A stretch of 60,782 bases of DNA, from positions 1-60,782 of the forward strand of contig NZ_NEWD01000019.1 of assembly GCF_002234915.1 (NCBI RefSeq), written 5' to 3'. A model generated the notes under the pieces. That model saw nothing but the letters and a program-made list of their open reading frames with translations. It made no database searches and was not told the DNA's origin. The position numbers and the translations under genes are program-made. Every line of letters begins with the position of its first letter. Position 1 is the stretch's first letter. Source of the DNA: Bifidobacterium vansinderenii. Lineage in GTDB: Bacteria; Actinomycetota; Actinomycetes; Actinomycetales; Bifidobacteriaceae. Of the stretch, positions 1 through 60,782 are shown in pieces.

Positions 1-114
1 GCTCACGGTATCGTAACCGTACAGCAGACCAGCCAGACCGGCGCTGATCGCCAGAATGACCACATATTTCATCGAGCCCTGCTTGACAGCGCTCGCCTGA
101 GAAGTCTGAGACAT
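1..114 (-). CDS. MFS sugar transporter, N-terminal fragment
   Basis: Only the first 38 codons are in the window; the gene continues past the left edge. The visible peptide has a short polar start, then a hydrophobic first membrane helix ending in GLLYGYDT. That ending is typical of helix 1 in the sugar porter family of the major facilitator superfamily (xylose, arabinose and galactose proton symporters). The ATG at 114-112 is chosen because the following residues fit the family start and a GGAAGA purine tract precedes it. Two LacI-type operators lie upstream and resemble those flanking the arabinose genes, so pentose uptake under the same regulator is likely. The substrate cannot be fixed from this fragment. 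Confidence 0.75.
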   Translation of the reverse strand, partial: MSQTSQASAVKQGSMKYVVILAISAGLAGLLYGYDTVS

Positions 115-254
115 TGTTCTTCCTTGATTTTTGTTTCACCCTTGTGACGGAAGCCCTGCACGGGACACCAACGAACCGGAGGACTCCGTCGGCCAATCGA
201 TCAGGAACGAACATGTTCGCCCAAGTTTGTTCCTATCTCGGTAGCTGATAGAAA

Positions 255-268
255 TGTTACCGCTCACA
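255..268. promoter_or_regulatory. Predicted LacI-family (AraQ) operator 1
   Basis: TGTTACCGCTCACA matches the palindrome TGTGAGCGCTCACA at 12 of 14 positions. It lies upstream of the sugar transporter. Related sites precede araB and araQ, so these are probably AraQ binding sites; binding itself is inferred. Confidence 0.6.
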
Positions 269-344
269 AAAAATCATGTCAAGCCGAATGCGCATCGTTC
301 ACATCCGTGGTTTACCATGCGTTTTCCGCAATTTTCCAAAAAAC

Positions 345-358
345 TGAGAGCGCTCACA
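345..358. promoter_or_regulatory. Predicted LacI-family (AraQ) operator 2
   Basis: TGAGAGCGCTCACA matches TGTGAGCGCTCACA at 13 of 14 positions. It lies 90 bp (start to start) from operator 1 in the same intergenic region. Two sites at this spacing would allow looping or stronger repression of the transporter. Confidence 0.65.
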
Positions 359-399
359 TAAATCAACCTTAAGTGAACATCTTTTATTGATTTTCTACT

Positions 400-1165
400 C
401 ATTAACGCACATATTTGTGCTATTTTGTGACTTCATGCTCAATGCTGAGCACGCCATGAAACTAATTACAAATAAAGAAAATCGATGACCGGCCATAACT
501 TCGGGCGTGTCGCGCGTTACGAACACATGGAGGACACGAGTGAATATCGTGAATATATTGAATACGCGAATACAGGGAACCAACATCCCACATTCCGCCG
601 GCGAATCATGCAAGATCACGGATCCTCGAAGCCAATCCTCCACCCGAAGGAGCGCGCAGAAGCCGGAACCGGATGTATCCTCGGCGATATCGTCATCCAG
701 ATGGGACTATCCCTGGTTTTGGAGGCCCCTATGGCACTTCGCAAATAGCTATCCGTCGATTCGGAGGTCCTTTGTTGAGTAGCGACAATGAGAAACGGCC
801 GAAGATCGGTGATGCTGAGATAGTTTTTGCGGGAAAACTTGTTGAATGGCGATGTCTCAGCGGATTGTGTACTTCGGCAAGGACCTCCATATCGGTAGTC
901 AGCTCCAAGCACGGAGCGGTAAGGGATGCACAACTCGCGGATAGGTTGAAAATGGGTCCTAGGGACTGGAACCACACGTTGGACTGAAGCAATTCAGATT
1001 TGATGATCGGAGGCGTGGTTGCCCATGTCTGAAGATTGCAGGCATCGCCACGACGATGAATTCAGGAGGATTGCGATGGCCGTGGGATTGTCCCGGACTA
1101 TCGGGCCTTTGACCATCGGGGCGTAATGCATAGCGGAGGCGTTTTGGGTGGTCAAGGTGGCGTTC
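400..1165. other. Intergenic stretch with no supported gene
   Basis: Short open frames exist on both strands, but none has a convincing ribosome binding site or a recognisable product. No araA (L-arabinose isomerase) remnant is seen, although araA often follows araBD in bifidobacteria. Confidence 0.5.
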
Positions 1166-1213
1166 ACCTCATCAGTCGGCCTATGGCCGACAGCTTCCCC
1201 TCAAGGGGAAGCC
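1166..1213. repeat. Dispersed hairpin repeat, degenerate unit
   Basis: The order is a CTCATCAGTCGGC arm, its GCCGACAG partner, then a CTTCCCC/GGGGAAG hairpin. This is the layout of the dispersed repeat family found throughout the chromosomal part of the window. Confidence 0.6.
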
Positions 1214-1276
1214 CGGCTACACCGGGATCGGGTGGAGGTGTTCCCGACGGCAATGCAAATTCTCGGCGGCAATGCA

Positions 1277-1318
1277 AATGGGGTGTGAATCCTCCCGAAG
1301 GAGGGTTCACACCCCATT
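1277..1318. terminator. 19-bp hairpin downstream of araD
   Basis: Arms 1277-1295 and 1300-1318 pair over 19 bp with one T-G pair and a 4-nt loop (CGAA). It lies about 130 bp beyond the araD stop. No T tract follows on either strand, so a classical intrinsic terminator is not certain; mRNA 3' end protection is an alternative. Just before it the word CGGCAATGCAAAT occurs twice (1248 and 1267). Confidence 0.5.
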
Positions 1319-1372
1319 GCTCAATCACGCGGAACCCCGATCACCGGGGTTCATCACACACGGATAACATGT

Positions 1373-1439
1373 GCGCCGCCAAGGTGCCAAGGGAAGGCGT
1401 GCGAAGGCACGTCGACCGAGGAGCAACGCCGACGACGCT
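1373..1439 (-). repeat. Post-stop long hairpin family, copy A (behind araD)
   Basis: An imperfect inverted repeat begins 9 nt after the araD stop. In the sense of araD it contains GCGTCGTCGGCGTTGC (1438-1423), a 16-mer identical in copies B and C, which stand behind nrdE and the FKBP gene in the same orientation relative to the gene. Likely a transcript 3' end structure. Confidence 0.65.
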
Positions 1440-1447
1440 CCATCACA

Positions 1448-2140
1448 TCAGTGCTGGCCGTAGACGTTCTGGTAGCGGTCGTTGAGCTTGTCGATGTCGG
1501 CCTGGTCGATCTCGATGATGTCGCCGAGCTGCTTGGCGGCCCACATCGTGTGCGCCACCTCCTCGGTCATGGCCGCGGCCTTGACCGCACCCTCGGCGTC
1601 CTTACCGATCGTGAACGGACCGTGGTTCTGCATCAGCACGGCCGGGGACTTCGGGTACTTCTTCAGCGTCTCGACCACGCCCTTGCCGATGGCCTCGGAG
1701 CCGATCAGACGGAACGGGCCCACCGGCACCGGGCCGCCGAACTCGTCGCCCATCATCGTCAGGCCGCACGGGATGTTCTGGCCCGTGGCCGCCCACGCGG
1801 TCGCGTAGGTGGAGTGGGTGTGCACCACACCGTACACGTCCGGCATGTTGCGGTAGATGTACGCGTGGGAAGCGGTATCCGAGGAGGGGGCCTCGGTGCC
1901 GTCGACCACGTTGCCGTCAAGGTCCACCACGACCATCGAGTTCGGGGTCAGGTTCTCGTAGCGCACGCCCGACGGCTTGATCACGAACAGGTCGGCGGTG
2001 TGCAGACGCTGCGACACGTTGCCGGCGGTCCACACGACCAGGTTCCACTTGATCAGCTGCTGGTGCAGGTTGGACACCACCTCGCGCACCTGCTTGACCT
2101 CGGCACGCACCTCGGGACCATAATCAGCCAAAGTAGCCAT
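1448..2140 (-). CDS. araD: L-ribulose-5-phosphate 4-epimerase
   Basis: This cytosolic class II aldolase-fold enzyme interconverts L-ribulose 5-phosphate and D-xylulose 5-phosphate, sending arabinose carbon into the phosphoketolase (bifid) pathway. The 230-residue length is normal. Family features are visible: TAGNVSQR near residue 38 (phosphate binding), KPSG at 55-58, the zinc-binding pair H107 and H109 in VVHTHSTYATAW, and a later NHGPF histidine. The ATG at 2140 follows an AAGGAATTTG tract. It lies 55 bp behind araB on the same strand, so the two are probably co-transcribed under AraQ. The end of the gene is followed within 10 bp by a long hairpin repeat. Confidence 0.95.
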   Translation of the reverse strand: MATLADYGPEVRAEVKQVREVVSNLHQQLIKWNLVVWTAGNVSQRLHTADLFVIKPSGVRYENLTPNSMVVVDLDGNVVDGTEAPSSDTASHAYIYRNMPDVYGVVHTHSTYATAWAATGQNIPCGLTMMGDEFGGPVPVGPFRLIGSEAIGKGVVETLKKYPKSPAVLMQNHGPFTIGKDAEGAVKAAAMTEEVAHTMWAAKQLGDIIEIDQADIDKLNDRYQNVYGQH

Positions 2141-2195
2141 CTCTCAAATTCCTTTCGATTAATTTCAAAAATTGGTTGCTTGCTTTTGTTCGCCG

Positions 2196-3827
2196 TTACT
2201 TGCTTTCGAGATCGATGTTGCGCACGGCGCTCTTCTCGATCGCCAGACCGGCCTGGAAGCGGGCGAAGAAGTTCTCGAAGCCTTCCACGTCCTTGGGATC
2301 CGGGGTCTCGGTGGTGGACTGGGCGTCCTTGAAGACGCGCTGATCGAGGTAGTCGGCCAGCGGCCACGGGGTGTGCCACAGGTAGTCGGCGAGCACGGCC
2401 ATACCCCAGGCGCCACCTTCGGCGGCGGTGGACATGACCTTGATCGGGGTGTTGAACGCGGCGGCGAGGATCTTCTGAGCCACCTTCGGGGTGGTGAAGA
2501 TGCCGCCGTGGCCCACGAGGGAGTCGATCTTGACTTCCTCGTCCTTGGTCATGACGTCCATGCCGATCTTGACGGGGCTGAAGGCGCTGAACAGCTGGGC
2601 ACGCATGAAGTTGGCGAGGTTCATGTGGGCCTCGGGGCTGCGGGCGAACAGCGGGCGGCCCTCTTCGAGGCCGGCCAGGAACTCGCCGGAGCGGAACGGG
2701 TAGTTGAGCAGACCGCCGGCGTTGGCGTCGGCCTGATCGCTGATGGCCAGACGGAACAGGGTGCCGTAGAGGGCGCCGGTGTTGACCGGCTGGTCGATGG
2801 CCTTGGCGAATTCGCCGAACAGGCCCACCCAGGCGTTGAGGTCGGAGGTGAAGTTGTTGGCGTGGCTCATGCCCGCGAGGTCGCCGGCCGGGGTGGTGAC
2901 GAGGTCGACTTCGGGGTGCAGACGGGCGAGCTTCTTCTCAAGCACGACCATAGCGAAGATGGAGGTACCGGCGGAGACGTTGCCGGTGCGCACGCGCACG
3001 GAGTTGGTGGCGACCATGCCGGTGCCGGCGTCGCCTTCTGGCGGGGCGAGCACGATGCCCGGCTGCAGATCGCCGGACGGGTCGAGCAGCTTGGCGCCTT
3101 CGGCGGTCAGTTCACCGGCCGGGGTGCCGGCGACGAGCGGTTCGGGCAGCAGGTCCTCGATCTTCCAGGGCTGGGCCGCGACCTCGGGCAGTGCGGAGAA
3201 CTTGGCGAGCAGGTCCTTCTCCCAGGTGTGGGTCTTCGGGTCGATGGGGAACATGCCGGAGGCGTCACCCACGCCGATAACCTTCTTGCCGGTGAGCTTC
3301 CAGTGCACGTAGCCGGCGAGGGTGGTGAAGTAGGCGACCTTGCCCACGTGCTCTTCCTTGTTGAGCACAGCCTGGTACAGATGCGCGATGCTCCAGCGCT
3401 CGGGGATGTTGTACTGGAACAGGTCGGAGAGCTTGAGATGGGCCTCGTGGGTGTTGGTGTTCTGCCAGGTGCGGAACGGCACGAGCAGTTCGCCGTTCTT
3501 GTCGAAGGCGAGGTAGCCGTGCATCATGGCGGAGAAGCCGATGTGACCGATGCGGGTGAGCTTCACACCGTAGGCCTGGTTCACATCCCACGCCATGGCG
3601 CCGTATGCGCTCTGCAGACCCTTCCAGATCTCCTCCTGGGAGTAGCTCCACAGGCCATCCTCGAGGTGGCTGGCCCACTGGTAGTCGCCGGAGGCGATGG
3701 TCTTGTAGTTGTCATCGATCAGCACCGCCTTGATGCGGGTGGAACCGAACTCGATGCCCAGCGAGGTCTTGCCGGCCCGAATCTTTTCTACGATCGTGGA
3801 GATGTCGGTCTCGGATACATCGCTCAT
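2196..3827 (-). CDS. araB: L-ribulokinase, FGGY carbohydrate kinase family
   Basis: Predicted to phosphorylate L-ribulose with ATP, giving the substrate of the adjacent araD product. The 543-residue protein opens its FGGY actin-like ATPase fold with LGIEFGSTRIKAVLIDD near residue 23, and later has GDAGTGM and GHGGIF motifs of the nucleotide-binding C-terminal domain. A longer open frame extends to 4010, but the ATG at 3827 is preferred because AAGGAGT lies at the right distance before it. The family also contains xylulokinases; the araD and araQ neighbours favour ribulokinase. Bifidobacterial versions are often labelled xylulose kinase. A LacI-type operator lies about 130 bp upstream. Confidence 0.85.
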   Translation of the reverse strand: MSDVSETDISTIVEKIRAGKTSLGIEFGSTRIKAVLIDDNYKTIASGDYQWASHLEDGLWSYSQEEIWKGLQSAYGAMAWDVNQAYGVKLTRIGHIGFSAMMHGYLAFDKNGELLVPFRTWQNTNTHEAHLKLSDLFQYNIPERWSIAHLYQAVLNKEEHVGKVAYFTTLAGYVHWKLTGKKVIGVGDASGMFPIDPKTHTWEKDLLAKFSALPEVAAQPWKIEDLLPEPLVAGTPAGELTAEGAKLLDPSGDLQPGIVLAPPEGDAGTGMVATNSVRVRTGNVSAGTSIFAMVVLEKKLARLHPEVDLVTTPAGDLAGMSHANNFTSDLNAWVGLFGEFAKAIDQPVNTGALYGTLFRLAISDQADANAGGLLNYPFRSGEFLAGLEEGRPLFARSPEAHMNLANFMRAQLFSAFSPVKIGMDVMTKDEEVKIDSLVGHGGIFTTPKVAQKILAAAFNTPIKVMSTAAEGGAWGMAVLADYLWHTPWPLADYLDQRVFKDAQSTTETPDPKDVEGFENFFARFQAGLAIEKSAVRNIDLESK

Positions 3828-3955
3828 TCGTGTACTCCTTATGGTCGATCTTGGTGACGGTTCACGCCGTCGATGGTTACCAACGCCGTCGTTGCGCCGT
3901 AAAGCTGCGCAGGGTCCGGGACGGATCCGTGGCCCTGGGTATGTGGCCCTCTGCA

Positions 3956-3969
3956 TGTGAACGCTCACA
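3956..3969. promoter_or_regulatory. Predicted AraQ operator upstream of araB
   Basis: TGTGAACGCTCACA matches the palindrome TGTGAGCGCTCACA at 13 of 14 positions. It stands about 130 bp before the araB start, suited to repression of araB-araD in the absence of inducer. Confidence 0.7.
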
Positions 3970-4101
3970 TAACTAGTTTCAGTGTAGCGCGACGCGTACC
4001 CGCCACGCAAGCTGAGCGAGGGGAAATTTAGGGATAATTTTTCCCGTGTTCCACTGGGGCGTCACAAAGGCTCCACGAGGGCCCACGGAGGCCGCGCGGT
4101 T

Positions 4102-4171
4102 CACAAATCGAAGATACCGAAATCAAAACGTTGAAAAATGGCCGTTCGATTTTCGGTACTTTCGATTTGTG
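4102..4171. repeat. Long imperfect inverted repeat between araQ and araB
   Basis: The left arm starts CACAAATCGAA and the right arm ends TTCGATTTGTG; about 29 bp pair imperfectly around a loop of roughly 12 nt. It is much more AT-rich than its surroundings. It may end the araQ transcript, or act as a leader or regulatory structure ahead of araB. No T tract follows. Confidence 0.55.
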
Positions 4172-4337
4172 CGACGCCACCGGGAGACACCCCCCACACA
4201 TCCGCCTTAGAAAACGCACATTCATCCTCGAAGGTCCGGAGATCCCCGCCGGCACGCATGACGCGCACCGGCCATCATGGCATACCGGAGTCCTGCGACC
4301 TATGTCCCCCAGAGCCGTATAGGCCATGGGAATTCGC

Positions 4338-5420
4338 TCAGCGAGCCGCGGGAGCCGCGGTGGATTCACGCACCACGAGCGGCGCGCCGATCACGCCAAC
4401 ACCGTGGCGCAGCGGCAGATCCACGGGGTTGCCGCCGCCCATCAGCGAGAACACAGTGCTCATGGCGGCCACGCCCAGGTTCGAGAAGTCCGGTGAGATG
4501 GTGGTCAGCGGAGGAATGGCGTTGTCCACGCCGGGCATGTCGTCAAAGCCGACCAGGCTCACGTCGCGCGGCACGTAGAAGCCACGGTCGTAGAGCGCGC
4601 GCCGCACACCGAGCGCCTGCATGTCGTTGGCGGCCACGATGGCGGTGGGCATGTCGGCCTTGGGGTCGGCGAGCGCGTCAAGGTATGAGCCCATGCGCTG
4701 GTATGCGTCCTCGCCAGACCAGCTGCCGACCTCGATCACGTCGGACTTGATTCCGGCAGCCGCAGATTCGTGTTCCCATGCGATGCGGCGGGTGGCGGCA
4801 TCTCGCCAGTCTCCCGGGCCGGCGAGGTAGAGCGCGCTGGCGTGACCGAGCGATGCCAGGTGCTTGGCGATGGTGCGCATAGCCCCCCACTGGTCGATGC
4901 CGAGGCATGCGATGCCGGGGTCCTTGGAGGTCACGGACTCGATGTCGGTTTCGCCGTGGGACGAGGTGAGCAGCACACGCGGCACCTTGATGCGCGCGCC
5001 GAGCGCGGCCTGCACCATGGGCTCGGTGGGGGCCACGAACACGAAGGCCTCCACGCCCTGTTCGAGGCACGCGTTGGCCACCTGCTCGAAGGCCTCCTGC
5101 GTGTACTCGTGGTCGTTGAGGATGGAGCTGGACACGTACAGGTCGTGCTTGCGGGCCATACCCTCGATGGAGGAGATGGTGGAGAGCGGGCCGAAGTAGC
5201 TGACGCCGCCTGCGATCAGCGCAATGGTCTTGGTGCGCTGCGTTGCGAGCGCGCGTGCGGCGCTCGAGGGACGGTATCCCATTCGGTCGATGGCCGCCTG
5301 GACCTTGGCTCGGGTGGCGGGAGACACGTTCGGGGAATGGTTGATCACACGGGATACCGTCTGATGGGACACTCCGGCCGCCTTGGCGACCTCGAAGATG
5401 GAAACGCGCTTGCCTGCCAT
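4338..5420 (-). CDS. araQ: LacI-family transcriptional regulator of arabinose genes
   Basis: The 360-residue protein has the LacI layout: an N-terminal helix-turn-helix (IFEVAKAAGVSHQTVSRVIN, residues 8-27), a hinge with YRPSSAARALATQRT, and a periplasmic-binding-protein-like effector domain ending at residue 360. It lies directly upstream of araB and araD on the same strand. Four palindromes of the type bound by LacI proteins lie before its own start, before araB and before the sugar transporter, pointing to autoregulation and local control. In bifidobacteria the LacI-family arabinose regulator is called AraQ; the symbol is given on context. The effector (arabinose or a derivative) is inferred. 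Confidence 0.8.
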   Translation of the reverse strand: MAGKRVSIFEVAKAAGVSHQTVSRVINHSPNVSPATRAKVQAAIDRMGYRPSSAARALATQRTKTIALIAGGVSYFGPLSTISSIEGMARKHDLYVSSSILNDHEYTQEAFEQVANACLEQGVEAFVFVAPTEPMVQAALGARIKVPRVLLTSSHGETDIESVTSKDPGIACLGIDQWGAMRTIAKHLASLGHASALYLAGPGDWRDAATRRIAWEHESAAAGIKSDVIEVGSWSGEDAYQRMGSYLDALADPKADMPTAIVAANDMQALGVRRALYDRGFYVPRDVSLVGFDDMPGVDNAIPPLTTISPDFSNLGVAAMSTVFSLMGGGNPVDLPLRHGVGVIGAPLVVRESTAAPAAR

Positions 5421-5534
5421 GCTTACAACACCTCACTATCACGACAGCAAATGGTCAATGGCCGCTTCGGCGCACAAGCACGAAGCACCCAGAATGGTCG
5501 GTCAGTTAGGGACACCATGCGAATACACGTGAAC

Positions 5535-5548
5535 AGTGAGCGTTCACA
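5535..5548. promoter_or_regulatory. Predicted AraQ operator upstream of araQ
   Basis: AGTGAGCGTTCACA matches TGTGAGCGCTCACA at 12 of 14 positions and lies about 115 bp before the araQ start, consistent with autoregulation. Confidence 0.6.
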
Positions 5549-5686
5549 GCCTCTTCGACATAGTACCCGACGTCCGTGTCTCGCACATCATCGACATACC
5601 ATGCGCATGCCCCACGCCCTATGCCCCCACACGACACGCGGAATCGGGGCACGCGCCAGCACGCACGGCGACTGCACGCGCACCGG

Positions 5687-7309
<1,623 letters not shown>

Positions 7310-7320
<11 letters not shown>

Positions 7321-9469
7321 AGGAGACGCAGCCGGCGACTTCGGTGCCAGACAGCGCCTGCTGTCGGATGCGGATGTAGTAGAGGGTTTTGATGCCTTTG
7401 CGCCAGGCGTAGATCTGGGCCTTGTTGACGTCGCGGGTGGTGGCGGTGTCGGGGAAGAAGAGGGTGAGGGAAAGGCCCTGGTCCACGTGGGGGGTGGCGG
7501 CGGCATAGGTGTCGATGATGGCTTTCCAGCCGGTGTCGTAGGCGTCGCGGAACAGCGGGAGGTTGTCGTTGGTCATGTAGGGCGCGGGATAGTAGACGCG
7601 GCCGAGCTTGCCTTCCTTGCGGATTTCGATTGGGGAGACGATGGGGTGGATGGATGAGGTGCTGTGGTTGATGTAGGAGATGGATCCGGTGGGTGGGACG
7701 GCTTGCAGGTTCTGGTTGTAGATGCCGTCGGCGAGGATGGCGTCGCGCAGCACTGCCCAGTCGCTGGCGGTCGGCACGGTGATGCCGTAGTGGTCGAACA
7801 GGGAGCGCACGCGGTCGGTCTTCGGCCCGGGGGTGTAGCGTCCGTCGGCGTATTCGCCCTGTTCGGTGTATTTGTCGAAGTAGTTGCCTTGGCCGGCCGG
7901 CTTGGCGTAGGCGGATCGTTCGAATCCGACGAATGCGTGGCCGCGTTCCACGGCGAGCGCGTGGGAGGCGCGGTAGGCGTGGTAGGCGACGGTCATGAAG
8001 TACGTGTCGGTGAAGTCGAGGGCTTCGTCGCTGCCGTATTCGATGCCTTCGCGGGCGAGGAAGCCGTGGAGGTTCATCTGGCCGAGGCCGATGGCGTGGC
8101 CTTCTTCGTTGGCGCGGCGAATGGAGGGCACGGAGTTGATGCTGGTGTGTTCGGCGACGGCGGTGAGGGCGCGCACGGCGGTTTCCACGGTTGTGGTGAG
8201 GCCGCCGTCCATGGCCTTGGCGATGTTGAGCGAGCCGAGGTTGCAGGAGATGTCGCGGCCGACGTGTGCGTAGCTGAGGTCGTCGTTGTAGGTGCTCGGC
8301 TCCTGCACTTGCAGGATTTCGGAGCACAGGTTCGACATGGTGACGCGGCCGTCGATCGGGTTGGCGCGGTTGACGGTGTCTTCGAACACGATGTACGGGT
8401 AGCCGGATTCGAATTGGAGTTCGGCGAGGGTGGTGAAGAATTTTCTGGCGTCGATGTAGGTCTTGCGGATGCGGTCGTCGGCCACGAGTTTGTCGTAGTT
8501 TTCGCTGATCGGTACGTCGGCGAACGGTTTGCCGGTGACGCGTTCCACGTCGTAGGGGCTGAACAGCGCCATTTTTTCCTTGCGCTTGGCGAGTTCGAAT
8601 GTGATGTCGGGCACGACGACGCCTAGGGCGAGGGATTTGATGCGGATTTTTTCGTCGGCGTTTTCGCGCTTGGTGTCGAGGAAGCGCAGGATGTCGGGGT
8701 GGTGGGCGCTGAGGTATACGGCGCCCGCGCCCTGTCTGGCGCCGAGCTGGTTGGCGTAGGAGAAGCTGTCTTCGAGGAGCTTCATGACGGGGACCACGCC
8801 GCTGGACTGGTTTTCGATGTGCTTGATCGGCGCGCCGAGTTCGCGCAGGTTGCTGAGCAGCAGGGCCACGCCGCCACCGCGCTTGCTGAGCTGTAGGGCC
8901 GCGTTGATGCCGCGGGAGATCGATTCCATGTTGTCTTCGATGCGCACCAGGAAGCAGCTGACGGGTTCGCCGCGCTGTGCCTTGCCGAGGTTGAGGAACG
9001 TGGGCGTGGCCGGCTGGAATCGGCCGGAGAGCATTTCGTCGAGGTATGAGGTCGCTGCGTTCTCGTCGCCGGCGGCGAGGCTCAGGGCCACGGCGGCGCA
9101 GCGCTGCGGGAAGTCTTCGAGGTATTCCTTGCCGTCGAACGATTTCAGGGCGTAGGAGCGGAAGAATTTGAACGCGCCGAGGAACGTGCTGAACTCGTAT
9201 TCGGTGGCGGCCGCTCGATCGTAGAACGCGTCGAGGAATTCGGGCGTGTAGCGGTCGAATACGTCGGCGTCGTAGTAGTCGTTGGCGATGAGGTATTCGA
9301 TGCGTTCGCGCGTGGAGGCGAACCGGCGGCTGTGCGGTTCGATTTCGGTGGTCACGTACGCGCGTTCGGCTTCCTTGTCCTTGTCGAACTGGATGCGACC
9401 GTCGGCGTCGTAGAGGTTGAGCTGCGCGTTGAGCGCGTGGTAGTCGGTGGCGGGATCGTAGGTGGTCAT
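7310..9469 (-). CDS. nrdE: Class Ib ribonucleotide reductase, alpha (catalytic) subunit
   Basis: The 719-residue protein reduces ribonucleoside diphosphates to deoxyribonucleotides with NrdF, using NrdH as electron donor. Visible motifs include [16 protein letters not shown] (first redox cysteine), the NLCSEI segment of the active site, and GCVSCTL at 713-719, the C-terminal cysteine pair that relays electrons from NrdH. The ATG at 9469 fits the family start [21 protein letters not shown]; a 52-codon extension upstream overlaps nrdI and is rejected. It sits 50 bp behind nrdI. The 3' end lies in a long hairpin, and a minisatellite separates it from nrdF, which may uncouple R1 and R2 levels. 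Confidence 0.97.
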
Positions 9470-9519
9470 GGTTGTGCGGTCCTTGTTGCGGTTGTGGTCC
9501 TGGGGTTGCGGGCTGCGGG

Positions 9520-10008
9520 TTATGCGTTGGCGCCGGCGAAGAATCGGGCGAGTCCTTCGCGGGTTTTGTCCACGTCTTCGGCCGTGCCCATGAGTTCGAA
9601 GGTGAAGAGCAGCGGCACCTGGCATTTGGCGGACACAATGCGCCCGGCGGCAGCGTAGGCTTCGCCGAAGTTGGTGTTGCCGGAGGCGATGACGCCGCGG
9701 ATCCAGCTGCGGTTGTCGGGATCGTTGAGGAATCGTTTGACTTGGATCGGCACGGCCTTGCGCGCGTCTCCCCCGCCGTAGGTGGGCACGATCAGCACGT
9801 ATGGCTCACGCACGGCGAGTGCCGGCTCGTTGGCCCGCAGCGGTATGCGGTAGGCGTTGATGCCGAGGTCGTCGAGTCGGCAGTTTTTCACGAATCGTGT
9901 GGTGTTGCCTGATGCGGACGAGAAGTAGACGACTGCTCCGATGGAGTCCGCTGCGCCGGCGGGTTCGGTTGCGCCGGCGACATCAGCGGCACCGGCCGCG
10001 ACGTTCAT
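9520..10008 (-). CDS. nrdI: NrdI flavodoxin-like protein
   Basis: NrdI is an FMN protein that supplies oxidant for assembly of the dimanganese-tyrosyl radical cofactor of NrdF. The 162-residue product has the family core [15 protein letters not shown] (phosphate loop), [22 protein letters not shown] and [17 protein letters not shown]. The ATG at 10008 overlaps the nrdH stop by 4 bp (ATGA), indicating coupled translation. About 22 Ala/Gly-rich residues precede the flavodoxin fold; a start further inside is conceivable but no better candidate is seen. Confidence 0.93.
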
Positions 10009-10247
10009 GCGCGGACCACCGCCTGCTTCGCGTAGGCGCGGATCAGGTCGGGGCGGTAGCCGCTCCACGAGTCGGTGGGGGTGATTACGACGGGCGCCTG
10101 ACGGAAGCCGGCCGCGTGCAGCTGTTCAAGCGTGGACGGGTTCTTGCTCAGATCCACGGTCTCGTACGTCAGGCCAAGCTTGTCGAACTGGCGCTTGGTG
10201 GCGTCGCACTGTGGGCAATGCGGTTTGGTGAACACCGTGATGGGCAT
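10005..10247 (-). CDS. nrdH: NrdH glutaredoxin-like redoxin
   Basis: The 80-residue protein transfers electrons from thioredoxin reductase to NrdE. The active site CPQC is at residues 11-14 after the first beta strand ([11 protein letters not shown]), and the thioredoxin-fold cis-proline segment is QAPVV. NrdH proteins look like glutaredoxins but behave as thioredoxins; the SGYRPD stretch near the end is characteristic. It is the first gene of the nrdHIE(F) operon, with AGGAATCC before the ATG. Two NrdR-like boxes lie 75-120 bp upstream. Confidence 0.96.
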
Positions 10248-10321
10248 GGATTCCTCCGTCGGTCTGGACTGCGTTTCGTTATTGCGTTCCCCAAGACTAC
10301 ATCACCAGCCGACCGCAAAAA

Positions 10322-10369
10322 CCACTACATCTAGTCACCAAATCAGCGTGTCGCCACTAGATATAGAGT
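10322..10369. promoter_or_regulatory. Paired NrdR-like boxes upstream of nrdH
   Basis: CCACTACATCTAGTCA (10322-10337) and CCACTAGATATAGAGT (10354-10369) resemble the NrdR box ACACTATATATAGTGT at 11 and 13 of 16 positions. Their starts are 32 bp apart, about three helical turns, as expected for the paired boxes used by the ATP/dATP-sensing repressor NrdR. Confidence 0.7.
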
Positions 10370-10540
10370 GCGCAAAATCGCGTCATCACTAGGCGGGTCA
10401 CCATGCCGCATCATTGCGACGGCGTTCGCCAGCGACGGAATCGTGACATATCCCACAACGAGGCACAGCTCACATTCGCAGGAATGCAGTACCGTGGGCC
10501 GGCGGTCTTCCGCAATGTCACCTCTTCCGTCATCCTTCGG

Positions 10541-10628
10541 CTGCCACCTTCCCCTCAATGACCCCATGAGGCGATATGCCGCCTTCCCCTTGAGGGGAAG
10601 GTGTCGGCGAAGCCGACGGATGAGGTGA
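10541..10628. repeat. Dispersed hairpin repeat, long-variant units
   Basis: CCTTCCCCT-TGA-GGGGAAGG followed by GTCGGCG/CGCCGAC-type pairing and GATGAGGTG. A less complete unit precedes it. This AT-poor block fills most of the gap between nrdH and the AEC transporter. Confidence 0.6.
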
Positions 10629-10759
10629 CACCTGCCCCGACCGCGCACAGGACGCTGCCGATCCTCTCCGCCCCATCATCCCGCCCATACTCCGAAACAT
10701 ACGGCACCTAGTACGGGAACTGTGGCAGTATTGACGGGTTACCAATCGAGGGGAGCAAC

Positions 10760-11701
10760 ATGCCTGGCTTGCTGAGTGCCATGGAGGGTTTCTGCGTCAT
10801 CGGCATCGTGATCGCCGTGGGTTATGCGGCCGCACGCATGCGTATCGGCGGACCGCAGGCGCAGATGGTGTTGAACCGTTTCAGCTTTTTCGTGTCCAGT
10901 CCGTGTCTGATGTTCGCGATCCTGTCGAAGGAGCCGATTTTCGAGATCTTTCATTCGTCGATCATCGTCGCGTTCTTCTCGGCGGCCATCGTGGGTGTGG
11001 TCTTCATCGTGCTCAACCGTCTGTTCTTTCATCTCAAGGCGGCGGACGCCACGATCGGCGCACTGAATTCGCTGTATCTGAATTCGAACAACATCGGTCT
11101 GCCGATCGCCACGTACATTCTTGGGAATCCGGCGCTGGTGGCGCCGATTCTGGTCATGCAGCAGGCCGTGTTCACGCCGGTCGGTCTGACGGTGCTCGAC
11201 GTGACGACCAAGGGCAAGGTGTCGTTGAAGGAGATCGCCAAACAGCCGCTGCATCAGCCGCTGCTGATCGGCTCGCTGCTGGGCATAGCGTTGTCGGCCG
11301 TGCATGCGAAGACCGGCTGGTTCCTGCCGAACTATCTGTTCGACCCGATCGACATGATCGGTGATTCCGCGGTGCCGATGATCCTGATGGCGTTCGGCAT
11401 GTCGCTGCACGGCACGAAGCCGCTGCAGCAGAAGGGCGACCGTCCGGCGATCTTCACCGTGGCGATTCTGAAGAACATCGTGATGCCGATCATCGCGTTC
11501 CTGCTCGCCTATTTCGTGATGGGCTTCCGCGGCGCCACGCTGTACGCGTGCGTGGTGCTCGCCGCGCTGCCGACCGGTCAGAACGTGTACAACTATGCGG
11601 CCCGGTACAACGTGGGTCTTACGTTCGCACGCGACGGCATCCTGCTGTCCACGATGACCAGCCCGATCTTCATCGCCATCATCGCCGCGATCCTCAGTTA
11701 G
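10760..11701 (+). CDS. AEC-family (auxin efflux carrier-like) membrane transporter
   Basis: The 313-residue protein is almost entirely hydrophobic, with about ten membrane helices in two five-helix halves. The family signature is visible in LNSLYLNSNNIGLPIATYILG (first half) and ALPTGQNVYNYAARYN (second half). Members of the AEC (bile acid/auxin carrier) group export or exchange organic acids such as malate or malonate; in lactic acid bacteria relatives are annotated as malate permeases. The ATG is preceded by GAGGGGAG. It is a single gene on the plus strand between two minus-strand blocks, so the neighbours say nothing about substrate. Confidence 0.85.
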   Translation: MPGLLSAMEGFCVIGIVIAVGYAAARMRIGGPQAQMVLNRFSFFVSSPCLMFAILSKEPIFEIFHSSIIVAFFSAAIVGVVFIVLNRLFFHLKAADATIGALNSLYLNSNNIGLPIATYILGNPALVAPILVMQQAVFTPVGLTVLDVTTKGKVSLKEIAKQPLHQPLLIGSLLGIALSAVHAKTGWFLPNYLFDPIDMIGDSAVPMILMAFGMSLHGTKPLQQKGDRPAIFTVAILKNIVMPIIAFLLAYFVMGFRGATLYACVVLAALPTGQNVYNYAARYNVGLTFARDGILLSTMTSPIFIAIIAAILS

Positions 11702-11804
11702 GCTGGACGGTGTTCAGGAGACATTTCGGGGAGCGTTTTCTGATGCCGCGGCGTCTTTGGCGTTTGGCGTTCCCTCTGCTCCGAGACGTTTTTAGGGGGT
11801 TGCG

Positions 11805-11931
11805 CCCTCCCTCTGTCATGGCTGCGCCATGACATCTCCCTCCCAAGGAGGGAGAACATGGATAAAGAGCTTGTGCTCCCTCCTAGGGTGGGAGCTGTCG
11901 GCACGGCCGACTGAGGGAGGGATCAGACTTC
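11805..11931. repeat. Pair of dispersed hairpin repeat units
   Basis: Two units in opposite order: CCCTCCCTCTGTCATGG...CTCCCTCC-CAA-GGAGGGAG (11805-11856), then CTCCCTCCTAGGGTGGGAG...GTCGGC/GCCGAC...GAGGGAGGG (11874-11931). They fill the convergent gap between the AEC gene and the HAD gene, where bidirectional termination would be useful. Confidence 0.75.
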
Positions 11932-11943
11932 ACTCACCACGCA

Positions 11944-12621
11944 TTATTCGTCTAAAACCAGTTCCAGCCGGCCCGCATGCACCCGCACGTCGGCGAGCGA
12001 GCCGATGGTGAGATGGTCGCTGGCCTCCGGCACGACGGTGCGCGCGTGCGCCCTCACCGTCACCGCCCGTGTTCCCGCGGCAAGGGCCGATGCGAGACCG
12101 GTCGGCGAATCCTCGAACGCCAGGCACTCCCCCGGCAGCGCTTCCGCCAGCAAGGCTCCACGCTCGTACGGTTCGGGGTCGGGCTTGTCGCGCACGTCGT
12201 CGTCCCCGGTCACGCAGCCGACGAACGCACCTGCCGGGGCGGCCTCGACCACGCGGTCGGCCAGCGCATGCGGAGACCCGGTGACCAGCACCGAGGGTAC
12301 GCCGGCGTCCCGCAGTGCGGTCAGCAGCTCCACGGCTCCCGGCACCCATGGCACGTTATCCCCATACTTGCGCACAACGCTGTTGACAAGTTCGCGGATA
12401 ATCGCATCGTCCGGCAATGTCACGCCGGCCTCGCGCAGCACTCGCGCGCAGGTGGTCAGCGACGCGCCGGCCAGAGGGTCGGCCACGGAATCGGTCCATG
12501 TGCCGCCGTGCGCGATCACGCATTCACGCTCTGCAGCCGTCCACAGCGGGTCGGAGTCCACCAACGTGCCATCGAGATCCCATAGCACCGCCTTGGGCAG
12601 CGGCCTCACGATCACGGTCAT
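11944..12621 (-). CDS. HAD-superfamily phosphatase, beta-phosphoglucomutase-like subfamily
   Basis: The 225-residue protein has all four HAD motifs: DLDGT at 15-19 (nucleophile D15, acid D17), the VTGSPH threonine motif, DKPDPEPY (lysine) and EDSPTGLASALAAG (acidic motif). An alpha-helical cap between motifs I and II places it in the subfamily of small sugar-phosphate phosphatases and phosphoglucomutases. The start lies 3 nt after the stop of the Maf-Nudix gene, so the two are co-transcribed. A role in disposing of phosphorylated metabolites is plausible; the substrate cannot be named. Confidence 0.85.
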   Translation of the reverse strand: MTVIVRPLPKAVLWDLDGTLVDSDPLWTAAERECVIAHGGTWTDSVADPLAGASLTTCARVLREAGVTLPDDAIIRELVNSVVRKYGDNVPWVPGAVELLTALRDAGVPSVLVTGSPHALADRVVEAAPAGAFVGCVTGDDDVRDKPDPEPYERGALLAEALPGECLAFEDSPTGLASALAAGTRAVTVRAHARTVVPEASDHLTIGSLADVRVHAGRLELVLDE

Positions 12622-12624
12622 GAC

Positions 12625-13962
12625 TCACCGCTCGCATTCGGCGGCGATGCGCTTGAGACGCTCCTCGAACCGCGGCCAGTCGGATTTCATGGCGGTGAGC
12701 AGCTTGAGCGAGCCGACCTTGCTGAACGGCACCCACGCGATCTCCAAGCTTTCGTCGTCGTTCGCACGAGGCTCCACCGCATGCCCGGGCTTTTCGAACG
12801 CGAACACCGTGGTGTAGCTCCACGGGCCATGATCCTCCACATAGGAGCCGACCACGGCGATGTCCTCGGGATGAATATTCGCCTCCTCGAAGCTTTCGCG
12901 CAGCGCACCCTCGAGCGGGCTTTCGCCGTCTGCCGTGGCGCCGCCGGGAATGCCCCACGTGCCGCCCTCGGCGCTCCACAGCGCGCGATGCTGCATGAGC
13001 ACGTCGGTGATCTCGCCGGTCTCGGCGTCGCGGCGGCACAGCAGCACGCCGGAGGCGCCGTTCAATCCCCAGTGCTTGCGGCCGCACGCGCAGTCGATGA
13101 ACCCGTCGCCGGGCTGGTTCACGTTGTCTCGCGGAGCCTTGGGGTCCACGGCCTTGCCACTGCCGTAGCCGGTGCCCTGCTGCTCGTCGCGGTCGAGGTT
13201 CCACAGGTCGGTCCAGCTGATGCCCAGCTCCTCCACCAGCTGACGGGTGAGCGGCAGGCTCAGGCCGATGATGCCGCTCGGGTCGCCCTGGATGCCGTCG
13301 ATGAACGCGCCACCGAAGCCGTCGAGCGTGAACGATCCGGCCACCTCGAGCGGCTCGCCGGTGGCGATGTAGCGTTCGATATCCTCGTCGGAGTAGTTGG
13401 CGAACGTCACTTCGGCATGGCTGGCGCGGCTGATCATGGAACCGGTGGCGGCGTCGATCACGCAGTGGCCGGTCCACAGCGTACCGGTGCGGCCGCGCAT
13501 GAGCGCCAGTCGTTCGCGCGCATGCGCCACGGTGTGCGGCTTGCCGTACGGCACGCCGTCGAGCTCGAACATGGAATCGCAGCCGATGATCAGCGGGCCG
13601 ACGGCACGGTTGGCCATGCCCTCCTCGGCGTCGATCGCGTCATGGATCGGCGTGACGGACGCGATGCTGCCCACGCCGTCGGTCAGCGGACGGGAGACGT
13701 GCTCCTCGCCCACTGCGGCCACCGCGGCCGCGGAGATGGCGATGTAGTCGCGGTACACGGCCGCGGCCTTGGCGCGCGCCAACAGCGGCACACGCTCCTC
13801 CGTGGTCATGGAGTCCGGGTCGATGCCCTGCTGCGCGGCCGTGTTCACGATCACCGCCGCCTCGTCCACGTGGGACACGCGAATCGTCGGACGAATGCCC
13901 GCATGGAACAATACGTCACGTCGCGCCTTGGATTGGGACGCGAGAATCACCGGAATCGACAA
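12625..13962 (-). CDS. Maf-like nucleotide pyrophosphatase fused to a Nudix hydrolase
   Basis: Two house-cleaning domains are joined. The N-terminal half is Maf/HAM1-type, beginning VILASQSKARRDVLFHAGI with the later GCDSMFELDGVPYGKP and GDPSGIIGLSLP segments. The C-terminal half (about residues 300-445) is Nudix, with a box starting GATADGE and ending RESFEEANI; the usual Gly near the box end is Asn. Maf proteins hydrolyse modified or non-canonical nucleoside triphosphates to monophosphates, and Nudix enzymes cleave nucleoside diphosphate-linked compounds. Start: a TTG at 13962 has AGGAAAG 10 nt upstream and opens directly at the Maf fold; an ATG at 14016 lacks such a site. About 445 residues with this start. 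Confidence 0.8.
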   Translation of the reverse strand: MSIPVILASQSKARRDVLFHAGIRPTIRVSHVDEAAVIVNTAAQQGIDPDSMTTEERVPLLARAKAAAVYRDYIAISAAAVAAVGEEHVSRPLTDGVGSIASVTPIHDAIDAEEGMANRAVGPLIIGCDSMFELDGVPYGKPHTVAHARERLALMRGRTGTLWTGHCVIDAATGSMISRASHAEVTFANYSDEDIERYIATGEPLEVAGSFTLDGFGGAFIDGIQGDPSGIIGLSLPLTRQLVEELGISWTDLWNLDRDEQQGTGYGSGKAVDPKAPRDNVNQPGDGFIDCACGRKHWGLNGASGVLLCRRDAETGEITDVLMQHRALWSAEGGTWGIPGGATADGESPLEGALRESFEEANIHPEDIAVVGSYVEDHGPWSYTTVFAFEKPGHAVEPRANDDESLEIAWVPFSKVGSLKLLTAMKSDWPRFEERLKRIAAECER

Positions 13963-14065
13963 CAGACACCAACTTTCCTGAAGAATACGGGGAGCCCCGA
14001 CCGGCATGCCGATCAAGGGCTCAAAGACAAGATCGAAAGACCCGAACCGTGTGCGCGGCCGCGGT

Positions 14066-15112
14066 CTACAACTCCACCGGACCGAACTGCACGCCCCTGC
14101 GATCGATCGCCGGGTGCAGCATGCGCCAATGTCCGCCGGCCAGGAACTGATCGTGGATCAGCTCGGTGATCGCATCGGTGGCGTCGCCCTCATGCAGGGC
14201 GAGCACGCAGGGGCCTGCACCGGAGATCGTCGAAGCGTAGCCGTGCGCGCGCAGGAAGGTCATGAGCTCCCATGAGCCAGGCATGAGCGAGCTGCGGTAA
14301 TGCTGGTGGAGCGTGTCGCCGGTGGCGCTGAACAGCAGCGAGTTCGTGTCACGACCGGAGGCGCCGCTCATGGCCGCGGGCAGCAGGGCCACACGCGACA
14401 CGTTGAATAGGGCGTCGGCGCGCGGCACCTCATACGGCAGGGCCTTGCGCGCCTCCTCGGTGGACAGCTTGAAGTCCGGCACGAACACCCATGCGTTGAT
14501 GTTCTCCCCCACCGGGTAGTTCACGGTATGGTAGCCGCCCTTGAACGCTTCGGCGGAATCGGGGAAGATCGCGCGGTCGGCCTCCACGGGCACCACGTTC
14601 GACGGCTTGGCGTTCGGGGCGTCCACCAGCGGCACCTCGGTCTTGGGCTCGAAGTCCCAGGACACGGTCATGCCGCCGTACACGGCCGGCGCCACGTTGT
14701 CGGGATGGCCTTCGATGTGCGCAGCAAGGTCGAAGATGAAGTCGCGCTCCTCGTCGCCGTAGCCGGCGAACGCCACGGCCGCGGACACGCCCGCCACGAT
14801 CGCCTCGGCGGACGAGCCCATGCCACGCTCCTGCGGGATGCGGTTGTTCGCCACGAGTTTCACGCCGGCCTGCGGTAGGCCGAGCTCGTCGAGCGTGCGA
14901 CGGAACGTGCGCATCACCAGATGCGATTCGTCGCGCGGCAGCGTGTTCTCCCCCTCGCCGTGGATCTCGATCGACGATTCCAAGGACGGCGACAGCGTGA
15001 ACGTCAGCTCGTCACGCACGTCCAACGCCAGACCCACGGCATCGAAACCGGGGCCTAGATTGGCACTGGTGGCGGGGACCGTTACGCGCACGGCATCGGC
15101 GGCGAACTTCAT
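14066..15112 (-). CDS. thrB: Homoserine kinase
   Basis: This GHMP-family kinase phosphorylates L-homoserine for threonine synthesis. The 348-residue protein begins VRVTVPATSANLGPGFDAVGLALD, the substrate-binding signature, and has the ATP-binding glycine/serine loop PQERGMGSSAEAIVAG. The GAGPCVLAL motif marks the C-terminal domain. It starts 42 bp after hom, so hom-thrB form an operon, with the Maf-Nudix and HAD genes possibly reading on. The ATG is preceded by AAGGAGC. Confidence 0.95.
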   Translation of the reverse strand: MKFAADAVRVTVPATSANLGPGFDAVGLALDVRDELTFTLSPSLESSIEIHGEGENTLPRDESHLVMRTFRRTLDELGLPQAGVKLVANNRIPQERGMGSSAEAIVAGVSAAVAFAGYGDEERDFIFDLAAHIEGHPDNVAPAVYGGMTVSWDFEPKTEVPLVDAPNAKPSNVVPVEADRAIFPDSAEAFKGGYHTVNYPVGENINAWVFVPDFKLSTEEARKALPYEVPRADALFNVSRVALLPAAMSGASGRDTNSLLFSATGDTLHQHYRSSLMPGSWELMTFLRAHGYASTISGAGPCVLALHEGDATDAITELIHDQFLAGGHWRMLHPAIDRRGVQFGPVEL

Positions 15113-15154
15113 AATGCTCCTTACAGACCTTGTTGGATCTTGCTATACGATCGG

Positions 15155-16477
15155 TCAGTCCATCACGCGAAGGATGGTGGCCTCGCCGGAGACGAAGTCG
15201 AGTTCGGTCACGGCGTCCACGGCCTCGCGCAGCGTCACCTCGTCGCACAGGTGGGTGACCAGACGCAGCTGCTGCAGCTCGCCGCTGTATCCCGGCTCGT
15301 GCAGGGTGGGCTTGAGATCCTGGTTCACGCCGTTGATCGACAGGCCGCGCTTGGCGAACTCCTCGGCGATGGCGGCCAGCGTGCCCGGCTTGTCGTGGAT
15401 CACGAAGCGCACGGCGAACGCGGAACGGGAGGCGTTGAGCGGGGCCTTGGGCAGGTTGGCGTACATGGGGATGACCGGGCCGGTGCAGCCGTGGGTGATG
15501 TGGCGGGCCTCGGTGACCACGTCGCCCACCACGGCGGAAGCGGTGGGGTCGCCGCCGGCGCCACGACCGTAGAACATGAGATCGTCGGCGGCCTCGGCCT
15601 TGACGAACACGGCGTTGAAGCTGCCACGCACGCTGGCCAGCGGATGCTCGTTCGGGATCAGCGCCGGGTAGACGCGGGCGGAGATGCCGGCCTCGGTGTT
15701 CTCGCACACGGCCAGCAGCTTGATGACCTTGTTCTCGGCGGTGGCCGCGGCGATGTCGTCGGCGGTGATCTTGGTGATGCCCTCCACGTTCACGTCGTCG
15801 ATGCGCACGTCGGTGTGGAAAGCGAGGGAGGCCATGATGGCGGCCTTGTTGGCGGCGTCCTCGCCCTCGACGTCGCCGGTCGGGTCGGCCTCCGCGTAGC
15901 CCTTGGCCTGAGCGTCCTTGAGCGCCACGTCGAAGTCGAGACCCTTGGTGGTCATCTCGTCGAGAATGTAGTTGGTGGTGCCGTTGACGATGCCCATGAT
16001 GCTGGTGATCTTGTCGCCGACCATGGATTCGCGCAGCGGGCGGACGATCGGGATGGCGCCGGCCACGGCGGCCTCGAAGTAGAAGTCCACGCCCTTGGCC
16101 TCGGCCGCGGCGTAGATCTCCGGGCCGTACTTGGCGATGAGAGCCTTGTTGGCGGTGACCACGGAGGCACCGGATTCGATGGCCTTCATCACGAAGGTGT
16201 GCGCGGCGGTCGTGCCGCCGATGAGTTCGATAACGATGTCGGCCTTGGTGCACAGGTCGGCGGTGTCGGTGGTGAGCAGGGACTTGTCGATCCACGGCAC
16301 GTTCACCTCGTCCGGGTCGAGGCAGGCGACGCCCACGAGCTCGAGCGGGCGGCCGATGCGCTGGGCGAGCTCTTCGTTCTGTTCGACGATCAGACGGGCG
16401 GTGGCCGAACCGACCGTGCCGGCGCCCAGCAGCGCCACGCGAATCGGGTTTGCAGTGCTTTCCGCAGTGTGTGCCAT
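15155..16477 (-). CDS. hom: Homoserine dehydrogenase with C-terminal ACT domain
   Basis: Reduces L-aspartate 4-semialdehyde to homoserine, the branch point for threonine and methionine. The 440-residue protein opens with the Rossmann motif VALLGAGTVGSATARL, has the catalytic segment with KYGPEIYAAAEAKGVDFYFEAAVAGAIPIVRPLRES, and the signature GIVNGTTNYILDEM. A C-terminal ACT domain (FVIHDKPGTLAAIAEEFAKRGLSINGVNQ) is the usual site of threonine feedback inhibition. The ATG at 16477 with AAGGAC upstream is preferred to a start 7 codons earlier. thrB follows; a hairpin separates it from lysA. Confidence 0.96.
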   Translation of the reverse strand: MAHTAESTANPIRVALLGAGTVGSATARLIVEQNEELAQRIGRPLELVGVACLDPDEVNVPWIDKSLLTTDTADLCTKADIVIELIGGTTAAHTFVMKAIESGASVVTANKALIAKYGPEIYAAAEAKGVDFYFEAAVAGAIPIVRPLRESMVGDKITSIMGIVNGTTNYILDEMTTKGLDFDVALKDAQAKGYAEADPTGDVEGEDAANKAAIMASLAFHTDVRIDDVNVEGITKITADDIAAATAENKVIKLLAVCENTEAGISARVYPALIPNEHPLASVRGSFNAVFVKAEAADDLMFYGRGAGGDPTASAVVGDVVTEARHITHGCTGPVIPMYANLPKAPLNASRSAFAVRFVIHDKPGTLAAIAEEFAKRGLSINGVNQDLKPTLHEPGYSGELQQLRLVTHLCDEVTLREAVDAVTELDFVSGEATILRVMD

Positions 16478-16561
16478 TTGTATTGTCCTTCCCAACACGG
16501 GCGTTGACCGCCGCTTGCAACAGATACAACCTACATAATCCTAAAGGTGCAAAGCGACAGA

Positions 16562-16587
16562 CGCCCTCCCTTGGATGAGGGAGGGCG
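16562..16587 (-). terminator. Hairpin between lysA and hom
   Basis: CGCCCTCCCT (16562-16571) pairs perfectly with AGGGAGGGCG (16578-16587) over a 6-nt loop. It sits just beyond the lysA stop and before hom. No T tract, so read-through into hom is possible. Confidence 0.6.
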
Positions 16588-16618
16588 CGGCGAAAGTCAG
16601 TCCTGAGTCAGTCCCAGG

Positions 16619-18238
16619 TCAGTCCTGATCGAGCTCCAGCAGGTCGTCGACGGTCTGGCGGCGGATCATCACGCTTGCGCCGGACTCGCCCACGCCCACC
16701 ACGGCGGGGATGAGCGCCTGGTTGTAGTTGCTGGCCATCGTACGGCCGTACGCGCCGGTCACCGGCACGGCGAGGATGTCGCCGCGATGCGTGTCGGCGG
16801 GGAGCCTCACCTCGTGCACCACGATGTCGCCGGACTCGCAGTGCATACCCACCACGCGTGCCAGCATGGTCTCGGCGGAACCCGTACGGTTGGCCAGACG
16901 GGCCGTGTAGTCGGCGCCGTACAGGGCCGGACGGATGTTGTCGCTCATGCCACCGTCCACGGACACGTACACGCGTTCGTGGATCGGATTGCCGGCGGAA
17001 TCCTTGGCATCGGCGAGCCTCACGGGCTTCACGGTGCCCACGCGGTACAGGGTCACGCCGGCCGGGGCCACGATCCAACGGCCGGGCTCGAAGCTGATCG
17101 ACGGGGCAGGCATGCCGAGCGCACGGTTGACGGCCACGACGGCGTCGGCCAGACGCTTGAGCTCCACGCGCACGTCCATGGAATCCTCGCCGTCGGTGTA
17201 GGCCACGGAGTAGCCGCCGCCGAGATCGACCTCGGGCAGCGTGTACGCGTCAGTGGCGTAGAAGGTCTTGCGCAGCAGCATCATGCGCTTGGCGGCCTGG
17301 ATGAACGCGTCGGCGTCGTGGATGTTGGAGCCGATGTGCGAGTGGATGCCCACAAGCTCCAGATCCTCGGAGTGCGCAAGGATGTCCTTGAGCACGGCGA
17401 GCGCGGGGCCGTCGGCCACGGTGGTCATGGCGGCGGCGAGCGCCTTGTCGGCGTCGGAGACCTCTTCGTGGCTCAGATCGTACGGGTATTTGACGTCGTA
17501 GCGCAGTTCGCGTTCCGGCTTGCCGGTCTTGTCGGCGGCGTTCGCGGCGTTGGACAGGCGGGCGTTCGTAGCCGCCGGGGTCACGTCGCCCAGATCGTCG
17601 AGCACGCCGAGCGCCGACGTGTCCGCCCCGGCGGGCAGCAGCGGCACGCCGAATTTCTGGTCCTCGTGCGCGGTGGAGATGTATTCGTGGCCGCCGGCGT
17701 GGATGCCGGACGTGACGCGCAGCATCACCTTGGCGCGCTTGCCGAGGCGATGCGCGATCTCGGCGATGCGCGCAGGCTCGTCGGCCGAGTCGATAACGAT
17801 CTTGGCGAAGCCGTTCTCCACGGCCAGTTCGATTTCGGCGTTGGACTTGTTGTTGCCGTGCAGTACGAGGCGACGGCCGGGGGCGCCGGCGGCGAGCGCG
17901 ATGCGCATCTCGCCCATGGTGCAGGTGTCGACGAGCATGCCGGCGTCGATGACTTCGCGCACCACTCGCTTGGAGAGGAACGCCTTGCCGGCGAAGCTCA
18001 CGTGCGTGGTGGAGTTGTTGAACGCGTCGGCGGCGGCGCGCACGAAGTAGCGGGCGCGGGCGGCGACTTCGTCGGTGTCGATGAGGTAGAGCGGCGAGCC
18101 GAATTCGCTGAGCAGGGATTCGGCGGTGCGTCCGTGGAATTCGATGGCCCCGTCATCGTTGATCGTGGTGGCCGTCGGCCAGATCGGCGTGATGCCCTTG
18201 CCGAGTTCGTAGTCCTGTTCCGCGGTCTTCTCGCTCAT
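16619..18238 (-). CDS. lysA: Diaminopimelate decarboxylase
   Basis: Decarboxylates meso-diaminopimelate to L-lysine, the last lysine step. The 539-residue protein is longer than the usual 420 or so. The PLP-binding lysine is in VSFAGKAFLSK, the glycine loop is GGGYSVAY, and the C-terminal domain has EPGRWIVAPAG and the CESGD motif that contributes the active-site cysteine. An insertion of about 60 residues follows the EDQKFGV segment, as in some actinobacterial enzymes. The ATG at 18238 (MSEKTAEQDY) is preferred over an upstream start; GGAG lies before it. argS lies upstream and hom downstream, an order common in actinobacteria. Confidence 0.94.
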   Translation of the reverse strand: MSEKTAEQDYELGKGITPIWPTATTINDDGAIEFHGRTAESLLSEFGSPLYLIDTDEVAARARYFVRAAADAFNNSTTHVSFAGKAFLSKRVVREVIDAGMLVDTCTMGEMRIALAAGAPGRRLVLHGNNKSNAEIELAVENGFAKIVIDSADEPARIAEIAHRLGKRAKVMLRVTSGIHAGGHEYISTAHEDQKFGVPLLPAGADTSALGVLDDLGDVTPAATNARLSNAANAADKTGKPERELRYDVKYPYDLSHEEVSDADKALAAAMTTVADGPALAVLKDILAHSEDLELVGIHSHIGSNIHDADAFIQAAKRMMLLRKTFYATDAYTLPEVDLGGGYSVAYTDGEDSMDVRVELKRLADAVVAVNRALGMPAPSISFEPGRWIVAPAGVTLYRVGTVKPVRLADAKDSAGNPIHERVYVSVDGGMSDNIRPALYGADYTARLANRTGSAETMLARVVGMHCESGDIVVHEVRLPADTHRGDILAVPVTGAYGRTMASNYNQALIPAVVGVGESGASVMIRRQTVDDLLELDQD

Positions 18239-18347
18239 CGTCGCTCCATTCGTAAACGCGTGAATGCACAATACCGTTCACATTGTGCCAGAAGTCGCGA
18301 AACTCGTACGCCCATCGTCCATGATCGGAGAGCGTACATATGCTCTG

Positions 18348-18472
18348 GCTCCCCTCTCTGAGGGGAGCTGTCGGCGCAGCCGACTGAGGGGAGAATCCGG
18401 CCATGCAGCTTTTCGGCACGGCTCCCCTCAGTCCGCCATACGGCGGACAGCTCCCCTCAGAGAGGGGAGCCG
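18348..18472. repeat. Two opposed dispersed hairpin repeat units between argS and lysA
   Basis: CTCCCCTCTCTGAGGGGAG...GTCGGC/GCCGAC...GAGGGGAG (18348-18394), then the inverse order with CCGCC/GGCGG and CTCCCCTCAGAGAGGGGAG (18420-18472). Together they can form one large cruciform. Confidence 0.75.
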
Positions 18473-18513
18473 GAATATGAGCGCCCTTCAAAATTGAGCG
18501 ACGCCGAATGGCG

Positions 18514-20292
18514 TCACATCTTTTCGGGAGCAGTGACGCCGAGGAGGTCGAGGCCGTTGGCGATGACCTGCTTGGCGGCATCGTTGAGGCGCAGTCGGGC
18601 GGCGGCGCGGGCCGGCTCCGGGTTCTTGGCGATCTCGAGGGCGGCGCGCTCGGCCTCGGGCAGACGCTGTTCGGCGTCGGTCAGGGCCATCGGGGCCACG
18701 CGCTCGGCGGCATACCACTTGTGGTAGCGGCCGGCCAGATCCTCGAGGTAGTGGGCCACGCGGTGCGGCGCACGACCGTCGCCCGCGGTGGCGACCATGC
18801 TCGGGTACTGGGCGAGCGCGGCGATCAGATCGCCATCGGCCTCGGTGTCGAGCAGGGCCAGATCAGCACCGTCCACGGTCACGCCGGCGGCGGCCGCGTT
18901 ACGGTCCACGTTGCAGCTGCGGGCGTGCGCGTACTGCACGTAGTACACCGGGTTCTCGTTGGTGTGGCTGGCGAGCAGGTCGAGGTCGATGTCCACGCTC
19001 TGGTTGTAGTCGGTGCGAGCCAGCGAGTAGCGGGCGGCATCCACACCCACGGCCTCCACGAGGTCGTCGAGCGTCACGACGTTGCCGGCGCGCTTGGACA
19101 TGCGCACGGGCTTGCCGTCCTTCATCACGTTGACCAGCTGGCCGATGAGGATCTGCATGTTCTCGCCGGGCTTGTCGCCGAACGCGGCGCACATGGCCAT
19201 CATGCGGCCGATGTAGCCGTGGTGGTCGGCGCCGAGCATGTAGATGGCCACGTCGGCCGGGTTGAGGATGCGGTGACGCTTGTTGCGGTAGTAGGCGATG
19301 TCGGCGGCGAAGTACGCGGCGTTGCCGTCGGACTTGATGATCACGCGGTCCTTGTCGTCGCCGTGCTTGGTGGACGCGAACCAGGTGGCGCCGTCCTTCT
19401 CGTAGATGTCGCCGCGCTCGCGCAGCTCGGCGATGGCCTTCTCCACCTCGCCGTCGATGTACAGGCTGTTCTCGTGGAACCACACGTCGAAGTTCACGCG
19501 GAACTCCTTCATGGAGTCCTTGATCTCGTCGAACATCATCGGCACGGCGCGCTTGCGGAACTCCTCGCGCTGCACGGAATCGCCCTCGGCGCCGTCCTCG
19601 GCGGTCGTGCGCGGCAGGGAGAGCACGTCCACGCCGTCGGCCTTGGCCTCGTCGATCACGCGCTGGGCGATCTCGTCGATGTAGGCGCCCTTGTAGCCGT
19701 CGGCCGGAGTCTCTTCTCCGTGGGCAGCGGCCACGAGGGAACGGGCGAAGCGGTTGATCTGCTCGCCGTGGTCGTTGAAGTAGTATTCGCGCACCACCTT
19801 GGCGCCGTTGGCTTCAAGCACGCGGGCCATGGAGTCGCCGACGGCAGCCCAGCGGGTGCCTCCGATGTGGATCGGACCGGTGGGGTTGGCGGAGACGAAC
19901 TCGAGGTTGAGGGTCTTGCCGGCCAGGTGCTCGTTGCGGCCGAAGTCGGCGCCCTGCTCGAGCACGGTGTCGACCACGCCAGCGGCGGACGCGGAGTCGA
20001 GGGTGATGTTGATGAAGCCGGGGCCGGCGATCTCCACGGACTTGATGCCCGTGTTCTTCTCGAGTTCGGGAACGAACAGTTCGGCCAGATCGCGCGGCTT
20101 CATGCCGGCCTTCTTGGCCAGCTGCATGGCGATGTTGCTGGCCCAGTCACCGTGCGCGCGATCTTTCGGGCGCATGACGGTGATCTTCTCGATCGGGGGA
20201 ATCAGTTCGTCGGTCAGCTCGCCGGCGGTTCCGGCTGCGGCGAGGTCGTGTGCAATTGCGGAAATCAGTTCACTAAGCGCTTCAGGACTCAT
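18514..20292 (-). CDS. argS: Arginyl-tRNA synthetase
   Basis: Charges tRNA-Arg with arginine. The 592-residue class I synthetase has an N-terminal additional domain, the HIGH-type signature PIHIGGTRWAAVGD (last His replaced by Gly, as seen in actinobacterial enzymes), the VSANPTGP lead-in, and the KMSKS-like VRMSKRAGNVVTLDDL. The C-terminal DALR anticodon-binding domain contains NPVYYVQYAHAR and ends AKQVIANGLDLLGVTAPEKM. It heads the argS-lysA-hom-thrB block on the minus strand. A tRNA-Arg(CCG) gene lies 3 kb upstream. Confidence 0.97.
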   Translation of the reverse strand: MSPEALSELISAIAHDLAAAGTAGELTDELIPPIEKITVMRPKDRAHGDWASNIAMQLAKKAGMKPRDLAELFVPELEKNTGIKSVEIAGPGFINITLDSASAAGVVDTVLEQGADFGRNEHLAGKTLNLEFVSANPTGPIHIGGTRWAAVGDSMARVLEANGAKVVREYYFNDHGEQINRFARSLVAAAHGEETPADGYKGAYIDEIAQRVIDEAKADGVDVLSLPRTTAEDGAEGDSVQREEFRKRAVPMMFDEIKDSMKEFRVNFDVWFHENSLYIDGEVEKAIAELRERGDIYEKDGATWFASTKHGDDKDRVIIKSDGNAAYFAADIAYYRNKRHRILNPADVAIYMLGADHHGYIGRMMAMCAAFGDKPGENMQILIGQLVNVMKDGKPVRMSKRAGNVVTLDDLVEAVGVDAARYSLARTDYNQSVDIDLDLLASHTNENPVYYVQYAHARSCNVDRNAAAAGVTVDGADLALLDTEADGDLIAALAQYPSMVATAGDGRAPHRVAHYLEDLAGRYHKWYAAERVAPMALTDAEQRLPEAERAALEIAKNPEPARAAARLRLNDAAKQVIANGLDLLGVTAPEKM

Positions 20293-20342
20293 TCTTCAAA
20301 GTCTACCGAGGGCGCTGACCTTCCGGCTTCTTCGAAGCCTTC

Positions 20343-20389
20343 CGCTTCCCTCGAGAGGAAGCTGTCAGCCGATGGGTGACTGATGAGGT
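20343..20389. repeat. Dispersed hairpin repeat unit
   Basis: CTTCCCTCGAGAGGAAG, then TGTCA...TGAC and TGATGAGG: a diverged member of the family, just upstream of argS. Confidence 0.5.
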
Positions 20390-20463
20390 GCCCGACCGAT
20401 TCGTCACAAGATCGGGAAAAATATCTTCGCGCCCCCGAACGAGCAATGAGGCGCGAAGAAGAG

Positions 20464-20657
20464 CAATCTCCAAGTTCTGAAGTATTTTTTACGCATTACA
20501 GACACCAATCTCCAAGTTCTGAAGTGTCTACGACACGATTTCAAGGTAGATCCGTTGTGATTTCAACGGTCATATTACGAATATGCCAGATGATCACTTC
20601 AGAACTTCGAGATTGATGTCTGCAGGACCTTGAAATCACTTCAGAACTTGGAGATTG
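20464..20657. repeat. Four 20-bp elements in palindromic arrangement
   Basis: CAATCTCCAAGTTCTGAAGT occurs at 20464-20483 and 20506-20525. Its reverse complement occurs at 20596-20615 (one mismatch) and 20638-20657. Both pairs are spaced exactly 42 bp start to start, so the block is symmetric around 20560. The intervening DNA is AT-rich, and the word GATTTCAAGGT recurs in both halves. No ORF is credible here. Confidence 0.85.
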
Positions 20658-20694
20658 TCCAGCCGTCAGCCGCTTGGCTGGCGCCGTTCGCGAC

Positions 20695-22173
20695 TCAGAC
20701 CCGTCCAGCGGACTGCACGTCGCCGTGCCGCCTCCGCCACGCCTCGCGGGCGTAGTAGAACGCATAGCACAGGCCAACGAACGGGATCATGTAGTAGAGC
20801 GTGGACCGCTGCGAGTCGTCGAGCACCACGAGCACCAGCGCGAGCACGCACATCACGATGGCAGCCCACGGCACGAACGGATATCCGGGCGCACGGTATC
20901 CGAGCTCGTCAACGCTGTGCCCCTCGGCCGTCCACTGTCTGCGGAATCGGATCTGGCACACGGCCACCGACGCCCACACCACGATCGTCGCCAGTCCGGA
21001 GACCGCCACGAGCGCCAGGTACACGGTGCTGGCCGCCACCACGGACGACAGCAGAGCGAGCAGGCTGCCGGCCATGCTGAACATGACGGCGAACACGGGC
21101 ACGCCGCGGAAGTTGGTCTTGGCGAGCCCGACCGGGATCATACGCTCCTTGGCCAGCGACCACACCATGCGCGAGCACACGTACAGGCCGGAGTTGGCTG
21201 CGGACAGCACGGCGGTGAGCACCACGAAGTTCATCACGTCGCCGGCGAACGGCATGCCGATCGACTGGAACACGAGCACGAACGGGCTGGTGTCCACGCC
21301 GGACTTGTGCCACGGGATCAGCGCGGCCATCACGGCGATCGAACCGATGAAGAAGATGGCCAGACGCAGCACGGTGGTGTGCACGGCCTTGGGGATCGCC
21401 GCGCCGGGGTCGCGCGTCTCGCCGGCCGCCACGCCCACCACCTCAGTGCCGGAGAACGCGAACACCACGGTCAACAGTGTGGAGAAGATCGGCGCGATAC
21501 CGTTGGGGAACCAGCCGTCGGCGGTGAAGTTGCCGAACAGCGGCGCGGAGTCGTAGCCGGAGATCGGAATCGCCCCGAAAATGGCGAGCAGACCAATGAT
21601 GATGAATGCGACGATGGCGAACACCTTGATCGACGCGAACCAGAACTCGGATTCTCCGTACAGTCGCACGGACAGGATGTTCAGCGCGAACACCACAGCG
21701 ATGAAGATGGCGCTCCACATCCATGTGGGACTGCCGGGGAACCAGCGCTGCATAAGCAGGCCGGCCGCCGTGAATTCAGATGCGAGCGCCACCGCCCAGT
21801 TGAGCCAGTAGAGGATGGCAATGGTGAACGCAGTGCCGGGGCCAATGAACCGGTTGGCGTAGAGATGGAAGCTACCGGCGTACGGCATGGCCACAGACAG
21901 TTCGCCGAGGCACAGCATCACGAAGTAGACGAGGAGCGAGCCGATGCCGTAGGCGATGATCGCGCCAAGCGGGCCGGCCTGATGGATCGTGTATCCGGAG
22001 CTCAGGAACAGTCCGGTGCCGATCACGCCGCCGAGCGAGATCATGGTCAGGTGGCGGGATTCCATCTTGCGTTCAAGTCCGGTGGCTTCAGGCTCCTGCC
22101 CTGCCGTTGCGGACGCTGCCGTTGGTTCCAGTTCCGCGGTCGATGCGGTGAGGTGCTGCTCTTCTTTCGTCAC
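20695..22173 (-). CDS. Amino acid permease, AAT family of the APC superfamily
   Basis: A 492-residue cytoplasmic membrane protein with about 12 membrane helices. The N-terminal LTMISLGGVIGTGLFLSSGYTIHQAGP is the family's substrate-binding helix 1 signature, and FAFSGTEVVGVAAGETRDPGAAIPKAV is the conserved helix 6 region. Close relatives import lysine, arginine or S-methylmethionine by proton symport. lysA and argS next door hint at a basic amino acid, but they form separate transcription units. The ATG is at 22173 after GAAAGAAG. Confidence 0.88.
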   Translation of the reverse strand: MTKEEQHLTASTAELEPTAASATAGQEPEATGLERKMESRHLTMISLGGVIGTGLFLSSGYTIHQAGPLGAIIAYGIGSLLVYFVMLCLGELSVAMPYAGSFHLYANRFIGPGTAFTIAILYWLNWAVALASEFTAAGLLMQRWFPGSPTWMWSAIFIAVVFALNILSVRLYGESEFWFASIKVFAIVAFIIIGLLAIFGAIPISGYDSAPLFGNFTADGWFPNGIAPIFSTLLTVVFAFSGTEVVGVAAGETRDPGAAIPKAVHTTVLRLAIFFIGSIAVMAALIPWHKSGVDTSPFVLVFQSIGMPFAGDVMNFVVLTAVLSAANSGLYVCSRMVWSLAKERMIPVGLAKTNFRGVPVFAVMFSMAGSLLALLSSVVAASTVYLALVAVSGLATIVVWASVAVCQIRFRRQWTAEGHSVDELGYRAPGYPFVPWAAIVMCVLALVLVVLDDSQRSTLYYMIPFVGLCYAFYYAREAWRRRHGDVQSAGRV

Positions 22174-22270
22174 CCCAGAAGACTACCGCAACCCATCCAA
22201 AAACGGTAATCCGCCCAACCAAACCATCCGGTTCCACGGCTCGATCCCACGCGCGCCGACGTAATCGCAA

Positions 22271-22462
22271 TCACACCAATGCGGAGATACCGTACACCAG
22301 AAAGATCGCCACGAACGCGACCGTGGCCACGCCGCCCACCACGGCGAGCGCGAGCCCAAGCGGGTACACGGGAATCTTCGTCTTTGCGCGCATCAGCCGC
22401 ACTCCCAGCGTCAGCACTGCCGCTGCGATACATGCCAGCACGCCAATCAGTACAAGAAACAT
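22271..22462 (-). CDS. Small two-helix membrane protein
   Basis: 63 residues: one hydrophobic helix (FLVLIGVLACIAAAVLTLGV), a basic loop (RLMRAKTKIP), and a second helix (LGLALAVVGGVATVAFVAIFLVYG). The pattern implies an integral membrane protein. No family is recognised. It sits between the permease and ridA on the same strand. The start is supported only by fit; no strong ribosome binding site is seen. Confidence 0.55.
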   Translation of the reverse strand: MFLVLIGVLACIAAAVLTLGVRLMRAKTKIPVYPLGLALAVVGGVATVAFVAIFLVYGISALV

Positions 22463-22583
22463 GGTCGTATTGTATGCCGTTCGCGGCGGGTCAGACCGAC
22501 GTACCGGCCGGTGCCCCTACCGCGAACGATCAGTGAATCGTCATGAACGAACCGTGGAACGAACCGTCGTATGGAACGGCAGG

Positions 22584-22985
22584 TCACTCCGCGTCGTTGA
22601 GCACGGCGATGGCGTCGATCTCCACGAGCGCGCCCTTGGGGATGTTGTTGCCGCCGAACGCCACGCGGGCGGGCTTGACGGATCCGATGAACACCTTGGC
22701 GTACTCGCCGTCGATCTCCTTGAAGTCGTCGACGTTCTTCATGTAGATGGTGGCGCGCACGATGTTCTCGATGCCGCTGCCGGCCGCGTCGAGGATATGC
22801 TTGATGTTCTTCAGCGCCTGTGCGGTCTGTTCGCCGGCGGAGGGGCCCGCCAGTTCGCCGGTGTGCGGGTCGATGCCGAGCTGGCCAGAGACGAACACGA
22901 ATCCGTTCGCCTTCACCGCCTGGCTGTAGGCGCCGAGCGCGGCCGGTGCGTACGCGGTCGCGACCTCTTCAAGCTTGTCCACCAT
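22584..22985 (-). CDS. ridA: RidA-family enamine/imine deaminase
   Basis: RidA hydrolyses reactive 2-aminoacrylate-type enamines formed by PLP enzymes. The 133-residue protein has the family pattern: YSQAVKANGFVFVSGQLGIDP, the middle segment QALKNIKHILDAAGSGIENIVRATIYM, and KPARVAFGGNNIPKGALVEIDAIAV. That last segment includes the arginine which holds the substrate carboxylate. The ATG at 22985 follows AAGGAGGAC; an 8-codon extension is unlikely. It is a single gene between a small membrane protein and tRNA-Arg. Confidence 0.92.
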   Translation of the reverse strand: MVDKLEEVATAYAPAALGAYSQAVKANGFVFVSGQLGIDPHTGELAGPSAGEQTAQALKNIKHILDAAGSGIENIVRATIYMKNVDDFKEIDGEYAKVFIGSVKPARVAFGGNNIPKGALVEIDAIAVLNDAE

Positions 22986-23158
22986 GATGTCCTCCTTGAA
23001 CCATTTCAACCGTTGTCATGCCGCGTCGACGTCCCATCTGCCGTCGCGACTTGCCGACCATGGTAGCGCCCGAAGCGCCGCGGCCTGCGTTATCGCCCGA
23101 TATACGGCCACATACGCAAAAAGCCCGCTCCTCATTCCGAGGAAACGGACCTTATTCG

Positions 23159-23231
23159 TGGGCTCGATGGGGATCGAACCCACGACCTTCTGTTCCGGAG
23201 ACAGACGCTCTATCCACTGAGCTACGAACCC
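23159..23231 (-). tRNA. tRNA-Arg (anticodon CCG)
   Basis: Acceptor arms GGGTTCG and CGAGCCC pair with one T-G pair; the D arm is GCTCAGTGGATAGAGC; anticodon stem TCTGT/ACAGA encloses CTCCGGA with CCG at 34-36; the T arm has GTTCGATCC. The discriminator base is A and the CCA end is not encoded. A hairpin and CTTTTT tract follow on the minus strand near 23110-23140 as a terminator. Confidence 0.95.
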
Positions 23232-23366
23232 GAATCCCGCAATGGCATTACAGCCGTCCGCGGGCACTGGTGATTAGTTTACACGCGAGATGGACTTTGG
23301 GAGGGAAGGCGGGGAATTATTGGACCGTTGAACTTCAATCACGGCCTTAGGGCTCCCGGCGCCCGC

Positions 23367-23489
23367 CCCTCCCCTCAGTCTGCCTTCGGCAGCCAGCTCC
23401 CCTCCCCAGGAGGGGAGCCAGATTCCAAACCCGGCGTTCTCCCTCCCAGGGAGGGAGATGTCACTGCGCAGCAGTGACAGAGGGAGGGG
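23367..23489. repeat. Two opposed dispersed hairpin repeat units
   Basis: CCTCCCCTCAG...CTGCC/GGCAG...CTCCCCTCC-CCA-GGAGGGGAG (23367-23419), then CTCCCTCCCAGGGAGGGAG-TGTCACTGC-GCAGTGACA-GAGGGAGGG (23438-23489). They lie between tRNA-Arg and the ABC transporter. Confidence 0.75.
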
Positions 23490-23514
23490 CCAGCACCCGA
23501 TCACGGCTACGCGA

Positions 23515-24321
23515 TCACAGCACCTTGGACAGGAAGGAGCGCAGACGCGGGCTCTGCGGATTGCCGAAGACCTGCTCCGGGGTGCCTTCCTCCTCGATCA
23601 CGCCGGCGTCGGTGAAGATCACGCGCGTGGAGACCTCACGGGCGAACGCCATCTCGTGCGTGACGAGCAGCATGGTCATGCCCTTCTTGGCCAGATCGCG
23701 GATCACCTGCAGCACGTCTCCCACCATCTCCGGGTCGAGTGCGGATGTAGCCTCGTCGAACAGCATGATCTGCGGGTCCATGGCGAGCGATCGAGCGATG
23801 GCCACGCGCTGCTTCTGGCCGCCGGACAGCGATTCGGGATTGGCGTCGGCCTTCTCCTCGAGCCCCACCATGCGCAGCAGCTCGAGCGCGCGGGCGCGCG
23901 CCTTGTCGGCCGGCACCTTCTTGATGAGCGTGGGCGCCAGCGTGATGTTCTCCGCCACGGTCATGTTGGGGAACAGGTTGAAGTGCTGGAACACCATGCC
24001 GATGTGCTCGCGCGTCTTGTCGATGTTGGTCTTCGGATCGGCGATGTCGTCGCCGAGCACCACGATCGAGCCGGACGACGGGGTGTCGAGGCCGTTGAGG
24101 CAGCGCAGGAACGTGGACTTGCCGGCGCCGGACGGGCCGATGATCGAGATGACCTCGCCCGCATGCACCTGGCAGTTGATGCCCTTGAGCACCTCGTTGC
24201 CACCGAAGCTCTTGCGCAGGTCCTTCACGTCGATGACGACGTCGGACTTCTGCATGTCACCGTTCTTCACGGCATCGTTCTGCGTGTTGGTCGCGTTCGT
24301 CGCGTTGGTTGCTTCACTCAT
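23515..24321 (-). CDS. Polar amino acid ABC transporter, ATP-binding protein
   Basis: The 268-residue ATPase powers import by the fused protein encoded next to it. Visible motifs are Walker [10 protein letters not shown], the Q-loop in [17 protein letters not shown], the ABC signature [15 protein letters not shown], Walker [12 protein letters not shown] and the switch histidine in LLVTHEM. The sequence is of GlnQ/HisP type. About 25 Asn/Thr/Ala-rich residues precede the fold. The start overlaps the stop of the binding/permease gene by 4 bp (ATGA), indicating coupled translation. Confidence 0.93.
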
Positions 24322-25871
24322 CGCTTGTTCATCCTCCGATCAACGATATTGGCGAGCCAGGTGAGCAGCGTGATAGCCACGAAGTAGATCACGCCGACCA
24401 TGAGCAGCGTCTCGGTGACGCGGAAATTGGCTGCGTAGATCTGCTGGGCCTGGTAGAGCAGTTCGCCGAAGCCGATGGCGAGCAGCAGCGAGGAGTCCTT
24501 GAGCATGATGACCAGCTGGTTGATGATGGCAGGGGTGCCGATCTTCACGGCCTGCGGCAGGATCACCTTGCGCATGGCCTGACCATAGTTGAGGCCGAGC
24601 GAGCGAGCGCCCTCCATCTGGCCCTTGTTCACGGATTCGATGGCGCCGCGCACGATCTCCACCAGGTAGGCTCCTGAGTTGAGCGACAGCGTGAGCGCGC
24701 CGGCCACCCAGATGTTGATGCTGTGGCCGATGAGCTGCGGGATGCCGAAGTAGAAGAAGAACGCCCACACCAGAATAGGCGTGCCGCGGAAGATGGCCAC
24801 GTACACGCGGGCGATCCACGCGAGCACCGGGTTGGGCGATACGCGCATCAGGCCGAGCACAATGCCCAGCACGAGCGCGATCACGAAGGAGATCGCGGTG
24901 ATGAGCAGCGTGTTCTTCAGACCGGTCATCAGCGCGGGGAACGAGTCCGCGGCCAGATCGATGAAGCTCTTCTTGGTGCTGGACGCGTTGGCGTTGGAGG
25001 CGGCACTGGAGGTGCTGTCCTCACCGAGGTACTTGGCGAGGATCTTGTCGTATTCGCCGGTTTCCTTCAGGTGGGCAAGTCCGGTGTTGAACGCGGCCAT
25101 CAGATCCTCGTTCTGGCCCTTGTTCACGGCGAAACCGTAGGATGCGCCGGGAACCTTGGGGGTGACGGTCTTCAGTCCGTTGCCCTGGGCGATGCCGTAG
25201 GCGAGCACCGGGTAGTCGTCGACCACGGCGGCCGCGTTGCCGGACTTGACCATTTCGTACATGGTGGCCGACTGGTCCACGGATTTGACGGTGTAGCCGT
25301 ACTTCTTCGCGTTCTTCTTGGCGAACGCCTCACCTTCGGCGCCCGTCTTGGCCACGACGGTCTTGCCCTTGAGATCCTCGTATCCCTTGATCTCGTCATT
25401 GTTCTTGGCGATGGCCATCTGCACGCCGGACTGGAAATACGGGTCGGAGAAGTCGTAGACGGCCTTGCGCTCGTCGGTGATCGACATGCCGGCGATCACG
25501 CCGTCGGCCTGACCGGACGACAGCGCCTGCAGGGCGGCGTTGAATCCGAGCGACTGAATTTCCACGGTAAAGCCCTGGTCCTTGGCGATGGCACGAAGCA
25601 TGTCCATGTCGATGCCGACCATCTGTCCGCTGGAATCACGGAATTCGAACGGTGCGAAAGTGGTATCGGTGGCAACCTTGAAGGTCTTGCCCTTGACTGC
25701 GGCCACGTTTTCGGTGCTGGCGGCCGTATCTTCGGCGGCGTTCGCCGTGGAAACTCCAAGGGAGCCAAGGCCGGCCACGCACAGCAGCAGGGCCAGCATC
25801 ATGCCGACCATCATCCGCCACTGCGAAGCGCGCCGCATCACGACGGCGCCGATCTTCTTCTCAATATGCAT
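24318..25871 (-). CDS. Amino acid ABC transporter, substrate-binding protein fused to permease
   Basis: One 517-residue polypeptide joins two usually separate subunits. After an N-terminal hydrophobic segment ([22 protein letters not shown]) comes a bacterial extracellular solute-binding family 3 domain ([29 protein letters not shown] to about residue 285). A Ser/Ala-rich linker then leads to a HisM-type permease domain with several helices and the coupling motif [25 protein letters not shown]. The ATG at 25871 follows AAAGGAG; the frame runs further upstream, but that would overlap the divergent CYTH gene. The binding domain is thus tethered at the outer membrane face. The substrate is probably glutamine, glutamate or another polar amino acid. 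Confidence 0.92.
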
Positions 25872-26029
25872 AAGATTGAGCTCCTTTACAAAACGCCAAT
25901 AGTGTACACAATGGGCGGTTTCCATCCTGTTACCGGCAGTATTCCGTCGATTAAGACAGAGGTTGTCCTTGCGACAGCGTTTGCGCCGATCGGCTTTTCT
26001 TGCCTTTCGATTTTCGTTACGATGGTGCC

Positions 26030-26647
26030 ATGGTGGATGAATTCGAATATGAGCGTCGTTTCTACTGCCGTGAGTTTCCGAACGAGTGCGACGACGGCGA
26101 CGCGCCACTGCTGATGGTGCAGAGTTATTTCCTGCATCAGGATGGTTTTGCGCTGCGCTTGCGCGTGCAGGCGCGCGGCGTACGTGTGCCGATGGGCTCG
26201 CAGACGGATGGTCTGACCACGCTGATGCAGTATCGGGAGGCGTTCCGAGAGGCGTATATCACGGTGCTGGGCTCGCCGGTGAGCGGCACGCGATATGAGG
26301 CGGAACGGACAGTGGATGCCGATATCGCCGCGGAGATGATTTTGCGTGGCGGTACGCCGATCATCAAGAACCGGTACAGCGTGTGGATCGGCGAGGACGG
26401 ATGGAATATCGACGTGTTCGGCGCGAACAATGCCGGTCTGATCGTGGCGAAGGTGGAGCGATCGAGTCCGGTGACGAATCTGCTGATCCCCGGCTTCTGC
26501 ACGACCGAGGTGACCGACGATCACCGTTTCTACAACGATGGGCTCGCGTCACGGCCGTTCATCACCTGGCGGGATGATTTCCTCGCCAGTCTGGACCGCG
26601 ACGGAGCCCAATACTCTCAGCTTTTCGGCCAAAACCGCTACGAATAG
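26030..26647 (+). CDS. CYTH-domain protein (triphosphate tunnel metalloenzyme family)
   Basis: The 205-residue protein starts MVDEFEYERRFYC, matching the ExExK signature of CYTH enzymes with Arg for Lys. It continues with alternating charged strands: FALRLRVQARG, RYEAERTVDAD, NRYSVWIGEDGWNIDVFGANNAGLIVAKVE and ITWRDDFLASLDRD. That pattern is the eight-strand tunnel that binds triphosphates. Bacterial members are triphosphatases or rarely adenylate cyclases; simple tripolyphosphatase activity is likely. The ATG at 26030 places the motif at the N-terminus as usual; a TTG at 26000 in frame is less likely. It is divergent from the ABC genes. Confidence 0.8.
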   Translation: MVDEFEYERRFYCREFPNECDDGDAPLLMVQSYFLHQDGFALRLRVQARGVRVPMGSQTDGLTTLMQYREAFREAYITVLGSPVSGTRYEAERTVDADIAAEMILRGGTPIIKNRYSVWIGEDGWNIDVFGANNAGLIVAKVERSSPVTNLLIPGFCTTEVTDDHRFYNDGLASRPFITWRDDFLASLDRDGAQYSQLFGQNRYE

Positions 26648-26661
26648 ACCACTCTTCAAGT

Positions 26662-26790
26662 GCTCCCTCCACGGGAGGGAGCTGTCACACCAAACGGTGT
26701 GACTGAGGGAGGGATCGCGGACCGGCTGGTGTTCGATCCCTCCCTCTGTCATGACATTCGTCATGACATCTCCCTCCCCTGGAGGGAGAA
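26662..26790. repeat. Two opposed dispersed hairpin repeat units
   Basis: CTCCCTCCACGGGAGGGAG-CTGTCACAC-GTGTGACT-GAGGGAGGG (26662-26713), then CCCTCCCTCTGTCATGAC...GTCATGACA-CTCCCTCCCCTGGAGGGAG (26738-26790). They fill the convergent gap between the CYTH gene and the thioredoxin/TPR gene. Confidence 0.8.
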
Positions 26791-26802
26791 CAGAAGGACA
26801 CC

Positions 26803-27759
26803 TCAGTACATCAGCGTGGCGAGGCGCCTACGGGCGCGGGCCACACGCGGATCCTTTGCGTCCGGAATGGAGAAGTACTCGAGCAGACGCTTGCGCACCG
26901 GCTCCACGTCGGCCTTGTGACCGGCGAGGAAGTCGAGCAGACGATCGAACGCGTCCTGAATCTGCCCGCCGATCATATCGATGTCGGCCACAGCCAGCTG
27001 GGCCTCCACGTCATCCGGGGCCTCGGCGGCGGCGGCACGCACCACACGCACGTCGGCCGAGCCGGAACGGTCGAGCAGCAGGGCCTTGGCATGTTCACGG
27101 GCCGCGCGCACATCATGCGGATCGGCCTCCATGAGCTTGGCGTACTCAGCGGCAGCACCGGCGTAGTCGCCCTCCTGCGCCAGCTGATGAGCCTTGGCAT
27201 GCGATTCGGGGATGGCCTCGGTCTCCGGCGCGGCAGGAGCGCCATCGCCGGCGGCACCCTCCTGATACGGGGCAGTGCCGGTCACACCGGCCTGCTGGGC
27301 CATCTGGATGAGCTGCGGGATGAGCTGATCCACGATCTGATCGAGCTCGGCATCAGAGGGCACACCCTGCAGAATCGGCATCGGACGGCCACCGATCAGG
27401 CCGTAGAGCGCCGGAGCTCCCTGAGCCTGCAGCGCCTGTGCGATGGTCGGACTCTTGGCGATGTCGATGCGGGACAGCTGGATCTTGCCTTCGAGCTTGT
27501 TCACCGCCTCACCGAGCTTGCGGGCGATGCCGAAACAGCGGTCGTCGTCGGTCACCCACAGCAGCAGCAGGATCGGGAACGTGGCCGACGTCTGCACCAT
27601 GGCCTGGAAGGTGCTCTCATCGGTATCGATCACATAGCCGCCAGCCGCCGGAGCTCCCCCGGCCTGACCGGCCTCGGCATCCACCTTGTGCTTGAGGGCC
27701 TCGAGATCCACGGCCCCGGCCAACGACATTCCCGGATTGAACGGCTTCTTGTCCGCCAT
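26803..27759 (-). CDS. Thioredoxin-domain/TPR protein (YbbN-like co-chaperone)
   Basis: The 318-residue protein has a thioredoxin-like domain (about residues 40-150; PILLLLWVTDDDRCFGIARKLGEAV...IDIAKSPTIAQALQAQGAPALYGLIGGRP). The normal CxxC is reduced to a single cysteine, so redox activity is improbable. A C-terminal helical repeat region follows (AHQLAQEGDYAGAAAEYAKLMEADPHD...). This layout matches E. coli YbbN/CnoX and actinobacterial relatives, holdases that deliver clients to GroEL or DnaK. The ATG at 27759 follows AAGGAG. The function is taken from the family. Confidence 0.8.
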   Translation of the reverse strand: MADKKPFNPGMSLAGAVDLEALKHKVDAEAGQAGGAPAAGGYVIDTDESTFQAMVQTSATFPILLLLWVTDDDRCFGIARKLGEAVNKLEGKIQLSRIDIAKSPTIAQALQAQGAPALYGLIGGRPMPILQGVPSDAELDQIVDQLIPQLIQMAQQAGVTGTAPYQEGAAGDGAPAAPETEAIPESHAKAHQLAQEGDYAGAAAEYAKLMEADPHDVRAAREHAKALLLDRSGSADVRVVRAAAAEAPDDVEAQLAVADIDMIGGQIQDAFDRLLDFLAGHKADVEPVRKRLLEYFSIPDAKDPRVARARRRLATLMY

Positions 27760-27839
27760 CACTGCTCCTTTTTGCTATTCCCTATTACCGCTTTCGCCCC
27801 TGCCTGTCCGGCACGGGCATCTACCCGTAGTCTAGTGCT

Positions 27840-28847
27840 CTACTGCGCCTCGACCTTGATGGGCTGACGTTCGGCGCCCACGGCCTGGATCTTCTCGCCC
27901 GAGTCGGACTTAGGCACGAACAGAGCCACCACGTTCACGTAGGTGACCTTCATGCTGCTGGTGGCGGTGCCATCGCCGAACAGCGCCTTCTCCGCGTCGG
28001 ATGCGGGCAGCGATTCACGTCCCTCGCCGGCGGTGCGGGTCCATTCGGAGTTGATCTGAGCCACCACGAGATCGCCGCCGCCAGCCGCACGCATCACCTT
28101 GATCTGGTCGGGCTGCACGGTGAACGTCTGCGTCTGAGTGCCAGCGTTCGCCTCGATGCCCTTCTGCACGGTCGCGGTCAGCGTGGCGAGATCGCTGCGC
28201 AGCTGGTCGTCGTTGAAGTCACCGGCGTACTGGCTGCCGCTGCCGTTCTGCAGTAGATCGGCATAGTGCGCCACGGCGTCGGCCGGTGTGCTCACCAGAC
28301 CGGAGTCGTCGGCGTCGCCCATCTTGGATCCGAGCTTGGGGATCTCGAAGGCGGGCAGCTGGGCGCCCTGGAACAGGCGGACCAATCCCCACAGCTTGTA
28401 GTTGCTGCGGGCGCTGTCCTGATTAAGCACGAGCAGACGCTGCGACTGCTGGTCGTCGGTGGTGGTGGTGATCGTGAAGATTGACCTGGGCCAGCTGGAG
28501 TCCGTGGGGATCACGGTCTGGCTGATCTTGTCGGGGATGGTGGCGTGCGGATCAAGGTTGCCGGTGGCCTGCGCGATGGTCAGCTGGCTGGAACGCACCT
28601 CGAGTTCCGGTCCCTCCACACGTTCGGCGAGCGCGTTCGCGTCCTTGGAGTCATCGGCCTGCTTGAGCACGTCGAGGATCTTGGTGCGGATCTTCTTTTC
28701 CTGTGCCTCGGTCATCACCGGAGACGCGGTGGACGACGACGCGGTGGACGTCACCTTGGGTACGGTTTCGCTGCAGGCGGCGAGTGCGGGCAGCATCGCC
28801 ACGGTGAGCGCGGCCGCGGCGATGCGGACGATCGTGGATTTTCTCAT
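27840..28847 (-). CDS. Putative surface lipoprotein
   Basis: 335 residues with a signal peptide ending in the lipobox LAAC (Cys25), so probably lipid-anchored outside the membrane. The mature part begins with a Ser/Thr-rich linker and is otherwise soluble; no enzyme motif is recognised. Bifidobacterial genomes commonly hold this kind of conserved lipoprotein next to a two-helix membrane protein. The ATG at 28847 overlaps the last base of the upstream stop (TGATG), so translation is coupled and the two proteins probably work together. AGGAGG lies inside the upstream gene. Confidence 0.75.
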   Translation of the reverse strand: MRKSTIVRIAAAALTVAMLPALAACSETVPKVTSTASSSTASPVMTEAQEKKIRTKILDVLKQADDSKDANALAERVEGPELEVRSSQLTIAQATGNLDPHATIPDKISQTVIPTDSSWPRSIFTITTTTDDQQSQRLLVLNQDSARSNYKLWGLVRLFQGAQLPAFEIPKLGSKMGDADDSGLVSTPADAVAHYADLLQNGSGSQYAGDFNDDQLRSDLATLTATVQKGIEANAGTQTQTFTVQPDQIKVMRAAGGGDLVVAQINSEWTRTAGEGRESLPASDAEKALFGDGTATSSMKVTYVNVVALFVPKSDSGEKIQAVGAERQPIKVEAQ

Positions 28848-30427
28848 CACTCGGCCTCCTTCCTGCCGTCGTTGTCGTTGCCGTCAATATCATCCGTCGC
28901 ATGGTCCGCGTCGGTTTCCTCGGGTTCGGTCCCGATCAGTGTCGGTTCGCTCGCCTCCGTCGCAGCGGCGTCGGCCAGGTGTCCGACGGTTTCACCCTGA
29001 TCCGAGGCGGCGGCCTGCTCCGCGTTCGCCGCGTTCTCCGCAGCCAGTCGCGCGAAGTATTCCTGCAGTTCGTCGGTGCTCACCGCGGGCGTGTTCTGCT
29101 GGAGCAGATTGACCGACGTGACGTCGAGCACTTCGGGACCTTCGGATTCGGATTCCTCCCGAAGTTCCTTTTCTACGGCCTCCCTGCGGTGTGAGTGGTG
29201 CCGGCGGCGGAATTCGCGGCGGTTGCGTTCCGGCGACGGCGGCTTCGCTCCGGCATGCATCCAGTGCGGCTTGCCGTCCTGATCGAGCATCTCCTCTTCG
29301 GTGAGCGCGGTCACATGCGCATTCTCCAGAGTCTTCTTCTTGCGACGACGGTGCCCTTCGAGCGAGAACAGCGTGGCGGCGAGAATGGCCATCACCACAA
29401 GCAGGCCACCCACGAAGAAGAACGGCATGGCGAAGTTCGGCACGGTGGCGCGCGTCCAGCTCATGGTGAAGTCAAGCTTAGTCGAGGCGTTCTGGTCAGA
29501 GCCCTGAACGCTGACGAGGATCACGCGGTCGCCGCCGTCGCCCTTCCACTGCATGCTCGCCTTGTCGTTGGCGCAAATGACCTTCTCCCACATGTCGGAG
29601 TCGGCGAATGCGACGGATCCGGTGTCGCCGGAATCCTTGGTGGACGAGGACTGCGTGGTGAACTTCTGCCATGTATCCAGTCCGTTCACGCGCGTGTATT
29701 TCTGTCCGGACAGCCATCCGGTGGCGTCTCGTGCGGATGTGACGGCGATGCACACCTGATCTCCGGACGCGGCGGTGGCGCTGATATCCACGGTGTTGTC
29801 GGCGAGGGCGAGCACACCCGGATCGGTGACCAGATAGTTCGTCGACAACGTCCCGGTGGAGACGGACACGTGCGGGTTCGGCTTCCAGATGGTCGCATTG
29901 AGTCCGCCGAACACGAACGACGCCACGGCGAGCAGACCGAGCAGCGGGGTGACCACGCCTCGCATGATCCTCACATGACGACGGTGCTTGCGCTTGGCAG
30001 CCTCTTCAGGATCCGCGTCGTCTTCCGCATCGGCGGCACCGGATTCGTCCGTCGCATTGTCGGATTGCGGTTCGACGACGTCGGAATCAGCGGTGTCTGG
30101 ACCGGCGACGACAGGCTCGTCGTCTGCCACGGCGGCCGTTTCGGAGGACGAGTCGTCAACGGCGACAACGCCCTTGGGATCGGTATCGTCGACATGGTCG
30201 AGTCCGTCATCCGCGGCGCCAGTGTCCGAGGTCTTGGACTCGTCGGCATTCACGTCGGCACGCTCGCGGTGCGGCATGAATTTGAATAGGTCAAGTTGCG
30301 ATGACGGATTCTCGCGTCGTTCAGGCAAGGCCGAACCGCCGGCCGTCTGCGCGGCCGACCCCTTCCCGTCCTTGGACGATTCGTCATCCTGATTCTGCAG
30401 GTTCGTATCACTCATATTGATTGCCAT
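28847..30427 (-). CDS. Conserved membrane protein with acidic N-terminal region
   Basis: About 526 residues. The first 150 or so are disordered and very acidic (repeated DD, DTDP and DESG runs). A membrane helix follows (GVVTPLLGLLAVASFVFGGL), then about 150 extracellular residues, a second helix (MPFFFVGGLLVVMAILAATLFSL), a basic RRRKKK stop-transfer signal and an acidic cytosolic tail. No enzymatic motif is seen. It is coupled to the downstream lipoprotein gene, suggesting an envelope complex. The start is uncertain: ATG at 30427 (MAIN) or at 30415 (MSDT); neither has a strong ribosome binding site. Confidence 0.7.
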   Translation of the reverse strand: MAINMSDTNLQNQDDESSKDGKGSAAQTAGGSALPERRENPSSQLDLFKFMPHRERADVNADESKTSDTGAADDGLDHVDDTDPKGVVAVDDSSSETAAVADDEPVVAGPDTADSDVVEPQSDNATDESGAADAEDDADPEEAAKRKHRRHVRIMRGVVTPLLGLLAVASFVFGGLNATIWKPNPHVSVSTGTLSTNYLVTDPGVLALADNTVDISATAASGDQVCIAVTSARDATGWLSGQKYTRVNGLDTWQKFTTQSSSTKDSGDTGSVAFADSDMWEKVICANDKASMQWKGDGGDRVILVSVQGSDQNASTKLDFTMSWTRATVPNFAMPFFFVGGLLVVMAILAATLFSLEGHRRRKKKTLENAHVTALTEEEMLDQDGKPHWMHAGAKPPSPERNRREFRRRHHSHRREAVEKELREESESEGPEVLDVTSVNLLQQNTPAVSTDELQEYFARLAAENAANAEQAAASDQGETVGHLADAAATEASEPTLIGTEPEETDADHATDDIDGNDNDGRKEAE

Positions 30428-30479
30428 TCTACAAGCCACCACTTATTACGGTCAGGAAATGCCGTTAGAGTAGGGGATT

Positions 30480-31502
30480 ATGCGTGATTTCAACTCCATT
30501 ATCCGTCAGCGCGCACGCCGCGCAATCGCCCTGGTCTGCACCGTCGCGTTGGGCGTCTCCCTCGCCGCGTGCGGCTCCAGCAACTCCGGTTCCTCCGACA
30601 AGTCGAGCAGCTCCTCCTCGTCCTCGTCGTCATCGGTCAAGCTGACCGCCATGACCGGCATCTCCGCGGAAGGCGAGCTCGGCAAGGAGCCGAAGGTCTC
30701 CTTCAAGACCCCGCTCAACGTCAAGAACTACAGCTATCAGGTCCTGCAGAAGGGCAACGGCGACAAGATCGAAGACGGCGACCGTCTGTGCGTCCAGCAG
30801 ATCGCCTACGACGCCGAGACCGGCAAGCAGCTGGAGAATGCGAACACCTGGACCACGAACACCCCCGAATGCTCCATGGTGATGAACACCAACGCGATCA
30901 ACCAGGAGTACTACGACCTGTTCAAGGGCAGGAAGGTCAACACCACCATCGCGTTCGGCTTCGACGACAGCTCCTCCGCCTCCGCCAGCGCATCCTCCAG
31001 CTCCGACGGCATCACCACGGCCACCGCCACCAAGTACATCATCGTGCTCACCGTGGTGTCCAAGTCCAAGGCGCTCACCCGCGCCACCGGTGAGAAGGTC
31101 ACCGACATCCCGGCCGACCTGCCCAAGGTCACGCTCGACAAGAACGGCAAGCCGTCCATCGATATGAACAACTACAAGCCCGGCGACCAGCTCGTGGTGC
31201 AGACCCTCATCAAGGGCTCCGGCAAGGAGGTCAAGGACACCGACACCGTCAGCGCCAACTACACCGGCTGGCTCGCCAGCAACGGCAAGCAGTTCGACTC
31301 CTCCTGGGACCGCGGCGCCGCCAGCGACTTCTCGCTCGATCAGGTCATCAAGGGCTGGAAGCAGGGTCTTGCCGGCCAGACCGTCGGCTCCCAGGTCCTG
31401 CTCATCATCCCGGCCGACCTCGCCTACGGTTCCACCGAGCAGAACGGCATCCCCGCTAACTCGACGCTGGTGTTCGTGGTAGACATCCTCGACGCCTACT
31501 AA
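30480..31502 (+). CDS. FKBP-type peptidyl-prolyl isomerase lipoprotein
   Basis: 340 residues. The signal peptide ends in LAAC (Cys31), giving a lipoprotein. A long Ser-rich linker and a first, divergent FKBP-like unit follow. The C-terminal FKBP domain is intact: GDQLVVQTLIKGSGKEVKDTDTVSANYTGWL, FDSSWDRG, DQVIKGWKQGLAGQTVGSQVLLIIPADLAYG and NSTLVFVVDIL. It should isomerise proline bonds in exported proteins at the outer membrane face. It diverges from the two-gene envelope operon. AGGGG precedes the ATG. The stop is followed within 5 bp by hairpin copy C. Confidence 0.92.
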   Translation: MRDFNSIIRQRARRAIALVCTVALGVSLAACGSSNSGSSDKSSSSSSSSSSSVKLTAMTGISAEGELGKEPKVSFKTPLNVKNYSYQVLQKGNGDKIEDGDRLCVQQIAYDAETGKQLENANTWTTNTPECSMVMNTNAINQEYYDLFKGRKVNTTIAFGFDDSSSASASASSSSDGITTATATKYIIVLTVVSKSKALTRATGEKVTDIPADLPKVTLDKNGKPSIDMNNYKPGDQLVVQTLIKGSGKEVKDTDTVSANYTGWLASNGKQFDSSWDRGAASDFSLDQVIKGWKQGLAGQTVGSQVLLIIPADLAYGSTEQNGIPANSTLVFVVDILDAY

Positions 31503-31506
31503 AGCG

Positions 31507-31611
31507 AATTGGGTGGGCGACGGAGCGTCGTCGGCGTTGCGGAAGGCTCGACGTACTGTTGTACGCCTTCGCCTTGCGCGCCTTGACGACGCAAGCGTCG
31601 CCCACCCAATT
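31507..31611 (+). repeat. Post-stop long hairpin family, copy C (behind FKBP gene)
   Basis: Outer arms AATTGGGTGGGCGAC (31507-31521) and its exact complement (31597-31611) enclose GCGTCGTCGGCGTTGC (31525-31540) and a second stem around TACTGTTGTA. The loop region and the 16-mer match copies A and B, in the same orientation relative to the upstream gene. Confidence 0.85.
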
Positions 31612-31642
31612 CCACCATTTCCACCCCACTGGTGCGATGGCG

Positions 31643-31695
31643 TTCTCCCTCCGAGGGAGGGAGATGTCGCTGCAAACGCAGTGACAGAGGGAGGG
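31643..31695. repeat. Dispersed hairpin repeat unit
   Basis: CTCCCTCCGAGGGAGGGAG-TGTCGCTGC-GCAGTGACA-GAGGGAGGG. It lies in the convergent gap between the FKBP gene and nucS, directly after hairpin copy C. Confidence 0.75.
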
Positions 31696-31735
31696 ATCCC
31701 ATCCCAAGACCATCGCATCACATCAATTTAGAACT

Positions 31736-32503
31736 TCAGAACAACCTCAACTCATCCGATTCGGTGCTCTTCATCTCGTCGTAATCCAGAATCAGGCACT
31801 CGAATCCACGATCCTTGGCCAGCACCTGCGCCTGCGGCGTGATGGTCTGCGCAGCGAAGATGCCGCGGACCGGCGCCAGCAGCGGATCGCGGTTCAGCAG
31901 CTTGCAGTAGCGAGTCAGCTGTTCCACGCCGTCAATGCCGCCGTGACGCTTGATCTCGATGGCCACATGCATGCCTTCGGCGTCCACGGCCATGATGTCT
32001 ACCGGGCCGATGGCGGTCGGGTATTCACGACGAATCAGCTTGGCGCCCTCACCGATGCGTTCGATCTGTTCAGCCAGATACCGCTGCAGATGATCCTCCA
32101 CGCCGTCCTTGACGAGTCCCGGATCCTCCCCCAGGTCGAAGTCCTGATCCGAATACACGTGGTACAGCTTCACGACCAATACGTCAGACGACTTGTCCGC
32201 CGTCACGCGCAGCTGCCGGATAGGCTTGGGGGCGATCAGATCGTCATCGACGACGTTGGTATCAGCAGCATCAACGGAAGCATCGTCAACGGCCGGCGTA
32301 TCGGACGCGTCACCGTCGGTCAGATCGGTTTCCTTGATCTTGCACGGCGCGGACATCCAGTTGAGCGGCTTGTACGATCCCAGTTCGGAGAAGATCAGGC
32401 AGCTCGAGTCGGCCTTGATCAGGATCACGCGTTTGGCTTGCGGAAGCGAGGCATTGAGGCGGCCGGAATACTCGGCCGAACAGTCGGCGACGATAATACG
32501 CAT
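31736..32503 (-). CDS. nucS: Mismatch-specific endonuclease NucS (EndoMS)
   Basis: NucS replaces MutS/MutL in most actinobacteria, cutting both strands at mismatches. The 255-residue protein has an N-terminal DNA-binding domain and a RecB-like nuclease domain with GPVDIMAVDAEGMHVAIEIKR (the D...ExK catalytic set). An acidic Asp/Ala-rich insert of about 30 residues lies near residue 65. The C-terminal ELRLF is the short peptide expected to bind the sliding clamp. It lies downstream of atpC on the same strand, behind a strong hairpin. The ATG is at 32503. Confidence 0.93.
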   Translation of the reverse strand: MRIIVADCSAEYSGRLNASLPQAKRVILIKADSSCLIFSELGSYKPLNWMSAPCKIKETDLTDGDASDTPAVDDASVDAADTNVVDDDLIAPKPIRQLRVTADKSSDVLVVKLYHVYSDQDFDLGEDPGLVKDGVEDHLQRYLAEQIERIGEGAKLIRREYPTAIGPVDIMAVDAEGMHVAIEIKRHGGIDGVEQLTRYCKLLNRDPLLAPVRGIFAAQTITPQAQVLAKDRGFECLILDYDEMKSTESDELRLF

Positions 32504-32630
32504 ACAGCACAGGATAACGAATCCCCTGACCGTCGCGGCGCTCGCCGGCCCCCGCCGCTCCCGCCGGCCGTTCCCCGACGACCGCCCAGCTCAGGACATT
32601 CTCGCCAAAACATTCTCTCCGAAGACGCGG

Positions 32631-32669
32631 AAAGGGTGCGCAGCCGAACGAATCAGCTGCGCACCCTTT
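32631..32669 (-). terminator. Terminator of the ATP synthase operon
   Basis: AAAGGGTGCGCAGC (32631-32644) pairs perfectly with GCTGCGCACCCTTT (32656-32669) over an 11-nt loop, 60 bp beyond the atpC stop. The stem itself provides TTT at its 3' end on the minus strand. Confidence 0.75.
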
Positions 32670-32727
32670 CATGTGCGGTCACCAAGTCACTCACGTGACG
32701 TGGCGGAAACCCCGAACGAGGACTGCC

Positions 32728-33026
32728 TCACTCGGCGGAGGCGTTGAGGTCAACGCCGTCCTTGCAGGTCTCCACGGCCACGGTGAGCTTGTTGGAGTCG
32801 AAGGAGATGAAGCCGTCGGTCACCTCGAAGCCGAGCGTTTCGCCGTTCGGCTGAATGACCTTGATCAGCCCGTCCTTGGTGGCGGTCATGACCGGCTCGT
32901 GGTCGGCGAGGATGCCCATGGAACCCTCGGAAGCCGGAATGCTGATCTGCACCGCGGTCCCCGACCACACAGGGCGGTCGGCGGCCACGATGTTCACCTG
33001 GATGGTGGGCTTGTCGGTCGCTGCCA

Positions 33027-33027
<1 letters not shown>
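32728..33027 (-). CDS. atpC: ATP synthase F1 epsilon subunit
   Basis: A 99-residue epsilon subunit of the central stalk; it couples rotation and inhibits ATP hydrolysis. The N-terminal beta-sandwich domain is visible (QVNIVAADRPVWSGTAVQISIPASEGSMGILADHEPVM). The protein is shorter than the usual 130 or so residues because most of the C-terminal helical hairpin is missing, as in some actinobacteria. The ATG at 33027 shares a base with the atpD stop (TGATG) and has AAGGAGT inside atpD. It is the last gene of the atp operon. Confidence 0.93.
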
Positions 33028-35436
<2,409 letters not shown>

Positions 35437-35439
35437 GGA

Positions 35440-37083
35440 CTACTCCTCCTTGGTCGAGGCCTTCGGCGCGACCAGCTTCTCCTGCTCGACAGGGGTGTCG
35501 GTCTTCTCGACGGGCTTCTCGGCCACCAGCGGGGTGCCGTCGTGCTGGACGAAGGTGTTGCGGAAGTCGTCAACGGCCTTCTCCAGGGCCTTCTCGGTGT
35601 CGGCCGTGAAGTCCTCGGTATCGCGGATGGTCTTCAGGATGTCGGTGTTGTGGTCAACGTAGTCCAGCAGACCGTGCTCGAACGGCAGCACGTCGACCAG
35701 ATCGAGGTCGTCGAGCTTGCCATGCGTGCCGGCCCACACGGACACGACTTCCTGCTCCATCGAGTACGGGGAGTACTGCGGCTGCTTCAGCAGCTCGGTC
35801 AGGTGCGCACCGCGGTTCAGCTGGGCCTTGGACGCCGCATCCAGATCGGAGGCGAACATGGCGAAGGATTCCAGCGAACGGTACTGCGCCAGCGAGATCT
35901 TCAGCGTACCGGAGACCTTCTTCAGCGCCTTGGTCTGCGCCGCGCCACCGACTCGGGACACGGAGATACCGACGTCCACTGCCGGACGCTGGTTGGCGTT
36001 GAACAGGTCGGACTGCAGGAAGATCTGGCCGTCCGTGATGGAGATGACGTTGGTCGGAATGTACGCGGAGACGTCGTTCGCCTTGGTCTCGATGATCGGC
36101 AGACCGGTCATGGAACCGCCGCCCAGATCGTCGGACACCTTCGCGCAGCGTTCGAGCAGACGCGAATGCAGGTAGAAGACGTCGCCCGGGTACGCCTCAC
36201 GCCCCGGCGGGCGACGAAGCAGCAGCGAGATCGAACGATAGGCCTCGGCCTGCTTCGACAGATCGTCGAAGACGATGAGCACATGCTTGCCGTGGTACAT
36301 CCAGTGCTGGCCGATGGCCGAGCCGGTGTACGGGGCAATGTACTTGAAGCCTGCGGAATCGGATGCCGGGGAGGCCACGATCGTCGTGTACTCCATGGCG
36401 CCGGCCTCTTCGAGGGCCTGACGCACGGAAGCGATGGTGGAGCCCTTCTGGCCGATGGCCACATAGATGCAGCGGACCTGCTTCTTCGGATCTCCGGATT
36501 CCCAGTTGGCCTTCTGGTTGATGATGGTATCGATCGCGATGGCGGTCTTACCGGTCTGGCGGTCGCCGATGATGAGCTGACGCTGTCCACGACCGATCGG
36601 GGTCATGGCGTCGATGGCCTTGAGGCCGGTCGACAGCGGCTCATCGACGGGGTGACGGTGCATCACGTCAGGGGCCTGCGCCTCGAGGATTCGACGACCC
36701 TCGGCCTTGATCTCGCCAAGGCCGTCGATCGGCTTGCCCAGCGGGTCGACGGTACGGCCCAGGTAGCCGTCGCCAACCGGCACGGAAAGCACGTCGCCGG
36801 TGCGGCGCACTTCCTGACCCTCTTCGATGCCTGCGAAGTCACCGAGGACGACCACACCGATTTCTCGGGCGTCCAGGTTGAATGCCAGACCGAGCGTGCC
36901 GTCCTCAAAGGTCAGCAGCTCGTTGGCCATGCAGCCGGGGAGACCCTCCACGTGCGCGATGCCGTCGCCGGCCGTCTTGACGGTTCCGACTTCCTGGGTC
37001 GGAGTGTCGGACGGCTTGTAGGACTCGACGAAGTCGTCGAGCGCCTGGCGTATCGCCGCGGGATCGATGGTCAATTCTGCCAT
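35440..37083 (-). CDS. atpA: ATP synthase F1 alpha subunit
   Basis: The non-catalytic nucleotide-binding subunit, 547 residues. The P-loop is [17 protein letters not shown], and the family signature region [14 protein letters not shown] is intact. The C-terminal end is longer than usual, with an acidic/Lys/Glu tail ([26 protein letters not shown]). AAAGGAGT precedes the ATG. It follows atpH by 63 bp. Confidence 0.98.
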
Positions 37084-37146
37084 TGATCACTCCTTTTGTT
37101 TGTTTCTGTTCAAGAACGTCTAATTCGTTCGTACGGCGTGCCGGGA

Positions 37147-37965
37147 CTAGGCCACGGCGCGCTTGAGGTTCTGCAGCTGTGCCGCCACAGTGTTGTCGGT
37201 GACCTCCGAACCCATCTGGATGCGCATGCCTCCGAGCACCTTGGGATCGACCACGCTGTTGACGAAGACCTGACGACCGACCTTCTTCGAGTACACGGCC
37301 TTGATCTTCTGGAACTGCTCGTCCTTCAGCGGGACGGCGCTCGTGACCGTGACCATGTAACGATCGCGGTGTTCGGCCGCGACGTCGATCAGCCAGTTGA
37401 TCGTCGACAGGTATCGGCGGTTGCGCAGGTCCCTGGTGGCGTGTTCCGCCAGATCGACCGTGACCGGATCGAGCGCCTGACCCTTAAGCAGGGTGTTCAG
37501 GAACTTGACTCGGGTCTCCGGCTCGGCGTGCGAGTCGGACAGTCGCTGACGGACGACCGGCAGGTTGAGCAGCGCGCTCGACAGCTGGGACAGCTGAATC
37601 GAAACGGCGGAGCACTTGCCTCGCGAGTCGGCCTCGCACAGCAGGGCCTCCACGGCCACGTCCTCAGTCGCATCCGCGATGTCGGCCGGACGGCTCCAGT
37701 TGCTGGCCACGAGCGACTCGACGATCTCGAGCGTGAGCGGCCTCACCTTGCCGGCGAGGATGGCACGCACGAGCTTGGTCTTGTCGTCCGCGGAACGCGA
37801 AGGATCGGTGAGCGAGCGCTCGAGCTGGCGGTTGGCGTCGAGGATGGCGGCGAAGTCGAACAGCTCATCGCCAACCGTCTTCGCAGCCGCTCCGGCCTTG
37901 TCCAGCTTGGGACCATAGGTCTTGAGCACGGCCTTCACCGAACTGGATGAAGTTTCTCCGTACAT
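37147..37965 (-). CDS. atpH: ATP synthase F1 delta subunit
   Basis: The peripheral-stalk subunit joining F1 to the b subunit. It has 272 residues, longer than the 180-residue E. coli form but usual for actinobacteria. The C-terminal conserved stretch YMVTVTSAVPLKDEQFQKIKAVYSKKVGRQVFVNSVVDPKVLGGMRIQMGSEVTDNTV is diagnostic. AGGAGG precedes the ATG at 37965. It lies between atpF and atpA. Confidence 0.95.
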   Translation of the reverse strand: MYGETSSSSVKAVLKTYGPKLDKAGAAAKTVGDELFDFAAILDANRQLERSLTDPSRSADDKTKLVRAILAGKVRPLTLEIVESLVASNWSRPADIADATEDVAVEALLCEADSRGKCSAVSIQLSQLSSALLNLPVVRQRLSDSHAEPETRVKFLNTLLKGQALDPVTVDLAEHATRDLRNRRYLSTINWLIDVAAEHRDRYMVTVTSAVPLKDEQFQKIKAVYSKKVGRQVFVNSVVDPKVLGGMRIQMGSEVTDNTVAAQLQNLKRAVA

Positions 37966-38019
37966 CGGATTTTCACCTCCTGCCTTCTGTGTTCACGTGA
38001 TGCACCGGTGCGGTCGCCA

Positions 38020-38559
38020 TTACTTGGCGGCCTTTCCGGCACCCTGCTTGTCGAGCTCGTCGAGCATGGAATCGATCATCGTGGACTGCACGTCGGCGTC
38101 GGACAGCTTGTTGCCCAGAATCTTGCCGGCAAGAGCGGTGGCCAGTGCGCCGACCTCGCCCTTCAGGCTCACGAGGGCCTGCTGCTGCTGGGATTCCAGG
38201 GACTTCTGCGCGGTCGCGGTGATCTGCGCGGCATCGGCCTCGGCCTTGGTGCGGGCGTCGGCGATGATGTGCGTGGCTTCGCTGCGGGCGTCGTCGCGGA
38301 TCTTCGCTGCGTCGATGCGGGCGTTGTTCAGCTGGTCCTCATACTTCTTCTTCGCCGCGTCGGCCTCGGCCTGGGCCTTCTCGGCCTTGGCCATGCCGCC
38401 TTCGATCTTTGCGGTCCTCTCGTCGAAGATCGACTGGAACTTCGGCAGGAAGAACTTGTAGAAGAAGATTGCGACGACGATCAGGATGACAGCCGACCAG
38501 AAAATGTCATAGGACTTCGGCAGGAACAGATCGATTCCGCCTTCGGCCATTGTCACCAT
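38020..38559 (-). CDS. atpF: ATP synthase F0 b subunit
   Basis: 179 residues: one N-terminal membrane helix (DIFWSAVILIVVAIFFYKFFLPKF), then a long charged coiled coil rich in Ala, Glu and Lys that forms the peripheral stalk. The ATG at 38559 (MVTMAEGG) follows AAAGGAGG at good spacing; the internal ATG at codon 4 is less well placed. Confidence 0.96.
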   Translation of the reverse strand: MVTMAEGGIDLFLPKSYDIFWSAVILIVVAIFFYKFFLPKFQSIFDERTAKIEGGMAKAEKAQAEADAAKKKYEDQLNNARIDAAKIRDDARSEATHIIADARTKAEADAAQITATAQKSLESQQQQALVSLKGEVGALATALAGKILGNKLSDADVQSTMIDSMLDELDKQGAGKAAK

Positions 38560-38615
38560 GTTCGCCTCCTTTCACTCGTGTTGATAATGAATATCTCGTT
38601 ATCTTCGAGTGCGGA

Positions 38616-38906
<291 letters not shown>

Positions 38907-39013
38907 TCAGTTATACGATCTTGAGTTATTGCGATATACGGAGATATCAAGTGTTGTCGGCCGTTTCCGCCACCGCCTTGTGGACGGGAACGGGAAGCCG
39001 GCGTCCCTTCGGA

Positions 39014-39838
39014 TCAGTCTTCCTCCGGGTAGCTCATATTGATGTACACCGTGGAGAGCGTGGCGAAGATGAACGCCTGCAGGTAGGCGACGAACGCCTC
39101 GAACAGGGTCATGATGAAGCCGAACGCAAAGGTGACTACACCGGCGCCCATCATCAGCTTGTTCTCCGTAAGAATCAGGAAGAACTGCGTGGCCGAGAAG
39201 CACAGCGCCACGATCAGGTGGCCGGCGATCATGTTGGCCAGAAGTCGCAGGGTCAGCGATGCCGGACGGATGATCAGGATATCGATGAGCTGCATCGGCA
39301 CCAACAGGATCAGCACCGGGAACGGCACGCCGGGAGGGGTGCACTCCTGCTTGAGGTAGCTGATCAGGCCCTGCTCACGGCACGCGGCGATCCAGTACTG
39401 CACGAACGTCCATGCCGCGAAGATCAGCGGCATCATGATCGTGGCCGTGGCCGCGATGTTCATGCCGGGGATGATGCCGCACAGATTGAAGAAGAAGATC
39501 GTGAAGAAGATCGTGCAGATCATCGGCACGTAGCGCTTGCCGCGCAGCTCGCCCATGACCTCATAGACGATCTTGTCGCGAACGTATTCGATGCCCCACT
39601 CCACGAATCCCTGCCAACGGCCGGGGATCAGCTTCGCACGGCTGGCGCTGATGCCGAGGATCAGCAGCATGACGACGGTCATGATCACACGGACGAGAAT
39701 GATGCGATTCATCGCGAACGGCGTGCCCGCGAACAGGATCTCCGGTGGAAGGAACTCGTCGATCTGGGGGATTTCCGGCCCTTCAGCCGCGGCGAGAGTC
39801 ATGCCCGCTGCCCCCATCAATTCAGCAACACCTGCCAT
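39014..39838 (-). CDS. atpB: ATP synthase F0 a subunit
   Basis: The proton-channel stator, 274 residues with five or six membrane helices. The essential arginine is in SLTLRLLANMIAGHLIV, and the last helix has AFVAYLQAFIFATLSTVYINMS. The ATG at 39838 (MAGVAELMG) follows AGAGGAGG; a longer frame to 39904 lacks support. It opens the atpBEFHAGDC operon; no atpI is seen upstream. A 164-bp gap without a gene separates it from atpE. Confidence 0.96.
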   Translation of the reverse strand: MAGVAELMGAAGMTLAAAEGPEIPQIDEFLPPEILFAGTPFAMNRIILVRVIMTVVMLLILGISASRAKLIPGRWQGFVEWGIEYVRDKIVYEVMGELRGKRYVPMICTIFFTIFFFNLCGIIPGMNIAATATIMMPLIFAAWTFVQYWIAACREQGLISYLKQECTPPGVPFPVLILLVPMQLIDILIIRPASLTLRLLANMIAGHLIVALCFSATQFFLILTENKLMMGAGVVTFAFGFIMTLFEAFVAYLQAFIFATLSTVYINMSYPEED

Positions 39839-39904
39839 TGTTGCATGCCTCCTCTTTGTTGAACCTGAACCAATATAACGCTTCTTCGGCGCAATATGTG
39901 TCAC

Positions 39905-40338
39905 AGACGTTAATTAGCCGACTGTACACCTACGTACAGGTTGGCAGTCTTCCTTTAACCCCTCTAGGATACAGGATTTTCCAAGAAACGAAACAGCGAC
40001 ATCGTTCAAATTTCGGCACTTCCCGATCGGGGGCATCGCGGCGCCTTCGGTGGGCGGCTTTATGTTAGGGCTCACATTGCAAAGCCGCCCAAAGCAACAC
40101 CGAATCGACACCTGTCTAAATAATCGTTCCGAAAATCAGACACATCAGACGACTTTCATCGGCCCGTATTTTCGTTGGAATTCCAGTGATCGGTCACACG
40201 CAACACGCAGTTTGACGACATTACCCACAGATCTCACTATGTGGACGCACTGCGTCATGCAAGGGAACCGGAAGCCTGCCAAGCGTCATACCGTGCGCGC
40301 TCATGCCGAGGCCCCCGATTCGCATCGCAGCGACCAGC
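39905..40338. other. Upstream region of the atp operon, with hairpin 40052-40090
   Basis: No gene is supported. GGGCGGCTTT (40052-40061) pairs perfectly with AAAGCCGCCC (40081-40090) over a 19-nt loop. A smaller palindrome CTGTAC-N6-GTACAG lies at 39922-39939, about 85 bp before atpB. The operon promoter must lie here but I cannot pinpoint it. Confidence 0.5.
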
Positions 40339-40427
40339 GTTCCCTCGGAGGGAGCACGCGGATTTTCTTACTTCGTGCTCCCTCCAGGGGAGGGAGCTGT
40401 CACGCGAACGCGTGACTGAGGGAGGGA
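40339..40427. repeat. Dispersed hairpin repeat, half unit plus full unit
   Basis: TTCCCTCGGAGGGAGCACG (a half unit near 40339) and CTCCCTCCAGGGGAGGGAG-TGTCACGCG-CGCGTGACT-GAGGGAGGG (40377-40427), just beyond the metA stop. Confidence 0.75.
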
Positions 40428-40454
40428 TCCATCCCGGAAAAGCGCCTCACTCCC

Positions 40455-41489
40455 CTACCGTTCGATCACGCCGTACCCGCAGCCGTCGAACGTATGGAAG
40501 TCGTCTCCGCGCGGACCGGCCGGCGAACGACGATACCGCCGATCGGTCCCCAGACGCTTCTCCGCACGCAGCTGCGGCACCTCGCGCAGATCGTATGGCG
40601 TGGTCTGATACACCCAGTTCAGCCAGTTGCGCCACAACAGGTTCGCATGCGCACGCCAGGCGAACAGCGGCTCCTGACTCGGATCGTCGTGCGGGAAGTA
40701 GTTGACGGGGAACGGCACGTTCGTCAGACCGCGCGACATGTCGCGCTCGTACTCCTCGGCCAGCGTCCACTTGCCGTACTCCCAATGGCCGAGTGCGAAC
40801 ACCTCCGAGAAGTCACGCGTGGCCACCAGCCCCGGGCCGCTCTCCTCTCCCCAGGTCAGCACCTGCAGATCCTCGTTGGCACGGATGTCGTGCATGTCAA
40901 CGTCGGCCAGACGCGAGTGCGGCTGCAATGCGATCTCGTCGAATCCGTTGGTGATGAAGCAGTATTCGTCCTGCAGACGCTGCGGAAACACGCCGAAGAT
41001 CTTCTGATCGAGCACATGCTTGCGCACGCCGTAGCGATGATAGAGCGCGCCCATTGCGCCCCAGCACAGATACATGGTGGAGAACACGTGCGTGCCCGCC
41101 CAGTCGAGAATGCGACGGAACTCGTCCCAGTAGTCCACGTCCTCGAACGGCATGTGCTCCACGGGCGCGCCTGTGACAACCAGACCGTCGTAATAGTTGT
41201 CCTCGAACGCGTCGAGGTTCTCATAGAACTTGAGCAGGTGATCGCGGCTCACGTGCGTGGCCTCGTGCGTGGACGTCTTCATGAAGTCCACGTCTACCTG
41301 CAGAGGGGACTTGGAGATCAGACGAAGCAGCTGCGTCTCCGTCTCGATCTTCTTGGGCATCAGATTGAGGATCACCAGACGCAGCGGACGCACGCGCTGC
41401 TGTTCGGCGTCGGCTTTTTCCAACGCGAAGATGCGCTCTGAGTCGAGTATGGCACGGGCCGGCAGACCCTCGGGAATCTTGATAGGCAT
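40455..41489 (-). CDS. metA: Homoserine O-acetyltransferase of the MetA family
   Basis: Acylates homoserine for methionine synthesis, using the product of hom in the same window. The 344-residue protein has the catalytic cysteine Cys142 in MYLCWGAM and the His-Glu pair in LGHWEYG. Residue 111, which sets acyl-CoA choice in this family, is Glu (TGAPVEHMPF) and not Gly as in E. coli, so acetyl-CoA is the expected donor despite the common name homoserine O-succinyltransferase. The ATG at 41489 opens MPIKIPEGLPARAIL, the family start; the upstream frame extension is not credible. Confidence 0.93.
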   Translation of the reverse strand: MPIKIPEGLPARAILDSERIFALEKADAEQQRVRPLRLVILNLMPKKIETETQLLRLISKSPLQVDVDFMKTSTHEATHVSRDHLLKFYENLDAFEDNYYDGLVVTGAPVEHMPFEDVDYWDEFRRILDWAGTHVFSTMYLCWGAMGALYHRYGVRKHVLDQKIFGVFPQRLQDEYCFITNGFDEIALQPHSRLADVDMHDIRANEDLQVLTWGEESGPGLVATRDFSEVFALGHWEYGKWTLAEEYERDMSRGLTNVPFPVNYFPHDDPSQEPLFAWRAHANLLWRNWLNWVYQTTPYDLREVPQLRAEKRLGTDRRYRRSPAGPRGDDFHTFDGCGYGVIER

Positions 41490-41590
41490 AGTCCCAATTA
41501 TTGCAGTGCCGTGTAAATCCCCAAAACCATTCAATGCGCCCCAAGGAAGGAAGACCCCCGAGCACTGCCTCACACGCCCCGTTTCAACGT

Positions 41591-41639
41591 GCTCCCTCCT
41601 CGGGAGGGAGCTGTCACGCAATGCGTGACTGAGGGAGGG
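41591..41639. repeat. Dispersed hairpin repeat unit, last before the mobile element
   Basis: CTCCCTCCTCGGGAGGGAG-TGTCACGCA-TGCGTGACT-GAGGGAGGG, upstream of metA. No further member of the family is found from here to the right end of the window. Confidence 0.8.
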
Positions 41640-41724
41640 CCACAACCCCAAAAACGACACGCCGACAAACCCCAACAATCCCAACGATGTATCACAACAA
41701 AATCCCCCACAGCCACACTCCCGC

Positions 41725-41752
41725 TTGACATCCCCGCTCGAATCCATAGACT
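41725..41752 (+). promoter_or_regulatory. Promoter of initiator tRNA
   Basis: A perfect -35 box TTGACA (41725-41730) is followed after 16 bp by TAGACT (41747-41752), overlapped by GACTAT at an 18-bp spacing. The tRNA 5' end is about 27 bp further on. Confidence 0.7.
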
Positions 41753-41778
41753 ATATAGACGTTGCCTGTTAAGGCCGA

Positions 41779-41852
41779 CGCGGGGTGGAGCAGCTCGGTA
41801 GCTCGCTGGGCTCATAACCCAGAGGTCCATGGTTCAAATCCATGCCCCGCTA
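41779..41852 (+). tRNA. Initiator tRNA-Met (anticodon CAT)
   Basis: Begins CGCGGGG and ends CCCCGCTA, leaving the C1:U72 mismatch typical of actinobacterial initiator tRNA. The anticodon stem carries the three G-C pairs (GGG/CCC) that mark initiators, with CAT in the loop CTCATAA. CCA is not encoded. The mobile element begins at its 3' end. Confidence 0.95.
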
Positions 41853-42225
41853 CAAATTCGGTCTCCGAAAGGAGACCTACGAAAAACCGTGGTTTGGAGT
41901 TTCCGGCCACGGTTTTTTCGTTTTCCTGCATTCGCGCTACGAAATCTTCGTCCTGTCGGTAATAGGTATCGTCAATCAAATCATTGACAGTAACTCCCAA
42001 TTCCCTTGCCGCAAGATACAACTGTTCCAGCTTTATCTTCGTGGTTCCATTGAGCATCTGCGTAACGGCGGGCCGGGTCACTCCCATCGCCTTCGCAAGA
42101 TCCTTCTGCAGCTTCCCCGTCAACCTCATATACCGGCGAATGTTGTATCGCACTACTTCGGCAAAACGAGCGGCAGCCTCTTCCCTATCGGCAGCCACAA
42201 AATTTACGGCTTCCGTCACACTCAT
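41812..42225 (-). CDS. XRE-family repressor-like regulator
   Basis: 137 residues. The helix-turn-helix is LQKDLAKAMGVTRPAVTQMLNGTTKIKLEQLYLAARELGVTVNDL, as in phage CI-type repressors. The ATG at 42225 faces three palindromic operators shared with the divergent Cro-like gene. The C-terminal 35 or so residues are odd: the frame runs through the bidirectional hairpin 41882-41918 and stops inside the tRNA on the opposite strand (ending AGHGFEPWTSGL). That tail is probably an accident of the junction, not a functional domain; the true protein end may have been lost on integration. Confidence 0.75.
   Translation of the reverse strand: MSVTEAVNFVAADREEAAARFAEVVRYNIRRYMRLTGKLQKDLAKAMGVTRPAVTQMLNGTTKIKLEQLYLAARELGVTVNDLIDDTYYRQDEDFVARMQENEKTVAGNSKPRFFVGLLSETEFVAGHGFEPWTSGL
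41882..41918. terminator. Bidirectional terminator after tRNA-Met
   Basis: AAAAACCGTGG (41882-41892) pairs with CCACGGTTTTTT (41907-41918) over a 14-nt loop. T tracts follow on both strands, so it can end the tRNA transcript and that of the xre gene. Confidence 0.85.
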
Positions 42226-42276
42226 GCGCGTATCCCTTCAATCTTTTGACTAACATAGGTCATCATATCAAACGAA

Positions 42277-42457
42277 AGTTAGAAAACCTAAACTCGTCCA
42301 GCCGTCGGAAATCTAAATAAAAACGCATCTCAGGCCATAAATTCCAACGAAAACGACACGCCGTCGAACCCAACAGTAACAACATATTTCCGAAAGTTAG
42401 AATTACTAACTTGAGGACATGGTTTCTTCCCTGTATTCTGAGGTTAGGAAATCTAAC
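42277..42457. promoter_or_regulatory. Three GTTAG-N5-CTAAC operators of the divergent switch
   Basis: Perfect palindrome AAGTTAG-AATTA-CTAACTT at 42394-42412; GTTAG-GAAAT-CTAAC at 42443-42457; a weaker AGTTAG-AAAAC-CTAAACT near 42277-42294. The first overlaps the -35 box and the second follows the -10 box of the rightward promoter; the third lies over the presumed leftward promoter (TATGAT on the minus strand at 42267-42262). Confidence 0.8.
42411..42439 (+). promoter_or_regulatory. Rightward promoter of the Cro-like gene and replication operon
   Basis: TTGAGG (42411-42416), a 17-bp spacer and TATTCT (42434-42439). It is flanked by two operators, so the repressor can shut it off directly. 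Confidence 0.65.
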
Positions 42458-42477
42458 TTCTATGGAACGGAGAGGTC

Positions 42478-42747
42478 ATGTCAAACATGAAGCGGTGGCT
42501 GCGCGAGATGGGTATTCCCAGCTCTCAATTGGCCGTTCAGACAAACCAGTCCCGATCCAGCATCACTCAGAAGTTGAATCGCAAGACCGAGTGGCAACGA
42601 CGCGACTGTCTGCGCATCCGCGAGCTGTATGGCCTGTCTTCGGATTTCATTCAGGACCTCATCCCCTACGAAATGGAGTTCCCGTCCGGGAATCCGAGAG
42701 GAGGTGATGCCGCACTGTCATCGTTATGCGGGCGCGCCGCCCGTTGA
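42478..42747 (+). CDS. Cro-like small DNA-binding protein
   Basis: 89 residues with a helix-turn-helix-like N-terminal part (MKRWLREMGIPSSQLAVQTNQSRSSITQKLNRKTEWQRRDCLRIRELYGLSSDFIQDLIPYE). The ATG follows GGAGAGG. It is divergent from the xre gene and separated from it by three operators, the layout of phage CI/Cro switches. It probably antagonises the repressor and opens rightward expression. The family match is by pattern only. Confidence 0.65.
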   Translation: MSNMKRWLREMGIPSSQLAVQTNQSRSSITQKLNRKTEWQRRDCLRIRELYGLSSDFIQDLIPYEMEFPSGNPRGGDAALSSLCGRAAR

Positions 42748-42882
42748 GAAGCCAATGAATGAGGTGGCCGGCTCTCCAGGACCTGGAAGTGACGGAGGGC
42801 CGGCCGTGCAAATAACCGTTTCCCGGGCGTTCAAAATGTCGCCAAACGTTTTCCGCTCGGGTTGATCAAGGAGTTATCGCAC

Positions 42883-43281
42883 ATGTGTGATTTTACAAAC
42901 GCAGCTTGCGGTTCCCTGAACACCTCCAAGGGTAAGGGTGGTTCCGGGGCGCCGAGTTTGGAAAAGGAAGATCTGTTGTCCCGTGTCATGGGACTGGCTG
43001 TCGATGATGATATCGCGGGTCTCGTGCACGCGGCGTACGGGCTTGCCCTGTTGGATGCGATGCGGGATTGCAATCGCGCTTCCGGTGACGTGGTCTCCGG
43101 TCATGTCGCGACGATGCGCGGGTTGGACGAGTCCGGTGCGACGGGGTCGTTCTCGGCGGTGGACTGGGATCGTGCGGAGCAGCGTGCCCTGGGCGCGTCG
43201 GAGTGCGGCACGGCGGTGCGTCACGCGCTGGAGCAGCGTCTGGCGATGCTGGAGCATCCGGCCGGTTCGGGGGTGCTGTGA
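42883..43281 (+). CDS. Hypothetical protein of the ICE replication operon
   Basis: 132 residues, mostly helical, with no family I recognise. The ATG at 42883 is 9 nt after AAGGAG, better than a start at 42862. Two cysteines near the N-terminus (Cys2 and Cys9) and a GKGGSG linker precede an Ala/Leu-rich helical body. The stop shares a base with the next start (TGATG), so it is translationally coupled to the next gene and, through it, to the replication initiator. Confidence 0.6.
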   Translation: MCDFTNAACGSLNTSKGKGGSGAPSLEKEDLLSRVMGLAVDDDIAGLVHAAYGLALLDAMRDCNRASGDVVSGHVATMRGLDESGATGSFSAVDWDRAEQRALGASECGTAVRHALEQRLAMLEHPAGSGVL

Positions 43282-43874
43282 TGACCGGGTCGTGTCTGTT
43301 GGCGGCGGCCAGGGACTTGTCCCTGTTGGAGACGCCGTCGGATGATTCCTCGTTTCTCGAGGATCGTTGTCTGGGGTTTGACGAGCGGGTGCTGGCGTAT
43401 GAGCGTCTGCATGGCCGGGTCTCGTCGCTCCGCGCGCTGGTGGATGCGGGCGGCTCGTTGGGTGGCCGGCATTGCTCGTGGCTGAGTGTTCCGGTGGTGC
43501 GGGGCTGTGATCCCGCGCGTTTGGATGCGGCGAAGACCACGCTGCTGCTGTTTCTGGCGATGCGGGGCGGTCTGCCGTTGCGTCGTGTGGAGTTCGACGC
43601 GGAGTCGGTGCTGCTGGACGCGGGTTCCCGGACGGCGACGGATCGTCTGTTCGTCGCGTGGATGGGCGTCGAGGCGTATCGGGCCGCGATGTGGGGTCTG
43701 ACCTGTCTGAACGCGGGTCTGCCGCTGACCGCGGCGAACCGTGATGATTTCTATGCCGGCGTGGCCCATCACCTGATGGACCCGTCGGGTCTGGCCGTGG
43801 ACGTGTCCCCGGCGTTCGTGCTGGGCATGCGCCTGGGCGCGGAGGCGGGCGACCGTCTGATCGGAGGTGAGTGA
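43281..43874 (+). CDS. Hypothetical protein upstream of the replication initiator
   Basis: 197 residues, helical and Leu/Ala-rich, no recognised motif. It overlaps the previous stop by one base and ends two bases before the GTG of the initiator gene, whose ribosome binding site GGAGG lies in its last codons. Such placement suggests an accessory replication role (loader or regulator), but that is inference from position alone. Confidence 0.6.
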   Translation: MTGSCLLAAARDLSLLETPSDDSSFLEDRCLGFDERVLAYERLHGRVSSLRALVDAGGSLGGRHCSWLSVPVVRGCDPARLDAAKTTLLLFLAMRGGLPLRRVEFDAESVLLDAGSRTATDRLFVAWMGVEAYRAAMWGLTCLNAGLPLTAANRDDFYAGVAHHLMDPSGLAVDVSPAFVLGMRLGAEAGDRLIGGE

Positions 43875-43875
43875 C

Positions 43876-45114
43876 GTGACCGTGGTGACGATGGTGTGGG
43901 TCCAGAAGAACGTGACCTGCGTGGGCAACGCCACGAAGTCGGTGCTGGCGTATCTGGCGTTCCGCGCGCATTTCGATGACGGGACGGCGTCGTGGCCCGC
44001 GGTGGACACGATCTCGCATGATCTGGGCATCGGCAGGCGCACGGTGCAGCGGGCGATGGATCGTCTGCTGGAGATCGGTCTGATCGAGCTCGGCCAGCAG
44101 GATTTCGCGGGCTTCAACCCGAAGACGGGCGAGCCGGTGCGTCAGGACCGTCGCACGACCGTGTGGAACGTGGTGTGCCGTGACATCCCGTCCGAGGCGG
44201 TCGAGGAGGCCGAACCGGCCGAGTCCTCCCCCGCCGAGGTCGATGCCGAGGATGCAGGCATGTCCGTCGCCGATGCCGTGGACGACGGTGTGATGGAGGC
44301 GCCTGGAACCGGTTCCGGACAAAATGACGCCCCGTGCGTGGAGACTGAACGGGGTGACATTTTGTCCAAAAAGCGTGACATTTTGTCATCAAAACGTGAC
44401 AAAATGTCACCCAATATACATAGAAATACATATAAATACATTTCCCCCTCTGTCCCCCATGGGGACATCTCCCCCTCCGGGGGCGAACCTGGTGATGAGG
44501 GTTCCGTCGATGGCGTGGCCGCCGTTGGCGGGGACCTGGTGGGTTCGTTCCTGGACTGGTTCTCCTCGAGGCGTGCCGAGCTGGGTCTGTCCCGTCGCGC
44601 GTTCTCGGATCGTGACCGTCGCGCGGTCGCCTCGCTGCTGGACCGTCTGACGGCCTCCGGGGCCTCCGATGCGGTGGTCGAGGCGAGGCGGGTGTGCGAT
44701 CACGCGTTCTCCGATGCTCGGCTGGCCCGTCGGGTGTCGTCCCCGCGTCAGCTGGCCCGCCTGTTCGACGAGATCCGCGACGCGATGACGCTCGACGCCC
44801 GTTCCGCCCCGTCCGCCGGCACGTACGGGGTTCCGGACGATCTCGAGCATCGCTGCCGCAGGCTGCTGGACGGTCTGGGCGTCGAGGACGGCAACGACGG
44901 GTTCATGGCCCGCCGCGAGCTGCGCCGGCTGCTGCGCGAGGGCGTCGACGAGGCCGAGGCGCTGCGCGCGGCGTTGGACGCGGGCCTCGCGTATCAGGCT
45001 CGTCTGGACGCCGAGCGTCGCGACCGTGAGGCCGCCCGGAGCCGCCCGGCCGCGTCCGGCGCGTTCCGTCCGTCGTTCGCGGGCAATCCGATGTACCGGG
45101 GGGCCGTCTCATGA
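43876..45114 (+). CDS. Replication initiator-like protein (lambda O type)
   Basis: 412 residues. The N-terminal winged helix-turn-helix (MVWVQKNVTCVGNATKSVLAYLAFRAHFDDGTASWPAVDTISHDLGIGRRTVQRAMDRLLEIGLIEL) resembles the DNA-binding domain of phage O proteins and plasmid initiators. A poorly structured acidic linker follows, then a charged helical C-terminal part from about residue 215 that could contact a helicase or its loader. The linker DNA (44317-44445) contains four palindromic iteron-like sites and an AT-rich tract, the layout of lambda ori inside gene O. GTG at 43876 is chosen because GGAGG lies 9 nt before it; GTG at 43867 is possible. It overlaps the next gene by 4 bp. Confidence 0.65.
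   Translation: MTVVTMVWVQKNVTCVGNATKSVLAYLAFRAHFDDGTASWPAVDTISHDLGIGRRTVQRAMDRLLEIGLIELGQQDFAGFNPKTGEPVRQDRRTTVWNVVCRDIPSEAVEEAEPAESSPAEVDAEDAGMSVADAVDDGVMEAPGTGSGQNDAPCVETERGDILSKKRDILSSKRDKMSPNIHRNTYKYISPSVPHGDISPSGGEPGDEGSVDGVAAVGGDLVGSFLDWFSSRRAELGLSRRAFSDRDRRAVASLLDRLTASGASDAVVEARRVCDHAFSDARLARRVSSPRQLARLFDEIRDAMTLDARSAPSAGTYGVPDDLEHRCRRLLDGLGVEDGNDGFMARRELRRLLREGVDEAEALRAALDAGLAYQARLDAERRDREAARSRPAASGAFRPSFAGNPMYRGAVS
44317..44445. other. Predicted replication origin inside the initiator gene
   Basis: Four sites share the core TGACATTTTGTC, itself a GACA-N3-TGTC palindrome: 44317-44333 (inverted, two mismatches), 44351-44367, 44373-44389 and 44395-44412 (inverted). The last three cores are 21 and 22 bp apart, about two helical turns. 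They are followed by a 35-bp tract (44411-44445) with about 77% A+T in an otherwise GC-rich gene, suited to strand opening. Confidence 0.7.
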
Positions 45115-45536
45115 CCGGCATGGAGCAGGCGTCGTGCGTGCGGGTCGCGGCGCGCAGTCAGGCGTTGGCGGATCAGATGTTCGCGGTCCCGGATTCCGGT
45201 CGTGTCGATCGGCGGGCGAGGCGTGCGGCCAGGAGGCTGTGCGATTCGTGTCCGGTGCGGGACCTGTGTCTGAGCGAGGCGCTGGCCCGTCGCACGAGGG
45301 ACAACGTGCTGGCCGGTGGTCTGACCTATCAGGAGCGGTGCGTGCTGAGCCACGAGATCGCCGCGGATCTGGGCGTGACCCTGTGGGGTCTGGCGTCGGT
45401 GTCCCCGTCCACGGTGCTGGCCTGGCTTCGTGAGCATCCCCGGGCGGTGGAGCGGGCGCGGTCGTGCACCCGCGCCTACTGGCGGGACCGCAAGCGTTCC
45501 TCCAGCGCGGCTCTCGCTCAGGGTCGTCTGTTCTAG
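45111..45536 (+). CDS. WhiB-like iron-sulphur transcription factor
   Basis: 141 residues. Four cysteines fit the Wbl pattern: Cys9, then Cys44, Cys47 and Cys53 (CDSCPVRDLC), ligands for a [4Fe-4S] cluster. A loop AGGLTYQERC stands where Wbl proteins have their Gly-rich turn, followed by basic residues for DNA contact. The tail is longer than in chromosomal WhiB proteins. Wbl proteins occur only in actinobacteria and their phages and mobile elements. It overlaps the initiator gene by 4 bp (ATGA). It may act on ICE promoters with the sigma factor; the target is unknown. Confidence 0.8.
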   Translation: MTGMEQASCVRVAARSQALADQMFAVPDSGRVDRRARRAARRLCDSCPVRDLCLSEALARRTRDNVLAGGLTYQERCVLSHEIAADLGVTLWGLASVSPSTVLAWLREHPRAVERARSCTRAYWRDRKRSSSAALAQGRLF

Positions 45537-45547
45537 GGAGGCTCGTC

Positions 45548-45925
45548 GTGTTGTTTCTTCAGGTGTTCGACGGTGATCTGCATGTCGATGGGCCGGTGCC
45601 GTTGGCCCGGGTGTCGTCCCGCGGCGAGGCCGAGCCTCCGGCCGGAGGCTGGCCCCTGCTGGCTCGCGAGTCCGCTCCGGTGGCGTCGGCCGCCGTGCGC
45701 GCGTTGGAGGGCCGGTACGGGCTGGCGGACGGGGCTCGTCCCGCGTCCCCGGGCCCGTGGTCGCTGGTGCTGGACTGCGCGTCCTCGTCGTCGGGGCTGA
45801 TGCTGATGGAGGTCGGCTTCTCGCTGCGTCCGGTGAGCATGCGGGGCCTGCGGGTGCGTTCGGGCCGTGCGGCCGACGTGGTCTGGGCGTTGGACTCGTT
45901 TCTGCGCCGGCTGGCGTCGACGTGA
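45548..45925 (+). CDS. Hypothetical ICE protein
   Basis: 125 residues from a GTG at 45548, chosen because GGGAGG lies just before it, 11 bp after the whiB-like stop. The sequence is a mixture of short strands and helices with no motif recognised (MLFLQVFDGDLHVDGPVPLAR..., ending ALDSFLRRLAST). It closes the replication/regulation operon; a block shared with two other ICE promoters follows. Confidence 0.5.
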   Translation: MLFLQVFDGDLHVDGPVPLARVSSRGEAEPPAGGWPLLARESAPVASAAVRALEGRYGLADGARPASPGPWSLVLDCASSSSGLMLMEVGFSLRPVSMRGLRVRSGRAADVVWALDSFLRRLAST

Positions 45926-45928
45926 CGG

Positions 45929-45946
45929 TATGGCGGTGTGGCGGTA
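45929..45946. promoter_or_regulatory. Shared ICE upstream block, copy 1 (before parA)
   Basis: TATGGCGGTGTGGCGGTA matches copy 2 at 47608-47625 at 16 of 18 positions and copy 3 at 56675-56692 less closely. It lies 74 bp before the parA start. Confidence 0.55.
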
Positions 45947-46019
45947 TCGGGTTCCTCCGGTACGTGCCGTCGTCGGTATTTGGTTTTTGGATTTTTCTGG
46001 TTTTTCAAGGAGTTTGATC

Positions 46020-46610
46020 ATGATCGTGACTATCGCTAACGCGAAGGGCGGGGTGGCGAAGACCACCAGCGCGATGTTTCTGGCCGCGGCGTACGCGCGC
46101 CGGTTCGAGGGTTCGGCGCCGGTGGTGCTGGACGCGGACCCGCAGTCGTCGGCGAGTCTGTGGCGGGATCTCGCCGAGGATGCGGGCGAGCCGTTGGGCT
46201 TCGATGTGTCGCCGGCGAATCTGAGCACGCTGGGCCGGCTCAGCCGCGTGGGCGCGGATTCGTTCGTGGCGGTGGACGCGCCGCCGCAGGGTCGTCTGCT
46301 GGAGACGGCCATCGGGGTGGCGGATTTCGTGGTGGTGCCCTCGTCGGACAGTCCGCTGGATCTGCAGCAGGCGTGGGCGACGCTCGAGGCGGTGCCGCGT
46401 CATCGGCCGGCGGCCCTGCTGCTGGTGCGTGTGGAGCCGGGCACGACGGCGTATGCGAGGACGCTGTCCGCGCTCGGGGACGCGGCCACGCCACGGTTCG
46501 ACGCGGTGGTTCGCAAGCGGCAGGATCTCAAACGGTGCATGGGTCTGCGCCCGGGCAAGCTGTGGGAGTACGGGCAGGTGCTCGACGAGCTGCTGGAGGT
46601 GCTGCGATGA
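46020..46610 (+). CDS. parA: ParA-family partition ATPase
   Basis: 196 residues. The deviant Walker A motif KGGVAKTT is at residues 9-16, Walker A' is VVLDADPQSSASLW, and the Walker B aspartate lies in SFVAVDAPPQG. Proteins of this size (small ParA, Soj/ParF type) segregate low-copy plasmids together with a small DNA-binding partner. The ATG follows AAGGAG. Two overlapping small genes follow, the second of which is a ribbon-helix-helix candidate. For an ICE this implies a stable extrachromosomal phase. Confidence 0.88.
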   Translation: MIVTIANAKGGVAKTTSAMFLAAAYARRFEGSAPVVLDADPQSSASLWRDLAEDAGEPLGFDVSPANLSTLGRLSRVGADSFVAVDAPPQGRLLETAIGVADFVVVPSSDSPLDLQQAWATLEAVPRHRPAALLLVRVEPGTTAYARTLSALGDAATPRFDAVVRKRQDLKRCMGLRPGKLWEYGQVLDELLEVLR

Positions 46611-46774
46611 TCCGGTTGCTGGCGCTTGTCGTTCTGGTGTTCGTTGTCCTGCTGGCCGTGACATCGGCCGGCCTGTTGTGCGCGATGTGCGCGGATGTGC
46701 CGGCCTCGGGACGTATGGCGCTCATGCTGCTGGTCCCGTCGTTCGTGCTGCTGGCGGGGTGGGTGATCGCATGA
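46607..46774 (+). CDS. Small membrane protein between parA and the RHH gene
   Basis: 55 residues with two hydrophobic helices (LLALVVLVFVVLLAVTSAGLLCAM and MALMLLVPSFVLLAGWVIA) around a short polar turn. Both ends overlap neighbours by 4 bp (ATGA), so it is coupled to parA and to the RHH gene. No family known to me. A membrane protein inside a partition operon is unexpected. Confidence 0.65.
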   Translation: MIRLLALVVLVFVVLLAVTSAGLLCAMCADVPASGRMALMLLVPSFVLLAGWVIA

Positions 46775-47025
46775 AGGATCTCGCGTTCCGTCCATCGAGG
46801 CCGCGCGCCGTGTCCGAGGCGCCGTTGGATAACGTGTTCGCCGCCGATACCGCTCCAGTCCGTTCCGGTTCGTCAGCGACCGGGGATGACGGTTGGACGA
46901 AGACGAGCGTGGCGATGCGCAGGTCGACGCGCCGGCGGGTGAAGCTGTGGGCGCTGGAGCATGACATGAGCATGCAGGAGGTCGTCGACCTGGCGTTGGA
47001 GGAGTATCTGGCCTCTAGGCCGTGA
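46771..47025 (+). CDS. Ribbon-helix-helix protein, probable ParA partner
   Basis: 84 residues. A disordered N-terminal half is followed by a ribbon-helix-helix: strand KTSVAMRRST, helix RRRVKLWALEHD, turn and helix MSMQEVVDLALEEYLA. Small RHH proteins such as ParG and CopG-type partners bind the centromere and stimulate ParA. It overlaps the preceding gene by 4 bp and is the third gene after parA. The partner role is inferred from fold and position. Confidence 0.7.
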   Translation: MKDLAFRPSRPRAVSEAPLDNVFAADTAPVRSGSSATGDDGWTKTSVAMRRSTRRRVKLWALEHDMSMQEVVDLALEEYLASRP

Positions 47026-47109
47026 CCCCGTGCCGGCCGGTGCCGTACGGTGTCGGCCGGGTTCTCGTTGGTTTTCGTTGTGTAGTCCTGTTTTGGAAGG
47101 GAGTTCGTT

Positions 47110-47547
47110 ATGAGTAGTGGAGTCAGGGAGCTGTCGATGTCGGATCTGTCGTATCTGCAGTCGTTGCCCGCGGTGAAGCGTGTGAGCGTGACCGGGGGCC
47201 GGTTGCGGATCACGTATGAGGAGGGGTTCCGTCGCATGGTGGCAAGACGATATCGGGCCGGGGATTCTCCGGCCAGGATCTTCCGTGAGGCGGGGCTGGA
47301 TTCCGCTCTGATCGGCTACAAGCGCATCGAACGGTGCATCGCGCGCTGGCGTGATTTGCCCGATGAAGACGTTCCACCCGCGCCTCCGGTGCCGGCCGAG
47401 GCTGTGGTCTGGACGCCGTCCCGGCCTCGCGTCAAGGGCGTGGAGGGCCGTGCGACAGTTCGGACGCTGGCGCGTCGTGTCACTGCGCTGGAGGCCAGAT
47501 TGGCGGCGGTGGAGGCGGGCCTGTCCGATTCCACGGATATCGGTTAG
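47110..47547 (+). CDS. Helix-turn-helix protein of mobile elements
   Basis: 145 residues. A short SLPAVKRVSVTGGRLRITYEEGFRRMVARRYRAGDSPARIFREAGLDSALIGYKRIERCIARW core resembles transposase-like or orphan helix-turn-helix proteins that accompany Gram-positive ICEs. A C-terminal coiled coil follows (VRTLARRVTALEARLAAVEAGL). AAGGGAG precedes the ATG. A strong terminator lies 15 bp after the stop. The function is unknown; a regulatory role is likely. Confidence 0.6.
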   Translation: MSSGVRELSMSDLSYLQSLPAVKRVSVTGGRLRITYEEGFRRMVARRYRAGDSPARIFREAGLDSALIGYKRIERCIARWRDLPDEDVPPAPPVPAEAVVWTPSRPRVKGVEGRATVRTLARRVTALEARLAAVEAGLSDSTDIG

Positions 47548-47561
47548 CGGGTTCCCGGTGG

Positions 47562-47591
47562 GGGCCGTGCGGGTTCGCACGGCCCTTTTTT
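47562..47591 (+). terminator. Strong intrinsic terminator before the pilus operon
   Basis: GGGCCGTGC (47562-47570) pairs with GCACGGCCC (47577-47585) over a 6-nt loop and is followed by six T residues. Confidence 0.9.
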
Positions 47592-47607
47592 CGTATCGTT
47601 CCGGGGG

Positions 47608-47667
47608 TATGGCGGTATTGCGGTAGGCCGGTTTTTCAGGCTGGGTTTTCTTTTTCGTTCCAAACTC
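47608..47667. promoter_or_regulatory. Shared ICE upstream block, copy 2 (before the pilus operon)
   Basis: TATGGCGGTATTGCGGTA (47608-47625), then GTTCCAAACTC (47657-47667) and a GTGG-TTTTCG-GGTT run. The same succession occurs before the T4SS operon at 56675-56720. It lies directly after a terminator and about 145 bp before the adhesin start, the expected place for a promoter. Confidence 0.6.
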
Positions 47668-47811
47668 TTCCCGTGGTTTTCGCGGTTCCATGGTGCATGG
47701 CCCCTTCGGGGGTCCGCTTCTTTCCTGTTCCGATGTCGAGACGGACCGGTCAGACCGGTCCGCCTCCGGTGGAGGGCGGGGACGTATGGATTTTGGATGA
47801 GAGGGAAGCTC

Positions 47812-49602
47812 ATGGATCTTCGTTGCGGCGTGAGGGCGTGTGCCGCCGGTGTCGCGTTGGCGGCGCTGCTGGCTCCGGTGGGGGCCGGGGCCGCGGAGGG
47901 TTCGACGGCTGGTCAGTGGCTGTCGGTGCGCACGTCCGATGGTTCGTCGGAGGGGATTGATGGTCGTGGTCTGCTGGTGGGGGATGCCGGCGAGTACGAG
48001 GCGTTGCTGGATCTGTCGGGTATGTCTCCGACGTGGCGTGCGGGAGTGGTGCTCGCGTTCGATGCGCGGCATCTGGTCGTGGATGCCTCGACGGTGAGGG
48101 TGTCGGATGGTTCGGGACGGGATGTGACCGATGGTTTCAACGTGCAGGTGTCGGATGGTCGCGTGTACGTGTTTGCCCGGCTGGTGGACACGACGATGGA
48201 GGACGGGACCGTGGTGCCGGCCGGCGCGCAGCCGTCGGATCTGGCCGCGTATGCGGCGTTGGATGGCTCCTCGCATGATCCGTCGCACGATCCGGGCGTG
48301 GACCGGTCGCTGGCCGGAGGTTCGTATCGGGTTCGTGTGCCGTGGCGGGTGACGGGCGTTACGGGGAATGGTTCCACGGCTCGAGCGTCGATGACCAGGA
48401 TCGTGGACGCGGATCGCGGCGACGGGAACGCCGTGTCGAATCCGTTGGCGCGTGTGGAGCCGGATCGTGACGCGGTCATGACGGTCGGCGGGGATTCCGT
48501 GGACGGCATGTCGGTGTGGAGGGATTCGTCGTTCCTGTATCGGATGGATTCGGGCGTACTGTCCGCGGATCGTGCGACGTCCGTCTCGTCGTGGCGCGTG
48601 GACTCGAATGTGGATCCGGGCGTGGACCGGCTGACCGGCCGGTGGGCGGTGTATGCGGCCCGTGACCTGTATGGCATGGATGGTTCCATGCTGGCGGCCA
48701 AGGGATCCCGGATCGGCGGCGACGGCATGGACTCGTCACGCTTCGGCGGCGACCTGTTCACCGCGAGTGTGGATCCGGGGTCCGGGACGACGCGAGTGGA
48801 GGCCACGGACCTGTACCGGCGGCTCGTGAATGCGAATCCGGGTCGGGAGGCCGCCTGGCGCGCCTACGCGCAGGCCACACGGATCGCGGTCTCCGACAGG
48901 GTGGACTGGCGGTTCACCGCGACGCTCAACGGACAGTCGACGCGCAGCGCGTCGGCGTGGACCCGTACTCCCGACGCGACGCCCACGCTGCGTGTGGAGT
49001 CCTGGGACGCGCGCAGCGGTCGCGAGTCCGGGGACCGGGATTCCTCGACGGATGCTCTGACGGGCGTGAAGGACGGGGAGCGGATCGTGTTCACGGTCAC
49101 GAACACGAGTTCGGACGCGTGGTTCCGCGCCTCGGACCTACATTTCTCGGATCGGGCGGTCGTCGGCGACGGCGCGGTCACGGGGCTTGAGCACCCGTCC
49201 GGCTGGGATTCGCTGCTGCTGGCTCCGGGTCAGAGCGTGGACGTGACGGGCCGGCTGCAGGGGTTCACCCAGGGGCGTCATACCGGCAGGACGACGGTGT
49301 CGGCGCGCCCCCTGACCGAGTGTCCGTCCGACGGGGACATGGCCGGTCGGGTCGAGGCGGGCGGTCGATCGTTGTGTCTGGACACGACGGTGACGTCCGC
49401 GTCCGATGACTGGTCCGGGATGCGTGCCGGCGGGCGGACGACCAGGCTCGCGGCGACCGGGGCCGCGATCGTCAACATGGTCGCCGCGATGGCCACGGCC
49501 ACGGCCGGCGGCGTGCTGTTCCTCCTGTACCGGCATGGCAAACGGCTGGAATCCCCGCCCGGTCACGGCCGGGAACCGGAGCCGCATGACGGAGACCGGT
49601 AG
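47812..49602 (+). CDS. Surface adhesin, AgI/II (PrgB-like) isopeptide-domain type, LAATG tail
   Basis: 596 residues with a signal peptide (VALAALLAPVGAGA). The long middle region contains stretches of the kind seen in the isopeptide-forming C-terminal domains of streptococcal antigen I/II and the enterococcal aggregation substance PrgB: FLYRMDSGVLSADRATSVSSWRV, LTGRWAVYAARDLY and FRASDLHFSD-type strands. Residues 546-550 read LAATG, followed by a hydrophobic helix and RHGKR, a non-standard sorting signal (Ala for Pro). About 22 further residues follow the basic stop, longer than usual for a sortase substrate, so simple membrane anchoring is an alternative. ATG at 47812 has GAGGG 6 nt before it. 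It is the first gene of the pilus operon. Confidence 0.65.
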   Translation: MDLRCGVRACAAGVALAALLAPVGAGAAEGSTAGQWLSVRTSDGSSEGIDGRGLLVGDAGEYEALLDLSGMSPTWRAGVVLAFDARHLVVDASTVRVSDGSGRDVTDGFNVQVSDGRVYVFARLVDTTMEDGTVVPAGAQPSDLAAYAALDGSSHDPSHDPGVDRSLAGGSYRVRVPWRVTGVTGNGSTARASMTRIVDADRGDGNAVSNPLARVEPDRDAVMTVGGDSVDGMSVWRDSSFLYRMDSGVLSADRATSVSSWRVDSNVDPGVDRLTGRWAVYAARDLYGMDGSMLAAKGSRIGGDGMDSSRFGGDLFTASVDPGSGTTRVEATDLYRRLVNANPGREAAWRAYAQATRIAVSDRVDWRFTATLNGQSTRSASAWTRTPDATPTLRVESWDARSGRESGDRDSSTDALTGVKDGERIVFTVTNTSSDAWFRASDLHFSDRAVVGDGAVTGLEHPSGWDSLLLAPGQSVDVTGRLQGFTQGRHTGRTTVSARPLTECPSDGDMAGRVEAGGRSLCLDTTVTSASDDWSGMRAGGRTTRLAATGAAIVNMVAAMATATAGGVLFLLYRHGKRLESPPGHGREPEPHDGDR

Positions 49603-49895
49603 ACGAAGCCTCCCCGGAGTCGTCTTCCCCGGCTTCGGGGCACCCGGGCCGTCGGATCTCTTCCTCCCGGCGGCCGTTCATTCTTCCCGCGCCACCAGGC
49701 GCGGGCGCAGGGGCGGGCCGGCAGCGGCGGCGTGACACGCACGCTGGCCCTCCCCGTCCACCACGACCCGATCAGGAAAGGAGCCTATCCACACCGATCA
49801 TCATCCCGCCGTCCCCGATGGGGCGGCATCCACGCATATGCAACAACGACAAGCGGGCAGGCCGTGTGGTCTTCCCGAGGAAAGAGGAAATCATC
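49603..49895. other. Gap between adhesin and backbone pilin, with hairpin
   Basis: CCCGCGCC (49686-49693) pairs with GGCGCGGG (49698-49705) over ACCA, without a T tract. It could partially terminate transcription or protect the downstream pilin mRNA. No ORF is credible. Confidence 0.5.
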
Positions 49896-51425
49896 ATGAG
49901 CAACAACCTTCGCCGTATCGTGGCCCCGACCGTCGCGGCCTTCGTCGCCGCCGCCGCTCTCGGCACCGGCGTTCTCTCGGCCAACGCTGCCGATGGCGGT
50001 CAGGCCGCGGCCGCGAACGCGACCATCACCCTGAGCGCGGCGTCCGGCGATCTGGTCGGCCACACGTTCGACGTGTACCGCGTCGGCTCCTACACGAACT
50101 ACGGCAACTGGAACAACGACGCGGACGGCAAGATCGACTCCACCGACGTCGTCAACGCCAATCAGGCCGCCACCGACTGGCTCAAGGCCGCCGGCATCAA
50201 GGCCGATCAGGCCACCGGCCACGACGAGGCCGGCACGATCGCCGCCGGCAACGCGCAGGCCGCCCGCAGCGCGGCCGCAGCCCTCGCCGCGGTCAAGAAC
50301 AAGCCGCAGGCCGTCAAGTCCGGCATCGCCGTCGCCGCGGATGCGAAGGACAAGACCACCCTGACCATCGGCGGTCTCGAGGAGGGCTACTACCTCGTCG
50401 TCGATTCCGACGGTCTGCCCCTGCTCGTCGGCACCAAGATCGGCGGCCATGATCTCGACACGCAGACGCTCGGCGTCGCCGTGGTCAAGTCCACCATCCT
50501 GTCCGTCTCCAAGGACGGTGCGGGCGACTCCACGATCGGCGCGACCGTGAGCTACACGGTCAGCTTCAAGGTCCCGGACAAGAACTCCAACCCGAAGAGC
50601 CTGTCCTACGAGGACGTGGCCACCAACCTGTCCGTCAACCAGGACTCCATCAAGGTCAAGGTCGGCGACGGAGCGGCCGCCGCCCCCGCCCAGGGCACCC
50701 TGACCATGAAGGACGCCAACGCCGGCTTCACTTACAACGCGACCGGTCTGCTGACGGATGCCAACTACGGCAAGCAGGTGACCATCACCTACACCGCGGT
50801 CGTCCTCGGCGAGGATCCGTCCAACACGGGTACCGTGCACGCCAACCTCGACGGCACCGACCACACCGGCACCACGCCCGAGGGTCCCGTCACCCTCGCC
50901 AACTTCGACTTCAAGATCCATAAGACCAACAACGATGGCACGGTCGCGCTGAAGAACGCCGGCTTCACCATCAAGGCCTCGGACGGCAAGTACATGAAGT
51001 TCGCCCAGGGCAAGTGGACCAAGGTCGACGCGAAGGACGACCAGGCCGCCGTCGCCGCCGGCGCGGAGACCAAGACCAACGACCAGGGCTTCCTCAGCTT
51101 CGCCGGTCTGGGCGATGGCACCTACACCGTCACCGAGTCCACCGTGCCGGACGGCTATCTGAAGACCCCGGCCCAGTTCACCATCAAGATCGACAACAAG
51201 GCGCACACGGGCGTCGTCACCGGTACCGGCGCGAACAACGGGCTGACCCCGAACGTGACCATCAAGGACGGCGGCCAGGTCGAGGTCCACAACCTCAACA
51301 GCATCACCCAGCTGCCGCAGACCGGCGCCGCTGGCGTGTACGTGCTCGCGGGCACCGCCGCGCTCCTCGCCCTCGCGGGCGGCGCGACCTACGCCCTCAA
51401 GCGCAAGCAGCAGCCGGCCGCCTGA
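49896..51425 (+). CDS. fimA: Major (backbone) pilin with LPQTG sorting signal
   Basis: 509 residues. Signal peptide to about residue 31 (VLSANA-AD), then an N-terminal pilin domain and a C-terminal Cna-B/SpaA-like domain. The E-box YTVTESTVPDGYL marks intramolecular isopeptide formation. The sorting signal is LPQTG at 473-477, a hydrophobic helix (VYVLAGTAALLALAGGATYAL) and KRK. Codon use is strongly biased to C-ending codons, a mark of high expression. AGAGGAAA precedes the ATG at 49896. The sortase gene follows at once. fimA is used in the bifidobacterial and actinomycete sense; the subunit is polymerised outside the cell. Confidence 0.85.
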   Translation: MSNNLRRIVAPTVAAFVAAAALGTGVLSANAADGGQAAAANATITLSAASGDLVGHTFDVYRVGSYTNYGNWNNDADGKIDSTDVVNANQAATDWLKAAGIKADQATGHDEAGTIAAGNAQAARSAAAALAAVKNKPQAVKSGIAVAADAKDKTTLTIGGLEEGYYLVVDSDGLPLLVGTKIGGHDLDTQTLGVAVVKSTILSVSKDGAGDSTIGATVSYTVSFKVPDKNSNPKSLSYEDVATNLSVNQDSIKVKVGDGAAAAPAQGTLTMKDANAGFTYNATGLLTDANYGKQVTITYTAVVLGEDPSNTGTVHANLDGTDHTGTTPEGPVTLANFDFKIHKTNNDGTVALKNAGFTIKASDGKYMKFAQGKWTKVDAKDDQAAVAAGAETKTNDQGFLSFAGLGDGTYTVTESTVPDGYLKTPAQFTIKIDNKAHTGVVTGTGANNGLTPNVTIKDGGQVEVHNLNSITQLPQTGAAGVYVLAGTAALLALAGGATYALKRKQQPAA

Positions 51426-51507
51426 CATGCGCGCCCTCCCGCCCGACACGGCCCGAGAGGGACATGACGAACGGGAAAGACAACGCATGGACCACCGGGA
51501 GGGACGA

Positions 51508-52464
51508 ATGGACGACTTCTACGAGATCATCCATCCGTCCCTCTCGCGCATCGAGCGCCGCCGTGAGCGACGCCGGCGGGTCCGTGACCGGATCCTCACC
51601 GCCGCGACCGCGCTCCTGTTCGCCGCCGCCACGCTTGTCGTCGGCATTCCGGCCGCGCAGAGCGTGGGGTTCGCCGCCGACCAAAGCCAGACGACGCAAC
51701 GGCTCTCCGACGCCATGGACGCCATGGACTCCGCGCGTCGCACCCGCATGCTTACGGCCGCCGACGCGTACAACCGGCGTCTCGCCCGGACCGGCCAGCC
51801 GATCATCGGCGAGGCGGCGGACCCGTTCAGCGGCAAGGCCACCGGGGATTTCACCGGGAGTGATGATCCCGACTACGAGCGGACCCTCGACACCGGTCGG
51901 GGGGTCATGGGGTCGATCAGCATCCCGAAGATCGGCGTTGACCTGACCATTCGTCATGGCAGCGGCGCGCAGGCGCTGGAGACCGGGATCGGTCATCTGC
52001 ACGGCACCAGCCTGCCCGTGGGAGGCCCGTCCACGCATGCGGCGTTGACCGGTCATCGCGGTCTGCCCAACGCGGAGCTGTTCACCCGGTTGGACGAGAT
52101 CCGGTTGGGAGACCCGTTCTATCTGCACGTGCTCGGCACGACGCTTGCCTACCGGGTGACCGATATCCGGGTCGTCGACCCGGACCAGGTCGACAGTCTG
52201 AAGATCGTCCCGGGCAAGGATCTGGTCACCTTGGTCACGTGCACCCCGTACGGCGTGAACACGCAACGGCTCCTCGTCACCGGCGAACGCGCCCGGATCG
52301 GTGTTCAGGTGCCGGCCGAGGCGGATGCGCCCGGCGACGCGCGGCCGCTGCTCGCGGCCGGGGTCGGCCTGCCCCTGATCGTCGGCCTGCCGCTGGCCCG
52401 CCGTGCCAGCCGGCGTGAGACGCCGCAGCATCATTCCACCAGAAAGGAAAGCAGCACATCATGA
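51508..52464 (+). CDS. srtC: Class C (pilin-polymerising) sortase
   Basis: Joins pilin subunits by transpeptidation between the sorting-signal Thr and a pilin lysine. The 318-residue protein has a membrane helix at 30-52 and a second at about 279-298, as class C sortases do. The lid motif DPF is at 105-107. The catalytic triad is His183 (TGHRG), Cys245 (TLVTC) and Arg254 (NTQRLLV). The start at 51508 (MDDFYEIIHPS) has GGGAGGG before it; the frame opens at 51427, but that start is poorly supported. It overlaps the tip protein gene by 4 bp. Confidence 0.93.
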   Translation: MDDFYEIIHPSLSRIERRRERRRRVRDRILTAATALLFAAATLVVGIPAAQSVGFAADQSQTTQRLSDAMDAMDSARRTRMLTAADAYNRRLARTGQPIIGEAADPFSGKATGDFTGSDDPDYERTLDTGRGVMGSISIPKIGVDLTIRHGSGAQALETGIGHLHGTSLPVGGPSTHAALTGHRGLPNAELFTRLDEIRLGDPFYLHVLGTTLAYRVTDIRVVDPDQVDSLKIVPGKDLVTLVTCTPYGVNTQRLLVTGERARIGVQVPAEADAPGDARPLLAAGVGLPLIVGLPLARRASRRETPQHHSTRKESSTS

Positions 52465-54449
52465 GAACAATGTTTTGGAAACGGCCTGCAGCGGCCCTGG
52501 CCGGCATCGCATGCCTCGCCATGCCGTTGGCCGGCCTGATGGCGGTTCCGGCCGTCCAGGCGGCGGACGCCTCCTGTTCGGGCTACGACCGTCCCGCCGG
52601 CAGCGACACCGACATCAACGTCAAGCTGCCCGTGTGCGATACAAGTCTGCCCGTCACCGTCGCTCCCCAGGGCGGGACCATCGCCGGCCAGATCCACGGC
52701 AAATACACCAACTTCGAGTTCGACACACAGTCCATCGGCATGGACACCGTCAAGTTCGACGCCAACTGGACCCACGGCAACAGCGGCATGGTCGACGGCG
52801 CCATCGAACAGCAGATCCCCACCAAGATCGGCGCCTCGTTCACCGTTCCCGATCTGGGCACGTGGATCGCCGGCAACGGCCTGCCCCAGACCGTGAGCGC
52901 GAAGTTCACCGTCACCGAATGGAACGGCGGCTCCGTCCGCTGGTACCATCTGGGCGGCGACAACAACCCGGTGTACGAGAAGGGCCTGACGTTCGCCGCC
53001 GACGCCGGCATCAAGCTCCTGCAATGCGCGAACGGACAGCCCACGGGCTGCGGTACGGGATATTCGAAGGACTCCCCCCAGCCCGCGTACGACGCCGCCA
53101 AGCGCAACGGCCTGACCCTTCAGGTCGACTTCCTCGACCAGAACGGCCAGCCGATCCAGGTGTCCGGATACACGGCGTTCGAGAATCTGGACGGTGACCG
53201 GTACGGCCTCTGGTGGGGCGGCGACCCCGACAATCTGAAGTGGGACCCCTACCTGCACGTGGGTATCGAGCCCCTGCAGGGCTTCGACCAGCTGATCCTG
53301 CCCTCGACCGGCACGTCGACCGGCGATCTGACCCGGTTCGGGCGCAACGGCATCGCCGGCGACAAGACGTTCGCCTACACGTACGACGCGAACTTCCCGA
53401 GGCCGAACAATCCCAACGACCTGTATGATCACAGGGACACCACCAACGATCAGGCCCTGGCCGAGTCCAGTCAGGCGTCCCACCGGTTCGCCGCCCTGTT
53501 CGACGCCACGAGCCTGACCTTCAGCTACACGAGCGGCCAGGAGGGTGCGATGACCATCGGTTCCGACGCGGTCGAGAAGGACAGCTCCCATCAGGTGTCG
53601 TGGACTGCGGTCGATCAGAACGGCAACACGCTGCCCGGGCTGACGAACCAGACCAGCGGGTTCACCACCGCCGCCGGCAAGGATCTGGACGCGACCAAGG
53701 TCGTCTACGGCACCCAGTGGAAGCTGGCCACGCCGAAGGCCCCCGAGGGGTACACGCTCGAGAAGGTCACCGGCGACGCGACGTCCAGCAGCACGCAGGA
53801 TCCGAATACGGTCGCGTCCGGCACCATGGGCGCGCGCAACCAGGCCGTCGTCCTGCATTACCGGGCCGCGTCCAGCCGCATCACCTTCCAGCCCGGTGAT
53901 CCCAAGGTCACCGGCAGCATCAAGCCTCTAGACGGGTACGTCGGCGACCAGGCCACCCTGCCCGACGCGACCGGCTACACGTGGGACCACCACACGTTCA
54001 CCGGGTGGAAGGATCCGGACGGCGGCGACCACAAGGCCGGCGACAAGATCGACTACCCCAAGGGAGGCCTCACCCTCACCGCCCAATGGCGCACGTGGAC
54101 CTACACCGTCCGCTATGAGAAGGGCGCGGATGATGCGACCGGCAGCATGGGCGACCAGGCCATGACGTTCGACCAGTCCGCCAGGCTCACCGCCAACGGG
54201 TTCAAACGATCCGGATGGCGATTCACCGGCTGGAAGGACCAGAACGGCAAGACCTACCAGGACGCGCAGGAGGCCACCAACCTCGCCTCCAATGACGGCG
54301 AGACCGTCACCCTGACCGCCCAATGGGCACGAACCGGCACCAGCACCCTGCCCTCCACCGGAGCGGCCACGGGACTGGGCGTCCTGCTCACGGCCGGTCT
54401 GCTCACGGCCGGCGGCATGATCGCACGCCGCATGCGCCGAGTCCGGTAG
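52461..54449 (+). CDS. Pilus tip/minor subunit with InlB-type repeats and LPSTG signal
   Basis: 662 residues. Signal peptide (ALAGIACLAMPLAGLMAVPAVQA), a large N-terminal adhesive region with six cysteines or so (CSGYD, VCDTS, LQCANGQPTGCGTG), and two C-terminal repeats of the Listeria-Bacteroides/InlB B type (YTWDHHTFTGWKDPDGG...LTLTAQW and GFKRSGWRFTGWKDQNGK...VTLTAQW). The sorting signal LPSTG is at 630-634 with a hydrophobic helix and RRMRR. Its start overlaps the srtC stop (ATGA). Position and size suggest the adhesive tip of the FimA pilus; the ligand is unknown. The operon terminates just after it. Confidence 0.8.
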   Translation: MRTMFWKRPAAALAGIACLAMPLAGLMAVPAVQAADASCSGYDRPAGSDTDINVKLPVCDTSLPVTVAPQGGTIAGQIHGKYTNFEFDTQSIGMDTVKFDANWTHGNSGMVDGAIEQQIPTKIGASFTVPDLGTWIAGNGLPQTVSAKFTVTEWNGGSVRWYHLGGDNNPVYEKGLTFAADAGIKLLQCANGQPTGCGTGYSKDSPQPAYDAAKRNGLTLQVDFLDQNGQPIQVSGYTAFENLDGDRYGLWWGGDPDNLKWDPYLHVGIEPLQGFDQLILPSTGTSTGDLTRFGRNGIAGDKTFAYTYDANFPRPNNPNDLYDHRDTTNDQALAESSQASHRFAALFDATSLTFSYTSGQEGAMTIGSDAVEKDSSHQVSWTAVDQNGNTLPGLTNQTSGFTTAAGKDLDATKVVYGTQWKLATPKAPEGYTLEKVTGDATSSSTQDPNTVASGTMGARNQAVVLHYRAASSRITFQPGDPKVTGSIKPLDGYVGDQATLPDATGYTWDHHTFTGWKDPDGGDHKAGDKIDYPKGGLTLTAQWRTWTYTVRYEKGADDATGSMGDQAMTFDQSARLTANGFKRSGWRFTGWKDQNGKTYQDAQEATNLASNDGETVTLTAQWARTGTSTLPSTGAATGLGVLLTAGLLTAGGMIARRMRRVR

Positions 54450-54464
54450 TCGACGCACCACATG

Positions 54465-54514
54465 ACGGGTTCATCCCCTCACCGGTTTCACGGGGAGGAG
54501 GATGAACCCGTTTT
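54465..54514 (+). terminator. Intrinsic terminator of the pilus operon
   Basis: ACGGGTTCATCC (54465-54476) pairs perfectly with GGATGAACCCGT (54500-54511), followed by TTT. Together with the terminator at 47562 it makes the four pilus genes a closed transcription unit. Confidence 0.9.
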
Positions 54515-54882
54515 CCATGTCCGGGAGGCGTCCATGTCCTCTTCTAGAGGTCCTATGAGGCAAGGAACTCCGCCACCGCCTTCAGGATCTCGCCGATCCG
54601 GTTGATGAGCCTGATCCGGCTCGATACCCTGCTGTGACGTGCGCGCGTATGCCGTCCGCATCGACGTGAGTGACGGCCGTGACGGCCGGCGTCACGCAGC
54701 AGGATGCCCAGAGACCACAGCGGCAGACTCCAGCACAGATCAGTGATATGGATGGTGTGGAACGCGCCGATCACGGCGCCTACAAAATCGGCCATACTTG
54801 TCGGCTATGCGCCTAGAACATGCGATGTGGCGTGATCTTCATCACAGTTCCAGTTCGCCGCCGGTCGTGGCGGACTGGCCTT

Positions 54883-55032
54883 TCAGTGGTGTCGGTCGCT
54901 CTGGAATGCCGCGACGGTCATGGCCATGAGAACTGCCACGGCCTGCCAGCCGCTGGTCTGCTGCGCCAACGGCACGCCGCAGACGGCGATGAGCGTGACG
55001 AGCGCCAGGTTTCGATTGTGCTCGGGTCGCAT
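54883..55032 (-). CDS. Small membrane protein
   Basis: 49 residues: a basic start (MRPEHNRN), helix LALVTLIAVCGVPLA, polar turn QQTSG, helix WQAVAVLMAMTVAAF, and a charged end. AAGGAG lies 6 nt before the ATG, which is the main support. It is on the strand opposite to the pilus and T4SS operons. No family is recognised. The surrounding 54.5-55.2 kb holds nothing else I can support. Confidence 0.5.
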   Translation of the reverse strand: MRPEHNRNLALVTLIAVCGVPLAQQTSGWQAVAVLMAMTVAAFQSDRHH

Positions 55033-55202
55033 GCGCGGCTCCTTTCTCCTATGCCGTCGGCCCCGTATGGCCGGTGGCATGGCGAACGTTACGCCGGGCC
55101 GAGCATGCGCCCAAATCGCCTTTGTTTACAAGGTGCGCATGGCCTTGAGGGTCTATCAATCGGCGGCATGCCGCTCTTCAAGACCCTCGCTGGCCGGAAA
55201 GG

Positions 55203-55559
55203 TCACCTCTTCCCGATGACCATGGTCTCCGTGGATTCCTCGGGTGTTATTCCGTAGTAGGCGTTGTAGGCGGCTTCGGCCTCGTCCCGGCCGCCGAGGC
55301 CGATCTCGTATCGGATCTCAGCCTCGAGGAAGTGACGGAAGTCATCGTCGATCTCCGTATTCTTGCCGAGTTCTAGGTCCATGATCCGTTGGACGGCGTC
55401 CGGCCTGCCGAGGAACGGCTTCCAGCGTTTCCTCGATCGTTCGCCGATCCGGACGATGGGGTGTCGCCGTTCGTCGTTCATGTCTCCGTGATCGGGGCGG
55501 AGGGGGATATGGCCGGCCCTGCCGTGGTCTTCTCCATCCTCCCCTGTTTCTCCTGTCAT
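55203..55559 (-). CDS. Hypothetical partner of the HNH-like protein
   Basis: 118 residues. The N-terminal third is disordered and acidic/His-rich; the rest is helical (MDLELGKNTEIDDDFRHFLEAEIRYEIGLGGRDEAEAAYNAYYGITPEES). No family known to me. Its ATG overlaps the stop of the upstream HNH-like gene by 4 bp (ATGA), so the two are made together. It could be an immunity, regulatory or effector partner; nothing in the sequence decides. Confidence 0.6.
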   Translation of the reverse strand: MTGETGEDGEDHGRAGHIPLRPDHGDMNDERRHPIVRIGERSRKRWKPFLGRPDAVQRIMDLELGKNTEIDDDFRHFLEAEIRYEIGLGGRDEAEAAYNAYYGITPEESTETMVIGKR

Positions 55560-56572
55560 TCTCGTTCGGCCTCCCGGGTGATGAGGTCGTCGATGGCCTT
55601 GTCGGTCGCGTTGGGCGTGGTGCGTGCGAGGTCCGCTCCCATCGCGTTCAGCAGCATGGTGGCCCGCCCGGCGTTTGCCAGCTGGGAAAGCTGTTTTCCC
55701 TTCCGGATGGAGGGGATGGCGCCGAATGTATCGGGCGTGGGTGGCAGGTAGCAGGTTCTCGTTCTGATCGGCTTGCCGGGTTCCACGAGTGTATGCCCGT
55801 ATTGGCTTTTCAGCATGTTCCTGGTCTTGTCAGGCAGTCCGGTGCCGTCGGGCATGAACAGGATCACGAGGCTGAGGTCGCCGAACTTGAACTGCGCCGA
55901 GTGACGGCAGGGGATGTCGAGCGGCTCGTCCTTCCCGCCGTCGCCGAACATGGCGGTGATCGAGGTGAGGATGTCGATGTCGCGGTCGCGTGTCATGGGG
56001 AATCTGGGGGTGGCGTAGCGTCCTGCGAGGATGAGTATCCTGTCGTCCGGGTGGTCCATGTCGAGATGTCGTATCCAGTCGAGGCGGGGGTTGATGGTCC
56101 CGTCGCCGGGTTCGGGGAATTCGGCGCCGAGGAACGACCGGACCTGCGGTCCTTCGCTCATCAGGTGCAGCGCGTTCCAGACGTATTTCGTCAGCGTCTT
56201 CTGCAAGAGGACGTAGTCGTGGCATATCGTCGTCGTGTCGGCGGTGCGGTCCTTGCATTGTCTGGTTCCGTTCGGGATGTTGGCCCGCGGGTTGGCGATG
56301 TGACGGGCGAGCATGTCCTTCATGTAGTCGTCCAGGTATGAGCTGGCGGTGTTGCATTGCCGTCCGATCGTGACGGTCGGGTCGCCCGAGTAGGTGAGTA
56401 TGGTGTTCGGCTGCCTGCCGGTCCGGGTGTAGTCGAGGGTCGTTCGGCTGTTCGGATAGAGGTCGAGCACGGCCTTAGAGATCACGTGTTCCTGTGACCG
56501 ATGTTCGTTCGTGCTGTGGCAGTACGGGCATTCCCATTGGTTTTCCTGCGGCTTCTTCGTCTTTTCTGTCAT
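55556..56572 (-). CDS. HNH-endonuclease-like protein
   Basis: 338 residues. The N-terminal zinc-type motif is CPYC (Cys15, Cys18), then EHVISKAVLD with Glu28-His29, and later GRQCNTASSYLDD. This is the order of the HNH_5 group (CxxC, EHxIP, CxxCN), with the first Cys of the second pair missing. The C-terminal 230 residues are of mixed structure without a recognised domain. The ATG at 56572 follows AAGGAAC; the frame runs on far upstream but with no support. It sits with its coupled partner against the direction of the two flanking operons, as cargo genes often do. Nuclease activity is a prediction. Confidence 0.6.
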   Translation of the reverse strand: MTEKTKKPQENQWECPYCHSTNEHRSQEHVISKAVLDLYPNSRTTLDYTRTGRQPNTILTYSGDPTVTIGRQCNTASSYLDDYMKDMLARHIANPRANIPNGTRQCKDRTADTTTICHDYVLLQKTLTKYVWNALHLMSEGPQVRSFLGAEFPEPGDGTINPRLDWIRHLDMDHPDDRILILAGRYATPRFPMTRDRDIDILTSITAMFGDGGKDEPLDIPCRHSAQFKFGDLSLVILFMPDGTGLPDKTRNMLKSQYGHTLVEPGKPIRTRTCYLPPTPDTFGAIPSIRKGKQLSQLANAGRATMLLNAMGADLARTTPNATDKAIDDLITREAERE

Positions 56573-56674
56573 GGTGTGTTCCTTTCTATCGGCGTCCTTG
56601 TCGTCGTGTCCGTTCCATCGTATGTTGGTTTGCCTGTTTCGGTCGGCCGGTGTTCGGGTTTTTCGGTGTTGCGG

Positions 56675-56720
56675 TATCGGGGTATCGCGGTGTGGGGGTT
56701 GGGTTTCGTGTTCCAAACTC
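56675..56720. promoter_or_regulatory. Shared ICE upstream block, copy 3 (before the T4SS operon)
   Basis: TATCGGGGTATCGCGGTG (56675-56692) and GTTCCAAACTC (56710-56720) followed by GTGGGTTTTCGGGGTTGG. The same two blocks in the same order stand before the pilus operon. It is 78 bp before the first T4SS gene. Confidence 0.6.
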
Positions 56721-56797
56721 GGTTGTGGGTTTTCGGGGTTGGATGGATGGTGGCGGCCGCGTGTGTGGTCGTTGAGTCCAGTGAAAGGAAGTGGTTT

Positions 56798-57100
56798 ATG
56801 TTCGGTTTTGGTCCCAGTGAGGCGGATCTGCTGTCGGGTGCGCTGCCGCAGGCGGCCGCTCCCGCGAATGCGCCGGTGGTGCTGGCCGCGGCGGATGGCA
56901 ACCAGCTCACGTCGAATGTGTTGGATCTGTTCGTCACGGCCGCCACGCTTGGCGGCGGCGCGTGGACGGTGTGGGGCGCGATCACGTTCGCGGCCGGTCT
57001 GAAGGATCAGAACGGCCCGCAGACGCAGTCGGGCCTGTGGCAGGCCGTGGGCGGCATCGTGATCCTGGCCGCGGCGCAGCTGTTCAAGGCCCTGGCCTGA
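56798..57100 (+). CDS. Maff2-like membrane protein of the conjugation operon
   Basis: 100 residues. A polar N-terminal part precedes two hydrophobic segments (VLDLFVTAATLGGGAWTVWGAITFAAGL and GLWQAVGGIVILAAAQLFKAL). The GGGAWTVWGA...GLKDQNGPQTQSGLWQAVGGI pattern resembles Maff2-family proteins that precede the VirB6-like gene in Gram-positive ICEs, possibly the counterpart of a VirB2 pilin. AAAGGAAG precedes the ATG at 56798. It is the first gene of the T4SS operon. Confidence 0.7.
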   Translation: MFGFGPSEADLLSGALPQAAAPANAPVVLAAADGNQLTSNVLDLFVTAATLGGGAWTVWGAITFAAGLKDQNGPQTQSGLWQAVGGIVILAAAQLFKALA

Positions 57101-57113
57101 CGGGCGGCCGCGC

Positions 57114-57959
57114 ATGGAGGATTGGCTCATTGGCCTGTTGAACACCATCGGCAATGGTGTGTCGCAGGATATGGTGTCTCGGCTGCTGCAGACGCCGGCC
57201 GATTTCAACCATGACTTGTATGACCTGTCCCTGCGCGTGGCGGATACCGCCGTGAAGCCGATGGCGAGCATCGTGCTCGCCATCGTGTTTTCGATGGAGC
57301 TGGCGCGCGTGTCCACGAAGGTGGACGCTGATCGTGAGCTGGGCATGAAGATGGTCGCGGCGGCGATGCTGAGGATCGCGATCGTGTTCACTCTGGCGCA
57401 GAACAGCGAGCTGCTGTTGAAGGCGGTCGACGAGATCGGCTCATCGATGATGTCGGGGTTCACGTCGGCGGCGCCCACGGAGGGTGCGACGAGCACGATG
57501 GGCCTGGGCGACGCGATGGCGGATCAGATCAAGGATGCGGGTTGGGCCGGTCAGGCGGCGTGCATGGTGCTGCTGATCATTCCGTTCGTGGTGTCGCAGG
57601 CCGCGTCGATCGTGTTCACGGTCGTGATCCTGCTGCGGTTCGTGCAGTTGTACATGATGACGGCGTTCAATCCGCTGCCGGTCGCGTTCTGCGCGCATGA
57701 GGAGACGAAGGCGTGGGGCATCGGCTATTTCAAGCAGTACGCGGTACTGGTTTTCCAGTGCGCGACCCTGTATCTCGCGGTGATCGTGTATCGCGTGTTC
57801 GTGAAGAACGTGCTGACGATGGACGGGTTCAAGGAGGGCGACAGTCTGCCGGGGTGGATCATCTCGAATTTCGGGAATCTGCTGTTGGCGTCGGTGTTGC
57901 TGATCGGCATCGTGATGGTCGCGAACGGCGTGGCCAAGAAGCTGTTCGGCGGCGAGTGA
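57114..57959 (+). CDS. VirB6/TrbL-like T4SS membrane protein
   Basis: 281 residues with about six membrane helices, among them MASIVLAIVFSMELARV, AACMVLLIIPFVVSQAASIVFTVVILLRFVQLYMM and LLLASVLLIGIVMVANG. The conserved stretch MMTAFNPLPVAFCAHEETKAWGIGYFKQYAVLVFQCATLYLAVIV is typical of VirB6-type channel proteins of Gram-positive conjugative elements. It starts 13 bp after the Maff2-like gene. It should form the inner channel of the secretion apparatus. Confidence 0.82.
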   Translation: MEDWLIGLLNTIGNGVSQDMVSRLLQTPADFNHDLYDLSLRVADTAVKPMASIVLAIVFSMELARVSTKVDADRELGMKMVAAAMLRIAIVFTLAQNSELLLKAVDEIGSSMMSGFTSAAPTEGATSTMGLGDAMADQIKDAGWAGQAACMVLLIIPFVVSQAASIVFTVVILLRFVQLYMMTAFNPLPVAFCAHEETKAWGIGYFKQYAVLVFQCATLYLAVIVYRVFVKNVLTMDGFKEGDSLPGWIISNFGNLLLASVLLIGIVMVANGVAKKLFGGE

Positions 57960-57971
57960 GAGGAGTGTGTC

Positions 57972-58319
57972 ATGGCGTTGCAGATGCCGGTGTACAGGGA
58001 GATCAGCGCGATCGAGTCGAAGGTGTTCCTGGGATTGTCGTGGCGTCAGCTGTTGGCGGCGTGCGCTCTGGCGGTGGTGTGCGGCGGCTCGTATCTGCTG
58101 TTGTGGATCGTGGCCGGCCTGCCGTCGGATCTGTGTATGTATCTGATCTTCCCGCCGGGCATTCCGATCGCGATGTGGGGGTGGTGGCGTCCCCGTGGTC
58201 TGATGCCCGAGCGGTACGCGCGTTACCTGTGGAGGCATTACGCGCATCGGAACGTGTATTTGCTGGATGGTCCGTCGCGCCGGTTCGTCACGCCGGCCCG
58301 GCCGTCGTTGAAGGAGTAG
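57972..58319 (+). CDS. PrgI-family (VirB3-like) T4SS protein
   Basis: 115 residues. The N-terminal QMPVYREISAIESKVFLGLSWRQLLAACALAVVCGGSYLLLW is the PrgI signature, giving two membrane helices. A basic cytosolic tail follows. PrgI (pCF10) and VirB3 proteins tie the VirB4 ATPase to the membrane channel, and the gene is placed directly before virB4 as usual. AGAGGAG precedes the ATG. Confidence 0.88.
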   Translation: MALQMPVYREISAIESKVFLGLSWRQLLAACALAVVCGGSYLLLWIVAGLPSDLCMYLIFPPGIPIAMWGWWRPRGLMPERYARYLWRHYAHRNVYLLDGPSRRFVTPARPSLKE

Positions 58320-58323
58320 TGGA

Positions 58324-60714
58324 GTGTTCGAGTTTCTTGGGAGGAAGGGTGATGCCGCGGCAGCGCGCGGGAAGGCGCGTGAGCGGGCGCGGTCGAGCGG
58401 GAGGATGCCCGCGAGCGTGAAGACGCTGATCGGGTTCGATTCGATGCTGCGCAACGGGATCGCGTTCCTGGGCGATGACCGGTGGAGCGCGTCGATGGCG
58501 TTCACGGATATCAACTACCAGTTGGCGCCGGAGCGGCATCAGATGGAGATCATCGATCATTGGGCCAAGATGCTGTCGGGGTTCGAGGGCGGTCAGGACA
58601 TCCAGATCGGCTTGTACACGAGGACGCGTGGCATCGATGACGTGCTGTCGGATGTGCGGATGGAGGATCGTGGCGACGGCCTGGATCGGTGGCGTCGCGA
58701 CTACAACGATCTGGTGGGCTCGAAGCTGGAGACGGCGTCGAGGAACACGGAGACGGTCAAGATCCTGACGTTGACGATCGAGGAGCATGATCGTGACGCG
58801 GCGGTGACCACGCTCAACGGCCTGTGCAATTCGGTCGCCGCGCAGCTGAACGCGATCGACGGGTGCCGGGCGACCCGGCTGAGCCGTGAGCAGCGTCTGG
58901 CGCTGATGTCGGAGATCCTGCGTCCGGGTGAGGATTTCACGTTCAACGAGCGTACGTTCCATCATCTGCAGGGTCGGCCGGACATCAAGGATCTGGTGTG
59001 TCCGTGGATGATCGACGCGTCGAGGGCGTCGACGCTGCGCGTGGAGTCCCTGGATTCGGGGTTCTGGCATCGGACGCTGTGGATCTCGGGCCTGCCGCCG
59101 GAACTGTCGGACCAGCTGATCAACGAGCTGACGGGGTTGCGTGCGCGGGTGAACGTGAGCGTGCATCTGGCGCCGTATGATCGCGGCGATTCGCTGACGA
59201 TGGTGCGTCGCAAGGGCGCGGAGATCAAGATGCAGGTGATGGAGACGCGCCGACAGAACCGTCGTCAGGGCCTGGACCCGGATGATCTGCCGGATGATCT
59301 GGCCGACCAGCAGACGCAGATCGGTGATCTGCGTGACGAGCTGCGTCGCACGAACCAGCGTCTGACGAACGCGATGATCGTGATCGGCGTGAGCGCGGAC
59401 AGCGAGGAGGCGCTGGAGCATGCGGTCAGTCAGGTGCGCACGCGCGTCAACGCGCAGTCGTGCAAGGCGGAGTCGCTGTCGTTCATGCAGATCGAGGGTC
59501 TGGTCGCGGAGCTGCCGTTGGGCAACAATCCGCTGCCGATGAAGCGGACGCTGACGACGAATTCGGCGTCGATCCTGATCCCGTTCACCACGCAGGAGGT
59601 GTATGAGCCGTCGGGCATCTTCTACGGGACGAACACGAAGACGGGCAATCCGATCGTGGCGGACCGGCGCGCGCATATGAACTCGAACGGTTTCATCCTG
59701 GGCACGTCGGGCGGCGGCAAGTCGTTCAGTGTCAAACAGGAGATCGGTTCGATGTTCCTCAACCGTGACGACGACGTGATCATCATCGATCCGGAGCGCG
59801 AGTATCTGGCCCTGTGCGAGGCGTTCGGCGGGCAGATCGTGGAGATCAGCGCGGGCGGCCATCAGTGCATCAACCCGTTGGACATCGTGCTGGACGAGAC
59901 CGGCGACGTGGATCCGATGAAGACGAAGACGAACAATCTGGTGTCGATGATCGGTTCGCTGGTCGGCGGCAACACGGGTCTGACCGCGGTGGAGAAGAGT
60001 CTGGTGGACCGGTCGGCGTTGGGTCTGTACGTGCGCTGGCGTGATTCGGGGTCGTCGTTGCAGCCGACGCTGGGGGATCTTCGCGACGCCCTGGAGGCGA
60101 CGGGCGAGGATGCGGGCCATCTGCTGGCGGTGAGTCTGGACGCGTACACGTCGGGTTCGCTCTCGGGGTTCTCGGGGCAGACGAACGTGGACATGACCAA
60201 CCGCATGACAGTGTTCGACGTGAGCGCGCTGACGGGCGAGCTGCGTACGTTCGGCATGATGGTGATCATCGACCAGGTGTGGAATCGCGTGCTGAGGAAC
60301 CGTGCGGCGGGCCGTCGCACGTGGCTGTATGTGGACGAGTTCCACCGGTTTTTCTCGAACGGGTACGCGTCGGCCCAGTTCCTGGACATCTACAAGCGCG
60401 CCCGCAAGTACGGTCTGGGCGTGACGGGCATCACGCAGAACATCGAGGAGCTGCTGATGGACGACGGGGCGAGGCTGATGCTGTCGAACTCCGATTTCCT
60501 GATGCTGCTGACGCAGAACGCGTCGGACGCGGACGAGCTGTGCTCGCTGCTGAAGCTCTCGGAGGAGCAGCGCTCGTATTTCACGAACGTGATGCCGGGT
60601 CAGGGTCTGATGAAGATCGGTCCCGCGTATGTGCCGTTCGACGGTCGTATCCGTGACGACAGTCTGCTGTACGGCCTGTACACGACGAGCTTCGACGACA
60701 GGGAGTCCAGGTGA
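58324..60714 (+). CDS. VirB4/TraE-family T4SS ATPase
   Basis: 796 residues, starting at a GTG 4 bp after prgI with GGAG overlapping the upstream stop. The C-terminal half is a hexameric ATPase: Walker A GTSGGGKS at about 460-467 and Walker B RTWLYVDEFHRF near 665. ITQNIEELL is the conserved sensor region. The N-terminal half is the membrane-associated domain that meets VirB3/PrgI. It energises assembly or substrate export in conjugation. The stop overlaps the next start (GTGA). Confidence 0.94.
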   Translation: MFEFLGRKGDAAAARGKARERARSSGRMPASVKTLIGFDSMLRNGIAFLGDDRWSASMAFTDINYQLAPERHQMEIIDHWAKMLSGFEGGQDIQIGLYTRTRGIDDVLSDVRMEDRGDGLDRWRRDYNDLVGSKLETASRNTETVKILTLTIEEHDRDAAVTTLNGLCNSVAAQLNAIDGCRATRLSREQRLALMSEILRPGEDFTFNERTFHHLQGRPDIKDLVCPWMIDASRASTLRVESLDSGFWHRTLWISGLPPELSDQLINELTGLRARVNVSVHLAPYDRGDSLTMVRRKGAEIKMQVMETRRQNRRQGLDPDDLPDDLADQQTQIGDLRDELRRTNQRLTNAMIVIGVSADSEEALEHAVSQVRTRVNAQSCKAESLSFMQIEGLVAELPLGNNPLPMKRTLTTNSASILIPFTTQEVYEPSGIFYGTNTKTGNPIVADRRAHMNSNGFILGTSGGGKSFSVKQEIGSMFLNRDDDVIIIDPEREYLALCEAFGGQIVEISAGGHQCINPLDIVLDETGDVDPMKTKTNNLVSMIGSLVGGNTGLTAVEKSLVDRSALGLYVRWRDSGSSLQPTLGDLRDALEATGEDAGHLLAVSLDAYTSGSLSGFSGQTNVDMTNRMTVFDVSALTGELRTFGMMVIIDQVWNRVLRNRAAGRRTWLYVDEFHRFFSNGYASAQFLDIYKRARKYGLGVTGITQNIEELLMDDGARLMLSNSDFLMLLTQNASDADELCSLLKLSEEQRSYFTNVMPGQGLMKIGPAYVPFDGRIRDDSLLYGLYTTSFDDRESR

Positions 60715-60782
60715 GCGGCGCGCGCACCGCGTCCCCGCCGGCCCCGGCCGGCGCCCGTCCCTCCGCCGGCGCCGGCGCGACC
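60711..60782 (+). CDS. Next T4SS-operon gene, N-terminal fragment
   Basis: A GTG overlapping the virB4 stop by 4 bp opens a frame of 24 codons to the window edge (MSGARTASPPAPAGARPSAGAGAT), Pro/Ala/Gly-rich and disordered. In related elements a peptidoglycan hydrolase or another T4SS protein follows virB4, but nothing here identifies it. Confidence 0.45.
   Translation, partial: MSGARTASPPAPAGARPSAGAGAT

Follow-up and report, generated by a model that had tools for sequence, protein, structure and literature searches.

Organization of the pilus locus

The window analyzed here, that is, the whole stretch of 60,782 nucleotides of Bifidobacterium vansinderenii contig NZ_NEWD01000019.1 (contig C11 in our set), contains four same-strand genes for surface proteins and a sortase within positions 47812-54449 (plus strand), as delineated by open reading frame (ORF) calls and profile searches. 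The original prediction had placed an adhesin, an LPQTG backbone pilin, a class C sortase and an LPSTG tip protein here, and all four genes were found. The genes and their immediate surroundings are the following:

46017..46610, plus strand: ParA-like partition ATPase (AAA_31, 3.7e-10; ParA_partition, 1.6e-26, below cut-off)
47560..47587, plus strand: upstream terminator, hairpin (z -3.7)
47658..47682, plus strand: 25-bp motif TTCCAAACTC-N7-GGTTTTCG, copy 1, 5' of the adhesin gene
47812..49602 (ORF from 47797), plus strand: AgI/II / aggregation-substance C-terminal stalk with LAATG anchor (PF16364, PF17998; PDB PrgB)
49896..51425 (ORF from 49818), plus strand: backbone pilin with LPQTG, E-box and candidate pilin lysine K198 in the 509-aa form (profile and domain searches)
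51487..52464 (start uncertain, ORF from 51427), plus strand: class C sortase with TLVTC active-site motif (NF033745, PDB 2xwg)
52461..54449, plus strand: tip-like LPSTG protein with List_Bact/InlB-type repeats (profile searches, LPSTG)
about 54465..54514, plus strand: downstream terminator, hairpin followed by T (z -5.4)
55203..56575, minus strand: two-gene cassette (118 and 339 aa) outside the pilus unit (ORF calls, domain searches)
56711..56735, plus strand: 25-bp motif, copy 2, 5' of the type IV secretion system (T4SS) genes

The protein encoded by the first gene contains the Antigen_C (PF16364, 2e-52) and AgI_II_C2 (PF17998, 1e-21) domains in a domain search and ends in LAATG, a membrane segment and a basic tail; its top match in PDB is PrgB (8beg, 1.3e-16), the conjugation adhesin of pCF10. 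Little protein precedes the C2 domain, which starts at residue 48, as opposed to residues 430-1210 in the four related adhesins scanned (with C2 next to Antigen_C). A search for the GbpC/V polymer-adhesin head (PF08363) produced no match at E 0.1 in either this protein or the tip protein, so we denote the former a stalk of the AgI/II family rather than a full member. The four large relatives showed no GbpC match at E 0.01 either.

The backbone pilin contains a SpaA domain (2e-14) and matches the SpaH/EbpB profile NF033902 at 1.5e-17, below the cut-off of that profile; E414 and K198 are invariant across 4 pilins, one of them from B. aerophilum, the pilin lysine being assigned by alignment only. 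The sortase scores 238 bits against NF033745 (cut-off 160 bits), possesses the catalytic TLVTC...R and has 2xwg as the top PDB match (4.6e-48). The tip-like protein has a signal-peptide-like start, List_Bact-type repeats that score below cut-off, and an N-terminal part of unknown fold; no known relative was detected in PDB or PHROGs, and an AlphaFold model built on a 3-sequence alignment reached a mean pLDDT of only 36. At the gene level, this is a class C pilus operon, with a predicted polymeric product. Five sortases were found in the host genome, one of which belongs to class E.

The locus was originally described as one transcription unit between two strong terminators. Both terminators are present (the hairpin at 54465-54514 was overlooked by the terminator scan and came from a separate folding check), whereas the single unit is not borne out, given the 293-bp gap (49603-49895) between the adhesin and pilin genes, which is GC-rich and contains hairpins, and the sharp change of codon usage at this point. 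Similarly, the proposed location between partition genes and the T4SS operon holds insofar as a ParA-like gene lies 5' and the VirB4 gene 3' of the pilus unit, but the pilus and T4SS genes do not adjoin, being separated by the two minus-strand ORFs. This cassette yielded zero matches in PADLOC and PHROGs, and no counterpart was detected at the B. tissieri locus, where the corresponding gap is shorter.

The integrative and conjugative element

The window covers only the left part of an integrative and conjugative element (ICE), with the contig ending at 60782. Apart from the genes listed above, this part includes:

41779..41853, plus strand: tRNA-Met (ARAGORN), the last 41 bases of which (41813-41853) are the ICE attL core
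43867..45114, plus strand: replication-initiator-like protein (HTH_36, 1.7e-7; PHROG replication initiation, 2.6e-11)
45111..45536, plus strand: WhiB-like regulator (PHROG WhiB, 8.6e-9)
56798..57100, plus strand: small VirB2-like membrane protein (named solely from gene order)
57114..57959, plus strand: VirB6/TrbL-like protein (PF04610, 1e-6)
57972..58319, plus strand: VirB3/PrgI-like protein (label by gene order only)
58324..60714, plus strand: VirB4 ATPase of the CD1110 family (NF045971, 861 bits, cut-off 325)

The order of the genes for the small protein, VirB6-like protein, PrgI and VirB4 matches that in the annotated plasmid pARLON1; the VirB2-like and VirB3/PrgI-like proteins had zero NCBIfam matches, and a VirB4 search in IMG/VR produced no confirmed relative. 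The attL core is repeated at the other element end (G000:C16:7559-7602, 44 bp, 98%; G007:C1:84517-84557, 41 bp, 100%), and the unoccupied site in G001 runs on as G007 does past attR. In the window genome, attR and a tyrosine integrase reside on contig C16, whereas the relaxase and VirD4-like genes are on contig C5, their products sharing 83% and 92% identity, respectively, with the counterparts in the B. tissieri element; the VirD4-like protein belongs to the CD1115 family (441 bits, cut-off 250), and the relaxase matches the SAG1250 type at 2.7e-25, below cut-off. We infer that C5 joins C11 and C16 into one element; the B. tissieri genome shows the whole element. With an integrase, att repeats at a tRNA gene, a relaxase, a coupling protein and VirB4, this is an ICE at the gene level, for which transfer is predicted, in agreement with the initial proposal that the pilus genes are mobile.

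A 25-bp motif shared with the T4SS genes

The motif upstream of the adhesin gene recurs upstream of the T4SS genes; the 2 copies in the window are exact, compared with 0 in 100 shuffles. With up to 2 mismatches allowed, these remain the only 2 copies in the entire 3.11-Mb genome, and B. callimiconis has 2 copies in the same places; B. tissieri has 1, before virB2, along with an additional degenerate copy before its adhesin gene. At the same threshold, none were detected in 6 other genomes of the genus, nor with a reversed-pattern control. The upstream regions in the B. aerophilum ICE yielded scattered 9-mers only, nothing resembling the motif of the window.

Pilus and adhesin genes in related elements

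Apart from the window itself, the VirB4 search produced 64 matches (65 in total), of which 53 were fetched and typed; together with G074, this gave 54 loci. An AgI/II-type adhesin is encoded on the fetched stretch in 31 of the 54, two of these matches being 210-aa pieces at the locus edge and five others mapping roughly 9 kb 5' of virB2 in loci where parA was not detected; because some fetched loci stop short, the counts refer to the fetched stretches only. The stretch 5' of virB2 encodes a far larger AgI/II-family adhesin in many of the related bifidobacterial ICEs.

The AgI/II-pilin-sortase-tip arrangement is common to the two closest elements, those of B. callimiconis (strain 2028B) and B. 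tissieri (strain DSM 100201), and the order is kept in all three near elements. Thus, the expected presence of a pilus at the same place in ICEs with the same VirB4 was confirmed for the 2 nearest elements but not for the 3 elements with a 72-73% identical VirB4 (G154, G145 and G164), none of which has a pilus at this place; hence this kind of T4SS does not need the pilus. Class C pili also occupy the same interval in the ICEs of B. aerophilum and B. miconisargentati, in the latter case as a pilin-sortase-tip series that follows an AgI/II gene. Class C pili found near VirB4 in G145 (26 kb downstream) and on contig C10 of G128 (38 kb) are not located in the slot and were left out of the count. 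In G158, a class C sortase is located about 21 kb from a VirB4 of 30% identity.

In the sortase tree (32 rows), the B. aerophilum ICE sortase groups with two loci from outside its ICE interval (L286 of G149, and L283, which lies past the B. aerophilum ICE integrase), with support of 100/99, and the window clade stands apart from this group, also at 100/99. The two groups and the sortase of plasmid pMP7017 come together at 96/84, with long branches and a program warning, so that they may have a common mobile origin. The B. miconisargentati sortase is 55% identical to the closest family sortase compared with 41% to that of the window. The three cases of a pilus in the slot can be read as apparently independent; a rough estimate from the 172 class C sortases summed over 48 genomes is that about 1 would lie in such intervals by chance, so that recurrence alone is weak evidence.

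Close relatives of the pilin-sortase-tip trio were not detected elsewhere among 189 genomes of the family; the next-best sortase is about 50% and the next-best pilin 37% identical at the amino acid level. The tip was matched along its length in only 3 of the 189 genomes, in addition to two weak partial matches, both within a single 2056-aa ORF of G180.

The codon usage of the locus is composite: the AgI/II stalk gene is ICE-like, and the pilus genes are chromosome-like (marginally so in the case of the sortase, -0.03). In the comparison of the window with B. tissieri, dS is 0.27-0.46 for the pilus genes, 0.19-0.32 for the T4SS genes and 0.51 for the AgI/II gene. The pilus genes evolve faster than VirB4 (76% amino acid identity for the tip vs 94% for VirB4), with dN/dS of 0.32-0.47 in this comparison, and 0.05-0.29 for the T4SS. 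An argument for recent transfer, based on the low dS of the ICE genes of the window relative to B. callimiconis (0.01-0.21 for the individual genes; pooled chromosomal value 0.18), was dropped because codon bias confounds dS.

Comparison with known systems

PrgB, the pCF10 aggregation substance of the AgI/II family, resembles the first gene product in its AgI_II_C2 and Antigen_C stalk, sortase-type anchor and location on a conjugative element near transfer genes; it differs in that, in the window, no GbpC/polymer-adhesin head was found, the anchor is LAATG rather than LPxTG, and a pilus operon follows.

Sortase pili on conjugative plasmids are already known. Class C sortases are present in 226 plasmid records, 49 of them typed as conjugative, and class C sortase pili on mobile DNA include the spaCB-spaA-srtC1-srtC2 cluster of Lactococcus lactis pSH74, Enterococcus plasmid pilin clusters and a pilus-type cluster (pilin, InlB-repeat protein, class C sortase, CAP protein and HigA) on the B. 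breve megaplasmid pMP7017, which is reported as conjugative although typed as non-mobilizable in PLSDB. Unlike the window, the plasmid clusters inspected include no AgI/II stalk, and their sortases are less than 60% identical to that of the window. One report describes an up to 22-fold increase of conjugation upon overexpression of a plasmid pilus cluster, that of pSH74, in Lactococcus (PMC5152845). Bifidobacterial pilus loci that combine a major pilin with an E-box, a class C sortase and a minor pilin have previously been called horizontally acquired (PMC3231923); as described there, they differ from the present locus in being chromosomal and flanked by transposon elements, and are distant in sequence in the family genomes searched. 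In view of these plasmid-borne sortases, the pMP7017 cluster, the Lactococcus precedent and the bifidobacterial loci, the label of an undescribed system, as initially proposed, is too strong.

Two further systems resemble parts of the locus. Plasmid p_CNU_G2 of S. ruminicola carries the series ParA, small ORF, SpaH/EbpB pilin, class C sortase and third surface protein; this third protein, however, has a GbpC head (PF08363, 9e-19) and SpaA, and the window tip shows no meaningful similarity to it (best E 0.08 over 46 residues). In the SpaABC pilus of C. diphtheriae, the SpaB base carries LAFTG, the shaft and tip carry LPLTG, and the housekeeping sortase anchors the fiber (PMC12445094). The window likewise encodes an LAxTG-type protein, although here it is an AgI/II stalk with a putative base role.

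A possible role in mating adhesion

Taken together, a PrgB/AgI-II stalk gene with ICE codon usage and, behind it, three pilus genes whose codon usage is foreign occupy the interval that in related ICEs often contains a gene for a large PrgB/AgI-II-family adhesin. The most likely explanation, which we put forward tentatively, is that the unit is the surface-adhesion module of the ICE and that the pilus was recruited to this mating-adhesion module. The AgI/II stalk as the first gene, the adhesin slot of related ICEs and the 25-bp motif in common with the T4SS provide indirect, sequence-based support for the mating-adhesin role. Retention of the pilus between the window and B. tissieri, its recurrence in the slot, the class E sortase of the host and the Lactococcus precedent point in the same direction. 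Counting against this explanation are the three elements that lack a pilus at this place, the chromosome-like codon usage and fast evolution of the pilus genes, and the failure to detect the motif in the B. aerophilum ICE. Under this scenario, the class C sortase would polymerize the LPQTG pilin into a shaft capped by the LPSTG protein; the single class E sortase of the host would anchor both the LAATG stalk and the finished fiber; and the fiber, made when the transfer genes are on, would provide long-range cell-cell contact in place of the missing adhesin head. The same fiber may bind host surfaces as well.

The strong rival, plausible but appreciably less probable, is that an ordinary bifidobacterial sortase pilus sits in the ICE cargo interval, where it serves to bind mucus or glycans of the host and plays no part in transfer. 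The chromosome-like codon usage of the trio fits such host-colonization cargo, as does the abundance of class C sortases (one or more in 47 of the 48 VirB4-bearing genomes); the tip evolves fast, as host-facing cargo would too; and the interval holds other cargo, namely the minus-strand cassette here and, in B. miconisargentati, genes that we take to be kdp-like. A P. freudenreichii strain with a genomic-island pilus was reported to bind mucus (PMC5644110). The placement of the trio behind a conjugation-adhesin stalk and a T4SS-type motif, and the scarcity of its close relatives across the family, argue against this explanation. It appears improbable that the stalk and the pilus are unrelated neighbors, the former alone serving mating and the latter having its own promoter and a separate fate. 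The GC-rich gap and the codon usage break would be compatible with such a split, but the scan detected no terminator in the gap (the same scan overlooked the one at 54465), the gap has no 9-mer in common with the upstream regions of the adhesin, virB2, parA or repA, and the gene order is kept in the three near elements, with the AgI/II-pilin-sortase-tip series in B. miconisargentati too. The shortness of the adhesin relative to its relatives might also indicate a degraded or silent remnant; this is very unlikely, considering that none of the four reading frames is interrupted in any of the three species, and that dN/dS is 0.06-0.14 relative to B. callimiconis and, as given above, 0.32-0.47 relative to B. 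tissieri.

Within the mating-adhesion reading, a headless stalk on its own may do nothing: in PrgB, single stalk-domain deletions and changes of the conserved site of the head reportedly failed to rescue conjugation (PMC10588982). A more specific version, which we consider unlikely although somewhat less so than the unrelated-neighbor scenario, is a dedicated covalent mating pilus, in which the fiber would have replaced the adhesin head, the LAATG stalk would act as the base in the cell wall, like LAxTG bases of the SpaB type, the new tip would be the recipient-binding head, expression would be linked to that of the transfer genes through the motif, and pili would have entered this slot at least three times. 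Gram-positive bacteria are generally considered to conjugate by means of single-chain surface adhesins and not through sex pili like those of Gram-negative bacteria. If the proposed role is valid, covalent pili can act as mating organelles, and colonization pili and gene transfer can spread together.

Organization of the pilus unit and its element

The four genes in question had been read in the original prediction as a sortase-pilus unit between two strong terminators inside a conjugative element, a description that was borne out, with identities sharpened by profile and PDB matches and with a hairpin found on each side. The relevant features are the following.

~40341-40460 and 41571-41690: short sequences of a dispersed repeat family
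41779-41853: tRNA-Met, border between chromosome and ICE
47812-54449 (+): pilus unit, namely antigen I/II stalk, LPQTG pilin, class C sortase and LPSTG tip-like protein
55203-56575 (-): overlapping ORFs of 118 and 339 aa, located past the pilus terminator and ahead of the T4SS motif

Gene 1 encodes a C-terminal stalk of the antigen I/II/aggregation-substance family (PF16364, 2e-52; PF17998, 1e-21), with PrgB, the pCF10 mating adhesin, as the best match among solved structures (PDB 8beg, 1.3e-16), and ends in LAATG followed by a membrane segment and a basic tail. Its only C2 stretch begins at residue 48, whereas four large relatives scanned (in family genomes G059, G006, G154 and G020a) contain two or three C2 stretches per protein, with the C2 beside Antigen_C beginning at residue 430-1210; the window stalk is thus short and devoid of the part that would bear a head. 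Gene 2 encodes a SpaH/EbpB-like backbone pilin with LPQTG and an E-box, and gene 3 a class C sortase (238 bits, cut-off 160; best PDB match 2xwg), one of five sortases found in this genome, among which the single non-class-C enzyme belongs to class E. The product of gene 4 carries LPSTG and weak repeats of the List_Bact/InlB type. Pfam gave no match to its N-terminal part at E 0.1, and neither PDB (E 1) nor PHROG (E 0.01) gave one to the full-length protein. The split between LAATG and LPxTG in this unit parallels that of the Corynebacterium diphtheriae SpaABC pilus, where, in the excerpted account, the base SpaB carries LAFTG and the shaft and tip carry LPLTG (PMC12445094).

The window is chromosomal as far as tRNA-Met, beyond which the left part of the ICE extends until the contig stops. 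The final 41 bases of this tRNA gene are repeated beside a tyrosine recombinase on another contig of the same genome (C16), and a third contig (C5) encodes a relaxase and a VirD4-like protein of the CD1115 family. A complete element, from tRNA-Met to attR, spans ~39.8-84.6 kb on contig C1 of B. tissieri and includes VirB4, a VirD4-like protein, a relaxase and an integrase; the flank beyond attR runs on like the unoccupied site of genome G001. The minus-strand ORFs, present also in B. callimiconis and not found in B. tissieri, had no PADLOC or PHROG match and only sub-threshold Pfam matches; the 339-aa ORF contains the zinc motif CPYC together with the stretch EHVISKAV, which looks HNH-like. 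For the dispersed repeats, the window genome yielded 58 matches and B. callimiconis 74, vs 3-16 in the other 7 genomes with the same query.

Pilus genes in related elements

The VirB4 of the window belongs to the CD1110 family, and a VirB4 of this kind was detected in 48 of the 189 family genomes (E 1e-100). The proposed search of other ICEs with this VirB4 for a pilus in the same interval (parA to virB2) gave a minority: 3 of the 54 loci typed, window excluded, encode a class C sortase on the fetched stretch (B. callimiconis, B. tissieri and B. aerophilum). A further case, in B. miconisargentati, lies past the stretch originally fetched. Its gene order is repA-whiB-parA-RHH-like, an AgI/II gene (1303 aa), two ORFs, a pilin with LPNTG, a class C sortase, one more ORF, a List_Bact protein with MPETG, cargo and virB2-virB6-virB3-virB4; this array starts 2.6 kb from a tRNA-Leu.

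AgI/II-type adhesins occur on the fetched stretch of 31 of the 54 loci, 9 of which also encode a SpaH/EbpB-like pilin without a sortase match there; these pilins (loci L045, L102, L104-L107, L109, L113 and L114) directly precede the adhesin, and the L045 copy is 570 aa long with LPLTG (117 bits, cut-off 95). Such pilins may lack their polymerase or use a host sortase. Sortase genes also lie near virB2 in the B. biavatii element (L098 9971-11140; class E-like, 141 bits, cut-off 160) and the B. miconisargentati element (L099, reversed, 14608-15804), and a second pilin-tip-class C sortase operon lies directly past the integrase-like gene of the ICE in B. aerophilum (L283 29-3913).

Summed over the 48 VirB4 genomes, 172 class C sortases amount to ~1.3 per Mb, and by rough estimate ~1 would fall by chance in the ~10-kb intervals of ~65 elements, vs three apparently independent cases. 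Recurrence on its own is therefore only suggestive, and the weight of the argument rests on the stalk, the motif described below and the position kept in three species.

Probable composite origin of the unit

In a leave-one-out codon-usage test, each of 8 ICE core genes, among them that for the stalk, scored as ICE-like (+0.02 to +0.31 per codon), whereas the pilin (-0.27), the tip (-0.18) and the near-neutral sortase (-0.03) scored on the chromosome side, as did 23 of the window's 25 chromosomal gene calls. The same contrast is apparent for third-position C in B. callimiconis and B. tissieri. Given this difference in codon usage, the pilus probably represents an acquired module placed after a native stalk gene. 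It is no recent guest, because dS between the window and B. tissieri is 0.27-0.46 for pilus genes and 0.19-0.32 for T4SS genes; the respective dN/dS values are 0.32-0.47 and 0.05-0.29. Among the 189 family genomes, the next relatives are remote (sortase ~50% identical, pilin 37%), and the tip was matched over its length only in the window genome, B. callimiconis and B. tissieri, with partial weak matches in one 2056-aa ORF of genome G180 and repeats only elsewhere.

A shared upstream motif

Two copies of the pattern TTCCAAACTC-N7-GGTTTTCG are present in the window and none in 100 shuffles, one copy ending 129 bp upstream of the adhesin start and the other 62 bp upstream of virB2. With up to 2 mismatches, these are the only copies in the entire 3.11-Mb genome; B. 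callimiconis has two and B. tissieri one, an exact copy before virB2, in addition to a degenerate one before its adhesin. None was present in 6 further genomes searched within the genus, and the reversed-pattern control produced 0 matches. Nothing resembling the motif was found in the B. aerophilum element. Repeats resembling GGTATGGCGGT/GCGGTATCGG are common to the regions upstream of parA, the adhesin and virB2. No other new evidence speaks as strongly for the unit belonging to the transfer programme as the shared motif does; this evidence is at the level of sequence, and the motif could also stem from duplication of an upstream region.

A mating pilus or colonisation cargo

Gene content, the native stalk, the foreign pilus, the shared motif, retention, and the recurrence of pili at this interval in further ICEs are direct observations. 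A mating pilus is, tentatively, the likeliest reading: the class C sortase would assemble the fibre, the host class E sortase would anchor the LAATG stalk, conjecturally the pilus base by analogy, and the fibre would supply donor-recipient contact. Colonisation cargo is a near runner-up. In the excerpted text of PMC10588982, neither single stalk-domain deletions nor changes in the conserved site of the head rescued PrgB-mediated conjugation, which implies that a stalk without a head either requires a partner or no longer has its mating role. Elsewhere, overexpression of the pSH74 pilus cluster in Lactococcus lactis reportedly increased the transfer of a different plasmid by as much as 22-fold (PMC5152845, in excerpt).

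The original designation as the best candidate for an undescribed system goes too far, since sortase pili on mobile DNA are already known, with class C sortases in 226 plasmid records (E 1e-20), 49 of these typed conjugative. B. breve pMP7017, which the excerpted report (PMC10832533) calls the first of the genus's conjugative plasmids to be characterised, encodes in series a pilin, an InlB-repeat protein, a class C sortase, a CAP protein and HigA, identical in gene types to the pilus series of the B. aerophilum ICE. The rumen plasmid p_CNU_G2 of Streptococcus ruminicola encodes, after ParA, a pilin, a class C sortase and a GbpC-headed SpaA-type third protein (L176 12016-17009). The plasmid also bears T4SS-type genes and one for SEC10/PgrA surface exclusion; the pilin locus possibly specifies a pilus with a mating-adhesin head. 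Searches of mostly open-access literature listed no paper that we recognised as describing a bifidobacterial ICE with a sortase pilus, which is weak evidence of absence. The parts of the unit are ordinary; their combination and place are unusual.
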